A stretch of DNA of 44,110 bases from Porphyromonas sp. COT-239 OH1446 (GTDB lineage: Bacteria > Bacteroidota > Bacteroidia > Bacteroidales > Porphyromonadaceae). The notes below the pieces were generated by a model that was given only the letters and a program-made list of their open reading frames with translations, made no database searches and had not been told where the DNA came from. The stretch lies in assembly GCF_000768875.1 (NCBI RefSeq), contig NZ_JRAO01000020.1, positions 1 to 44,110 on the forward strand, read 5' to 3'. Below, one piece after another: positions 1 to 44,110 of the stretch; position 1 is the stretch's first letter, and each line of letters starts with the position of its first letter. Both the position numbers and the translations under genes were made by a program.

Positions 1-62
1 GGCCTAGAGAAAAGTTGGGTTTCAAATCCCCAGCAAAAGTATTCTTCGCTGCTATAAAGTAA
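1..62 (+). mobile_element. C-terminal end of an IS30-like transposase (cut by window edge)
   Basis: Reading from base 3 gives PREKLGFKSPAKVFFAAIK followed by TAA at 60-62, and the two bases before it fit an arginine codon. The pattern RPR-x-x-LGF-x-(S/T)P-x-x-VFF is typical of the C-terminus of IS30-family transposases. Just downstream, TGCACTTGAT occurs twice (66-75 and 85-94) and probably belongs to the element end or its insertion site. The family call rests on about 19 residues only, and the rest of the element lies outside the window. Confidence 0.6.
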
Positions 63-110
63 ATTTGCACTTGATACTTGAACCTGCACTTGATCAGTAT
101 CTGATAGGAA

Positions 111-142
111 TTGCAGAATATAGGCGAAAATGTGTATTTTTG
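111..142 (+). promoter_or_regulatory. Bacteroidota-type promoter for the serine palmitoyltransferase gene
   Basis: TTG at 111-113 and TATTTTTG at 135-142, separated by 21 bases, fit the Bacteroidota sigma-ABfr pattern (TTTG, 19-21 bases, TAnnTTTG). This leaves a leader of about 210 bases before the start codon at 359. I see no convincing gene in that leader; its short open frames have no recognisable protein character. Confidence 0.55.
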
Positions 143-358
143 CCCCCATAATTGCCTCTCCCCAAAGCCTGGGGAGTGTTCGAGCTCTGTGGGTTCTCCC
201 CCTCTATGCCTGCCCAAGTTTATATCATTGCCCTAGTGAGGGTATGGTCGTCGCTTGGTTGGTGGAGTTGTACAGCTTGCTTTGGGAGGCTGGCAGAGGT
301 TTTGTACCAGTCCTTCCCTGGGAATGGCTCTGCTCGAGAGGCATCAATAGAGTAGATT

Positions 359-1543
359 ATGAAGTTACTACAAGCTAAGTTGGCCCAATACACAGAGCCT
401 CAGAAGGCTCAGGCGGCCAACATCTATCCCTACTTTCGCAAGATAGAGAGCGAGCAAGACACGGAGGTCGTCATAGACGGGCGTAAGGTGCTGATGTTCG
501 GCTCTAATTCCTATCTTGGACTGACCAACCACCCCAAGGTCAAGGCCGCAGCTATTGCCGCCACCGAGAAGTATGGTACTGGCTGTGCTGGCAGCCGCTT
601 CCTCAATGGGACGCTGGACTCGCATCTAGATCTAGAGAAGAGACTAGCCGAGTTTATGGGCAAGGAGGAGGCCGTGATCTTCTCCACTGGTTTTCAGGTC
701 AATCTCGGTGTTGTATCCTGCCTGACAGGCCGACACGACTACATTATTTGGGATGCTCTGAACCATGCCTCGCTCATCGAGGGAATGCGTTTAGCCTTGG
801 GCAAAGACTTGAAGTTCAAACACAATGATATGCAGTCCTTGGAGAAGCGACTGCAGCAGTGTGAGCCTGACAAGATTAAGCTGATCGTGGTCGATGGGGT
901 CTTCAGCATGGAGGGCGACATCTGCAATCTGCCCGAGATCGTCCGCCTGGCTAAGAAATATGACGCAGCTGTCATGGTAGACGAGGCCCATGGTATCGGG
1001 GTCATTGGAGATCACGGCCGAGGGGTCTGCAACTACTACGGACTCACCGACGAGGTCGATCTGATCATGGGTACCTTCAGTAAGTCCTTCGCCTCCATCG
1101 GGGGCTTCATCGCTGGGGACTCGACCTTGATCAACTACATCCGCCACCATGCTCGCTCGTATATCTTCAGTGCCAGTGCAACGCCTGCCGCAACGGCCGC
1201 TGCGGCTGCCTCGCTGGAGATCATGCTCACAGAGCCCGAGCGTGTTGCGGCCCTTAGGGAGAAGACAGACTATTGTCTCGAGCGTTTTCGTAGCCTAGGC
1301 TTCGAGATCGGCAATACCTCTACGCCCATTATCCCGCTCTATGTGCGTAATAACGAACTAACTTTTAAGATCACGGCCGACATCTTCGACGAGGGGGTCT
1401 TCATCAACCCCGTAGTCTCGCCTGCCGTAGCCCCCGAGGATACGCTCATCCGCTTCTCACTGATGTCTACGCATACCTATGAGCAGCTCGATACGGCTAT
1501 CGACAAGCTGCACAAGGTCTTCAAGCGTTACGGCCTACTCTAG
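359..1543 (+). CDS. spt: Serine palmitoyltransferase (alpha-oxoamine synthase family)
   Basis: A 394-residue PLP enzyme of the alpha-oxoamine synthase family. In Bacteroidota the family member of this length condenses serine with a long-chain acyl-CoA, the committed step to the sphingolipids and ceramides of the cell envelope. Visible features are a GTGCAGSR-FLNGT stretch at residues 73-84, the PLP-ring-stacking histidine H136 in NHASLI, the DEAH motif D208-H211, and the Schiff-base lysine K242 in TFSKSF. It is cytosolic with no signal peptide. 2-amino-3-ketobutyrate CoA ligase and 8-amino-7-oxononanoate synthase are relatives and cannot be excluded from motifs alone. The lipid role is preferred because this phylum makes sphingolipids and no biotin or threonine-catabolism genes are nearby. 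The gene stands alone behind the promoter at 111-142. Confidence 0.85.
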   Translation: MKLLQAKLAQYTEPQKAQAANIYPYFRKIESEQDTEVVIDGRKVLMFGSNSYLGLTNHPKVKAAAIAATEKYGTGCAGSRFLNGTLDSHLDLEKRLAEFMGKEEAVIFSTGFQVNLGVVSCLTGRHDYIIWDALNHASLIEGMRLALGKDLKFKHNDMQSLEKRLQQCEPDKIKLIVVDGVFSMEGDICNLPEIVRLAKKYDAAVMVDEAHGIGVIGDHGRGVCNYYGLTDEVDLIMGTFSKSFASIGGFIAGDSTLINYIRHHARSYIFSASATPAATAAAAASLEIMLTEPERVAALREKTDYCLERFRSLGFEIGNTSTPIIPLYVRNNELTFKITADIFDEGVFINPVVSPAVAPEDTLIRFSLMSTHTYEQLDTAIDKLHKVFKRYGLL

Positions 1544-1652
1544 CGGCTTATTCTCTCCGAGATTCATACATGGACGGGGGTGTGGCAGGATGCAGATCCG
1601 ACCACACCCTCGGTCACTATCGCCCCTCTCCCGACCGATCCCTCCCCCCCCT

Positions 1653-2582
1653 ATGGCTCGTATCCCCCTCTGCTGTGCCCAGCCCTCCTCTATCCTGAGG
1701 CGGGGCCTCCTCTTTGTAGCCCTTCTCATGGCCGCCCTCTCTGTTTTGTCTCTGAGGGGGGCGGAGGACGTCCCCTATTCCTCCCGCTGGTTCGGCCCGC
1801 ATGCCCTGCCCGTCCCCCCGATAGAGGAGGCGAGGATTGGCCGAGAGACCCTCATTGCCACACGATTGGGCTCGTCCCTCTTGAGCCGCAGGGATCAAAG
1901 TCAGAGCCTGCATCTGAGCCTCGAGATCCCCCTCCTGCGAGAGGTCATCTCGGTCAGAGCCTGGGGCTGCATTCTAGAGCATTACTGCATCAGCGACGCC
2001 TGGGGCGAGCAGCTCGGGGTGCGGCCCGAGGAGCGATCGGGTTGGGCCACGAGCGACTACTATGTTCAGGCGCGAATTCGCCTGCTCAGCGAGCGGAGTA
2101 TCCACCCGAGCATCATCCTCAATACCACCCTCAAGACAGCCTCCTCGAAGACGGCCTCGACACGTCGATCCTTCGACACGCCAGGCTACTACTTCTCCCT
2201 AGAGCTGGGCAAGGATCTCCTGGTGAGCGAGACCCTCCGCCTCCGAGCTGCTGCCCAGCTAGGCTTCCTCTGCTGGGAGACCGGCTCTCGACGGCAGGAT
2301 GACGCCTATATGTATGGCCTACAGCTCTCCATGCAGTGGCTTCGTCTGAGCATAAGGACGGACCTCTCGGGCTATACGGGCTGGATGTACAGACACCCCC
2401 GCTATCGAGCCGATCATGGCGACCGCCCGATCACCTGGCGGATGGAGGCCGCCTTGAGACTGAGCCACAGCCTTAGTCTTACGGCCGATCTCGAGCGGGG
2501 GCTGAGGGATTACCCCTTCACCCTCGTAGGCCTAGGGCTAAGGATGGAGCTCCCCGCCCTCACGCCTCGCCTCGTGCGCTAA
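1653..2582 (+). CDS. Putative exported beta-barrel-like protein of unknown function
   Basis: A 309-residue protein if started at ATG 1653. The same frame stays open upstream to 1479, but that would overlap the end of the spt gene and add low-complexity residues. From 1653 the N-terminus is basic, then hydrophobic (RRGLLFVALLMAALSVLSL), a plausible signal peptide. The rest has alternating polar and hydrophobic short strands, many aromatic residues, and the segments WATSDYYV, TPGYYFSLELGKDL and MYGLQLSM, resembling an 8- to 12-stranded outer-membrane barrel. I do not recognise a named family. It probably sits in the outer membrane. The gene lies 109 bases after spt with no clear terminator between, so it may be co-transcribed. 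Confidence 0.6.
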   Translation: MARIPLCCAQPSSILRRGLLFVALLMAALSVLSLRGAEDVPYSSRWFGPHALPVPPIEEARIGRETLIATRLGSSLLSRRDQSQSLHLSLEIPLLREVISVRAWGCILEHYCISDAWGEQLGVRPEERSGWATSDYYVQARIRLLSERSIHPSIILNTTLKTASSKTASTRRSFDTPGYYFSLELGKDLLVSETLRLRAAAQLGFLCWETGSRRQDDAYMYGLQLSMQWLRLSIRTDLSGYTGWMYRHPRYRADHGDRPITWRMEAALRLSHSLSLTADLERGLRDYPFTLVGLGLRMELPALTPRLVR

Positions 2583-2609
2583 GCCTCTCTAGCACCCCTT
2601 CTAGAGGCT
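2582..2609 (+). terminator. Possible hairpin terminator after the barrel protein
   Basis: AGCCTCT at 2582-2588 pairs with AGAGGCT at 2603-2609, overlapping the stop codon. There is no T-tract, so termination is uncertain. The remaining bases to the promoter at 2747 contain no gene I can support. Confidence 0.3.
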
Positions 2610-2746
2610 CTCCCCGAGCCCCATACCATGATGACTCCTCGAACCCCTCTCCCCCTCGAAGCCGAACCGATCGAGGAAGCCGAATAATATCCTGAATGTC
2701 TAGAACGAATACGCTCCGAGGCCGATGGTCGGCTGGGATTATTTCG

Positions 2747-2754
2747 TATCTTTG
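2747..2754 (+). promoter_or_regulatory. Promoter -7 element of the V-ATPase operon
   Basis: TATCTTTG is an exact match to the Bacteroidota -7 consensus TAnnTTTG. No clear TTTG -33 element is present at the usual distance. Transcription from here would give a leader of about 105 bases containing the hairpin at 2773-2818. Confidence 0.6.
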
Positions 2755-2772
2755 CCTATACTCACCAGGAGG

Positions 2773-2825
2773 GTAGACCTCGGGGGGCGAGGGGCTCGTA
2801 ACTTTGTCCCAGGTCTACTTGTTTT
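2773..2825 (+). promoter_or_regulatory. Structured leader hairpin, possible attenuator of the V-ATPase operon
   Basis: GTAGACCT (2773-2780) pairs perfectly with AGGTCTAC (2811-2818). The stem extends inward by GGG/CCC after a one-base bulge and encloses a small CGAG-GGG-CTCG hairpin (2788-2798). The 3' side is followed by TTGTTTTG. Its position between promoter and first gene, with a T-rich tail, makes it terminator-like and potentially regulatory. No known riboswitch class is recognised. Confidence 0.45.
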
Positions 2826-2866
2826 GAGGTATAGACGCACGAATACAATAACAAAGTATCATCATT

Positions 2867-3457
2867 ATGGATAGCAAAATTCAAGAACTGACAGAGAAGA
2901 TCTACAACGAGGGTGTGCAGCGAGGCAACGAAGAGGCTGCTAAGATCCTGGCCGAGGCGAAGGCTCATGCCGAGGAGCTCGAGGCTGAGGCCCGCAGAGC
3001 CGCCGACGAGATCGTTCGCAATGCAGAGAGACGTACTCAAGAGCTGCGCCAGAATACAGAGGGCGAGCTCAAGCTCTATGCCGCTCAGATGGTCGAGTCT
3101 GTACGCACAACCCTGCTGGATCGCCTGACGGGTGAGATCTGCTCGGCCAATGTGCGGGCCGCTATGGCTGACCCTGCCTTCATGCAGCGGGTGATCCTCG
3201 AGCTGGTCAAGGGCTTCGACCTGAGCCGTGGGGTTGTGATCGAGAGTTCCGAGGCCGAGGAGCTTCGCTCTTACTTCGCCACGACGGCCAAGGGGTTGCT
3301 CGAGCAAGGACTCGAGATCAAGAGCGTAGCGGGCAAGCCTACAGACTTCGTAGTCAAGCCTGCCGACGGGGCTTTCAAGATCCAAATCGGTGAGGCTGAG
3401 TTTATCGAGCTATTCAAGAGCTTCCTCCGCCCCCAGTTGGCGCAGATGCTCTTCTAG
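2867..3457 (+). CDS. ntpE: V-type ATPase subunit E (peripheral stalk)
   Basis: 196 residues, the usual size for bacterial and archaeal V/A-ATPase subunit E, which forms part of the peripheral stalk joining the catalytic head to the membrane part. The first 85 or so residues are a long charged helix rich in Ala, Glu and Arg (EEAAKILAEAKAHAEELEAEA), as expected for the stalk coiled coil. The C-terminal half is a mixed globular domain. It is the first gene of the operon and is followed after 36 bases by the DUF2764 gene. Family assignment rests on this architecture and on operon position, since E subunits have no catalytic motif. Confidence 0.85.
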   Translation: MDSKIQELTEKIYNEGVQRGNEEAAKILAEAKAHAEELEAEARRAADEIVRNAERRTQELRQNTEGELKLYAAQMVESVRTTLLDRLTGEICSANVRAAMADPAFMQRVILELVKGFDLSRGVVIESSEAEELRSYFATTAKGLLEQGLEIKSVAGKPTDFVVKPADGAFKIQIGEAEFIELFKSFLRPQLAQMLF

Positions 3458-3493
3458 CATGAAACACACAGATCAATTAGACGTATCAACCGT

Positions 3494-4402
3494 ATGGGTA
3501 AATACTATGCTTTGGTCGCAGGCTTGCCCGCCCTCTCGGTAGAGAGTCAGAAGCTCCCGTACACGCAGGAGGAGTTCTACCTCGAGCTGCAGGAGGTGCT
3601 CAACTCTCGGGACAAGCGTCTGCTGGACTGGCTGCGCCTCGAAGAGGAGAATAGGGAGCTCCTCGACCTGCATGAGCAGGAGCTGCTACTCACCCCTCAG
3701 ACTGAGGACGAGGAGGCTGAGCTTCCCCCGACCTCGCTGCCCCTCGTCGCCCTAAGGCACATCGCTCGGGCCGCAGCCTCGGGGGCTCGGGCTGCACGAG
3801 AGCGAGAGATCCCCGCCTATATGCAGGCCTTCGTACACGAGCTCTACTACAAGCCTCTCGACGAGGAGGAGGTTGTTCCTGTGAGCCCCCTCTCTCATGA
3901 GGATCGCCTGGCGCAGCTCTATTATGCCGAGGCTGCGGCCTCGAGCATGTCCTTCCTGACCGACTGGTTTAGGCTCAATCAGACTATTCGCAATGTGATG
4001 GCCGTCTACACCTGCCGCCGACTGGGCTGGCCTGTAGAGCGATTTGTCGTGGGCGAAGGGCCTATTGAGGATCAACTGCGCACCTCTCGGGCCAAGGACT
4101 TCGAGCTCGGCGAGAGCCTCCCCTACATCGGACAGATCATCCAGATCGCCGAGGAGGAAGACATTACTCGCCGTGAGCGGATGATCGACCTCCTGAAGTG
4201 GCGATGGCTCGATGACGAGACCTTCGTCAAGGTATTCGACATGGAGAATGTGCTGAGCTACTATATCCGTTTAGGGATCATAGAGCGTTGGCTCAAGCTC
4301 GATGAGCGGCAGGGGGAGGAGCGTTTCCGCAGCATCGTCCACGGCCTCAAGCGCGAGAGTAATGCTTCGTTGGATGAATTCCGCCGTAGTACGAAGAAGT
4401 AG
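3494..4402 (+). CDS. DUF2764 family protein, V-ATPase operon component
   Basis: 302 residues. It starts MGKYYALVAGLPAL, a hallmark opening of DUF2764 proteins, which are found within V-ATPase operons of Bacteroidota and related to the unnamed gene between atpE and atpA in Chlamydia. The protein is soluble, strongly acidic and predicted all-helical. In operons of the E-C-F-A-B-D type the position after E is held by subunit C, the funnel-shaped adaptor between the rotor ring and central stalk. No recognisable C or F gene occurs here, so this protein may take the C role. That functional idea is inference from position, size and helical content; the family membership is more certain. Confidence 0.8.
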   Translation: MGKYYALVAGLPALSVESQKLPYTQEEFYLELQEVLNSRDKRLLDWLRLEEENRELLDLHEQELLLTPQTEDEEAELPPTSLPLVALRHIARAAASGARAAREREIPAYMQAFVHELYYKPLDEEEVVPVSPLSHEDRLAQLYYAEAAASSMSFLTDWFRLNQTIRNVMAVYTCRRLGWPVERFVVGEGPIEDQLRTSRAKDFELGESLPYIGQIIQIAEEEDITRRERMIDLLKWRWLDDETFVKVFDMENVLSYYIRLGIIERWLKLDERQGEERFRSIVHGLKRESNASLDEFRRSTKK

Positions 4403-4436
4403 AGCAGTCTACTAGAAGAGAATAAACAATAGATAT

Positions 4437-6191
4437 ATGGCAACAAAAGGTATTGTTAAAGGGATCGTTTCTAACCTCGTAACCATCGAGGTAGACGGCC
4501 CTGTAGCACAAAACGAAATTTGCTACATCACCGTCGGGGGGATGCCCCTGATGAGTGAGGTGATCAAGGTAATCGGAAAGAATGCCTATGCACAGGTCTT
4601 CGAGAGCACCCGTGGGATGCGCATTGGAGACCCCGTTACTTTCGAAGGACACATGCTCGAGGTAACGCTTGGCCCAGGGATGCTGGCCAAGAACTATGAC
4701 GGTCTGCAGAACGACCTAGACAAGATGGAGGGCGTCTTCCTCCAGCGTGGCTCGTACACCTATCCGCTGGATGAGGACAAGCAGTGGGCCTTCAAGCCCC
4801 TGGCCAGCGTAGGCGACCGAGTGTCGGCGGGTAGCTGGCTCGGTGAGGTTGATGAGAACTATCAGCCGCACAAGATCATGGTGCCATTCGTACTCGAAGG
4901 GTACTACACGCTCAAGAGCCTCAAGGGCGAGGGTTCGTATACGGTCAAGGAAGTCATCGCCGTGCTCACGGACGAGAACGGCAGAGATATAGAGGTAACA
5001 ATGGAGCAGAAGTGGCCCGTGAAGAAGGCTATACAGTGCTACCGCGAGAAGCCACGCCCCTTCAAGCTCCTCGAGACCGGTGTGCGGGTAATCGATACCC
5101 TGAACCCTATCGTAGAGGGGGGGACGGGCTTCATCCCTGGTCCCTTCGGTACAGGTAAGACGGTACTCCAGCACGCTATCAGCAAGCAGGCTGAGGCCGA
5201 CATCGTAATCATTGCAGCTTGTGGAGAGCGTGCCAACGAGGTGGTGGAGATCTTCAAAGAGTTCCCCGAGCTGCTCGACCCCCACACGGGCCGCCAGCTG
5301 ATGGAGCGTACGATCATCATCGCCAATACCTCCAACATGCCCGTAGCGGCTCGTGAAGCTTCGGTTTATACGGCCATGACGATCGCCGAGTACTACCGCT
5401 CGATGGGCCTCAAGGTGCTGCTGATGGCGGACTCTACCAGCCGCTGGGCGCAGGCTCTGCGTGAGATGAGCAACCGCCTGGAGGAGCTGCCTGGGCCAGA
5501 TGCCTTCCCCATGGATTTGTCGGCTATTGTAGCGAACTTCTACGCTCGTGCGGGCTTCGTGTATCTGAATAATGGGCAGACGGGTTCGGTTACCTTCATC
5601 GGGACGGTATCGCCCGCAGGGGGAAATCTCAAAGAGCCCGTAACGGAGAATACGAAGAAGGTTGCCCGCTGTTTCTATGCCCTCGAGCAGGAGCGTGCCG
5701 ACCGCAAGAGATACCCTGCTGTGAACCCTATTGACAGCTATTCGAAGTACCTCGAATATCCCGAGTTTCAGGAGTATGTCGGCGAACGTATCGGTACTGG
5801 CTGGGTCGATCAGGTCGGGGAGATGAAGCAACGCCTACAGCAAGGCAAGGAGATCGCCGAGCAGATCAACATCCTCGGCGACGACGGAGTGCCCCTGGAG
5901 TACCACGTAACCTTCTGGAAGGCTGAGCTCATCGACTTCGTGATCCTACAGCAGGATGCCTTCGATAGCATTGACTGCAATTGTCCGATCGAGCGTCAGG
6001 AGTACATGGTGTCGCACGTCATTCGGGTGTGCAATACGGACTTTGCATTCGAGTCCTTTGCCGAGGTGGCAGGTTACTTCAAGGAAATGATCAATGCCTT
6101 CAAGCAAATGAACTATGCCGAGTATGAGAGCGAGGAGTTCTACCAGGCTGAGCGAGAGATGCTCGAGATCGTTAAACAACGTGCTAAATAG
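4437..6191 (+). CDS. ntpA: V-type ATPase catalytic subunit A
   Basis: 584 residues, the normal length for V/A-ATPase A subunits. The Walker A motif GPFGTGKT is at residues 235-242; most relatives read GAFGCGKT, so two positions are substituted but the Lys-Thr pair is intact. The Walker B strand (VLLMADSTSRWAQALRE) and the long non-homologous insert that distinguishes A from F-type beta are present. It hydrolyses or makes ATP in the A3B3 head. The start at 4437 follows an A-rich stretch, as is usual in this phylum. It sits 34 bases after the DUF2764 gene and 8 bases before the B subunit. Confidence 0.95.
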   Translation: MATKGIVKGIVSNLVTIEVDGPVAQNEICYITVGGMPLMSEVIKVIGKNAYAQVFESTRGMRIGDPVTFEGHMLEVTLGPGMLAKNYDGLQNDLDKMEGVFLQRGSYTYPLDEDKQWAFKPLASVGDRVSAGSWLGEVDENYQPHKIMVPFVLEGYYTLKSLKGEGSYTVKEVIAVLTDENGRDIEVTMEQKWPVKKAIQCYREKPRPFKLLETGVRVIDTLNPIVEGGTGFIPGPFGTGKTVLQHAISKQAEADIVIIAACGERANEVVEIFKEFPELLDPHTGRQLMERTIIIANTSNMPVAAREASVYTAMTIAEYYRSMGLKVLLMADSTSRWAQALREMSNRLEELPGPDAFPMDLSAIVANFYARAGFVYLNNGQTGSVTFIGTVSPAGGNLKEPVTENTKKVARCFYALEQERADRKRYPAVNPIDSYSKYLEYPEFQEYVGERIGTGWVDQVGEMKQRLQQGKEIAEQINILGDDGVPLEYHVTFWKAELIDFVILQQDAFDSIDCNCPIERQEYMVSHVIRVCNTDFAFESFAEVAGYFKEMINAFKQMNYAEYESEEFYQAEREMLEIVKQRAK

Positions 6192-6199
6192 ATCCGATT

Positions 6200-7522
6200 A
6201 TGACAGCAATAGCTTTTCAGAAGATATATACCAAGATCAGTAATATCACCAAGGCGACCTGCATGCTCCACGCCAGCGGTGTGGGCAATGAGGAGCTCGC
6301 AACGATCGATGGCCGCCTGGCTCAGGTGGTGCGCATCATGGGCGATGAGGTAACGCTACAGGTCTTCGGCGGTACGGAGGGGATCGCCACCAATGCCGAG
6401 GTAGTCTTTCTCGGCAAAGCCCCCTCGCTCAAGGTAGGCGATCAGCTCGTAGGCCGCTTCTTCAATGCCTATGGAGAGCCGATCGACGGCGGGCCTGAGG
6501 TAACGGGCCGAGAGATCGAGATCGGTGGCCCATCGGTGAACCCGGTGCGCCGTGAGCAGCCCTCGGAGCTCATTGCCACGGGGATTGCGGGCATTGACCT
6601 GAACAATACGCTGGTAACGGGGCAGAAGATCCCCTTCTTCGCAGACCCTGACCAGCCCTTCAACGAGGTGATGGCGATGGTGGCCCTGAGGGCCAAGAGC
6701 GACAAGATCATCCTCGGAGGGATGGGGATGACGAACGACGACTACCTCTTCTTCAAGAATACCTTCAGCAATGCTGGGGCTCTGGATCGCATCATCAGCT
6801 TCATCAACACGACCGAAGACCCCTCGGTCGAGCGTCTGCTCATCCCCGACATGGCCCTGGCTGCCGCCGAATACTTCTCCGTGGAGAAGAAGGAGAAGGT
6901 GCTGGTGCTGCTCACCGACATGACCAACTATGCCGACGCCCTGGCCATCGTGTCGAACCGTATGGATCAGATCCCCTCGAAGGATGCCATGCCTGGCTCG
7001 CTGTACTCTGACCTGGCGAAGATCTATGAGAAGGCTGTCCAATTCCCCGACGGTGGATCGATCACGATCATCGCCGTAACGACCCTCTCGGGCGGCGACA
7101 TCACGCATGCTGTGCCTGACAATACGGGCTACATCACCGAGGGGCAGCTCTACCTGCGCCGGGATACGAATGTGGGCAAGGTCATTGTAGACCCCTTCCG
7201 CTCGCTGAGCCGCCTCAAGCAGCTGGTTATCGGTAAGAAGACCCGTGAGGATCACCCACAGGTAATGAATGCTGCTGTGCGCCTCTTCTCCGATGCTGCT
7301 GGGGCACAGACGAAGATGGAGAACGGCTTCGACCTGACGGACTATGACGAGCGTGCCCTCAGCTTTGCCGACGACTACTCGCGTGAGCTCCTGGCCATCG
7401 ACGTGAATGTGGATACTGAGGAGATGCTCAATACGGCCTGGAAGCTCTTCGGCAAGCACTTCAAGCCCTCGGAGGTGAACCTCAAGCATCAGCTCGTAGA
7501 GACTTATTGGCCGAAGGAATAA
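6200..7522 (+). CDS. ntpB: V-type ATPase regulatory subunit B
   Basis: 440 residues. It matches V/A-ATPase B subunits, the non-catalytic partner of A in the hexameric head. As expected it lacks a Walker A lysine. Family segments include the substrate-facing SRMDQIPSKDAMPGSLYSDL and the PDMTGYI-like region here read as PDNTGYITEGQLYL. It starts 8 bases after ntpA, implying tight co-translation and the 3:3 stoichiometry. Confidence 0.95.
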   Translation: MTAIAFQKIYTKISNITKATCMLHASGVGNEELATIDGRLAQVVRIMGDEVTLQVFGGTEGIATNAEVVFLGKAPSLKVGDQLVGRFFNAYGEPIDGGPEVTGREIEIGGPSVNPVRREQPSELIATGIAGIDLNNTLVTGQKIPFFADPDQPFNEVMAMVALRAKSDKIILGGMGMTNDDYLFFKNTFSNAGALDRIISFINTTEDPSVERLLIPDMALAAAEYFSVEKKEKVLVLLTDMTNYADALAIVSNRMDQIPSKDAMPGSLYSDLAKIYEKAVQFPDGGSITIIAVTTLSGGDITHAVPDNTGYITEGQLYLRRDTNVGKVIVDPFRSLSRLKQLVIGKKTREDHPQVMNAAVRLFSDAAGAQTKMENGFDLTDYDERALSFADDYSRELLAIDVNVDTEEMLNTAWKLFGKHFKPSEVNLKHQLVETYWPKE

Positions 7523-7555
7523 GCTCCTTTGGCTTCTAGATAAATTACTATAGCA

Positions 7556-8176
7556 ATGGCTATTAAGTTTCAGTACAACAAGACTTCGCTCCAGCAGCAG
7601 GAGAAGCATCTGAAGATGCGTGTACGCACTCTGCCCACCATCAAGAGCAAGGAGAGTGCCCTGCGCCAGCAGGTCAAGCAGACCAAGCGAGAGGTCGAGG
7701 AATTGGAACTCAAGCTCGAGGAGGATATTCGTGGCTACCAAAGCATGATGAGCCTATGGGACGAATTTAACCCCGAGCTCATCCGTGTTGAGCGGGTGGA
7801 TCTGTCCGTACGCAAGGTGGCAGGGGTCGTCCTGCCCGTCCTGGATGAGATCCATTATGAGGTTAAGCCCTTCAGCATCTTCAACGCTCCCTCGTGGTAC
7901 GCCCAGGGGATTGACCTGCTCAAGACCTTGGCCACGACGGGCATCCAGGCGGAGTTCCTACGGTTGAAGATGGAGTTCCTCGAGCATGCTCGGAAGAAGA
8001 CTACCCAAAAGGTGAACCTCTTCGAGAAGGTGCAAATCCCCGGCTATCAAGACGCTATACGAAAGATCAAACGCTTCCTCGAGGACGAAGAGAGCCTCTC
8101 CAAAAGCTCGCAGAAGATCATGCGCTCCAACCTCGAGAAACGTAAACTCAAACAAGAAGAGGAGGTTGTGCTATGA
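7556..8176 (+). CDS. ntpD: V-type ATPase subunit D (central rotor shaft)
   Basis: 206 residues, a typical length for subunit D, the coiled-coil axle turning inside the A3B3 head. The N-terminus (KFQYNKTSLQQQEKHLKMR) and the C-terminal helix (RVNLFEKVQIPGYQDAIRKIKRFLEDEE style, read here around residues 150-180) fit the family's pair of long helices. The NLFEKVQIP segment is especially characteristic. Its stop codon overlaps the start of ntpI by four bases (ATGA), so translation is probably coupled. Confidence 0.93.
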   Translation: MAIKFQYNKTSLQQQEKHLKMRVRTLPTIKSKESALRQQVKQTKREVEELELKLEEDIRGYQSMMSLWDEFNPELIRVERVDLSVRKVAGVVLPVLDEIHYEVKPFSIFNAPSWYAQGIDLLKTLATTGIQAEFLRLKMEFLEHARKKTTQKVNLFEKVQIPGYQDAIRKIKRFLEDEESLSKSSQKIMRSNLEKRKLKQEEEVVL

Positions 8177-9981
8177 TACAGCGGATGAGTAAGTACTCCT
8201 TCCTGGTCTATCACCAAGAGTACGAAGAGTTTCTCCTTGCGCTCAGATCGCTAGGCGTAGTGCACATCACCGAGCGCAATAACCCTCGGGAGGCTGAGAG
8301 CTTGCGTGCTCTCATGGAGCGTCGAGCCGAGATTGCTTCGCTCGAGCGGGCTCTCACGACCCTCTTGCCCGCAGCCGAGATGCCCGAGCTCGAGGCTCTG
8401 CCCTCGATCTCGGAAGACGAGGGTGAGGCCGAGCTTACGGCCCTCAGCGAGGCCTTTGCGGCCCGTGAGGCTCTGTTACAGGCTCAGCAGCACAAGCGGG
8501 CGGAGATCCTCGAGCAAGAGCCCTGGGGCGACTTCGACCCCGCTCAGCTCGCTCGTCTCTCGGAGGCTGGCTATCACTTGGCCTTCTATGCGATCAGTGC
8601 CTCGGCCCTCACCGAGGAGTACCGTGAGGCTTGGCAGGCCCTGCCTATTGCCCGCAGCGGAGCTCAGGCTCTCTTCGTGCGCCTCGAGCGTCCTGGCGAC
8701 GAGCCAGCCCCCGAGGCTGAGATCATCAAAGCCCCCACCAAGAGCCTCTCTCGACTGCGCGAAGAGCTGGCCAGCCTTGAGCATGAGCTCGCTCAGGCTA
8801 CCGAGGCTCTCATAGCCTCTGCCCCCCTACGTCGAGCCAGGCTACAGGCCTATGACCGCCTGCTCTCCTCGGGCTATACCCTCGGGGCGGCACGCCTACA
8901 GGCCGTCCGGGAGGCTGACGACAAGCTCATGCTCCTGGAGGGTTGGGTGCCCGAGGTCGATGCCCCTCGTATGCAGCAGGGTCTCGACGCTGCGGGCTAT
9001 TATTACCAGCAGATGGAGATCACGGACGAAGACCGTGTGCCGATCAAGCTGCGTAACAATGCCTTCACTCGGCTCTTCGAGTCGATTACGCAGATGTTCT
9101 CCCTGCCCAATTATGGCGAGATCGACCAGACGGCCCTCTTAGCCCCCTTCTTCCTGCTCTTCTTTGGGCTCTGCTTCGGCGACGGGGGCTATGGCCTCTT
9201 GCTCTTCGTCGTGGCGACGATCTTCAAGATCAAGCGCAAGGGAGAGGACAATAGCCTCCTGAGCCTCTTGCAGTGGCTTGGCGGTGGGGCTTTTGTCATC
9301 GGGATGCTGATGGGGACGTTCTTCGGCGTAACGCTCGGCTATGCCAAGGCCGAGGACTACTTCATGGGTCAGGACAATATGATGATGATCTCGGTGGTCA
9401 TTGGCCTTATCCAGATCCTCTTCGCCAAGGGCGTTGCGGCCTACAAGACCAAGGTACAGCGAGGCTGGGCACATGCCCTAGCACCCATTGCCTGGCTCGT
9501 GGTGCTCATCGGAGGGGCTTTGGTGCTGGCTCTGCCCAAGATCTCCCTCGCCCTGCCCAGGGCTGTCGAGTACGTCCTCTACGCTCTAGTGGGGCTGTCG
9601 CTCCTAGTGGTCTTCTTCTACAACACCCCTGGCAAGAACCCCTTGGTCAATCTAGGCTCGGGCCTATGGACGACCTACAATGTCGCCTCGGGTCTCTTGG
9701 GCGACACGCTCTCCTACATCCGCCTCTTTGCCATCGGGCTGACGGGGGGGATCCTCGGGAGCGTCTTCAACCAGCTGGCCATCGAGCAGACGGCTGGCCT
9801 GCCGATCTTCGTCCAGGTGCCCCTCATGGTGCTCATCCTCACGCTGGGCCACGGGCTGAATATTGGCCTGGCGATGATCAGTTCGTTCGTTCATCCGCTT
9901 CGTCTTACCTTTGTGGAGTACTACAAGAACAGTGAGTTTGAGGGTGGAGGCAAGGCCTACACCCCTTTCAAGGAAAATTAA
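8173..9981 (+). CDS. ntpI: V-type ATPase membrane subunit I (a-type)
   Basis: 602 residues. The N-terminal half (to about residue 310) is soluble with coiled-coil stretches and contacts the peripheral stalks. The C-terminal half has about seven hydrophobic helices forming the ion half-channels next to the K ring. LFFGLCFGDGGYGLLL and the GDTLSYIRLFAIGL segment, holding the conserved essential arginine, are diagnostic. It starts inside the end of ntpD (ATGA overlap). The length is slightly below the roughly 650 residues common elsewhere but usual for bacterial operons of this reduced type. Confidence 0.93.
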   Translation: MIQRMSKYSFLVYHQEYEEFLLALRSLGVVHITERNNPREAESLRALMERRAEIASLERALTTLLPAAEMPELEALPSISEDEGEAELTALSEAFAAREALLQAQQHKRAEILEQEPWGDFDPAQLARLSEAGYHLAFYAISASALTEEYREAWQALPIARSGAQALFVRLERPGDEPAPEAEIIKAPTKSLSRLREELASLEHELAQATEALIASAPLRRARLQAYDRLLSSGYTLGAARLQAVREADDKLMLLEGWVPEVDAPRMQQGLDAAGYYYQQMEITDEDRVPIKLRNNAFTRLFESITQMFSLPNYGEIDQTALLAPFFLLFFGLCFGDGGYGLLLFVVATIFKIKRKGEDNSLLSLLQWLGGGAFVIGMLMGTFFGVTLGYAKAEDYFMGQDNMMMISVVIGLIQILFAKGVAAYKTKVQRGWAHALAPIAWLVVLIGGALVLALPKISLALPRAVEYVLYALVGLSLLVVFFYNTPGKNPLVNLGSGLWTTYNVASGLLGDTLSYIRLFAIGLTGGILGSVFNQLAIEQTAGLPIFVQVPLMVLILTLGHGLNIGLAMISSFVHPLRLTFVEYYKNSEFEGGGKAYTPFKEN

Positions 9982-10018
9982 GCAATACAAATAATTAACA
10001 TCAAACAATTAAGTCATT

Positions 10019-10477
10019 ATGAATGAAATGTTGGCGTATCTAGGCGTGGCCCTCATGGTCGGCCTGACAGGTATCGGTAGTTGCATCGGTGTAACCATCT
10101 GCGGTAATACGACCGTTGGGGCTATGAAGAAGAACCCCGATGCCCTCGGTCAGTATATTGGTCTCTCGGCTCTGCCTAGCTCTCAGGGGCTGTATGGCTT
10201 CGTGGCCTTCTTCATGACCAAGGGTGCGATTGATGCCCTCCTGGCCTCTGGAGGCATCACCGCTGCTGCTGCTTGGGCGATCCTCGGTGTAGGTCTTGCC
10301 CTTGGGGTTGTAGGTCTGTACTCAGCTATCCGCCAGGCTCAGGTGTGTGCCAATGGTATCCAGGCCATCAGTGCTGGGCACAACGTCTTCGGGGGAACGA
10401 TGGTTATGGCCGTATTCCCTGAGCTGTATGCGATCCTCGCCCTTCTGGTAACGATCTTGACTGTAACAGCCTTCTAA
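10019..10477 (+). CDS. ntpK: V-type ATPase subunit K (rotor ring), Na+-type binding residues
   Basis: 152 residues forming two fused hairpins, four membrane helices, as in V-type (not F-type) rotor subunits. The ion-binding glutamate is E135 in FPELYAIL. The residues that coordinate Na+ in the Enterococcus hirae NtpK ring (L61, T64, Q65, Q110, E139) align with L52, S55, Q56, Q106 and E135; the only change is Thr to Ser, which keeps the hydroxyl ligand. This suggests sodium coupling. It is the last gene of the operon, followed by the strong hairpin at 10503-10541. Confidence 0.92.
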   Translation: MNEMLAYLGVALMVGLTGIGSCIGVTICGNTTVGAMKKNPDALGQYIGLSALPSSQGLYGFVAFFMTKGAIDALLASGGITAAAAWAILGVGLALGVVGLYSAIRQAQVCANGIQAISAGHNVFGGTMVMAVFPELYAILALLVTILTVTAF

Positions 10478-10502
10478 GCACTCGCCTCTCTTGCGAGTAG
10501 AC

Positions 10503-10541
10503 AATAGGGAGTAGTAGGCCCGAGGCCTACTACTCCCTATT
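10503..10541 (+). terminator. Strong bidirectional terminator ending the V-ATPase operon
   Basis: A perfect 18-bp inverted repeat (AATAGGGAGTAGTAGGCC at 10503-10520 and its complement at 10524-10541) with a 3-base loop CGA, followed by TCGTTTGTCT. It separates ntpK from the convergent sigma-factor remnant and probably serves both. Confidence 0.85.
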
Positions 10542-10556
10542 CGTTTGTCTGTCTCC

Positions 10557-10993
10557 CTAGTCTCGGGGTTCGCTGCGCTCGATCCGAAGGGTGCGTCGCA
10601 GCTCCTCGAGGTGGCTGAGGATGTCTTGGTAGCGACGTCTGCGCTTCCTCATCGGTGGCAGGATCAGCAGGGCGGAGAGGATGAGCCAAAACACGATCCG
10701 ACGGGTCTCGGCATCGTTGTGTCCTCGAAGAGGTTGGCCGTCATGTCGAGGCTTACATGCTCGTGGCGTCGGGTGCGCCTCGTCTCGGAGATGCAGGTGT
10801 TGAGGCTGATGCGGTAGATCCAGGTCTTGGGCGAGCTGTCGCCTCGGAAGTCCTCGAGGCCCTTCCACAGACGGATCAGCACCTCCTGGAAGAGATCCGC
10901 TACCTCGTCGGCATCGTCGGAGAACATGTAGCAGACCGTATAGATCGTAGCCTTATGCTCTCGAACCAGCCGAGCAAATTCTTTTTCCTTCAT
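10557..10993 (-). pseudogene. ECF sigma-factor remnant fused out of frame to a membrane-protein tail
   Basis: From ATG 10993 the minus strand encodes sigma-70 region 2: EFARLVREHKATIYTVCYMF, then ADLFQEVLIRLWKGL (core-polymerase binding) and SPKTWIYRISLNTCISETRR (-10 recognition). After SLDMTANLFEDT the frame drifts into an unnatural tail and stops at 10664. A one-base shift near 10715 restores a sensible reading (DAETRRIVFWLILSALLILPP, then a basic helix) that ends at 10557. That tail looks like the membrane helix and C-terminus of the small protein gene that often follows such sigma genes. Region 4, needed for -35 recognition, is absent. The likeliest history is a deletion joining two genes plus a frameshift. 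A short functional region-2 protein is possible but less likely. Confidence 0.65.
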
Positions 10994-11155
10994 TCGATCT
11001 TCGTTCCTTCTGATGAGGGGGGGCACTCCTTAGACGTCCCCTTTGGGGCAAAAGCTACATCGAGCCCCGAGAAAATATTTTTTGCTCCTCCCTCGCCCCT
11101 CTGCTTGTACAAAGATGCTCATATATTTGCACACAGCCTAGGACGATCTCTCCCC

Positions 11156-11339
11156 CCTCGAAGATCCTATTACCCTCTCGATGGAGATCCTATTAGGATC
11201 GAGGGTGAGGCTCAGATAGGAGTTCCGTCGAGTTCCTACTTGAGTCTCGAGCCCGCCCCCTGGGGCTGCTCAGCTGACCTCTCCTCTAGGGCTCAGTCGA
11301 GGCCCTATCGAGAGCTCGAGAGGGCTGGGTATCCCTCCA
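11156..11339. repeat. 23-bp periodic degenerate intergenic repeat, array A (about 8 units)
   Basis: Units start at 11156, 11179, 11202, 11225, 11248, 11271, 11294 and 11317. Good copies contain GGAGATCCTATT (11179 unit) or GAGTTCCTACTTGAGTCT (11225 unit). The 11202 unit (CTCAGATAGGAGTT) reads like the same motif on the other strand while keeping the 23-base phase. The array fills much of the 450-base gap between the sigma remnant and guaA; I see no gene there. Confidence 0.6.
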
Positions 11340-11403
11340 GCAGCTATGCCCCCTCGTTGAGCAGAGAGTGGGGGTGGTCTGAGAGAGAAACGATGGATTT
11401 TCG

Positions 11404-11411
11404 TACCTTTG
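11404..11411 (+). promoter_or_regulatory. Promoter -7 element of guaA
   Basis: TACCTTTG matches TAnnTTTG and lies 35 bases before the guaA start at 11447, leaving a short leader. No purine-responsive riboswitch is visible in that leader. Confidence 0.6.
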
Positions 11412-11446
11412 TCGCAGTTATTTAACTCTTATTTCGACACGCAAGT

Positions 11447-12967
11447 ATGCAAGAGAAAATTCTCATCCTAGACTTTGGCTCGCAGACGACACAGCTCATT
11501 GGCCGCCGCCTGCGAGAGCTGAATACTTACTGCGAGATCGTGCCTTACAACAAGGTGCCACAAGACTTGACTGGCATTGCTGGGATTATCCTATCGGGTA
11601 GTCCCTATTCAGTATATGACGCCTCTGCCTTCCGCACAGAGCTCTCACTGCTTAGGGGGAAACGCCCCCTTCTAGGGATCTGCTACGGTGCACAGAGCCT
11701 TGTCCATCAGGCCTCGGGTAGGGTAGAGCCCTGCGACAGCCGTGAGTATGGTCGTGCCCATCTGTCCATCAAGCACGCACACGATCCTCTGCTCGAGGGC
11801 GTGGCCGATGGCGGTGTGGTGTGGATGTCGCATGGCGACACGATTACGGAGCTTCCCCATGGCTTTCGCATCATTGCTAGCACGGAGGATGTCCCAGCGG
11901 CAGCCTTCCGCATCGATGGCGAGGAGACCTGGGGCGTGCAGTTCCACCCCGAGGTCTATCACAGCGAGCAGGGTCTGCGCATCCTGAGCAACTTCCTCGA
12001 TGTAACGGGCATCAAGGGCAATTGGTCGCCCGCCTCCTTCATCGAGAGCACCGTGGCCTCGCTCAAGGCAACCCTCGGCGACGACAAGGTGATCCTGGCT
12101 CTCTCGGGCGGGGTGGACTCGTCTGTAACGGCTGTCCTGCTCCATAAGGCAATCGGTTCTAACCTCACCTGCATCTTCGTCGATCACGGTCTGCTGCGCA
12201 AGAATGAGTTCGAGAACGTCCTACGCGACTACGAACATCTAGGGCTGAACGTGATCGGAGTCAATGCCCGAGAACAATTCCTCTCCGCCCTCAAGGGGGT
12301 AACCGACCCAGAGCAGAAGCGTAAGATCATCGGCAAGGGCTTCATCGACGTCTTCGACACCGAGGCCAAGAAGCTCAAGGACATTAAGTGGCTTGGTCAG
12401 GGTACGATCTACCCCGACGTGATCGAGTCGATCAGCATCACCGGCACAGTCATCAAGAGCCACCACAATGTGGGCGGCCTGCCCGAACGCATGAACCTCA
12501 AGCTCGTCGAGCCTCTACGCCTGCTCTTCAAGGACGAGGTGCGCCGTGTGGGCCTCGAGCTCGGGATGCAGCCCCATCTGATCAAGCGTCAACCCTTCCC
12601 AGGACCAGGCCTCGGTATCCGCATCATCGGCGAGATCACGGCCGAGAAGGTGGAGATCCTCCAAAATGCCGACGACATCTACATGAGCCTCATGAGAGAG
12701 TGGGGACTCTACGATCAGGTGTGGCAGGCAGGGGCGATCCTCTTACCCATCAAGAGCGTTGGAGTCATGGGGGACGAACGTACATATGAGTACACCGTTG
12801 CCTTGAGGGCCGTAACCTCTACCGATGCGATGACGGCGGACTGGGCTCACCTGCCCTACGACTTCCTAGCCAAGGTCTCCAACGAGATCATTAATAAGGT
12901 ACGAGGCATTAACCGTGTCGTTTACGATATCTCTTCCAAACCCCCCAGCACCATCGAGTGGGAGTAA
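11447..12967 (+). CDS. guaA: GMP synthase (glutamine-hydrolysing)
   Basis: 506 residues, two-domain enzyme converting XMP, ATP and glutamine to GMP. The class I glutaminase domain spans residues 1 to about 185 with nucleophile C79 (GICYGAQ) and H167/E169 (FHPEV). The ATP pyrophosphatase domain follows with the PP-loop SGGVDS at 220-225, then the dimerisation domain ending KPPSTIEWE, the typical GuaA terminus. Start ATG 11447 sits just after the promoter at 11404. It appears to be a single-gene transcript closed by the hairpin at 13013-13041. Confidence 0.97.
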
Positions 12968-13012
12968 CCTCCCACCCCTAGCGGTACAATTCCCTGACTA
13001 ATAAATCCAAGT

Positions 13013-13041
13013 CCTAAGCCGAGCTCTACACTCGGCTTAGG
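13013..13041 (+). terminator. Hairpin terminator after guaA
   Basis: CCTAAGCCGAG (13013-13023) pairs perfectly with CTCGGCTTAGG (13031-13041) around a 7-base loop. The tail is not a clean T-run, so efficiency is uncertain. Confidence 0.6.
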
Positions 13042-13065
13042 GCTCTGTGTATATCCATCCAATCA

Positions 13066-13884
13066 ATGTCTAAACATCAAGCTATAACCAAAAAGGTTAC
13101 CACCCTAAGACTAAAAGAAATGAAGGCCCAGTCTGAGCGTATCGCTATGCTCACGGCCTATGACTATACTATGGCTCGACTGGTCGATGCCTCGGGTGTC
13201 GATATGATCCTCGTCGGAGACTCGGCCGCCAACGTGATGGCAGGCCATTCGACTACCCTGCCCATTACCCTCGATCAGATGATCTACCATGCGAGCTCCG
13301 TCGTGCGAGGCGTACAGAGAGCCTTCGTTGTGGTCGATATGCCCTTCGGGAGTTATCAGATCTCCAGAGAGACTGCCCTCGCATCGGCCATCCGCATCAT
13401 GAAGGAGAGCGGTGCCGACGCTGTCAAGATCGAGGGAGGCTCTGCCGTTTATGACGCCATTCAAGGGATCATCGAGGCAGGCATCCCCGTCGTCGGCCAT
13501 TTGGGCCTAACCCCCCAGTCAGTGCATCAGCTTGGGGGCTTCGGCCTACAGGCCAAGGGAGAGGCCGAGGCCGAGAGGTTGCTCGACGAGGCCAAGAGAC
13601 TCGACAGCCTCGGCTGCTGTGCCTTGGTCTTGGAGAAGATCCCCGCTCGTCTAGCCGAGCGGGTCGCTCGCTCAGTCTCGACCCCAGTCATCGGCATCGG
13701 GGCTGGGGCAGAGGTCGATGGTCAGGTCTTAGTCCTACAGGATATGCTCGGCATGGACGATAGCTTCAGCCCCAAATTCCTCCGGCGCTTCGGTCGGGTG
13801 GGTGAGGCTATCTCGCAGGCTGTCGAGGCGTATGTCGAGGCGGTCAAGACCTCAGAATTCCCCAATGCTTCCGAGGCCTATTAA
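13066..13884 (+). CDS. panB: 3-methyl-2-oxobutanoate hydroxymethyltransferase
   Basis: 272 residues. PanB transfers a hydroxymethyl group from methylene-tetrahydrofolate to 2-oxoisovalerate, giving ketopantoate, the first committed step of pantothenate and CoA synthesis. The metal ligands D52 (VGDSAAN), D91 (VVDMPFGSY) and E123 (KIEGG) and the catalytic E190 (LVLEKIP) are in place, as is the GHLGLTPQSVHQLGG signature. It is cytosolic. The gene stands 98 bases after guaA, beyond the hairpin, and 46 bases before the TRIC-family gene, with which it may be co-transcribed. No panC or panD is present in the window. Confidence 0.96.
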   Translation: MSKHQAITKKVTTLRLKEMKAQSERIAMLTAYDYTMARLVDASGVDMILVGDSAANVMAGHSTTLPITLDQMIYHASSVVRGVQRAFVVVDMPFGSYQISRETALASAIRIMKESGADAVKIEGGSAVYDAIQGIIEAGIPVVGHLGLTPQSVHQLGGFGLQAKGEAEAERLLDEAKRLDSLGCCALVLEKIPARLAERVARSVSTPVIGIGAGAEVDGQVLVLQDMLGMDDSFSPKFLRRFGRVGEAISQAVEAYVEAVKTSEFPNASEAY

Positions 13885-13930
13885 TGCTCCGAGCTCTTGC
13901 CCTCGCTCCTCTTCATCCGATTAGATCGCT

Positions 13931-14581
13931 ATGGACATCAGCAATATAACCAACGTTACGACCTTTATAGACTGGTGCGACTATCTCGGTACCTTCGCCT
14001 TTGCCATTAGCGGTATCCGTCTGGCGGCCGCTAAAGGCTTCGACTGGTTCGGGGCTTATGTGGTCGGCCTCGTTACTGCTGTAGGTGGAGGGACGACCCG
14101 AGACCTGATGCTCAACCTTACCCCCTTTTGGCTGCTACAGCCTTCCTATCTGATCATCACGGGCCTAGCCCTGGCCTTCACGATCGCTCTGCGCAAGCAA
14201 ATTGTGCGGATCAACCACACGCTCTTCTTCTTCGATTCCGTGGGCCTCGGCCTCTTCGTCGTCGTGGGGATTGCCAAGAGCTTCGATGCGGGCTTCTCCT
14301 GGTGGGTCGCTCTGGTCATGGGTACGATCACGGGCTCGTTTGGAGGGATGATCCGAGACATCCTCATCAATGAGGTGCCGCTCATCTTCCGCAAAGACTT
14401 CTATGCTCTAGCCTGTCTGTGTGGAGGGATCTGCTACATTCTGCTGATGTATCTGACGGATATATCCCTGCCAGTCATCCAGTTCCTTTGTGCGCTCTCT
14501 GTTGTGTTGCTGCGCCTCATGTCGGTGCTTTTCCATATCAGTGTACCTGTCTTCACCCCCAGTGAGGGCGAGATCGAGTAG
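13931..14581 (+). CDS. Trimeric intracellular cation channel (TRIC/UPF0126, YicG-like) membrane protein
   Basis: 216 residues with an internal duplication of a three-helix unit. Each half carries the family glycine-rich motif followed by Arg-Asp: GGGTTRDLML in the first half and GSFGGMIRDILI in the second. About seven hydrophobic helices are seen, consistent with the inner-membrane bacterial TRIC homologues, which form trimeric cation-permeable pores. The physiological substrate in bacteria is unsettled. It ends just before the strong hairpin at 14605-14654. Confidence 0.88.
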   Translation: MDISNITNVTTFIDWCDYLGTFAFAISGIRLAAAKGFDWFGAYVVGLVTAVGGGTTRDLMLNLTPFWLLQPSYLIITGLALAFTIALRKQIVRINHTLFFFDSVGLGLFVVVGIAKSFDAGFSWWVALVMGTITGSFGGMIRDILINEVPLIFRKDFYALACLCGGICYILLMYLTDISLPVIQFLCALSVVLLRLMSVLFHISVPVFTPSEGEIE

Positions 14582-14604
14582 CCTATAGGTGGCTAGCGAA
14601 AGCG

Positions 14605-14654
14605 AAAGCTCCTGCCCCGAACGATCTCTCTTGAGATCTTGGGGCAGGAGCTTT
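14605..14654. terminator. Bidirectional terminator between convergent genes
   Basis: AAAGCTCCTGCCCC (14605-14618) pairs with GGGGCAGGAGCTTT (14641-14654), and GATCTC/GAGATC forms an inner stem. It has A-runs on one side and T-runs on the other, and serves the TRIC gene (plus) and the barrel gene (minus). Confidence 0.8.
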
Positions 14655-14681
14655 GCTCTATCCAGGGCTCAGGGGGTCGGC

Positions 14682-17276
14682 TTAGAAGTAGAAGGAGTAG
14701 CTAGCCCTGAGCATCGCTCCTCGGAGCTGATACCATACGCTCCTCTCCTGCAAGCCGTTGAAGGAGCTGTAGCTATACCTCCGATGATTGAGCAGGTTGT
14801 CGGCCTCGACGAGCAGGATGTTATTCCCCCGCTTGTACTCAGCACTCAGCCCAATGGGAACGAAATGGTGGTACTGATCCGCAGCGGTCTGACGCATCAA
14901 ATGCTCTGCCTTGAGGCCGAAGCGTAACTTCTCTGTGGGCGAGAGCTTGAGGTTCATTCGTTGGCTGAGCCCTGCGATGCGGCTCTGAGCTTTGCCCTCA
15001 TCATAGCTTAACCAGGTAAGTGAGCCTCTGATGTTGTACTGTAGCTCTATCCATGCACGGGGTGTTAGGGAGAGGTTGAGCCCTCCGGAGAGCTGCTTGT
15101 TGGCGAAGCGATTGAGCTTGTCGTGGCGATAGAGCTCGCCTGTGCTGTGGCTTCCCGAGAGGTCGAGCCTCACCATAGAGTGGATCGGACGGAAGAACTT
15201 AGAGGCACTGAGCCTGAGGTTCAGCGTCTCCTGACGGTTGTCTCCGAGGATATGGGTGGAGAGGTTCGCCCCATCAGAGACTGGCGCATCCGCTGAGGTG
15301 AGGTTGCTCTGTACCTGGGTATAGCTCAGAGACACATGGCCGTACATCTCCTTGAGAGCGTTGCGGTAATTAAGCGTGCTTTGGGCCGAATACATCTTGC
15401 CTCGAGGCTCCTCTCCGCTGCCCACACGGGCTGAGCGATATGACGAGTAGACTGGCCGCAAGATGTAGTCCAGGAGCGACCCTCGCCACTCATTCACCCC
15501 GAGCGAACCGTTCAGAGACCAAGCGTAGTTGAGCTCTGCCGAGGCGTAGAGATGTGGCTTGAAGAGTAGGTAGCCATAGGACTTGTTCCCCGAGGGAAGA
15601 CCGTAGCGACCATGATCCCATTGCAGTGGGAGGGTGAGGTCTAGCCTAAGCCCCTTGTCGGAGTGGAAGTAGGCGAGCTTCGTCTCTAGCCCTGCCTGTG
15701 CGCTGAGGCCTTCGTATTCGCTGCCGGGCAGGTGGGGCTGCCCGGCCACTTCGGTGTCGAGGCGCAGGCGTGTGTGGCCAACATAGTAGCTCAGGGGTAG
15801 GTCGATGCGCCAACGATTGCTGAGCCGACGAGTGTACTTGGCCTTGATCTCGCCCGAGAGCTCCTTACCGTCGATGCTCTGCGAGAGTGCCCCGTCGGAG
15901 ACGATGAGCCTACGCTCGGGGTAGGAGTTGAAGTCGGTGTTGAAATCAAAGGCCCACAGGTTACTGCCCGAGCCACCACTCAGGGCCAGCCGATTGCTCA
16001 GGGAGTGCTCCCGCTGCTGGTGTTGCTCGATGAGGCTGCGCCCTCGTGAGAGAGCGATGGACTCTCGGTAGCTATTGCGCTCGAAGCTGTAGTTGAAGCT
16101 ATTATTGACCAAATACTTGGATGCATTGTCCCGATAATGCGCCCAAACGCTGTAGGACTGAGGCTTGGCCTTCGTCGAGATCGAGCTCTCCGAGACAAGA
16201 GCATCGCTACCGCTGGGGTTGAAGAAGCGTAGATCTGAGCCATGCAAGCTCTTCTCCTCTCGGTTGTCTAGGCCTGCTCCGTAGCGCAGGGTGGCCGAGG
16301 AGCTCAAGCGGTGGATGGAGTTGAGGCGGGCCTTGTAGAAGTCTCGCTTGAGGTGCAGATGCTCGGAGAGGCCTGTACGCACGGCCTCGGTTCGGTTGGG
16401 GTGGAGGGTGCTGATGCTGCTCGGGTGCGATGCTGACTCTGAGTAGACGAGGCCGCTGAGCATATCGACCTCCTGCTGCCTGTGGGCTAGCTCCACTGTG
16501 CCGATGATCTGATGCCCTCTAGTGAAGCGCATGGCTGTGGCGTCGCCAGCATAGGTGAGCCCCTCACGCTCACCCCCGAGGGAGAGCTTAGCCTTGCCTC
16601 GGATGCGGTTACGGCCCGACGCTTTGAGGACGATATTCATGATGAGCTTGTCGTCGCCGACGATACCCTTGAGGTGTTGGACCTCCTGCTGACGCTCGAG
16701 CATCTCCACTCGGGCAACGTCTTTGTGTCGTACGCTGCGAGTAACCTGCGCATAGCCCTGGCCTGTGAGGTTGAGTCCATCGATGGTCATCTTGTCGATG
16801 TTTTTGCCCATGAAGCTGATCTTGCCATCGTCTGCGACCTTGACCCCAGGCATGCGCTTGACGGCGTCCTCGATAGAGGTATCGCCCTTGGTGGCATAGC
16901 TGCTGACGTTGTAGGTCGTCGTGTCTCCCCGCTGGCGGATGACGGGGACTTCGACGATGAGCGATTTGAGCTCGGTCTGCTTGGGGGCAAGAGTCAGGGT
17001 GAGGGGTTTACCGTCCTCGACACGTAGGCTGAGCCGCTCGTAGGACATGTGGCGAATGCGCAGCTCGCATGGGGCTTGGGCCTTGGTGAGGGTGAAGCGT
17101 CCCTGGGCATCGGTCATCGTATAGTCCCGTACCTTGCCCTCGAGGATTGCCTGTACGACAGCTCCCTCGATAGCCTCGCCCGAGGCACGGTCTCGGATCG
17201 TGCCTCGGATCTGTGCCTGTAGGCTCTGCCCCAGGAAGAGGAGGAGTAGGCAGAGCAGTCGTAGGGATGTCTTCAT
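14682..17276 (-). CDS. TonB-dependent-receptor-like outer-membrane beta-barrel protein
   Basis: 864 residues. A signal peptide (LRLLCLLLLFLGQSLQAQ) is followed by a carboxypeptidase-regulatory-like beta-sandwich (residues about 22-105, starting IRGTIRDRASGEAIEGAVV). Next comes a plug-like domain (GDTSIEDAVKRMPGV, then IDGLNLTG), then a long barrel that ends SYSFYF with a terminal aromatic residue, the usual barrel-assembly signal. Such proteins in Bacteroidota are often paired with a GLPGLI-family partner, and one lies only 4 bases upstream in the same operon. The substrate is unknown; no SusD-like lipoprotein accompanies it, so it is not a typical glycan-uptake pair. Confidence 0.88.
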   Translation of the reverse strand: MKTSLRLLCLLLLFLGQSLQAQIRGTIRDRASGEAIEGAVVQAILEGKVRDYTMTDAQGRFTLTKAQAPCELRIRHMSYERLSLRVEDGKPLTLTLAPKQTELKSLIVEVPVIRQRGDTTTYNVSSYATKGDTSIEDAVKRMPGVKVADDGKISFMGKNIDKMTIDGLNLTGQGYAQVTRSVRHKDVARVEMLERQQEVQHLKGIVGDDKLIMNIVLKASGRNRIRGKAKLSLGGEREGLTYAGDATAMRFTRGHQIIGTVELAHRQQEVDMLSGLVYSESASHPSSISTLHPNRTEAVRTGLSEHLHLKRDFYKARLNSIHRLSSSATLRYGAGLDNREEKSLHGSDLRFFNPSGSDALVSESSISTKAKPQSYSVWAHYRDNASKYLVNNSFNYSFERNSYRESIALSRGRSLIEQHQQREHSLSNRLALSGGSGSNLWAFDFNTDFNSYPERRLIVSDGALSQSIDGKELSGEIKAKYTRRLSNRWRIDLPLSYYVGHTRLRLDTEVAGQPHLPGSEYEGLSAQAGLETKLAYFHSDKGLRLDLTLPLQWDHGRYGLPSGNKSYGYLLFKPHLYASAELNYAWSLNGSLGVNEWRGSLLDYILRPVYSSYRSARVGSGEEPRGKMYSAQSTLNYRNALKEMYGHVSLSYTQVQSNLTSADAPVSDGANLSTHILGDNRQETLNLRLSASKFFRPIHSMVRLDLSGSHSTGELYRHDKLNRFANKQLSGGLNLSLTPRAWIELQYNIRGSLTWLSYDEGKAQSRIAGLSQRMNLKLSPTEKLRFGLKAEHLMRQTAADQYHHFVPIGLSAEYKRGNNILLVEADNLLNHRRYSYSSFNGLQERSVWYQLRGAMLRASYSFYF

Positions 17277-17280
17277 AGCT

Positions 17281-18138
17281 CTAGAACTCTATGGGGATGT
17301 ATTGGCCTGCCTGATGTCGTGGGAAGCGAAGACCTCCGTTGGCTAGGATGGTGCTCGTACCATCGGGATTCTTGAAGATGGTAAGATTGCGGAGGCCACC
17401 CGTAGAGATGCGCCTCTGAGGGTCAGCCATGATGTCGTTGAACCGCTGGACGAAGTCCTTGCGCTGGGTAGGAGTGTGCCTCACCGTGGGCTGAGGGTGC
17501 ATGGCGAAGCCGATTGAGGGGTAGAGGGCAGCCAGCTCGAAGTGGAAGAGGCCCTCGGCATCCTTGGCCTCGAGGATGAGCCCGGGTAGGCCTCTGAGCT
17601 TCCATGGACCATAGGGTAGGGGCAGGTCTTCGGTGAACCAAACAGTCCACTCTCGCCCTCCATAGCTGATACTGGCACGCTGACAGGTGTAGCCTGCGAT
17701 GACCCGCTCCTCGGTGCCGATCTCCCAGCCCTCGAGGGGAGGCTCGGAATAGACGAAGAGGTCTGGGAAGGCTGCGTCGAGCACCTGAAGGCCGCCGCCC
17801 TGACGCTGCGTGATGATGGGCTCGAAGTACTTCTCGGCCTTGCCCGTGCGCTCGAAGTACTCTCGCTTGAGCTGCTCTGTGGCCTCGTTAGAGGCATTTA
17901 CGGAGTCTAGCTGATAGCGAGCATAGTCTGCGAAGACTGCCTCCGATGGGGTAGCCTGTAGGATGGTGAAACCACTCTGCTCGGGGAGCTTGACACGCTC
18001 GTTGCCCCGGGTGGTGAGCTTGTAGATGATGCCTAGGGGCTTGGCCTCGCTCTGGGCAGAGAGTTGGGGGGTGTGGCAGAGCCCGAGGAGGGTCATGAGC
18101 CCTAGGGCAGTGGCTCGTGGTCGGAGAAGGGTTTTCAT
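17281..18138 (-). CDS. GLPGLI family exported protein
   Basis: 285 residues with signal peptide ([19 protein letters not shown]). The family name motif GLPGLI is present exactly at residues 183-188 ([14 protein letters not shown]), and the preceding [24 protein letters not shown] region is also typical. The function of the family is unknown; it is periplasmic and recurrently linked to carboxypeptidase-regulatory-domain barrels, as here with 4 bases between the genes. The pair probably works together at the outer membrane. Confidence 0.92.
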
Positions 18139-18238
18139 AAGATGTTGGGTGTTTGGGGTGAATAATCTTCTTCGGGGTGATGCCGAGGGGCTGCCCCTTG
18201 CCCTAGTAACGTGTAGGGGATAGGCTTTAGTATGCAGA

Positions 18239-18285
18239 GGGGTCGCAGCCGAGGCTCAGATCATGTAGCTTCGTTCTGCGACCCC
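18239..18285. terminator. Stem-loop downstream of the thioredoxin-fold lipoprotein gene
   Basis: GGGGTCGCAG (18239-18248) pairs perfectly with CTGCGACCCC (18276-18285) around a 27-base loop. It lies after the minus-strand gene ending at 18319 and likely ends that transcript. No T-run is evident. Confidence 0.5.
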
Positions 18286-18318
18286 TTGGTTTGAGGTGAT
18301 ATGATGGAGGCTGGTGGC

Positions 18319-18801
18319 CTACTTGATGATCTTGTCGAAGGCCTCCTTGAGCTGCTCGATGCTGAGCAGTCCGATGGAGTTGCTCGGAGTACCCTTGAGG
18401 GGAACGTAGATGAGGGTAGGCAGGGCCGAGACGCCGAAGGCACGTGCAAGCTCGGGCTCATTGTCTACATTGACTTTGTAGACCTTGACCTGACCCTTAT
18501 ACTGTGCTGCTACCTCCTTGAGGCGGGGCGAGAGTGTACGGCAAGGGCCACACCAGTTGGCATAGAAGTCGATCACCACGGGGCGATCTCCCTTGAAGAC
18601 GAACTTCGTGGGCTCCTCCTTGTAGTCCCAAATGTTGGCACGGACGAACTTGGCGTCGATCGACTCTACAGAGCCCTCCTGCTTGGTCTCTTGCTTGGCT
18701 TCCTGCTTGTCCTTTTGACCTCCAGTGCAGGCCTGTAGTGAGCTGCCCAGGCCTAGGATCATGATCCCAGCCATAAGGACGAGTTTCATTTGCTTCTTCA
18801 T
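18319..18801 (-). CDS. Thioredoxin-fold lipoprotein
   Basis: 160 residues. A lipoprotein signal peptide ends at C25 (SSLQAC), followed by a charged linker of KQE repeats and a thioredoxin domain from about residue 50. The redox motif is WCGPC with C84 and C87, and the cis-proline is P128 (ALPTL), so the full thioredoxin active site is present. It is expected to face the periplasm, anchored by lipid, and to reduce or exchange disulfides there. The residues after C25 (TGGQ) lack the acidic surface-export signature seen in the cytolysin-like protein at 19431. It has its own promoter at 18875-18882. Confidence 0.9.
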   Translation of the reverse strand: MKKQMKLVLMAGIMILGLGSSLQACTGGQKDKQEAKQETKQEGSVESIDAKFVRANIWDYKEEPTKFVFKGDRPVVIDFYANWCGPCRTLSPRLKEVAAQYKGQVKVYKVNVDNEPELARAFGVSALPTLIYVPLKGTPSNSIGLLSIEQLKEAFDKIIK

Positions 18802-18874
18802 TCTAAGTCTTTTTTGTTTCTATTTGCTTGTTGGAGCGCAGCCGCCCCCTCTTGGGCTGGCGGTTTGTTCTCGT

Positions 18875-18882
18875 CAAATATA
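18875..18882 (-). promoter_or_regulatory. Promoter -7 element of the thioredoxin lipoprotein gene
   Basis: On the minus strand TATATTTG matches TAnnTTTG, about 75 bases before the start codon at 18801. No clear -33 element is visible. Confidence 0.5.
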
Positions 18883-18972
18883 AGCATTTATTCTCCGCGA
18901 AGGTTCACTCGACTAGGGCCTAGAGAGGAGGGGAGGGGGCGAGGGGGAAGGGCTGAGCTCTCGATAGACCCT

Positions 18973-19110
18973 CGAGCGAGGGCTCTCGTGGAGCTCAGGC
19001 GAATGCCTATCTATACCCCGATGGAGCTCCTATTTGGATCTCTGTGGAGTTCCTATTTGAGCCTCGATGGAGCTCCTATTTAAGTCTCTCCTGCGCTCCT
19101 ATCCTATCTG
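18973..19110. repeat. 23-bp periodic degenerate intergenic repeat, array B (6 units)
   Basis: Units start at 18973, 18996, 19019, 19042, 19065 and 19088. The best three read CGATGGAGCTCCTATTTG, TGTGGAGTTCCTATTTGAG and CGATGGAGCTCCTATTTAAG. The array lies in the 630-base divergent gap between the thioredoxin lipoprotein and the cytolysin-like gene. Nothing else in the gap looks like a gene. Confidence 0.65.
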
Positions 19111-19261
19111 TATTTTTATGGGTCATCAAACTTATTATGAGCTATTTAATCGTAATGTCTGGAGTGAGTCTTAAGAAGCTTCTCTTGTATTGTAGAGGGG
19201 TGGATAATCGGTAGCATTATATGGTTTGTTGGCAGACTTCTCAAAAAAATTTTCGATCACG

Positions 19262-19287
19262 ATGCAAGATATGCTTTTTCCTTGCAT
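19262..19287. promoter_or_regulatory. Inverted repeat upstream of the cytolysin-like gene, possible operator
   Basis: ATGCAAG (19262-19268) and CTTGCAT (19281-19287) form a perfect dyad with a 12-base spacer, about 145 bases before the start codon. A GGGGC/GCCCC hairpin follows at 19301-19319. I find no TAnnTTTG promoter in this region, so control may be by another sigma factor or a regulator binding the dyad. Confidence 0.35.
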
Positions 19288-19430
19288 TCTATAAGCAGGA
19301 GGGGCAAGAAAGTCGCCCCCCTAGCCTCTAAGTCCCCAGCCTCATTGAGCATGGAGCGACATCAGATGGCTTTCGATTAATTCATTACAAATAGTTGGGA
19401 ACTCTTATTCAACAATTTAATTTTATAAAG

Positions 19431-20954
19431 ATGACAAGTGTATCAAAAACCCTAGCAATAGCTCTATGCGCCGTTGCTCTTGCCTCTTGCAATAAAGAGG
19501 AAGGTCCCTCGAAGGGAAAATCTGGGAATCAATTTGCCCAAGAGTTTAACCAATACGTTAAGTCGCTGCCTAGAATACAACAAATGGCTCCATTCGCTGA
19601 GCGTCTTGTAAGCAGCAACAATACACCACGGGTATCACTGCTCAACACAGCTAAGGAAGAGGAAAAGGAGTATGAACAGGCTCGCGAGGTAGACGAACAG
19701 TTGTTGTTCTCCGATGCCAATACGATCTTCTACCCTGGTGCGCTGATCAAGGCTAGCTCTATCATCGAGGGAACGTACATCCCCATCGTGGCTCAGCGCA
19801 AGCCTATTACGATCTCTACCTCATTGATTGGGGCTGCAGGCAAGACTTCTATTACTGTTGCAGATCCCAAACTCTCGACTGTGAGAGATGCAGTCAGTGC
19901 ACTGCTTGAGAGAGACTTCAAGACACCACCTGCAGATATTACATATTCTTCCGAAGAGGTTCATGATGAGCAGCACCTGCGCATTGCTCTTGGGGCTAAC
20001 TACAATGGTACGACTGCTACGGTAAAGGCTTCTGCTGGATTTAACTACGACAATACTAAGAAGAGATATATCGTTAAGGTACAGCAGGTCTTCTATACAC
20101 TAGACATTGACCCACCTGCACAGCCAGCCGATTTCTTTGCTAACGAATTTGAATATAAGGCTGCTTTCGGCGGCAAAAAGCCCTTGTACATCTCAACAAT
20201 CAAAATGGGACGAGTGCTCCTGCTTGGTATCGAAACGGATATGACAAAGTTCGAACTGGATACCAAACTGCAAGCCACGTTCGGTAAGACATTTGATGGT
20301 AATGCAGAGGCTGCTTACAATGCGATCAAGAACAGATCTTCTATCCGCGGACGCGTTATCGGTGGTGATGGCAAGCTTGCAGGGAAGAGTGTCTCTGACG
20401 TAGCAGTGATCAAGGAATTCCTTACCGAAGGAGCTAACTATGGCAAGGACAACCAGGGTGCACCAATCGCTTATCAGCTAAGAGAGCTGGGTACTAATGA
20501 GCTCTTCAAGACTGTTATCTACTCTAAGTACAAGAAGGCTAAGACCCCTGTTCAGAAGATCACCTTCGATCTACAGATCTTGCTCGGAGCACTCAAGACT
20601 AAGTCTGGTGAGACACTCAATCAGATGGGTCGCATATATGTTCAGAGAAAGAGCGTGAACGGAACGGTTTCTAAGAGTGAGCTATTCTTCAATGAGTATA
20701 TCACAGAGAGCAAGATCAACAATTATGGCCCAGGAGAAGAAATCAAGATCATTGTAGATCGCAAGCATCATGATGGCAAGGAACTCTCCTTCAAGCTGGC
20801 TACCTCTCTAGACTTGGTAAGAGAAGCAAAACTAAGAGGAAAGGGTAAGAATCTATATGATTATCAAGACAAGAATCCTCTAGTTCTTGAGGACGAGACA
20901 CAAGCGTTCCAACTGTCTTTAGAACTAAAAAATCAGCATGTTACTGAACAGTAA
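19431..20954 (+). CDS. Cholesterol-dependent-cytolysin-like (thiol-activated cytolysin family) surface lipoprotein
   Basis: 507 residues from ATG 19431, preferred over an in-frame TTG at 19395 because it directly starts a lipoprotein signal (lipobox LASC, C20). The mature start CNKEEG fits the K-(D/E)2 surface-export signal described for Capnocytophaga lipoproteins. Several blocks match the cytolysin core: NTIFYPGALIKASSIIEG, KPITISTSL, QVFYTLDIDPPAQPADFF, KPLYISTIKMGRVLLLGIET and RGRVIGGDG, in the same order as in pneumolysin-type toxins (domains 1-3). The Trp-rich undecapeptide of domain 4 is missing, so the C-terminal third probably binds something other than cholesterol. Base composition is visibly A+T-richer than the neighbours, hinting at transfer. 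It is likely a pore-forming or pore-derived surface protein; the target is unknown. Confidence 0.82.
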   Translation: MTSVSKTLAIALCAVALASCNKEEGPSKGKSGNQFAQEFNQYVKSLPRIQQMAPFAERLVSSNNTPRVSLLNTAKEEEKEYEQAREVDEQLLFSDANTIFYPGALIKASSIIEGTYIPIVAQRKPITISTSLIGAAGKTSITVADPKLSTVRDAVSALLERDFKTPPADITYSSEEVHDEQHLRIALGANYNGTTATVKASAGFNYDNTKKRYIVKVQQVFYTLDIDPPAQPADFFANEFEYKAAFGGKKPLYISTIKMGRVLLLGIETDMTKFELDTKLQATFGKTFDGNAEAAYNAIKNRSSIRGRVIGGDGKLAGKSVSDVAVIKEFLTEGANYGKDNQGAPIAYQLRELGTNELFKTVIYSKYKKAKTPVQKITFDLQILLGALKTKSGETLNQMGRIYVQRKSVNGTVSKSELFFNEYITESKINNYGPGEEIKIIVDRKHHDGKELSFKLATSLDLVREAKLRGKGKNLYDYQDKNPLVLEDETQAFQLSLELKNQHVTEQ

Positions 20955-20974
20955 TAGTCGTAGACTCTAAATCT

Positions 20975-21007
20975 ATTGGGGATGCCGATCGGCATCCCCA
21001 ATTTTTA
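20975..21007 (+). terminator. Strong intrinsic terminator after the cytolysin-like gene
   Basis: A perfect palindrome at 20975-21002 (14-base arms centred on CGATCG, arm ATTGGGGATGCCGA) is followed by a run of T. This is a textbook rho-independent terminator, so the cytolysin-like gene is monocistronic. Confidence 0.85.
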
Positions 21008-21095
21008 TCCCCCAGCTTCGCAGCCTTGATGCAAATGCTCCATCGTGATGCGAATACTCCTCGAGAGAGAGGGGCGGAGGCCGAGGGTGGGGAGC

Positions 21096-21127
21096 TTTGC
21101 TCGTTGTGTGAATAAGTGTTACATTTG
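21096..21127 (+). promoter_or_regulatory. Promoter of the DUF4300 lipoprotein gene
   Basis: TTTG at 21096-21099 and TACATTTG at 21120-21127 are 20 bases apart, a full match to the Bacteroidota promoter pattern. The start codon is at 21237. Confidence 0.7.
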
Positions 21128-21236
21128 TGCGCCTGCCTAGTAGATAGCTCCCCCCCTCGGCCAAGGCCATGGGAGCTAGCTCTGCCTCGATCACGAGTCT
21201 GACGAGGTGATTGTCTCATGATTATTCTTTACACCG

Positions 21237-22166
21237 ATGAAACATCTTTTTTCTGTTCGTAGGCTGCTCCCCTTGGCTATGAGCCTTATGCTGGGTGTCG
21301 CTCTCTCGAATTGTTCCTCGAGACCGAATGCCTCGAAAGTCTCTGAGACGGCCGTCTATTGTCATCTCTTCGATCCAGCAAGCCAAGAGGAAGTCTCTCG
21401 GGCCATGATGCGCTCAGGGCTCGCAGAGGCTAATGTGTCTGCCTTTATCGAGAGCGTGCGACAGTTTTATGATGCTGTCGGAGGATTGGGTCTTGTGCGA
21501 GAGGGGTATGAGCCCCTCGAGGAGAGCTCTACACATTTTGATGCAGAGATGATCCAAATGGCTTGGGATGCTCGCTATCCGAGCTTTGCAGGTTACAATT
21601 GCCGCATAACCTCCTTTGCTCTCCTGCAGGATCTCATTAGGGTTGATCACCCAATTCAGGAGCGTCCCGAAACGCTCTTCTTCGACGATGAGGCTCTCGA
21701 TAGCTGTGGACGTATGCTGCTGCATCAGAGAGATAACTTCTATAGTGTCTTCTCTCCCGTCCCCACAGCGTATGATCAAGAGATTAAGGGGCATGTGTCT
21801 CGAATGCAGGAGGCCTGGCGCAAGATGGGGATCAGCTTTCCCCATAAGGGAGACCCAACGAAGGCCTCTCTCATCTCGGTGGTGATGCACTCGGCCATTA
21901 CTCCTGAGGATAGCTACCTCTTCGTTGGCCATGCGGGTGTGTTGATCCCAACGGACGATGGGCTACTCTTTGTTGAGAAGCTCTCTTTCCAAGCTCCCTA
22001 TATGCTCATCCGTTTCCCCGATCGCACTGCGCTCAACGATTATCTCATGCGGATGTATGACACTGAGTGGGGGCAGCCCACCGCATCGCCCTTCCTCCTG
22101 GAGAATGATGAGCTACTCGAGGGCTACCGACCCAACCCGAACAAACCTACTGGGCAGGACGAATAG
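21237..22166 (+). CDS. DUF4300 family lipoprotein
   Basis: 309 residues. A lipoprotein signal ends at C26 (ALSNC). The body matches DUF4300 as I know it: YNCRITSFALLQD (120-132), ISFPHKGDPTKASLISVVMHS, and FVGHAGVLIPTDDGLLFVEKLSFQAPY (229-255). C122 after Asn, H232 and E247 in these conserved blocks resemble the spacing of a papain/NlpC-like Cys-His-acid site, but this is inference and no activity is established. Such proteins are found in oral Firmicutes and Bacteroidota. It has its own promoter (21096-21127) and a terminator shared with the next, convergent gene. Confidence 0.82.
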   Translation: MKHLFSVRRLLPLAMSLMLGVALSNCSSRPNASKVSETAVYCHLFDPASQEEVSRAMMRSGLAEANVSAFIESVRQFYDAVGGLGLVREGYEPLEESSTHFDAEMIQMAWDARYPSFAGYNCRITSFALLQDLIRVDHPIQERPETLFFDDEALDSCGRMLLHQRDNFYSVFSPVPTAYDQEIKGHVSRMQEAWRKMGISFPHKGDPTKASLISVVMHSAITPEDSYLFVGHAGVLIPTDDGLLFVEKLSFQAPYMLIRFPDRTALNDYLMRMYDTEWGQPTASPFLLENDELLEGYRPNPNKPTGQDE

Positions 22167-22216
22167 TCGACCCTATGCTCTGCCCCCTGGGATTTGCCTG
22201 ATCCCGAGTAAAAGAC

Positions 22217-22254
22217 GAAGCGTCGCTGGAGGCTAATGCCTCTAGCGACGCTTC
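22217..22254. terminator. Bidirectional terminator between convergent genes
   Basis: GAAGCGTCGCTGGAGGC (22217-22233) pairs with GCCTCTAGCGACGCTTC (22238-22254), 17 pairs with a single G-T wobble, loop TAAT. It ends the DUF4300 gene (plus) and the deacetylase gene (minus). Confidence 0.85.
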
Positions 22255-22274
22255 ACTGTTTGAAGGGAGAGGGA

Positions 22275-23789
22275 TTACCTCCCACTCGTGTAGACCTGGT
22301 TGTCCTTAAGCTGTTTGCCTGCGAAGAGTTCGTCGAGGGTTACGATGCGGTAGCCCTTGGCCTTGAGGTTGCGGATCACCTCGGGGATAGCATCGACTGT
22401 AGATTTGTGGATGTCATGCGCTAGGATGATGGCATGGGCCGATGCCTTGGACATTTCCGAAGCAACCTTGGAGGCATCACGATACTTCCAGTCGAGAGGA
22501 TCGACACTCCAGCCCATGATCGGACGACCTACGAGAGGAAGCTTTTCCTTGGTGAAAGCACCATAAGGGAAGCGGAAGTAAGTAGGGCGCTCGCCCGTGA
22601 TCCGCTCGGTGATCTCGTCGGTACGCTTGATTTGCTCCTGAGCCTCTTCGAGTGATATCTTCGCAAAGTTCTTGTGGTCGTAGGAGTGATTGCCTACGTT
22701 GTGCCCCTCGTCGAACATACGTCTCATCGTCTGTTGTTGCACAGCAGCCGACTTGCCTAGGACGAAGAAGGTCGCCTTTACATCCTCACTCTTGAGGATA
22801 TCGAGTAGACGAGCTGTGTAGACCGAGGGCCCATCGTCGAAGGTAAGGGCTACGCAGGGAGCGTCCGAGCTAGCCTCCGAGGCGGCTGCTCGCTTAGGCT
22901 TGGGCACGGTCTTGGGGCGGGGCTGCTCTGCCTCGTGCCGAGACTGCCTGAAGAGTGAGGCGAACCGCTGACCCAAGTACTTGTCCATTACCGACTGAGG
23001 GATCTGTATCGTGAACGAACCCATAGCCCCGCTGGCGATCTGATACTTATCAAAGATCACATACCAGTGCTTACTCTCATCGAAAAAGACCGTCTTGTAA
23101 TTCTCTACATTGGGCTTAGTCCCCTCCTCGATGTCAAGCTTCATCTCTTGCCAGAGTATCTCTAGCTCCTCATTGTTGGCATAGCTTCCGCTCTGTTCTA
23201 ATCGCTCACGCACAGCATGTTCGGCCATACCCCTAATCTCGGAGGCAAAGCCTTCGAAAGCCTCTTGACTGTCGAAGAGGTCGGCCGTAGTGAGCCGACG
23301 CCTGCCTTTGAGGTCATAGGTCGAGCAATAGAACTTGTCCTCGTAGTTATTTCCCAGTGAAGTGCTGCGTGCATAGAGTAGCACCAGTAGCTCCTCAGAC
23401 TTGTATTTGATCTCGAAGTGCTGATTGAAGTCTATAGCCCCAATGGCATCGCCGCCGAGGCGTTCCACTTCGTTTTTGAACTCATCGACAAAGAGTTGAG
23501 AGAAGTCTCGCTCATGATCGTTGATGAAGTCGTGCCGTGTGATGGGAAACGATACGGTCAGGTGGCTCTTGTCGGGGTCGTTGCCGATCTTCGTTGTGAA
23601 GACCTGAACGTCCTCGTCAGTCTCCGAGAGTTTAATTTCCTCAGTAAGGTCGGCCAGCTGCCTGATCTCTAGGTTTTCGGTCTCCGAAGTCGTGCCCTCG
23701 GAGGTGGTATTGCTGCTCGAGTTCGAGCCGCAGCCCACCAATAGCGAGGCTACTAGGAGGGCAGATAAGAAGAGTGAATACTTTTTCAT
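22275..23789 (-). CDS. Polysaccharide deacetylase lipoprotein with N-terminal DUF4163/DUF3298-type module (PdaC-like)
   Basis: 504 residues. Lipobox LLVGC gives C20, then a Ser/Thr-rich linker. Residues about 55-285 resemble the DUF4163 plus DUF3298 module found in Bacillus PdaC and RsiV. A basic, proline-rich linker (RPKTVPKPKR) leads to a NodB domain from about 312. Its motifs are intact: TFDDGPS (D318, D319), HSYDH (H368, H372), RFPYG (R406), D430 and W434, and the catalytic histidine H458 (LAHDIH). It should remove acetyl groups from an envelope amino-sugar polymer, probably peptidoglycan, from the periplasmic or surface side. The exact substrate cannot be told. It has its own promoter at 23813-23820. 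Confidence 0.9.
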   Translation of the reverse strand: MKKYSLFLSALLVASLLVGCGSNSSSNTTSEGTTSETENLEIRQLADLTEEIKLSETDEDVQVFTTKIGNDPDKSHLTVSFPITRHDFINDHERDFSQLFVDEFKNEVERLGGDAIGAIDFNQHFEIKYKSEELLVLLYARSTSLGNNYEDKFYCSTYDLKGRRRLTTADLFDSQEAFEGFASEIRGMAEHAVRERLEQSGSYANNEELEILWQEMKLDIEEGTKPNVENYKTVFFDESKHWYVIFDKYQIASGAMGSFTIQIPQSVMDKYLGQRFASLFRQSRHEAEQPRPKTVPKPKRAAASEASSDAPCVALTFDDGPSVYTARLLDILKSEDVKATFFVLGKSAAVQQQTMRRMFDEGHNVGNHSYDHKNFAKISLEEAQEQIKRTDEITERITGERPTYFRFPYGAFTKEKLPLVGRPIMGWSVDPLDWKYRDASKVASEMSKASAHAIILAHDIHKSTVDAIPEVIRNLKAKGYRIVTLDELFAGKQLKDNQVYTSGR

Positions 23790-23812
23790 ACGCTATGCTA
23801 TTTTAACACTCG

Positions 23813-23820
23813 CAAAGATA
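23813..23820 (-). promoter_or_regulatory. Promoter -7 element of the deacetylase gene
   Basis: Minus-strand TATCTTTG is an exact -7 consensus, 23 bases before the start codon at 23789, so the leader would be very short. Confidence 0.6.
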
Positions 23821-23872
23821 GATATTATCCCGTCAATTCTAGAGAGATGGGCTTCGAGTGCAGATAAATGTG

Positions 23873-23880
23873 TATTTTTG
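23873..23880 (+). promoter_or_regulatory. Promoter -7 element of the ftsX-folK operon
   Basis: TATTTTTG matches TAnnTTTG and lies about 120 bases before ftsX. Together with the element at 23813 it forms a divergent promoter pair. Confidence 0.6.
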
Positions 23881-23998
23881 CAGGCAAATTGCCCTTCTTA
23901 TGTCCATGCGCTTACTTTGAGGGCTTCCCGAGGTCCTTGGTGGCCTGGGGTCATGTTGTTCGTATTGCGATAGTGCTCAGTTCATTATATCAACTACT

Positions 23999-24880
23999 AT
24001 GCCTCGTCCTCCTCAGTCTCAGGGCCGCTCTATGCTCTCCCAGGCCCGTGTCATCAGCATCATCGGCCTACTGGTTACCCTCATAACGCTGGGCACTATC
24101 ACGCTGCTCCACCTGATTAGCTCGAGCATCGGACGAGAAATTCAGGAGCGCATGAGCTTCTCCGTCGAGCTAGGCAACGACCTGTCTGCCTCGCCCGAGG
24201 AGCTCCTCGAGGAGCTAAGCCTCGTCAAGGGGATCAAGTCTGTCGATTATCTCGATGCCGATAGTGCCGCCCGCCTCGTGCAGAGCGAGATCGGTGAAGA
24301 CCCTATCAAGGTATTGGGTTATAATCCCTTCTCCCCCATACTGCGCCTCAAGCTCGAGCATGACTACCTCTCACAGGACAGCCTCCTAGTTATCGAGCAG
24401 CGGCTCAGGGAGAGAGGCGTCGACACCCACCTCTCCTACCAAAAGGACATCCTACACTCGATGCAGGACAATATTGGCCGCATCCAGAGCTTCCTTTGGG
24501 CCGTCCTGGTGCTACAGCTCCTCCTGAGCATCCTACAGATCAATAGCTCGACCAAGCTACTCATCCATTCGGAGCGTATGACCATCCGCACACTGGCTCT
24601 AGTGGGGGCTTCGTCGTGGTTCATTCGTCGCCCCATCCTCTTGCGGGCTCTCGGCGATGGCCTCATCAGTGTACTCCTGGCTCTCTCGCTCCTCGGTCTC
24701 GGCCTCTACGCTACCCAGCGTAGCCTTAATATAGATGTGTGGAGCATGCTGCGCATGAGCGAGCTGCTCATTGCTGTGGCTCTCCTGATTACCGTGGCCC
24801 TCTTCGTCTGTGCTCTCTCCTCATGGAGAGCTAGCCACCGATACATCCGTATGGACGGCTCCAAGATCCATTTGGTCTAA
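23999..24880 (+). CDS. ftsX: Cell division protein FtsX
   Basis: 293 residues with the FtsX layout. One membrane helix near residues 17-40 is followed by an extracytoplasmic domain to about 160 (NDLSASPEELLEELSLVKGIKSVDYLDAD, a PLD/PCD-like fold). Three further helices follow (about 163-180, 222-245 and 258-280). FtsX pairs with the ATPase FtsE to control peptidoglycan hydrolases at the septum. FtsE is not in this window, as is common in Bacteroidota where the two are separated. It heads the operon ftsX, DUF3098, uppP, truB, queA, folK. Confidence 0.93.
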   Translation: MPRPPQSQGRSMLSQARVISIIGLLVTLITLGTITLLHLISSSIGREIQERMSFSVELGNDLSASPEELLEELSLVKGIKSVDYLDADSAARLVQSEIGEDPIKVLGYNPFSPILRLKLEHDYLSQDSLLVIEQRLRERGVDTHLSYQKDILHSMQDNIGRIQSFLWAVLVLQLLLSILQINSSTKLLIHSERMTIRTLALVGASSWFIRRPILLRALGDGLISVLLALSLLGLGLYATQRSLNIDVWSMLRMSELLIAVALLITVALFVCALSSWRASHRYIRMDGSKIHLV

Positions 24881-24909
24881 ACTTCACCTATATTCATACA
24901 TCACTCATC

Positions 24910-25170
24910 ATGCTGTATAGCAGAAAGAACTACATCCTGATGGGCCTCTCTGTGCTCATCATCCTCATCGGCTTCGCCCTCATGTCAGGTGGGGGATCCG
25001 ATAGCCCTGAGACCTTCAACCCTGAGATCTTCAGCTCTCGTCGCATCGTCCTAGCTCCTATTGTTTGCGTTGTCGGCTTCGTGCTGATGATCTATGCGAT
25101 CCTAGCCTCTCCAGCCCGCTCCCGAGGCGAGGCAGGCACTCCCTCCACCCCCACTAATCCTCAAGCCTAG
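24910..25170 (+). CDS. DUF3098 small membrane protein
   Basis: 86 residues with two hydrophobic helices separated by a polar loop (GGGSDSPETFNPEIFSSRR) and a Pro/Thr-rich tail. NYILMGLSVLIILIGFALMSGG and the FNPEIFSxRRIxLAP motif are characteristic of DUF3098, found directly after ftsX in many Bacteroidota. Its conserved place between ftsX and uppP suggests a role in envelope assembly or division, but none is established. Confidence 0.9.
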   Translation: MLYSRKNYILMGLSVLIILIGFALMSGGGSDSPETFNPEIFSSRRIVLAPIVCVVGFVLMIYAILASPARSRGEAGTPSTPTNPQA

Positions 25171-25176
25171 CCCCTG

Positions 25177-26004
25177 ATGAGCATCTTAGAGAGTATTATC
25201 CTCGCCATCGTCGAGGGGCTCACCGAGTTCCTGCCCGTATCCTCTACGGGCCATATGATCCTAACCGAGGGGCTGATGGGTATGCAGAGCTCAGCCTATC
25301 TGTCCGCCTTCACTGTGATGATTCAGTTTGGGGCTATCCTCTCCGTACTGGTAATCTACCTGCCTCGCTTCTTGCGCTTCGGCAAGGATCAGGAGACTCA
25401 GTACTATGGCCTTAGTGGCTTCAATCTCTACTGGCTGATGTTCATCGGATGTATCCCTGCAGCCGTCATGGGTCTGATGCTCGAGGAGTATATCGATGCT
25501 CTACTCGGTAGGGTCGAGGTCGTGATCGCCATGCTCTTCCTCGGGGGGATCGTGATGCTCTTCATGGATAAGCTGCTGGCCAAGGACAAGCCCCAGAGGG
25601 TTACCCCCCTCAAGGCTGTCATCATCGGTTGCTTCCAGTGCTTGGCCATGATCCCAGGGGTGTCTCGTTCGATGGCCACGATCCTGGGAGGAATGCAGCA
25701 GGGGCTGACCAGGCAGCAGGCGGCGGAATTCTCCTTCTTCCTGGCCATCCCCACCATGTTCGGGGCTACTGCTCTGAAGGCCTACAAGCTCCACAAGGAG
25801 TTCGGTATGGCGATCTTTGCGGACAACTGGCAGACGCTGCTCGTGGGCAATGTCGTAGCCTTTGTCGTTGCCCTCCTGGCCATTAAGTTCTTCATCGGTG
25901 TGGTTACTCGCTATGGCTTCAAAGCCTTTGGCTACTACCGCATCGTCATCGCTATCGTATTTGCCCTCATGCTTCTTTTGGGCGTTCCCATCGAGCTGCA
26001 GTAG
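25177..26004 (+). CDS. uppP: Undecaprenyl-diphosphatase
   Basis: 275 residues, a polytopic inner-membrane BacA/UppP enzyme that recycles undecaprenyl pyrophosphate to the monophosphate carrier for cell-wall synthesis. The first signature ExxTEFLPVSSTGH gives E13, E17 and H26. The second, PGVSRSMATI, gives catalytic R164. It also confers bacitracin tolerance in other bacteria. It starts 6 bases after the DUF3098 gene. Confidence 0.96.
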   Translation: MSILESIILAIVEGLTEFLPVSSTGHMILTEGLMGMQSSAYLSAFTVMIQFGAILSVLVIYLPRFLRFGKDQETQYYGLSGFNLYWLMFIGCIPAAVMGLMLEEYIDALLGRVEVVIAMLFLGGIVMLFMDKLLAKDKPQRVTPLKAVIIGCFQCLAMIPGVSRSMATILGGMQQGLTRQQAAEFSFFLAIPTMFGATALKAYKLHKEFGMAIFADNWQTLLVGNVVAFVVALLAIKFFIGVVTRYGFKAFGYYRIVIAIVFALMLLLGVPIELQ

Positions 26005-26007
26005 AGG

Positions 26008-26736
26008 ATGAAGCATTGTACCCAAGAGCTCGATCTCAAAGAGGGAGCTACGATCTACCTGCACAAGCCCCTCGGCATGAGTTCATTTGGTCTCGTGCAT
26101 CGCTTCCGCTATGCGGCTTGTCAACACTTAGGTATCAAGAAGCTCAAGGTCGGCCATGCAGGCACCCTCGACCCCCTGGCCACAGGGGTGATGATCCTCT
26201 GTACTGGGGGGCATACTAAGCGCATTGAGATGCTCCAGCAGGGTAGCAAGGAGTACATCGCCGAGATCCGTCTCGGGCAGACGACACCAACCTTTGACCT
26301 GGAGAGTGAGCCCGATGCCCTCTATCCGACCGAGCACATTACGCCCGAGGCTGTGGTTGAGGTCCTCAAGAGCTTCGTCGGGGAGATCGACCAGGTACCG
26401 CCTGCCTTCTCGGCCTGCAAGGTCGATGGCAAGCGAGCCTACGACCTGGCCCGCAAGGGTCGAGAGATCGCCCTCGAGCCCAAGCGCATCCGTATCGACG
26501 AGATAGAGCTCCTCGAGTGTCAGTTGCCCGTTATCCTCATCCGAGTGGCTTGTGGCAAGGGAACTTATATTCGCTCGCTGGCTCGAGACATTGGCTTTGC
26601 CCTCGGCTCTGGAGGCCACCTCATCAGCCTCGTCCGTACCCGAGTAGGAGAGGCCCGACTAGAGGACTGCCTAAGCCTCGAGGAGGTAGGCGACTTCCTC
26701 TCTCGCTGCGTGCCTGTACCTCAGCCCAAAGGATAA
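26008..26736 (+). CDS. truB: tRNA pseudouridine-55 synthase
   Basis: 242 residues. TruB converts U55 in the T-loop of tRNAs to pseudouridine. The catalytic aspartate is D55 in GHAGTLDPLATGV, and the KPLGMSSFGLVHRFR and GTYIRSLARDIG motifs are present. It is at the short end of the family because the C-terminal PUA-like extension is minimal, as in other Bacteroidota. It starts 3 bases after uppP. Confidence 0.95.
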   Translation: MKHCTQELDLKEGATIYLHKPLGMSSFGLVHRFRYAACQHLGIKKLKVGHAGTLDPLATGVMILCTGGHTKRIEMLQQGSKEYIAEIRLGQTTPTFDLESEPDALYPTEHITPEAVVEVLKSFVGEIDQVPPAFSACKVDGKRAYDLARKGREIALEPKRIRIDEIELLECQLPVILIRVACGKGTYIRSLARDIGFALGSGGHLISLVRTRVGEARLEDCLSLEEVGDFLSRCVPVPQPKG

Positions 26737-26781
26737 CACAACAAACAATTAATCAAGAACGAATTAGAATACATATAGAGC

Positions 26782-27831
26782 ATGAAGCTATCTCAATTCA
26801 AATTAGACATTCCCGAGGCCTTGATCGCTAAGAAGCCAGCCTATTTCCGTGATGAGTCTCGTATGATGGTGCTCAACAAGACCACCGGAGAGATCGAGCA
26901 TCGTATCTTCAAGGAGATTCTAGACTACTTCGGCAAGGACGACGTCTTTGTCTTCAACAATACCCGTGTCTTCCCAGCCCGTCTCTACGGTAACAAGGAG
27001 AAGACCGGAGCGCAGATCGAGGTCTTCCTCCTGCGTGAGCTCAATAGCCAGTTCAAGCTCTGGGATGTACTCGTAGATCCTGCCCGTAAGATCCGCATTG
27101 GGAACAAGCTCTATTTCGGCCAAGATGACAACCTTGTGGCCGAGGTGATAGACAATACGACCTCTCGCGGTCGTACGCTGCGCTTCCTCTTTGACGGGAC
27201 GCATGAGGAGTTTAAGCGTACGCTCTTCTCTCTGGGCGAGACCCCTCTGCCCAAGTATATGGAGCGCAGTCCAACGGCTGAGGACGCAGAGCGTTATCAG
27301 TCTCTCTTCGCCACCGAAGAGGGGGCTGTCGTAGCCCCTGCGGCGAGTCTGCACTTTAGCCGAGAGCTCCTCAAGCGTATGGAGATCCGAGACATCCGCA
27401 AGGCCTATCTGACGGTACATAATGGCCTCGGTAACTACAGAGACATTGACGTTGAGGATCTGACCAAGCATAAGATGGAGAGTGAGCAGATGATCGTCGG
27501 ACGAGAGGCCTGCCAGATTGTTAATGAGGCCAAGACACATGATCATAAGATTTGTGTCGTTGGTACCTCTGCTCTCAGAGCCATGGAGACTGCCTCGAGT
27601 ACTGAGCACCGTCTCAAGGAATATGATGGATGGACAAACCGATTCATCTTCCCTCCATACGACTTTGCCATCCCTACCTCGCTGGTAACGAATTTGCATA
27701 TGTCCAAGTCCACCCTGCTGATGATGACTGCGGCTTTTGGAGGCTATGATCACGTCATGAATGCCTATGCTGTAGCCATTAAGGAAAAATATCGTTTCGG
27801 GGCCTATGGAGATGCCATGCTCATCATCTAA
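26782..27831 (+). CDS. queA: S-adenosylmethionine:tRNA ribosyltransferase-isomerase
   Basis: 349 residues. QueA makes epoxyqueuosine from preQ1 at the wobble base of tRNAs with GUN anticodons. Matching segments include [15 protein letters not shown], [25 protein letters not shown] and [12 protein letters not shown]; the last usually reads GAVAAPTAGLHF, a small variation. The stop codon TAA (27829-27831) overlaps the Shine-Dalgarno-like sequence of folK. Confidence 0.93.
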
Positions 27832-27844
27832 GGAGGGGCTCTCT

Positions 27845-28324
27845 GTGAAGCATAGCCTATACCTCTCGTTGGGCAGTAACCTGGGGGATCGAGTCCAGCT
27901 CCTATACAGTGCGATCCGTCTGCTCGAAGAGCAGGTGGGCCGGGTGGAGCGTATCTCCGAATTTGTTGAGACCGAGCCTCTTGGCTTCACCTCTAGCAAT
28001 TGGTTCATGAATGCAGCCCTGAGGGTCGAGACCGAGCTCGAACCGATGCAGGTGCTCGAGCGCACCCAAGCCATCGAGCAGGCCCTAGGCCGACGGCACA
28101 AGAGCGTGGATGGTGTCTACAGCGATCGCCCTATCGACATCGACCTCCTGCTCTACGACGAGCTTGTCCTCGAGGGCAATAGGCTCTCGCTGCCACACCC
28201 ACGGATGCATTTGCGCCCCTTCGTCCTAGAGCCTCTGTCCGAGATCGCCCCAGAGCTCAGGCATCCTCTGCTGGGCAAGAGCATTGCCGAGCTGAGGCGT
28301 GAGCTACAGGGGCATGTAGCCTAA
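27845..28324 (+). CDS. folK: 2-amino-4-hydroxy-6-hydroxymethyldihydropteridine pyrophosphokinase
   Basis: 159 residues from GTG 27845. HPPK transfers pyrophosphate from ATP to the pterin in folate synthesis. Visible motifs are LSLGSNLGDR at the N-terminus, ETEPLGFTSSNWFMNAAL, and the RPIDIDLLLYDE block with the Mg-binding aspartates, then LPHPRMHLRPFVLEPL. GTG is chosen over the in-frame ATG at 27806 because the upstream choice overlaps queA and adds a non-homologous tail. An AAGGAGG at 27830-27836 lies 8 bases before the GTG, a strong ribosome-binding site that is unusual for this phylum. Confidence 0.9.
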   Translation: MKHSLYLSLGSNLGDRVQLLYSAIRLLEEQVGRVERISEFVETEPLGFTSSNWFMNAALRVETELEPMQVLERTQAIEQALGRRHKSVDGVYSDRPIDIDLLLYDELVLEGNRLSLPHPRMHLRPFVLEPLSEIAPELRHPLLGKSIAELRRELQGHVA

Positions 28325-28348
28325 TCCTTGCGAGATATAGACAAAGAG

Positions 28349-28387
28349 TTAGCCCCAAGACCTCTCTAGGAGAGGTCTTGGGGCTAA
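28349..28387. terminator. Bidirectional terminator between folK and the Bax-inhibitor gene
   Basis: TTAGCCCCAAGACCTCTC (28349-28366) pairs perfectly over 18 bp with 28370-28387 around the loop TAG. Confidence 0.85.
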
Positions 28388-28415
28388 TAGATTTATGCTC
28401 TATGAGATCAGTGCT

Positions 28416-29135
28416 CTACTCCCTGCGGCCCATGAAGCGCAGCAGGAAGATGAAGAGGTTGATGAAGTCGAGGTAGAGGGTGAGTGCCCCCAGGATGGCT
28501 ACCTTCTTGGTATCGTCGCTGTCCTCGTAGGTATTGACGAAGAGACGCTTGATCTTCTGCACATCGTAGGCTGTTAGACCGACGAAAACCAATACCCCTA
28601 CGGCGGAGATGACGAGGCTCATAAGGCTAGAGCCCACGAACATATTGACCAGCGAGGCAATGATGAGCCCGATGAGGACCATAAAAAGTAGGTTGCCCAT
28701 TGAGGTCAGGTCTCTCTTGGTGATGTAGCCGTAGATCGCCATGGCGGAGAAGGTGGCTGCCGTTACGAAGAAGGTCTCGGCAATGGACTGCGCCGTATAG
28801 ACGAGGAAGATCGGGCTCAGCGTTACCCCATTGAGCACCGCATAGGCGGCGAAGAGGGCTGTGGCCGTCATGAAGGACATGCGGGCAATACGGGCCGAGA
28901 GGAAGACCACAAGGGCAACCTCGGCGATGATGAGCCCGAGGAAGAGCCCTCGGCTGCTGGCGATGGAGTAGAGCAGGTCTACATTCTTGAAGAGTAGGAG
29001 GCTGGTTAGCCCTGTAATACCGAGGCCTATAGCCATCCAGAGGAAGACGCGCTGCATGAGCGTACGCTGTAGGCTAGCGTCTTGGATGACTGTATAGCCC
29101 CTAGAGTGGTCGATTGGATACTGTTCGTTGTTCAT
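28416..29135 (-). CDS. Bax inhibitor-1/YccA family membrane protein
   Basis: 239 residues from ATG 29135; the frame is open further upstream, but the extra residues are unrelated and would swallow the promoter at 29167-29174. Seven hydrophobic helices run from about residue 25 to the end, with the family C-terminus LYLDFINLFIFLLRFMG holding a conserved Asp in the last helix. Relatives act as pH-sensitive Ca2+ leak channels or, in E. coli YccA, as inhibitors of the FtsH protease. Which applies here cannot be said. Confidence 0.93.
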   Translation of the reverse strand: MNNEQYPIDHSRGYTVIQDASLQRTLMQRVFLWMAIGLGITGLTSLLLFKNVDLLYSIASSRGLFLGLIIAEVALVVFLSARIARMSFMTATALFAAYAVLNGVTLSPIFLVYTAQSIAETFFVTAATFSAMAIYGYITKRDLTSMGNLLFMVLIGLIIASLVNMFVGSSLMSLVISAVGVLVFVGLTAYDVQKIKRLFVNTYEDSDDTKKVAILGALTLYLDFINLFIFLLRFMGRRE

Positions 29136-29166
29136 TGACTTGATCGTTAATAATGTTTCTTGCAGA

Positions 29167-29174
29167 CAAAGATA
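29167..29174 (-). promoter_or_regulatory. Promoter -7 element of the Bax-inhibitor family gene
   Basis: Minus-strand TATCTTTG matches the consensus, 31 bases upstream of the chosen start at 29135, and supports that start. Confidence 0.6.
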
Positions 29175-29248
29175 GGCAAATTCCTCTCGAGAGCCTCTCT
29201 GTGGCGAATGAGCCGTGCTCGGGTGAGTGGCTATTCGGGAGAAATGAC

Positions 29249-29256
29249 TACCTTTG
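29249..29256 (+). promoter_or_regulatory. Promoter -7 element of the tRNA-Arg gene
   Basis: TACCTTTG matches the consensus and lies 30 bases before the tRNA 5' end, leaving room for a short 5' trailer. Confidence 0.55.
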
Positions 29257-29286
29257 CGCCAGCTCCCCGACATGGGAATAGCCAAG

Positions 29287-29360
29287 GGCTTGGTAGCTTA
29301 GTTGAATAGAGCGTCAGATTCCGGTTCTGAAGGTCGTGGGTTTGAGTCCCACCCAAGTCA
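29287..29360 (+). tRNA. tRNA-Arg (anticodon CCG)
   Basis: A 74-base cloverleaf. The acceptor GGCTTGG pairs with CCAAGTC with one G-T wobble; D-stem GCTT/GAGC; anticodon stem TCAGA/TCTGA with loop TTCCGGT giving anticodon CCG (reads CGG); T-stem GTGGG/CCCAC with loop TTTGAGT; discriminator A at 29360. The CCA end is not fully encoded. Confidence 0.95.
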
Positions 29361-29376
29361 CATCGTACAAATGAGA

Positions 29377-29412
29377 GGGTGTAGCATCGATGGCTACACC
29401 CTTATTCTTTTA
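29377..29412 (+). terminator. Intrinsic terminator after the tRNA gene
   Basis: GGGTGTAGC (29377-29385) pairs with GCTACACCC (29393-29401), followed by the T-rich TTATTCTTTT. It lies only 17 bases before the next start codon, so the next gene must use a promoter elsewhere or read-through. Confidence 0.8.
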
Positions 29413-29428
29413 TGAAAGAGGTATATAG

Positions 29429-29848
29429 ATGGCAGAGATCAGAGTAGATAAATGGCTGTGGGCCGTTCGGATCTTCAAGACCCGATCGCTAGCTACCGAT
29501 GCCTGCAAGAAGAATAGGGTGAGCATCAATGGCACTCCTGCCAAGCCTGCCCGTACGCTGCGCCTGGGCGATGTGGTCTCGGTGCGTAAGCCGCCGATAG
29601 AGTACTCGTTTCGAGTGCTCGGGCTGCTGAACAATCGTGTCGGGGCTAAGTTAGTGCCCGAATATATGGAGAATGTTACCCCACGGGAGCAGTACGAGAT
29701 CTTGGAGCTACAGAGGCTCTCGGGCTTTGTCGATCGGGCCAAGGGACTTGGCCGTCCGACGAAGAAGGAGCGTCGAGACCTGGATCAGTTCGCCGACGAT
29801 CTGCCCTCGGGGATGGATCTCTTCGACTGGGATGAGGACTGGGACTAA
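29429..29848 (+). CDS. S4-domain RNA-binding protein (Hsp15/HslR-like)
   Basis: 139 residues. The S4 domain covers residues 4-60 with RVDKWLWAVRIFKTRSLAT and KKNRVSINGTPAKPARTLRLGD, closely matching Hsp15. In E. coli Hsp15 binds 50S subunits carrying stalled nascent chains. A C-terminal extension (KGLGRPTKKERRDLDQF then an acidic tail) is like that in Bacteroidota members. It opens a run of same-strand genes to pabC. Confidence 0.92.
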   Translation: MAEIRVDKWLWAVRIFKTRSLATDACKKNRVSINGTPAKPARTLRLGDVVSVRKPPIEYSFRVLGLLNNRVGAKLVPEYMENVTPREQYEILELQRLSGFVDRAKGLGRPTKKERRDLDQFADDLPSGMDLFDWDEDWD

Positions 29849-29890
29849 GGCCTCGCTCCGCTATCAGGATCAACCAATACCGTTACCATA

Positions 29891-31369
29891 ATGAGTTTCA
29901 GATCTTTCATGCTCAAGTCTCATCGCTGGCTAGGCGTGGTGATGAGCATCTTCTTCGTCATGTGGTTCACCTCTGGCCTCGTGCTGGTCTATCATAGCTA
30001 TCCCTCCTACCATCGGGGGGAGCAGACGAAGCACCTCCTACCCCTTAGGCCCGAGATGCTGCCTAGCGACTCGAGCCTCTCTGCCCTGAGACTGCGCCTG
30101 GATAGCCTCTACGAGGGCAAGCCCTACACGCTAGGGCTTGAGGCCAATATCTACCACGGGGTCTATGCCTCGGTCGCTGTGGGTAATGCCCGAGCAGAAC
30201 GTTTGAGCCTCGAGGGAGATACGCTCACGAGGCCTATGGTCGATCGGGCTCTGCTCGACCGAGTGGCCTCGCTCTGGTCCGATCGCATCGAGCGGATCGA
30301 CACGATCACAGATCTAGACCAGTGGACGCCCTTTAGCCGCCTGGAGCGGGAGCTCCCCTTCTACCGCCTCAGCCTCGAGCAGGAGGGTCGTGAGGTCTAT
30401 GTCAGCTCGGTCGATGGGCGGGTCATCACGGAGCATACCTCGAGCGAACGCCTCTGGGCCTGGTTGGGGGCTATCCCCCACTGGGTTTACTTCACCTGGC
30501 TACGTCGCCAGGCTGATCTGTGGATTTGGGTCATCATTGTTCTTGCAGGTATCGGGGTGCTGATGGTGCTTACGGGTATCTATGTCGGTATAGATGTCTA
30601 CCGTCGGAGCAAAGGGCCTCGAGGATATCGCTCCCCTTACAAGAAGCGTAGCTACTACCTGCATCACGTCCTCGGATTGCTCAGTGGGATCTTCATCTTT
30701 GGCTGGATCTTTAGTGGTCTCATGTCAGTGGTAGACCTGCCCGAGTGGATGACGGGCAGCCGTGATGGCAGCATGCAGGAGCGTCTCGAGCAGCACACCC
30801 TGCCACAGGAGCAGTATCAGAGCTTACCGCTGGCTCAGATGCTTGCTGAGCATCCAGAGACTCGCTCGCTACGCTGGCGTTCGGTAGCGGGACGTCCCTT
30901 CGTTGAGCTCATGCAGCCCGAGGGTGAGCTTTTGTGCTATCGAGCCGATCGCTATCCGGAGGTCGGGCTGGCCCTGAGAGAAGCTGAGGTGCTCGACTAT
31001 ATCCGTCGAGCCCGAGGGGAAGAGTTTGCCTACCAAATCGAGCTGATGGAGCAGTACGATGGCTACTATGTCGATCGTCATGGTCGCCTGGCTCTACCTG
31101 TATACCGAGTGGATATAGACGACCCTGAGCGGCATGCAGCCTATCTGAACCCCGAGACGCTGGAGCTGCGCCTCGTGGATCATGGCCGACGCCTCGGTAG
31201 CTGGTTCTTCTCTAAGCCTCATGCCCTACGCTTTGCCTTCCTCGCTGAGCGTCCCTGGTTGTGGACTCTGACCATGTGGTCACTTATGCTCTTGGGGTTG
31301 GTGGTCTCGGTTACAGGCCTTATGCTCAGCTACAAGGCGGTCCGTCGTAGTTGTCGAAGAAGAAAATAA
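29891..31369 (+). CDS. PepSY-associated membrane-helix protein
   Basis: 492 residues. The N-terminus SHRWLGVVMSIFFVMWFTSG is the classic PepSY-TM first helix. Further hydrophobic helices occur at about 212-238, 258-283 and 460-485, with large periplasmic loops between them that contain the PepSY-like repeats. Conserved His in the first helix (HRW) and in LHHVLGLLSG suggest haem or metal contact. Relatives are often linked to iron uptake or act as ferric-reductase-like proteins. No iron-transport gene is adjacent, so the role is unclear. Confidence 0.88.
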   Translation: MSFRSFMLKSHRWLGVVMSIFFVMWFTSGLVLVYHSYPSYHRGEQTKHLLPLRPEMLPSDSSLSALRLRLDSLYEGKPYTLGLEANIYHGVYASVAVGNARAERLSLEGDTLTRPMVDRALLDRVASLWSDRIERIDTITDLDQWTPFSRLERELPFYRLSLEQEGREVYVSSVDGRVITEHTSSERLWAWLGAIPHWVYFTWLRRQADLWIWVIIVLAGIGVLMVLTGIYVGIDVYRRSKGPRGYRSPYKKRSYYLHHVLGLLSGIFIFGWIFSGLMSVVDLPEWMTGSRDGSMQERLEQHTLPQEQYQSLPLAQMLAEHPETRSLRWRSVAGRPFVELMQPEGELLCYRADRYPEVGLALREAEVLDYIRRARGEEFAYQIELMEQYDGYYVDRHGRLALPVYRVDIDDPERHAAYLNPETLELRLVDHGRRLGSWFFSKPHALRFAFLAERPWLWTLTMWSLMLLGLVVSVTGLMLSYKAVRRSCRRRK

Positions 31370-31384
31370 CCTTGCTCTTTTCTT

Positions 31385-32320
31385 ATGTCCAAGAAGTCCA
31401 ATAAGAAGCTCGCAGCCCTGCCTCCGCTGGGTTTGCTGCTCATCCTCCTGCTAATCAACTACTACAAGGGCTCGACCCCTGACAGACCCTCGGCCGATGC
31501 CCCAGGGCCCGAGCCTATGCGTGAGGTCGCAGCCCCCTCGGCCTGGGAGCCTCGGGGGGAGATCATCCGAGGCGATACGAGCCTCTTGGAGCTGCCTCGG
31601 CTCTCGGGGGGCAACCACAACTACTTCATCACCCACCGAGCCTCGGGGGAGGTCAATTACTCCCTGGAGTATGACACGGAGCGCAGGCATGCTCGCTGGG
31701 TTTGCTTCCGCTTCGACCCTCGGACGAGCCCCACGGCCGAGATCGGGCGGACGAATGCCTGGGCCTGGGATCCTGACCTGCCTGCCCGCTACAGCACCGA
31801 GACGTGGTTTAGGGGTAGTGGCTATAGCCGAGGCCATCTAGTAGCCTCGGGAGATAGACAATACAGCGTAGAGGCCAACGAGCAGACCTTCTACTACTCG
31901 AATATGAGTCCCCAGCTACAGAGCCACAATGCGGGTATCTGGGCTCGCCTCGAGCAACGAGTACAGAAGTGGGGACGCAAGGGCTCGATGCATGATGTGC
32001 TCTATGTAGCCAAGGGGGGCACGATCGCCGACGGGCAGATAGAGCCCGAGCGGATCAAGGGGATGATGGTCATCCCTCGCTACTACTGGATGGCCCTGCT
32101 GCTCGAACGAGAGGGGCAGTACCACAGCATTGCCTTCCTCACCGAGCATAGGGAGTACGAGCGTAGCGAGCACATCCGAGACCTAGCTCTCTCGGTCAAT
32201 GCGCTGGAGCAGTTCACGGGGCTAGACTTCTTCTACCACTTGCCAGACGAGATTGAAGAGGCCGTAGAGGCTGAAGACCCTCAGGCGAGACTTGCCCGAC
32301 AGCTATGGTGGAGCCATTAG
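31385..32320 (+). CDS. Membrane-anchored DNA/RNA non-specific endonuclease
   Basis: 311 residues. A hydrophobic helix at about 12-27 (ALPPLGLLLILLLINYY) anchors or exports the protein. The NUC1-type His-Me finger domain has SRGH at 148-151 (usually DRGH; catalytic H151), then FYYSNMSPQ with metal ligand N173 and N182-x3-W186-x3-E190, as in the family. It should cut both DNA and RNA outside the cytoplasm, for nutrient scavenging or extracellular DNA breakdown. The D-to-S change before RGH is frequent in Bacteroidota members. Its last 16 bases overlap pabB. Confidence 0.9.
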   Translation: MSKKSNKKLAALPPLGLLLILLLINYYKGSTPDRPSADAPGPEPMREVAAPSAWEPRGEIIRGDTSLLELPRLSGGNHNYFITHRASGEVNYSLEYDTERRHARWVCFRFDPRTSPTAEIGRTNAWAWDPDLPARYSTETWFRGSGYSRGHLVASGDRQYSVEANEQTFYYSNMSPQLQSHNAGIWARLEQRVQKWGRKGSMHDVLYVAKGGTIADGQIEPERIKGMMVIPRYYWMALLLEREGQYHSIAFLTEHREYERSEHIRDLALSVNALEQFTGLDFFYHLPDEIEEAVEAEDPQARLARQLWWSH

Positions 32321-33321
32321 CCGCTCTCGAACCCTCGCCCCAGGTGCGAGCGACACTCGATCGAATGAGTGAGCTGGGGCGTGCGGGTAGACCCTTCGTC
32401 TTTGCCCTAGACTTTGAGCTACAGGAGGCTCTGCTCTGGGATGAGCCCGAGAGCTATCCGCTCTGTCGGATCGGTTCGCTCTCGACCCAGCCAAGGGGTA
32501 GGGGTGGGGAGGTCTCGTCGCCTGGCCCTCGTCCCCGTCTTGAGGGGCTTGAGCCCGAAGGCGAGGCTCGCTACCGCCGCCGCTTCGATCGGGTGCATGA
32601 GGGCCTTAGGCGTGGGGATAGCTTCCTGTGCAATCTGACCATCAGCACCCCTCTCCTGGGCGACCTCAGCCTCGAGCGGATCTATGCCCATTGTCCTGCA
32701 CCCTACAAGCTGCTCCTACCCGGACGCTTTGTGTGCTTCTCCCCCGAGACCTTCGTGCGCATCAGCCCGACGGGGCGGATAGCAACCTATCCGATGAAGG
32801 GGACGATCGACGCCTCTCTGCCCGAGGCAGCCGAGCGGCTGCGCTCCGACTACAAGGAGGGCTGTGAGCATCATACCATCGTCGATCTGATGCGCAATGA
32901 CCTCAACCGCATTGCTCGAGAGGTACGGGTCGAGCGGTTCAAGTACCTCTCTGAGATCGAGACCGACCGTGGACGGATCTTACAGATGAGCTCGGAGGTC
33001 GTTGGGCAGTTGCCCCTAGACTGGCCCGCCCATATCGGTAGCCTGCTGCTCTCGCTCCTGCCTGCGGGTTCGATCTCGGGAGCACCTAAGGAGCGCACCT
33101 GTCAAATCATTCGAGAGGCCGAGGGAGCTCCTCGAGGCTTCTATACGGGCATCTTCGGCTACTTCGATGGCCAGGAGCTCGAGAGTGCTGTGTTGATCCG
33201 ATTCATCGAGCAGCGGGACGAGGGGAACTTCGTCTTCCGCTCGGGTGGAGGCATCACGATCAACAGCCAAGCCGAAGAAGAGTATCGGGAGTGCCTGACG
33301 AAGGTCTACCTGCCCCGATAA
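32305..33321 (+). CDS. pabB: Aminodeoxychorismate synthase component I
   Basis: 338 residues, chorismate-binding fold. It makes 4-amino-4-deoxychorismate for folate. The key lysine is K165 in PMKGTID (PIKGT in E. coli PabB), which favours PabB over isochorismate or anthranilate synthase. DLMRNDLNRIA, GSISGAPK (255-262) and GFYTGIFGYFDG are intact. It is shorter than the E. coli protein because the N-terminal part is trimmed, a common form in Bacteroidota. PabC follows after 28 bases, making a two-gene p-aminobenzoate unit; no pabA glutaminase is seen here. Confidence 0.92.
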   Translation: MVEPLAALEPSPQVRATLDRMSELGRAGRPFVFALDFELQEALLWDEPESYPLCRIGSLSTQPRGRGGEVSSPGPRPRLEGLEPEGEARYRRRFDRVHEGLRRGDSFLCNLTISTPLLGDLSLERIYAHCPAPYKLLLPGRFVCFSPETFVRISPTGRIATYPMKGTIDASLPEAAERLRSDYKEGCEHHTIVDLMRNDLNRIAREVRVERFKYLSEIETDRGRILQMSSEVVGQLPLDWPAHIGSLLLSLLPAGSISGAPKERTCQIIREAEGAPRGFYTGIFGYFDGQELESAVLIRFIEQRDEGNFVFRSGGGITINSQAEEEYRECLTKVYLPR

Positions 33322-33349
33322 CCTTCATGCACACATTACCCACAGACTT

Positions 33350-34006
33350 ATGCACAGACTGCCGCTACTCGAGACCCTTTGCCTCAGAGGGGGTGTATTG
33401 CAGCTCGAGGAGCGGCATCGCTATCGTATGCTCTCCAGTCTCAATACCTTGGGACTAGGTGCCTCGCCCATATCCCGTTGGCTCGAGAGACACCACCTCG
33501 AGGAGGATGAGGGGGTCGCACGACTCATGGAGTTATGCACATCCGCTGTGGATAGTTATCGACTACGCCTCTCGTACGACGCCTCGTCCCTCCTGCCCCT
33601 TGGTTGCTCGCCCTATATCCCTAGACAGGTGAGGTGGCTACAACCCATCCGACTGGCCGAGGGCTTCGACTATGCGCTCAAGTCTAGCAATCGGGTCTAC
33701 TTCGAGCAAGCGAAGCAGAGCCTCCCGCCCGATGTCGAGCCGCTCTATTATCGGGCCGATGGTAGTCTCTCGGATACGAGCTACACGAATCTCATCCTGG
33801 AACTGGAGGAGGGGCTCTATACTCCCGAGCGTCCTCTGCTCGAGGGGGTGCAGCGGGCGGATCTCCTGGCTCGAGGCCTCATCCAGGCTCATCCGCTCGA
33901 TCTCGAGGATCTCTACCGAGCCCGAAGCGTTCGCCTCATCAATGCCATGATGCCTCTCGAGGACTGTATTACCCTATCGAGTGAGCAGGTCCTTACTCCC
34001 CTCTAA
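33350..34006 (+). CDS. pabC: Aminodeoxychorismate lyase (PLP class IV)
   Basis: 218 residues, short member of aminotransferase class IV. K111 (YALKSSNR) fits the PLP lysine. The block DGSLSDTSYTNLIL corresponds to the family pattern where a glutamate usually stands at the position of D142, a conservative swap. RPLLEGVQR matches the LLPGITR loop. With PabB immediately upstream, the lyase role (4-amino-4-deoxychorismate to p-aminobenzoate and pyruvate) is the best reading; branched-chain aminotransferase is less likely given the small size. Confidence 0.85.
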   Translation: MHRLPLLETLCLRGGVLQLEERHRYRMLSSLNTLGLGASPISRWLERHHLEEDEGVARLMELCTSAVDSYRLRLSYDASSLLPLGCSPYIPRQVRWLQPIRLAEGFDYALKSSNRVYFEQAKQSLPPDVEPLYYRADGSLSDTSYTNLILELEEGLYTPERPLLEGVQRADLLARGLIQAHPLDLEDLYRARSVRLINAMMPLEDCITLSSEQVLTPL

Positions 34007-34035
34007 TCCGTTTATCTCCTTTGTCATTTGCATTG

Positions 34036-34219
34036 CTCCTGAGATCCTATTCAGTCCTCGATAGAGCTTCTACTTATGTCTCTAGTGAGGACTAAATAGG
34101 ATCTCAAGTGAAGTCCTACTTATGTCTCTAGTGAGATGTAGATAGGCCCTCGGACGAAGTCCTCTAGACGGTTGATCTGAGACCCTATAACTCCCTCGAT
34201 AGCGAAGCCCCCGAGAGCT
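34036..34219. repeat. 23-bp periodic degenerate intergenic repeat, array C (8 units)
   Basis: Units start at 34036, 34059, 34082, 34105, 34128, 34151, 34174 and 34197. Forward-type units read like GAGATCCTATTCAGTCCT or AAGTCCTACTTATGTCT. The 34082 unit (GAGGACTAAATAGGATCTC) is the same motif inverted, and 34128 is also inverted-like, yet the 23-base phase is unbroken. A CCCCCGAGAG/CTCTCAGGGG hairpin (34208-34240) overlaps the end and may terminate pabC transcription. Confidence 0.65.
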
Positions 34220-34300
34220 CCACTGAGAGGCTCTCAGGGGCGATGGAGCAGTGCCGAAAATAAAAACATCATTGTAGATCTTTTTCTTGAATATAATGTT

Positions 34301-34308
34301 TACCTTTG
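34301..34308 (+). promoter_or_regulatory. Promoter -7 element for the riboswitch-controlled butyrate operon
   Basis: TACCTTTG matches the consensus and sits just upstream of the riboswitch. TTTTTCTTG lies about 12-20 bases further upstream in place of a clean -33 TTTG. Confidence 0.6.
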
Positions 34309-34324
34309 CCTCGTCATCGGTGAT

Positions 34325-34545
34325 CAGTCGGTAGTCAATCGATTGGCTTAAAAGGGAACTTCGGTGTAAGACCGAGACTGTGCCCCCAGCTGTAACTCCA
34401 CTAGACACAATAGTTTCGCATCCTTATGCCACTGCTTAGGCTTACTACAGACAAGCGGGAAGGCGCAAAACTAGGAGAAGTCAGAAGACCTGCCCATGAC
34501 AAGCGATGCCTCCCACTCCGGGGAATAGGGGTGATGAAGCGACCG
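34325..34545 (+). promoter_or_regulatory. Cobalamin (B12) riboswitch upstream of abfD
   Basis: Conserved aptamer elements appear in the correct order on the plus strand: AAAGGGAAC (34351-34359), GGTGTAAGACCGAGACTG with CCCCCAGCTGTAACTC (34383-34398), GCCACTG (34428-34434), GGGAAGGC (34457-34464) and the B12 box AGTCAGAAGACCTGCC (34479-34494). A G-rich hairpin region (CTCCGGGGAATAGGGG, 34516-34531) follows, where Bacteroidota versions form the kissing-loop regulatory hairpin. Edges are approximate. Binding of B12 normally represses the downstream genes. Confidence 0.92.
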
Positions 34546-34642
34546 AAAATAAATTCAGACAAGGCTAAAACTATTTAGGCTCGTACTCGATATGCGTTGG
34601 GTGTACTCTACCCCAAGGCTAGAGGCTGTTATGGAGACTGAT

Positions 34643-34701
34643 GCACAAGGGCTTGGCCCTCTGTCGCTGAGGCTCTAGGGCAGACCCTCGAGGGCTTGTG
34701 C
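34643..34701 (+). other. Branched stem structure in the abfD leader
   Basis: GCACAAG (34643-34649) pairs with CTTGTGC (34695-34701), enclosing GCCCT/AGGGC (34656-34681) and the self-complementary CCCTCGAGGG (34685-34694), a three-way junction. It lies between riboswitch and abfD, with no T-run after it. It could be part of the expression platform or an RNA processing site. A 14-codon frame (34534-34578) also lies in this leader, but I cannot support it as a gene. Confidence 0.4.
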
Positions 34702-34762
34702 GTGCCAGACTTAACTATCGGAATTATTACTTAAACGTTTCACAGATAATCGTTTTACCGCT

Positions 34763-36223
34763 ATGATGACGAGAAAAGAGTACGAAGACAGTCTCAGGAA
34801 GATGAACCTGAACGTCTGGTTTATGGGTGAGAAGATCGAGAATCCCGTAGATCATCCTATTATCCGTCCGTCCATGAACTCTGTAGGTATGACTTACGAG
34901 CTCGCACAGATGCCTGAGTATCAGGAGGTCATGACCGCTGTGTCGAACCTCACGGGCAAGCGCATCAATCGTTTCTGCCACTTGCATCAGAGCACCGAGG
35001 ACCTCAAGAATAAGGTCAAGATGCAGCGACTCCTCGGGCAGAAGACAGCTTCTTGCTTCCAGCGTTGTGTCGGTATGGATGCCTTCAATGCGATTTACTC
35101 CACTACTTACGAGATCGACGAGGCCTGTGGCACAGAGTACCACAAGAGATTTGTCGAGTACTTGAAGTATGTACAGGATAATGACCTCGTGGTCGATGGG
35201 GCAATGACTGACCCCAAGGGAGACCGAGGCTTATCGCCCTCTCAGCAGGAGGACCCGGACCTCTATCTGCATATCGACGAGGTGCGTGAGGACGGGATCA
35301 TCGTCTCTGGAGCCAAGGCCCATCAGACTGGTGCGATCAACTCGCACGAGCATCTCATCATGCCTACGATCGCCATGCGTGAGGAGGATGCAGATTATGC
35401 TGTCTCCTTCGCCTGCCCTAGCGATGCCGAGGGTATCTTGATGATCTATGGCCGTCAGAGCTGCGACACTCGCAAGAGCGAGGAGTACCACGATATCGAT
35501 CCTGGGAATACAGAGTTCGGCGGTCACGAGGCACTGGTCGTTTTTGACCGAGTATTCATCCCCAAGGAGCGTGTGTTCATGTGCCGTGAATACCAGTTCG
35601 CTGGGATGATGGTCGAGCGATTTGCTGGCTACCACCGTCAGAGCTACGGAGGTTGTAAGGTCGGTGTGGGCGACGTCCTGATCGGTGCAGCCGCCCTAGC
35701 CGCAGACTACAATGGCGTGCCCAAGGCTACCCACATCAAGGACAAGATCATCGAGATGACCCACCTCAACGAGACTCTCTATGCCTGTGGTATCGCCTGC
35801 TCGAGCGAGGGTAAACAAATGAAGGCTGGTAACTATATGGTAGACCTCCTCTTGGCTAACGTATGTAAGCAGAACATTACTCGCTTCCCTTACGAGATCG
35901 CTCGTCTAGCCGAGGATATTGCAGGGGGGATCATGGTGACGATGCCCAGTGAGGCAGACCTGCGCCACCCAGAGCTGGGCAAGGTCGTCCGCAAATACCT
36001 CGTTGGGGCTAAGGGCAAGCATGTAGAGAACCGCATGCGCATCCTTCGCTTGATCGAGAATATTACGCTCGGTACAGCAGCCGTGGGCTACCGCACCGAG
36101 AGTATGCACGGAGCTGGATCTCCTCAGGCACAGCGTATCATGATCGCCCGTCAGAGCGACCTCGAGAGCAAGAAGGAGATGGCTCGCAATATTGCCAAGA
36201 TAGACGTCTCACTAGACCATTAG
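34763..36223 (+). CDS. abfD: 4-hydroxybutyryl-CoA dehydratase / vinylacetyl-CoA isomerase
   Basis: 486 residues. AbfD is an FAD and [4Fe-4S] enzyme that dehydrates 4-hydroxybutyryl-CoA to crotonyl-CoA by a ketyl-radical route and is oxygen-sensitive. The four cluster ligands of the Clostridium aminobutyricum enzyme (C99, C103, H292, C299) align exactly one position earlier here as C98, C102 (SCFQRC), H291 (GYHRQSYGG) and C298, so the enzyme looks functional. It heads the operon behind the cobalamin riboswitch, and the NifU-like gene starts 3 bases after it. The reaction does not need B12. Confidence 0.96.
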   Translation: MMTRKEYEDSLRKMNLNVWFMGEKIENPVDHPIIRPSMNSVGMTYELAQMPEYQEVMTAVSNLTGKRINRFCHLHQSTEDLKNKVKMQRLLGQKTASCFQRCVGMDAFNAIYSTTYEIDEACGTEYHKRFVEYLKYVQDNDLVVDGAMTDPKGDRGLSPSQQEDPDLYLHIDEVREDGIIVSGAKAHQTGAINSHEHLIMPTIAMREEDADYAVSFACPSDAEGILMIYGRQSCDTRKSEEYHDIDPGNTEFGGHEALVVFDRVFIPKERVFMCREYQFAGMMVERFAGYHRQSYGGCKVGVGDVLIGAAALAADYNGVPKATHIKDKIIEMTHLNETLYACGIACSSEGKQMKAGNYMVDLLLANVCKQNITRFPYEIARLAEDIAGGIMVTMPSEADLRHPELGKVVRKYLVGAKGKHVENRMRILRLIENITLGTAAVGYRTESMHGAGSPQAQRIMIARQSDLESKKEMARNIAKIDVSLDH

Positions 36224-36226
36224 GCT

Positions 36227-36535
36227 ATGAATGCCTTACCCCTTAATACGGAGAGCGTAAGAGAAGTGCTGAGCGAGAGGGTTCGCCCCCTCTTGCTCCA
36301 GCATGGGGGTGATCTTGAGCTCGTCGAAGTCAAGGACAAGCTCATTCGAGTGCGCTTCTTAGGCTCTTGCAGCTCTTGTCCCTCGCTCAATGACACGATG
36401 GAGCGAGTGGTGCAGAGCATCGTCCGAGAGGCATTTGGCGATGATACCCTGCAGGTGGCCCTGCGCCAGGGCGTGAGCGAAGATCTCCTAGAAGAGGCCC
36501 GAAACATCCTCCGTCAGCGCAAACTCCGACCTTAA
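36227..36535 (+). CDS. NifU C-terminal-domain iron-sulfur protein
   Basis: 102 residues, a stand-alone NifU C-terminal domain (Nfu type). The HGGDLELVEVKDKLIRVRFLGSC core and the cluster-binding CxxC (C48-x2-C51 in GSCSSCPS) are present. Nfu proteins carry [4Fe-4S] clusters to client enzymes. Its place 3 bases after abfD and before abfT suggests a dedicated supplier for the AbfD cluster; that is inference from position. A tail of about 25 residues (VSEDLLEEARNILRQRKLRP) is an added helix. Confidence 0.9.
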   Translation: MNALPLNTESVREVLSERVRPLLLQHGGDLELVEVKDKLIRVRFLGSCSSCPSLNDTMERVVQSIVREAFGDDTLQVALRQGVSEDLLEEARNILRQRKLRP

Positions 36536-36554
36536 ACCAACCAAAACCAACGCT

Positions 36555-37850
36555 ATGAACTGGATCGAAATCTACAAAGAGCGGCAAACAACAGCAGCCG
36601 AAGCCGTCAGACACATCCACAGCGGCGAACGGATTGCCCTGGGGCATGCCGCAGCCGTACCGCAGACACTAGTCAAGGCTCTCGCAGAGCAAAAGGAGGC
36701 TTTCGAGGGTGTTGAGATCTATCACATGCTTTGCCTCGGCCCAGGGGAGTATATGTCGCCTGAGATGGCTGGGCACTTCCGTCATCGTACCAACTTCGTC
36801 GGGGCTAACTCTCGTGTGGCAGTCGAGGAGGCTCGTGCCGACTACTGCCCGATCTACTTTCATGAGGTACCTAAGATGATGCGTGAGGGTCTCCTGCACA
36901 TTGACATTGCCATGATTCAGGTCTCTGAGCCCAATGCCGAGGGTTACTGTAGCTTCGGAATCTCCTGCGACTATACCAAGCCTGCTACCGAGTGCGCTCG
37001 GCTCGTCATTGCCGAGGTCAATAAGCAGATGCCCTTCGTCGGTGGCGACAACCTCATTCACGTCTCTAGATTAGATCACATTGTCCCCTGTGACTACCCC
37101 CTATATACTATTCCCAAAGCCAAGGCAGGAGAAGTGGAGCAGGCCATCGGTCGCCACTGTGCTAGCTTGATCCCTGACGGAGCAACCCTTCAGCTAGGGA
37201 TCGGGGCTATCCCAGATGCTGTCTTGCTCTTCTTGGGCGATAAGAAAGACCTGGGTATCCACACCGAGATGTTTTCCGATGGGGTAGTGGAGCTCGTTCG
37301 CTCAGGAGTGATTACTGGCAAGAGCAAGAGTCTGCATCCTGGTAAGATGGTCTCTACCTTCCTCATGGGGAGCGAGGAGCTCTACCGCTTCGTAGATAAT
37401 AACCCTAACGTGTGGCTCTACCCCGTGGACTATGTCAATAACCCAGCCGTTATTGCCAAGAACGATCGTATGATCAGCATCAACAGCTGTATCGAGGTCG
37501 ATCTGATGGGGCAGGTTGTAGCCGAATCGATGGGAGACAAGCAGTTCAGCGGAGTGGGCGGACAGGTCGACTACGTCCGTGGAGCATCTATGTCTCTTGG
37601 CGGTAAGAGCATCATCGCCATTCCCTCGACAGCCCGAGGAGGCAAGGCCTCTCGCATCGTCCCTCATCTAGCTACAGGAGCAGCCGTTACGACCTCTCGT
37701 AACGAAGTAGACTATATCGTAACGGAGTATGGTGTAGCTCATCTGAAGGGGCGTAGCCTTAGGGAGCGGGCAGAGGCTTTGATTGCCATTGCACATCCTG
37801 ATTTTAGGGCAGAGCTCCAAGCGTTTTATGATCAGAAGTTCAACAAATAG
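36555..37850 (+). CDS. abfT: 4-hydroxybutyrate CoA-transferase
   Basis: 431 residues. It moves CoA from acetyl-CoA (or butyryl-CoA) to 4-hydroxybutyrate. The catalytic glutamate is E238 in GIHTEMFSDG, the same number as in C. aminobutyricum AbfT, and the oxyanion-loop region LQLGIGAIPDAV is intact. Related butyryl-CoA:acetate CoA-transferases are similar in sequence, so it might also release butyrate at the end of the pathway. It lies 19 bases after the NifU-like gene and 9 before 4hbD. Confidence 0.93.
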   Translation: MNWIEIYKERQTTAAEAVRHIHSGERIALGHAAAVPQTLVKALAEQKEAFEGVEIYHMLCLGPGEYMSPEMAGHFRHRTNFVGANSRVAVEEARADYCPIYFHEVPKMMREGLLHIDIAMIQVSEPNAEGYCSFGISCDYTKPATECARLVIAEVNKQMPFVGGDNLIHVSRLDHIVPCDYPLYTIPKAKAGEVEQAIGRHCASLIPDGATLQLGIGAIPDAVLLFLGDKKDLGIHTEMFSDGVVELVRSGVITGKSKSLHPGKMVSTFLMGSEELYRFVDNNPNVWLYPVDYVNNPAVIAKNDRMISINSCIEVDLMGQVVAESMGDKQFSGVGGQVDYVRGASMSLGGKSIIAIPSTARGGKASRIVPHLATGAAVTTSRNEVDYIVTEYGVAHLKGRSLRERAEALIAIAHPDFRAELQAFYDQKFNK

Positions 37851-37859
37851 AATAAAGTG

Positions 37860-38972
37860 ATGCAGCTATTCAAACTGAAAACTACAGTTCACGAGTTTGC
37901 CGACTTTAAGGCTTTCGCCGAAGCCTTTGCCCTCGGCGAGCGGGATCTCGTGATCACCAATGAGTTTCTCTATGATCCATTCATGAAGGCTTGTGGCTTG
38001 CCTTGCCACTTCGTTATGCAAGAGCATTACGGACAGGGAGAACCCTCGGACGAGATGATGAATCAAATCCTGAGCGATCTGAAGGGGGTTAGCTATGACC
38101 GAGTTATTGCCATCGGTGGTGGTACGGTCATCGATATCTCTAAGCTATTCGTCTTGGATGGATTGAGTAATGTGTTGGATGCTTTCGACCGTAAGATCGA
38201 GCTGAAGAAGGCAAAGAAGCTGGTCATTGTACCTACAACCTGTGGTACGGGTAGCGAGGTGACGAATATCTCAATCGCCGAGATCAAGAGCCGACACACG
38301 AAGATGGGCTTGGCCGATGATGCCATTGTGGCCGACGATGCAGTCATCATCCCCGAGCTGCTCCGTGGGCTGCCTTTCCGCTTCTATGCAGCGGCCTCGA
38401 TCGATGCTCTCATTCACGCTGTAGAAGCTTACGTTTCGCCTCGTGCTAATGCCTACTCGCTCATGTTTAGCCAGGAGGCCATGCGCATCATCATCGGTGT
38501 CTTCCGCAAGATTGCAGGCAACCCCGAGGCCAGGCATGAGTATGCCAGTGAGATGCTTACGGCTGCCAATATGGCTGGGATTGCCTTTGGCAATGTAGGC
38601 GTAGGGGCTGTTCACGCCCTGTCGTACCCACTTGGAGGTAATTATCATGTTCCTCATGGAGAAGCGAATTATCAATTCTTCACCGCTGTCTTCAAGCTGT
38701 ATCACCAGAAGAATCCCACTGGCATGATTGTTGCCCTAGAGAAGAAGCTCGCCGAGCTCCTGGAGTGTCAGAGCTCCGAAGTTTACGAGGCTCTCGATGC
38801 TCTGCTAGGTCAGCTCATCGCTCGCAAGCCTCTGCGCGAATATGGTATGAAGCAGGATGAGTGCCGAGGCTTTGCTCAGGCGGTTATCGCCACTCAGCAG
38901 CGTCTCTTGGCCAATAACTATGTCCCCTTCTCCGAGGATGAAATCGCCCAAATCTATACTCAGCTCTACTAA
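37860..38972 (+). CDS. 4hbD: NAD-dependent 4-hydroxybutyrate dehydrogenase
   Basis: 370 residues from ATG 37860 (a GTG lies one codon upstream). Iron-containing alcohol dehydrogenase family; reduces succinate semialdehyde to 4-hydroxybutyrate. The NAD-binding GGGTVIDISK, the metal-binding SIDALIHAVEAYVS (Asp and His ligands), and HALSYPLGGNYHVPHG with two further histidines are all present. Its position between abfT and sucD fixes the substrate better than sequence alone. Confidence 0.93.
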   Translation: MQLFKLKTTVHEFADFKAFAEAFALGERDLVITNEFLYDPFMKACGLPCHFVMQEHYGQGEPSDEMMNQILSDLKGVSYDRVIAIGGGTVIDISKLFVLDGLSNVLDAFDRKIELKKAKKLVIVPTTCGTGSEVTNISIAEIKSRHTKMGLADDAIVADDAVIIPELLRGLPFRFYAAASIDALIHAVEAYVSPRANAYSLMFSQEAMRIIIGVFRKIAGNPEARHEYASEMLTAANMAGIAFGNVGVGAVHALSYPLGGNYHVPHGEANYQFFTAVFKLYHQKNPTGMIVALEKKLAELLECQSSEVYEALDALLGQLIARKPLREYGMKQDECRGFAQAVIATQQRLLANNYVPFSEDEIAQIYTQLY

Positions 38973-39003
38973 GAAACCTAACTAACCAAACCAATAACTA
39001 GTA

Positions 39004-40359
39004 ATGGAAATCAAAGAAATGATTCGTCTGGCTCGTGAAGCTCAACGTGAGTTCCAGGCCAGACACAACCAAGAGTCCGTCGATCGTATCTGTCATGCAG
39101 CAGCTAAAGTAATCTATGATCACGCAGAAGTACTGGCTCGCGAATCGGTTGATGAGACAGGCATGGGTGTCTACGAGGACAAAGTGGCCAAGTGTAAGGG
39201 TAAGTCTAAGGGAGTTTGGTATAATCTCAAGGGTAAGAAGTCTGTCGGTATCATCAATATTGATGACCTTACAGGCATGATCGAGGTGGCTAAGCCCATC
39301 GGTGTTGTAGGGAGCATTACCCCAACAACCAATCCGGTTGTGACCCCAATGAGCAATATCATCTTTGCTCTGAAGACTTGTAATGCTATCATTGTAGCTC
39401 CTCATCCTCGCAGCAAGCGCTGTTCGGCACATGCTGTACGTCTGATCAAGGAGGCTATTGCTCCATTCGGTGTGCCCGATGCAATGATTCAGATCATCGA
39501 AGAGCCCAGCATCGAGAAGACTCAAGAATTGATGAAGTCTGTCGATGTAGTCGTGGCTACGGGTGGTATGGATATGGTGCGCTCGGCATACTCTTCGGGT
39601 AAGCCTTCCTTTGGTGTTGGCGCAGGCAATGTGCAGGTGATTGTAGACCGCAATATTGATTATAATGAGGCCGCCAAGAAGATCATCGCTGGCAGAACTT
39701 TCGACAATGGGATCATTTGCTCGGGCGAACAGAGCGTGATCTATCACCAAGCTGACAAGGAGGAAGTTTTCGCCGCTTTCCGTGCTCATGGGGCTTATTT
39801 CTGCTCTGAGGCTGAGGGCGACCTCATTCGTCAGGCAATCTTTACAGACGGTCATTTAGCTAAGGATATTGTTGGGCAGAGCGTTCAGTTCATTGCGAAG
39901 AAGGCAGGTGTCAATATCCCCGAAGGTACTCGAGTGATCATGGTAGAGGCCCGAGGCATCGGAGCTGAGGATGTGATTTGTAAGGAGAAGATGTGTCCTG
40001 TAATGTGTACGTTGCCCTACGAACACTTCGAGCAGGGGGTAGAGATCGCTCGTGCCAACCTAGCCAATGAAGGCAATGGCCACACGGCTGCTATTCACTC
40101 GAACAATCAGGCACACATCATTCTAGCAGGTTCGGAGCTAACTGTTTCGCGCATCGTGGTCAATGCTCCCAGTGCCACAACTGCTGGTGGACACATCCGC
40201 AATGGCTTGGCCGTAACCAACACCCTAGGCTGTGGTACTTGGGGGAATAACTCCATCTCGGAGAACTTCACCTACAAGCACCTGCTCAACATCTCACGCA
40301 TCGCTCCTCTCTCGGACAAGATCGTAGAGCCTACAGAGGAAGAAATGTGGCGCGTGTAA
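39004..40359 (+). CDS. sucD: Succinate-semialdehyde dehydrogenase (CoA-acylating)
   Basis: 451 residues. It reduces succinyl-CoA to succinate semialdehyde with NAD(P)H, the entry to the butyrate branch. The aldehyde-dehydrogenase thiol is C239 in [11 protein letters not shown]. The cofactor-site SITPTTNP and [12 protein letters not shown] segments match acylating aldehyde dehydrogenases, including the AdhE N-terminal half. It follows 4hbD by 31 bases. Base composition is a little less G+C-rich than the V-ATPase genes, perhaps from high-expression codon choice. Confidence 0.94.
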
Positions 40360-40380
40360 GGTAAGGCCTACTCGGAGGGC

Positions 40381-40465
40381 GTGAGGCCAGTGGCATAGGC
40401 GAAGCTCTAGGACGATCGAGAGAGAATCCCTAATCTATTGACAGAGATGCCAGCCACAGCCTCAC
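40381..40465 (+). other. Long-range stem in the sucD-bcd intergenic region
   Basis: GTGAGGC (40381-40387) and GTGGC (40390-40394) pair with GCCTCAC (40459-40465) and GCCAC (40453-40457), with small internal bulges. No TAnnTTTG promoter and no T-run is seen in this 170-base gap. It may separate or stabilise two halves of the operon transcript. Confidence 0.4.
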
Positions 40466-40529
40466 GGCCATCCTATGTAGGGGACTGACCGCAACTTTGA
40501 ATTAACTATTCAACAACAAATGAAACAAC

Positions 40530-41669
40530 ATGGACTTTAGCAAGACCAAACAGGAAGAACTCTTCCTGCAAATGATCCGTTCCTTTGCAGAAAAGGAGGT
40601 AAAGCCCTTAGCCGCCGAGATCGATGCCGAAGAGCGTTTCCCCATCGAGACGGTACGCAAGATGGCTTCGCTCGGGATGATGGGGATTCCCTTCCCCACC
40701 AAGTACGGCGGAGCAGGTGCCACCAACCAGATCTACTCCATGGCGATCGAGGAGCTCGCACGTGTTTGCGCCACTACAGGCGTAGTGCTCTCGGCTCATA
40801 CATCGCTGTGTTGTGCTCCTATCTACCAGTTCGGGACAGAGGAGCAGAAGATGAAGTATCTGCCCAAGCTCTGCTCGGGCGAATGGATCGGCGCCTTCGG
40901 ATTGACCGAGCCCAACGCAGGAACGGATGCTGCTGCTCAGCAGACTACGGCCGTTCCCGACGGAGATAACTACATCCTAAACGGGAATAAGATCTTCATT
41001 ACCAATGCCGAATACGCCCATGTGTATATCATCTTCGCCATGACGGACAAGAGCCGTGGCACGAAGGGCATTACAGCCTTCATCGTAGAGAAGGATATGC
41101 CCGGCTTCACAGTGGGGAAGAAGGAACTGAAGATGGGTATCCGTGGCTCAGCTACCTGTGAGCTCATCATGGAGGATTGCATTGTACCCAAGGAGAATAT
41201 GCTTGGTCTAGAGGGTGGAGGCTTCAAGGTCGCTATGCAGACGCTCGACGGCGGACGCATCGGGATCGCTGCCCAGGCTCTAGGTATTGCCCAGGGGGCA
41301 CTTGACGAGACGGTCAAGTACACCAAGGAGCGTAAGCAGTTTGGACGGTCGATCGCTCAGTTCCAGAACACTCAGTTCCACCTAGCAGACCTCAAGACGG
41401 AAATCGAGGCCGCACGCCTCCTGGTTCGTTCGGCTGCTTGGAAGAAGGATAACGGCGTCCCCTACTCTATGGATTCGGCTATGGCTAAGCTCTATGCCGC
41501 AGATGTGGCAGTTAAGATGGCTAACAAGGCAGTCCAATTCCACGGTGGCTACGGTTACACCCGAGAGTATCCCATCGAGCGCATGATGCGTGATGCCAAG
41601 ATTACGGAGATCTACGAAGGCACAAGCGAGGTGCAGCGCATCGTTATTGCTTCGCACTTACTTAAATAA
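40530..41669 (+). CDS. bcd: Butyryl-CoA dehydrogenase (short-chain acyl-CoA dehydrogenase)
   Basis: 379 residues, FAD enzyme reducing crotonyl-CoA to butyryl-CoA. The catalytic base is E363 in IYEGTSEVQR, the position typical of short-chain enzymes. IGAFGLTEPNAGTDAA and the FAD-contact QFHGGYGYTREYPIERMMRDAKI are intact. The electron-transfer flavoprotein genes follow directly (9 and 13 base gaps), as in butyrate-producing anaerobes. Bcd-Etf complexes in such organisms can bifurcate electrons between crotonyl-CoA and ferredoxin, which may apply here but is not proven by sequence. Confidence 0.94.
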   Translation: MDFSKTKQEELFLQMIRSFAEKEVKPLAAEIDAEERFPIETVRKMASLGMMGIPFPTKYGGAGATNQIYSMAIEELARVCATTGVVLSAHTSLCCAPIYQFGTEEQKMKYLPKLCSGEWIGAFGLTEPNAGTDAAAQQTTAVPDGDNYILNGNKIFITNAEYAHVYIIFAMTDKSRGTKGITAFIVEKDMPGFTVGKKELKMGIRGSATCELIMEDCIVPKENMLGLEGGGFKVAMQTLDGGRIGIAAQALGIAQGALDETVKYTKERKQFGRSIAQFQNTQFHLADLKTEIEAARLLVRSAAWKKDNGVPYSMDSAMAKLYAADVAVKMANKAVQFHGGYGYTREYPIERMMRDAKITEIYEGTSEVQRIVIASHLLK

Positions 41670-41678
41670 TGTACCGAT

Positions 41679-42464
41679 ATGAAGATAGTAGTTTGCATTA
41701 AGCAAGTCCCCGATACGACAGAGATCAAGATCGATCCCGTGAAGGGAACTCTGATCCGTGACGGCGTCCCCAGCATCATGAATCCTGACGACAAGGGCGG
41801 CTTGGAGCAAGCCTTGCGCTTCAAGGATGAGTTCGGAGCACATGTTACGGTCATCACGATGGGCCCTCCACAGGCCGAGGCTATATTGCGTGAGGCCTTT
41901 GCTATGGGTGTCGATGAAGCAATCCTTTTGAGCGACCGCAAGTTTGGCGGTTCCGACTCTCTCGCCACATCGTACACCCTAGCTGCTGCACTGCGCAACC
42001 TAGAGTTTGACCTCCTGATCACAGGCCGACAGGCTATCGACGGAGATACTGCTCAGGTAGGCCCTCAGATCGCTGAGCATCTAGGTCTGCCCCAGGTAAC
42101 CTACGTAGCAGATGCCAAGAAGATTGGAGAGCGAACTCTCGAGGTGCGCAAGGAGACAGAAACAGGCTACGAAATCCTTGAGGTCGATATGCCCTGTGTG
42201 CTCACTATTTTGGCTTCGGGCTACGAGCCCCGCTACATGAATGTGCGTGGGATCATGGAGACCTTCGACCGTCCTATTACGCTCTGGAGTAGTGCAGACA
42301 TCACAGTCGACGAGCAGCTCATTGGTCTCAAGGGGTCGCCTACTCGTGTCGGCAAGTCCTTCACCAAGGGTGCCAAGGCCAAGGGTGTCCTCTACGAAGA
42401 TCTCACGGCTGAGGAGGCTGCGGACGTCATCTTAGAGAAACTCAAAGAAAAATTCATTATCTAA
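41679..42464 (+). CDS. etfB: Electron transfer flavoprotein beta subunit
   Basis: 261 residues. It starts MKIVVCIKQVPDTTEIKIDP, as EtfB of butyrate-forming anaerobes does. The DLLITGRQAIDGDTAQVGPQIAEHLGLPQVTYV signature block is present. It binds a nucleotide (AMP or FAD in bifurcating types) and NADH, passing electrons to Bcd via EtfA. It lies 9 bases after bcd. Confidence 0.95.
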   Translation: MKIVVCIKQVPDTTEIKIDPVKGTLIRDGVPSIMNPDDKGGLEQALRFKDEFGAHVTVITMGPPQAEAILREAFAMGVDEAILLSDRKFGGSDSLATSYTLAAALRNLEFDLLITGRQAIDGDTAQVGPQIAEHLGLPQVTYVADAKKIGERTLEVRKETETGYEILEVDMPCVLTILASGYEPRYMNVRGIMETFDRPITLWSSADITVDEQLIGLKGSPTRVGKSFTKGAKAKGVLYEDLTAEEAADVILEKLKEKFII

Positions 42465-42477
42465 TCTTAGCTAGCTT

Positions 42478-43470
42478 ATGAATATCCAAGATTATCAAGG
42501 CATATTGGTCTTTGCCGAGCAGCGTGAGGGCGTGATCAGCTCCGTCGCTTTCGAGCTACTCTCCAAGGCTCGTGAGCTGGCCGAAGAGAAAACGATGACC
42601 GTCTCGGCCTTGCTCATGGGGCATGGTATCGCTCACTTGGCCAATGAACTGCATGCCGCAGGTGCAGACCATGTGATTATTGTCGATGATCAGACCCTTT
42701 CGCATTATCTGACCGAACCTTATACCCATGCCTTTCATCAGGTGATCGTGGCCAAGAAGCCCGAGATCGTGATGCTTGGGGCTACGACTATCGGCCGAGA
42801 CCTTGGCCCTCGCCTCTCAGCTAGGCTGATGACAGGGCTTACGGCAGATTGTACACAGCTCGATATGTCTCCCGATGGGCATCTGATGATGACTCGCCCA
42901 GCCTTTGGCGGTAACCTCTGTGCGACCATCCTGTGTAAGGAACATCGTCCACAGATCTCTACCGTTCGTCCTGGGGTGATGCGTCGCACTCCTGCCGATC
43001 CATCTCGCACTGGTACGACGGAGACCTTTGCTGTAGCCTTCTCCAACGAGACGCCTAGAGTGCGTGTCAAGCAGGTTGTCAAGGCGGAGAAGCACCTCGT
43101 GGACATCACCGAGGCGAATATCCTCGTCTCCGGTGGACGTGGTGTGGGCAGTCATGATGGTTTCGACAAGCTCCGAGCACTAGCGGCCTGCATCAAGGCG
43201 GAGGTTTCGTCCTCTCGTGCGATGGTGGATGCTGGGCTCATCGGACACGAACGCCAAGTCGGCCAAACGGGTAAGACAGTTCGCCCCGATGTGTACATTG
43301 CTTGTGGTATCTCGGGTGCGATCCAGCACCTAGCAGGGATGGAGGAGTCCGACTACATCATTGCGATCAATAAGGATAAGTTCGCTCCCATCTTCGGAGT
43401 GGCCGACCTCGGCCTCGTGGGCGACCTCCATCAGATCATCCCCGCTCTAACGAAAAAGCTCAGTCGCTAG
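42478..43470 (+). CDS. etfA: Electron transfer flavoprotein alpha subunit
   Basis: 330 residues. The C-terminal FAD domain shows SGGRGVGSHDGFDKLRALA, SRAMVDAGLIGHERQVGQTG, and the signature RPDVYIACGISGAIQHLAGM followed by SDYIIAINKD. The N-terminal domain pairs with EtfB. It is the last gene of the butyrate cluster, closed by the terminator at 43501. Confidence 0.96.
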   Translation: MNIQDYQGILVFAEQREGVISSVAFELLSKARELAEEKTMTVSALLMGHGIAHLANELHAAGADHVIIVDDQTLSHYLTEPYTHAFHQVIVAKKPEIVMLGATTIGRDLGPRLSARLMTGLTADCTQLDMSPDGHLMMTRPAFGGNLCATILCKEHRPQISTVRPGVMRRTPADPSRTGTTETFAVAFSNETPRVRVKQVVKAEKHLVDITEANILVSGGRGVGSHDGFDKLRALAACIKAEVSSSRAMVDAGLIGHERQVGQTGKTVRPDVYIACGISGAIQHLAGMEESDYIIAINKDKFAPIFGVADLGLVGDLHQIIPALTKKLSR

Positions 43471-43500
43471 TCTCTAGCCGAGCCTCTTGTTCAATGAATG

Positions 43501-43546
43501 GCCCCTCCCGTCTCTGTCTTTGGGTAGAGTGGGAGGGGCTACTGTT
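43501..43546 (+). terminator. Terminator after etfA
   Basis: GCCCCTCCC (43501-43509) pairs perfectly with GGGAGGGGC (43531-43539), followed by TACTGTTTT. Confidence 0.75.
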
Positions 43547-43636
43547 TTGCCCCCTTCTCTTCGCTCGGCCTCCGCTCCCGAGGGCTCTTTGCCTAAGCTC
43601 TTCGGTGGGCTTCGGAGGAGAACCCTCCCGAGTCCT

Positions 43637-43912
43637 CTGTCGAGAGATCAGTAGGACTGCATTGGAGGTGTAGATAGAGCCTTACTCGAGGCTTAGATAG
43701 GGGCTCCGTTGATGTCTAAGTAGGGCTTCGCTCGAGCTCCTATTTATCTCTCATCTTCGATCCTACTCATGCTTCGATGGCGATCCTATTTGAGTCTCAT
43801 CTTCGATCCTATTTGAGTCTCCATTGAACTCCTACTTATACTTCTGATGAGGTCCTACTGATAGCTCCGCTGCATCTTTACTTGAGCTTCGCTTGCGAGC
43901 TTGCTTGAGATA
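43637..43912. repeat. 23-bp periodic degenerate intergenic repeat, array D (12 units)
   Basis: Twelve units start every 23 bases from 43637 to 43890. The clearest, at 43775 and 43798, share CGATCCTATTTGAGTCT; 43752 and 43798 share CATCTTCGATCCTA. Earlier units at 43660, 43683 and 43706 carry TAGATAG or TAAGTAG forms that look inverted. The array is the largest of the four in the window and occupies the gap between the butyrate operon and a convergent gene. No gene is visible in this gap. Confidence 0.7.
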
Positions 43913-43998
43913 AGGGGTGAACTTCTTGAGGATTGGTAGAGAGATCCAATGGAACGGCTTGGCTTGGTTGGCCTGTAGCACGTGGGGCGGCTTAAGGC

Positions 43999-44033
43999 AA
44001 AAAAATAGGCGGGCTCTTGCCAGGGCAACCGCA
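43999..44033 (-). terminator. Terminator of the minus-strand gene at the right edge
   Basis: On the minus strand a GCGG..GCC/GGC..CCGC hairpin (44032 to about 44009) is followed by TATTTTTTTG. It directly follows the stop codon at 44036-44034 and supports a real gene ending there. Confidence 0.55.
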
Positions 44034-44110
44034 TCAAATCTTTAGGAGCTTCTTGAGATAGTCTATATTGAGAGCGGCTTTGAACAGCCTCTTGCGTAAG
44101 GATAGTTTGT
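44034..44110 (-). CDS. C-terminal end of an unidentified gene (cut by window edge)
   Basis: The minus strand reads KLSLRKRLFKAALNIDYLKK then LLKI and a TGA stop. The basic, amphipathic sequence looks like a natural protein end, and a T-rich hairpin follows at once. Twenty-four residues are too few to name a family. Confidence 0.45.
   Translation of the reverse strand, partial: KLSLRKRLFKAALNIDYLKKLLKI

Follow-up and report, generated by a model that had tools for sequence, protein, structure and literature searches.

Genes and leader of the abfD operon

The window analysed here is a stretch of 44,110 nucleotides from Porphyromonas sp. COT-239 OH1446, in which a cobalamin riboswitch is followed by eight open reading frames (abfD-nifU-abfT-4hbD-sucD-bcd-etfB-etfA). 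All eight lie on the forward strand, and their Pfam domains agree with the names and order proposed in an earlier note on this DNA. The features of the locus are as follows:

34301..34308, + strand: promoter motif TACCTTTG, which fits the Bacteroidota -7 motif TAnnTTTG and overlaps the beginning of the RF00174 match
34301..34511, + strand: cobalamin riboswitch aptamer (RF00174, full length)
34478..34494, + strand: intact B12 box region AAGTCAGAAGACCTGCC, recognised from the sequence and the conserved columns of the aptamer alignment
34514..34533, + strand: predicted P13-like hairpin (6-bp stem, 8-nt loop), present in both the MFE and centroid folds
34534..34762, + strand: rest of the leader up to abfD, without a canonical intrinsic terminator
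34763..36223, + strand: abfD, 4-hydroxybutyryl-CoA dehydratase / vinylacetyl-CoA isomerase (Pfam HpaB_N/HpaB; PDB 1u8v)
36227..36535, + strand: NifU-domain protein of 102 aa (PF01106)
36555..37850, + strand: abfT, acyl-CoA/4-hydroxybutyrate CoA-transferase (PF02550 and PF13336; substrate presumed from context)
37857..38972, + strand: 4hbD, iron-type alcohol dehydrogenase, putatively 4-hydroxybutyrate dehydrogenase (PF00465/PF25137; substrate presumed from context)
39004..40359, + strand: sucD, acylating (CoA-dependent) succinate-semialdehyde dehydrogenase (PF00171)
40530..41669, + strand: bcd, butyryl-CoA dehydrogenase (Acyl-CoA_dh domains)
41679..42464, + strand: etfB (PF01012)
42478..43470, + strand: etfA (PF01012 and PF00766)

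The riboswitch ahead of this operon is real. The Rfam search proposed in the earlier note gave a match to RF00174 (Cobalamin) at 34301-34511(+) that covers model positions 1-189 of 189 and scores 82.2 bits, far above the cut-off of 31.5 (E 7e-19), and this full-length match, together with the B12 box, bears out the description of a well-formed aptamer. A rescan of 34200-34800 against Rfam, with E up to 10, gave no second match near the cut-off of any family. In an alignment of 25 of the 30 abfD-linked aptamers, from which near-duplicates were omitted, the core columns are invariant and 11 of the 23 predicted pairs show compensatory changes on both sides. As the whole genome of 1.96 Mb contains only four RF00174 matches and the pairing with abfD recurs in relatives, chance adjacency of the two is ruled out.

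The sequence TAnnTTTG, which we take to be the Bacteroidota -7 promoter consensus, occurs only once on the + strand between 29249 and the contig end, at the 5' end of the aptamer. It is found between -37 and +1 relative to the start of the aptamer in 21 of the 30 aptamer-bearing abfD leaders, including 16 of the 17 from the family. The 251 nt that separate the aptamer end from the abfD start contain no + strand open reading frame of at least 100 aa; this, and the location of the sole motif at the aptamer, speaks against a separate B12-related gene being transcribed from the leader while another promoter drives abfD. The P13-like hairpin begins right behind the aptamer and probably marks the start of the expression platform. 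Judged by eye, a hairpin-like stretch also follows many other cobalamin aptamers of Porphyromonas. A simple intrinsic terminator was considered as the mechanism of the window's leader, and a search for a canonical one found none; the region 34512-34800 also folds no more stably than its shuffled versions (z -0.24). Terminator-like hairpins better than all 30 shuffles were detected in 7 of the 30 aptamer-bearing abfD leaders.

Among solved structures, AbfD is matched best by 1u8v (816 bits), an entry annotated as 'Gamma-aminobutyrate metabolism dehydratase/isomerase'. This match rules out the oxygenase HpaB, which is the best NCBIfam name for the protein but scores 171 bits where the cut-off is 480. 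None of the eight operon proteins passes an NCBIfam equivalog cut-off; the best NCBIfam relatives of SucD, below cut-off, are CoA-acylating aldehyde dehydrogenases. Based upon domains and gene order, and with specificities that are predicted, the dehydratase, CoA-transferase, 4-hydroxybutyrate dehydrogenase and acylating semialdehyde dehydrogenase are all present together, and a pathway of this kind from succinyl-CoA to butyrate via 4-hydroxybutyrate is described in the available text of PMC9403272. Between sucD and bcd-etfBA lies a gap of 170 nt; relatives differ in how these three genes are linked to the abfD operon, to which they possibly belong. The B12-independence of these enzymes, as proposed earlier, agrees with the lack of a match to B12-binding Pfam families in any of the eight proteins.

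The genome also encodes, on C23, an intact B12-dependent methylmalonyl-CoA mutase (mutAB), so that key enzymes of both the propionate route named in the earlier note and the butyrate route occur in one genome. MutB, the large subunit of this mutase, is the sole PF02310 match in the genome. A QueG-like protein is encoded as well and, as QueG is usually B12-dependent, the mutase is not the sole likely user of the vitamin. According to the text seen of PMC9403272, succinyl-CoA is the substrate common to the propionate and butyrate branches.

Distribution of the riboswitch and the mutase

The earlier note had suggested looking for the riboswitch ahead of abfD in further Porphyromonas genomes, and it is found in that position both within the family and beyond it. 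Twenty-six family genomes contain abfD. The aptamer lies upstream of the gene in 17 of them (the source and 16 others) and is missing in seven, while contig ends cut the region in the remaining two. The first look scored at most 50 candidates per genome, and the possibility that the aptamer had been overlooked in the seven negative genomes was ruled out by scanning their abfD leaders directly and with looser settings. Beyond the family, the aptamer occupies this position at 13 of the 21 loci that could be resolved. P. loveana and P. canoris possess the mutase and no recognisable aptamer, and the abfD leader of P. loveana holds a decayed one.

Among 44 resolved rows, the aptamer precedes abfD in 30. 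Both aptamer and mutase are present in 29 rows, the aptamer only in one, the mutase only in nine and neither in five. This table is without G033, L067 and L075, where abfD lies at the edge of a contig; G021, which has only part of abfD, at the end of a contig; G007, whose abfD is split in two and carries stops, and which has neither mutase nor aptamer; L089, whose upstream region was checked for the motif alone; G117, also at an edge; G129, with 10 aptamers, all of them away from abfD; and five Bacillota rows. L049 was scored as mutase-bearing from a single fragment, and fragments are also among the evidence for L045, L050 and L051. The aptamer tracks the mutase when phylogeny is ignored (p 0.009), but the association is not significant in a phylogeny-aware analysis, where the independent pairs, none of which runs in the opposite direction, are unable to reach significance. 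P. circumdentaria (G003) and its relative G007 have neither a mutase nor any cobalamin riboswitch, and their abfD leaders still hold the region of the promoter and the hairpin that elsewhere follows the aptamer. A comparison that contributed to this reading, and to that of the P. loveana leader, kept 80 of 131 confirmed relatives. Two other genomes without the mutase (G026 and G031) contain four cobalamin riboswitches each, and hence loss of the mutase does not always abolish B12 sensing.

Proposed control of the succinyl-CoA branch point

The aptamer at a promoter motif, the gene order, the key enzymes of both routes, the conservation and the partial co-absence with the mutase are direct observations. 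They make it likely, in our assessment, that a leader riboswitch lowers expression of the abfD operon in the presence of B12 and thereby shifts succinyl-CoA between propionate and butyrate. We infer the ligand form, direction, regulatory step and metabolic effect as follows. The riboswitch, probably sensing adenosylcobalamin (AdoCbl), would constitute the leader at the 5' end of the operon. When B12 is plentiful, the ligand-bound leader would reduce operon expression, and succinyl-CoA would pass via the B12-dependent methylmalonyl-CoA mutase toward propionate. When B12 is scarce, the leader would allow expression, and succinyl-CoA would be directed to crotonyl- and butyryl-CoA via 4-hydroxybutyrate, a route that needs no B12 and would also use up reducing power. 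The predicted effect of adenosylcobalamin is thus most likely repression of the succinyl-CoA-to-butyrate branch. The broader claim, that in Bacteroidales fermenting succinate to butyrate an AdoCbl riboswitch works as a switch at this carbon branch point, and that such control is widespread and tends to be missing along with the mutase, we regard as evenly balanced.

The vitamin-controlled fermentation switch envisaged in the earlier note therefore gains from the aptamer, promoter motif, mutAB and conservation, although its link to the mutase is not significant once phylogeny is considered. The nine of 44 rows with a mutase and no aptamer count against a strict on/off switch. So does the high expression of P. 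gingivalis abfD (PG0692), which, in the portion of PMC5807917 consulted, is among the highly expressed genes and does not differ significantly between the periodontal pocket and laboratory culture. In 9 of 18 other Porphyromonadaceae riboswitch regions the first sizeable open reading frame is not an obvious B12 gene, which makes adjacency alone weak evidence of control. Searches in an open-licence library found no expression data with and without B12 for these organisms.

An unlikely alternative is that the riboswitch yields a short separate RNA (an sRNA like EutX/Rli55, or an aborted leader) and that abfD has its own downstream promoter, with no control in cis. The spacer, at 251 nt in the window and as much as 745 nt in G017 and 818 nt in L048, is long; a sigma-70-like match at 34739-34767 overlaps the abfD start; TAnnTTTG lies inside the spacer in 7 of the 30 leaders; and AdoCbl riboswitches are able to act in trans via an sRNA (PMC5821096, as far as seen). 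However, the motif is lacking from the spacer in the other 23 leaders and, in the window, from the + strand of the spacer through to the contig end, and a trans-acting sRNA would not need the aptamer to be kept ahead of abfD in distant lineages.

It is quite improbable that the operon is controlled chiefly for some other reason (e.g., B12 status governing redox balance or growth in general, or a need to spare iron-sulfur enzymes), and that its association with the mutase is a by-product of genomes giving up B12 use entirely. The two mutase-less family genomes with abfD and no cobalamin riboswitch at all, and the nine rows with the mutase alone, would fit such an explanation, whereas the riboswitches retained in G026 and G031 and the substrate shared by the two branches (PMC9403272, in part) argue against it. 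A non-functional relic, or an aptamer drifting without a target, is very improbable given the invariant core, the co-varying pairs and a score far over the cut-off, even though P. loveana has a decayed copy, the copy on contig C37 of the source genome precedes alpha-glucan phosphorylase, and nine of the 18 other riboswitch regions mentioned above lack an obvious B12 target.

Relationship to known cobalamin-controlled systems

The genes metE and nrdDG encode B12-independent isozymes and are found behind cobalamin riboswitches. This class of riboswitch is named in the text seen of PMC3766115 and, as at abfD, places an RNA sensor of B12 ahead of genes that work without it; there, however, one enzyme replaces another, whereas here the proposed target is a whole fermentation branch with a different end product. 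The known logic is that of a riboswitch over a B12-independent alternative, with a fermentation branch as the predicted alternative here. The same riboswitch family is located ahead of 4-hydroxybutyryl-CoA dehydratase in Tannerella, another oral Bacteroidales, but the available part of PMC7160235 devotes to it one phrase, labelled 'adenosylcobalamin biosynthesis', without the operon, conservation, mutase link or function. In ethanolamine use, an AdoCbl riboswitch (EutX/Rli55) likewise governs a carbon-source pathway and not B12 supply; there, an sRNA sequesters EutV and B12 switches a B12-dependent pathway on (PMC5821096, partial text), whereas B12 would be expected to turn the B12-independent abfD pathway down, by control in cis. 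Xylanibacter ruminicola, also a Bacteroidales member with the succinate/mutase route, forms propionate depending on B12, but none of its four riboswitches is near propionate genes and control is apparently post-translational (PMC11575231, in the portion seen), in contrast to the riboswitch on the competing branch here. To call the present arrangement unusual, as was done earlier, is fair, although the Tannerella placement and the catabolic control of eut are precedents.

If the proposed control is true, B12 from the host and neighbouring organisms would set which short-chain fatty acid is released by oral and gut Bacteroidales, butyrate and propionate differing in their effects on host tissue, and cobalamin riboswitches would govern an entire fermentation branch in addition to uptake, synthesis and isozymes. 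Under this proposal, a shortage of B12 should boost the butyrate branch in species that have both the mutase and the aptamer, and no such boost should occur in those with the mutase and no recognisable aptamer, for example P. loveana or P. canoris.

RF00174-family riboswitches are also present ahead of nrdD in G006 and G023, a placement that follows the classical logic of a B12-independent alternative. The cobalamin riboswitch on C37 of the source genome, as noted, sits ahead of alpha-glucan phosphorylase.

Cobalamin riboswitch and leader of the abfD operon

The window, which is an entire contig (C13) of a 1.96 Mb genome, carries a cobalamin riboswitch ahead of abfD, the first gene of a putative succinyl-CoA-to-butyrate operon, with the following features:

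34301-34511, + strand: full-length match to Rfam Cobalamin (82.2 bits against a cut-off of 31.5)
34478-34494, + strand: B12 box, intact in sequence
34763, + strand: start of abfD, 251 nt past the aptamer end
3' of abfD, all + strand: NifU-domain, CoA-transferase, iron-type alcohol dehydrogenase and acylating aldehyde dehydrogenase genes
after the aldehyde dehydrogenase, + strand: acyl-CoA dehydrogenase, then two ETF subunits

The AbfD protein shares 97% identity with its Porphyromonas sp. COT-290 OH3588 counterpart, and among solved structures its closest match, at 816 bits, is 1u8v ('Gamma-aminobutyrate metabolism dehydratase/isomerase').

The Bacteroidota -7 promoter motif, TAnnTTTG, is found at the 5' end of the aptamer (34301), its sole + strand occurrence from 29249 to the contig end. 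As 12 copies are observed on the + strand of the whole window against 7.5 expected from base composition, this single match is weak taken alone. Among 30 aptamer-bearing abfD leaders, the motif falls between -37 and +1 relative to where the aptamer begins in 21 (16 of 17 inside the family of 38 compared genomes and 5 of 13 outside), and their spacers contain 7 copies in 9251 nt. This clustering at the aptamer start, together with the sparseness in the spacers, supports a single transcript that spans the aptamer and abfD, most of all for the family genomes. Directly 3' of the window aptamer a P13-like hairpin is predicted; past it, no canonical terminator was found in this leader and its fold was no more stable than shuffles. 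A terminator-like hairpin beating all 30 shuffles was present in 7 of the 30 leaders, and the regulatory step may differ from lineage to lineage. A nearly identical hairpin element of ~36 nt was also noted 3' of the aptamer in the abfD leaders L022, L025, L026, L031, L032, and L035; it is retained in two genomes that have lost the aptamer and may have an independent function.

Distribution of the aptamer and operon

The abfD gene is present in 26 of the 38 family genomes. Joining the abfD matches by position with the riboswitch search placed a same-strand aptamer upstream in 17 of these, at a distance of 244-326 nt in 15 genomes, 578 nt in G005 and 745 nt in G017. No upstream aptamer was found in seven family genomes (G009, G027, G034, G028, G003, G015, and G007), in agreement with a direct permissive scan of the abfD leaders, and in G033 and G021 the locus is cut by a contig end. 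When 25 of the 30 aptamers were aligned, both sides had changed in 11 of the 23 predicted pairs. The abfD locus of G012 (L015) has tandem cobalamin riboswitches upstream, at 1857-2060 and 3710-3924 (-), ~1.65 kb apart.

Outside the family, the aptamer was present at 13 of 21 resolved abfD loci, including that of Sanguibacteroides (L060; Porphyromonadaceae per NCBI), and absent at 8; the cut locus L067 is not part of this count. The distance to abfD was 212-357 nt, except for 818 nt in L048, where a MarC-like ORF (5183-6000, named by eye) separates the two. The named-genome scan for abfD kept 80 of 131 relatives. A B12-box motif scan was positive at 23 of 80 abfD loci and, as a motif scan rather than a covariance search, at none of the 40 loci L076-L115, mostly from Bacillota. 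Of 295 genomes spread over the order, 8 contained abfD, indicating that the butyrate pathway itself is rare there. Five of the 8 fall outside the family: G137 has an aptamer 249 nt upstream of abfD (its contig is also that of L061), no cobalamin aptamer lies near the abfD gene of G129, the locus of G117 is cut, and no cobalamin riboswitch was found anywhere in the G128 and G229 genomes. At the compared loci (L036-L075, L089, and L116-L118), abfD came first, with abfT, 4hbD, and sucD after it on every contig of sufficient length, the presence of the NifU gene and bcd-etfBA being variable; the downstream genes of G001, G005, G008, and G025 were left out of the gene-order comparison.

Relationship to methylmalonyl-CoA mutase

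The butyrate route and the competing B12-dependent mutase route from succinyl-CoA are set out in PMC9403272. In the source genome the mutase subunits are intact (contig C23), and there is one carboxyltransferase-family gene. The mutase appears to be the main B12 user of this genome, because its large subunit is the only PF02310 match and the class II ribonucleotide reductase model reached 129.6 bits, under its cut-off of 399.95; it is probably not the sole one, as a QueG-like protein scored above the model cut-off. Four cobalamin riboswitches are present in this genome:

ahead of a periplasmic-binding, FecCD, ABC cluster with cobN and an AAA gene
ahead of a TonB receptor
ahead of the abfD operon
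C37:62252-62467 (L008 12253-12468), - strand: ahead of alpha-glucan phosphorylase

The phosphorylase (871 aa) is the next same-strand ORF, ~340 nt past the C37 riboswitch, and has its own TAnnTTTG just upstream; the riboswitch is either an orphan or has an odd target.

The mutase (PF01642) was detected in 34 of the 38 family genomes and in 18 of the 24 genomes behind non-family loci, where its absences are affected by MAG incompleteness. Of 44 resolved abfD-bearing cases, 29 had both aptamer and mutase, 1 the aptamer only (L062, a MAG), 9 the mutase only, and 5 neither, an association with a Fisher p of 0.009 when phylogeny is ignored. No independent pair ran in the opposite direction, the pairs being too few for significance. 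On the AbfD tree the aptamer requires 9 changes, at least 6 of them on well-supported branches, which points to several gains or losses. The most telling case is Porphyromonas circumdentaria (G003) with its close relative G007 (assembly 88% complete, 6% contaminated), in which neither mutase nor cobalamin riboswitch was found. Their abfD leaders still contain the promoter region as well as the post-aptamer hairpin (a stretch of 36-37 nt at 97%, common to G010 and G022), and nothing recognisable as an aptamer lies between the two. In G007, abfD is split into two pieces with stops (L035 2685-4141), reflecting decay or an assembly error. Against a strict rule, the aptamer in the abfD leader of P. 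loveana (G009) looks like it is decaying although the mutase is retained. G026 and G031 lack both mutase and abfD, yet have four cobalamin riboswitches each.

Proposed control and other cobalamin riboswitches

Adenosylcobalamin, the mutase coenzyme, would bind the nascent abfD leader and lower expression of the butyrate branch; when it is scarce, this repression would be relieved. We consider such repression likely; its direction rests on how cobalamin riboswitches behave in general (PMC11575231, introduction) and on the reasoning that applies to substitutes for B12-dependent enzymes (PMC3766115). A cobalamin riboswitch ahead of 4-hydroxybutyryl-CoA dehydratase is mentioned for Tannerella in PMC7160235, while the open-licence literature searched yielded no report tying the riboswitch to the butyrate/propionate choice. 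For P. gingivalis, a coenzyme B12 riboswitch is described upstream of a BtuB-like receptor (PMC3764172), and abfD (PG0692) is tabulated among the highly expressed genes, its levels in the periodontal pocket and in culture not differing significantly (PMC5807917). Any repression in this species would thus be incomplete, unless B12 was limiting in both settings.

Eighteen further riboswitch regions were taken from G006, G012, G014, G018, and G023. In 7 of them the first sizeable ORF resembled an uptake or cobalt insertion protein, namely a TonB receptor, a periplasmic binding protein or CbiK, and in 2 (G006 and G023) the class III ribonucleotide reductase nrdD, a classical B12-independent alternative; in the other 9 it had no obvious B12 link, so that adjacency alone is no proof of control. 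The riboswitch is ~90 nt ahead of the anaerobic nrdD in L125 of G006 (1469-3865, -) and L136 of G023 (411-2810, +). In G006, presumably P. gingivalis ATCC 33277, another riboswitch precedes an Asp-Al_Ex/TrkA_C permease (L124 1810-3519, -).
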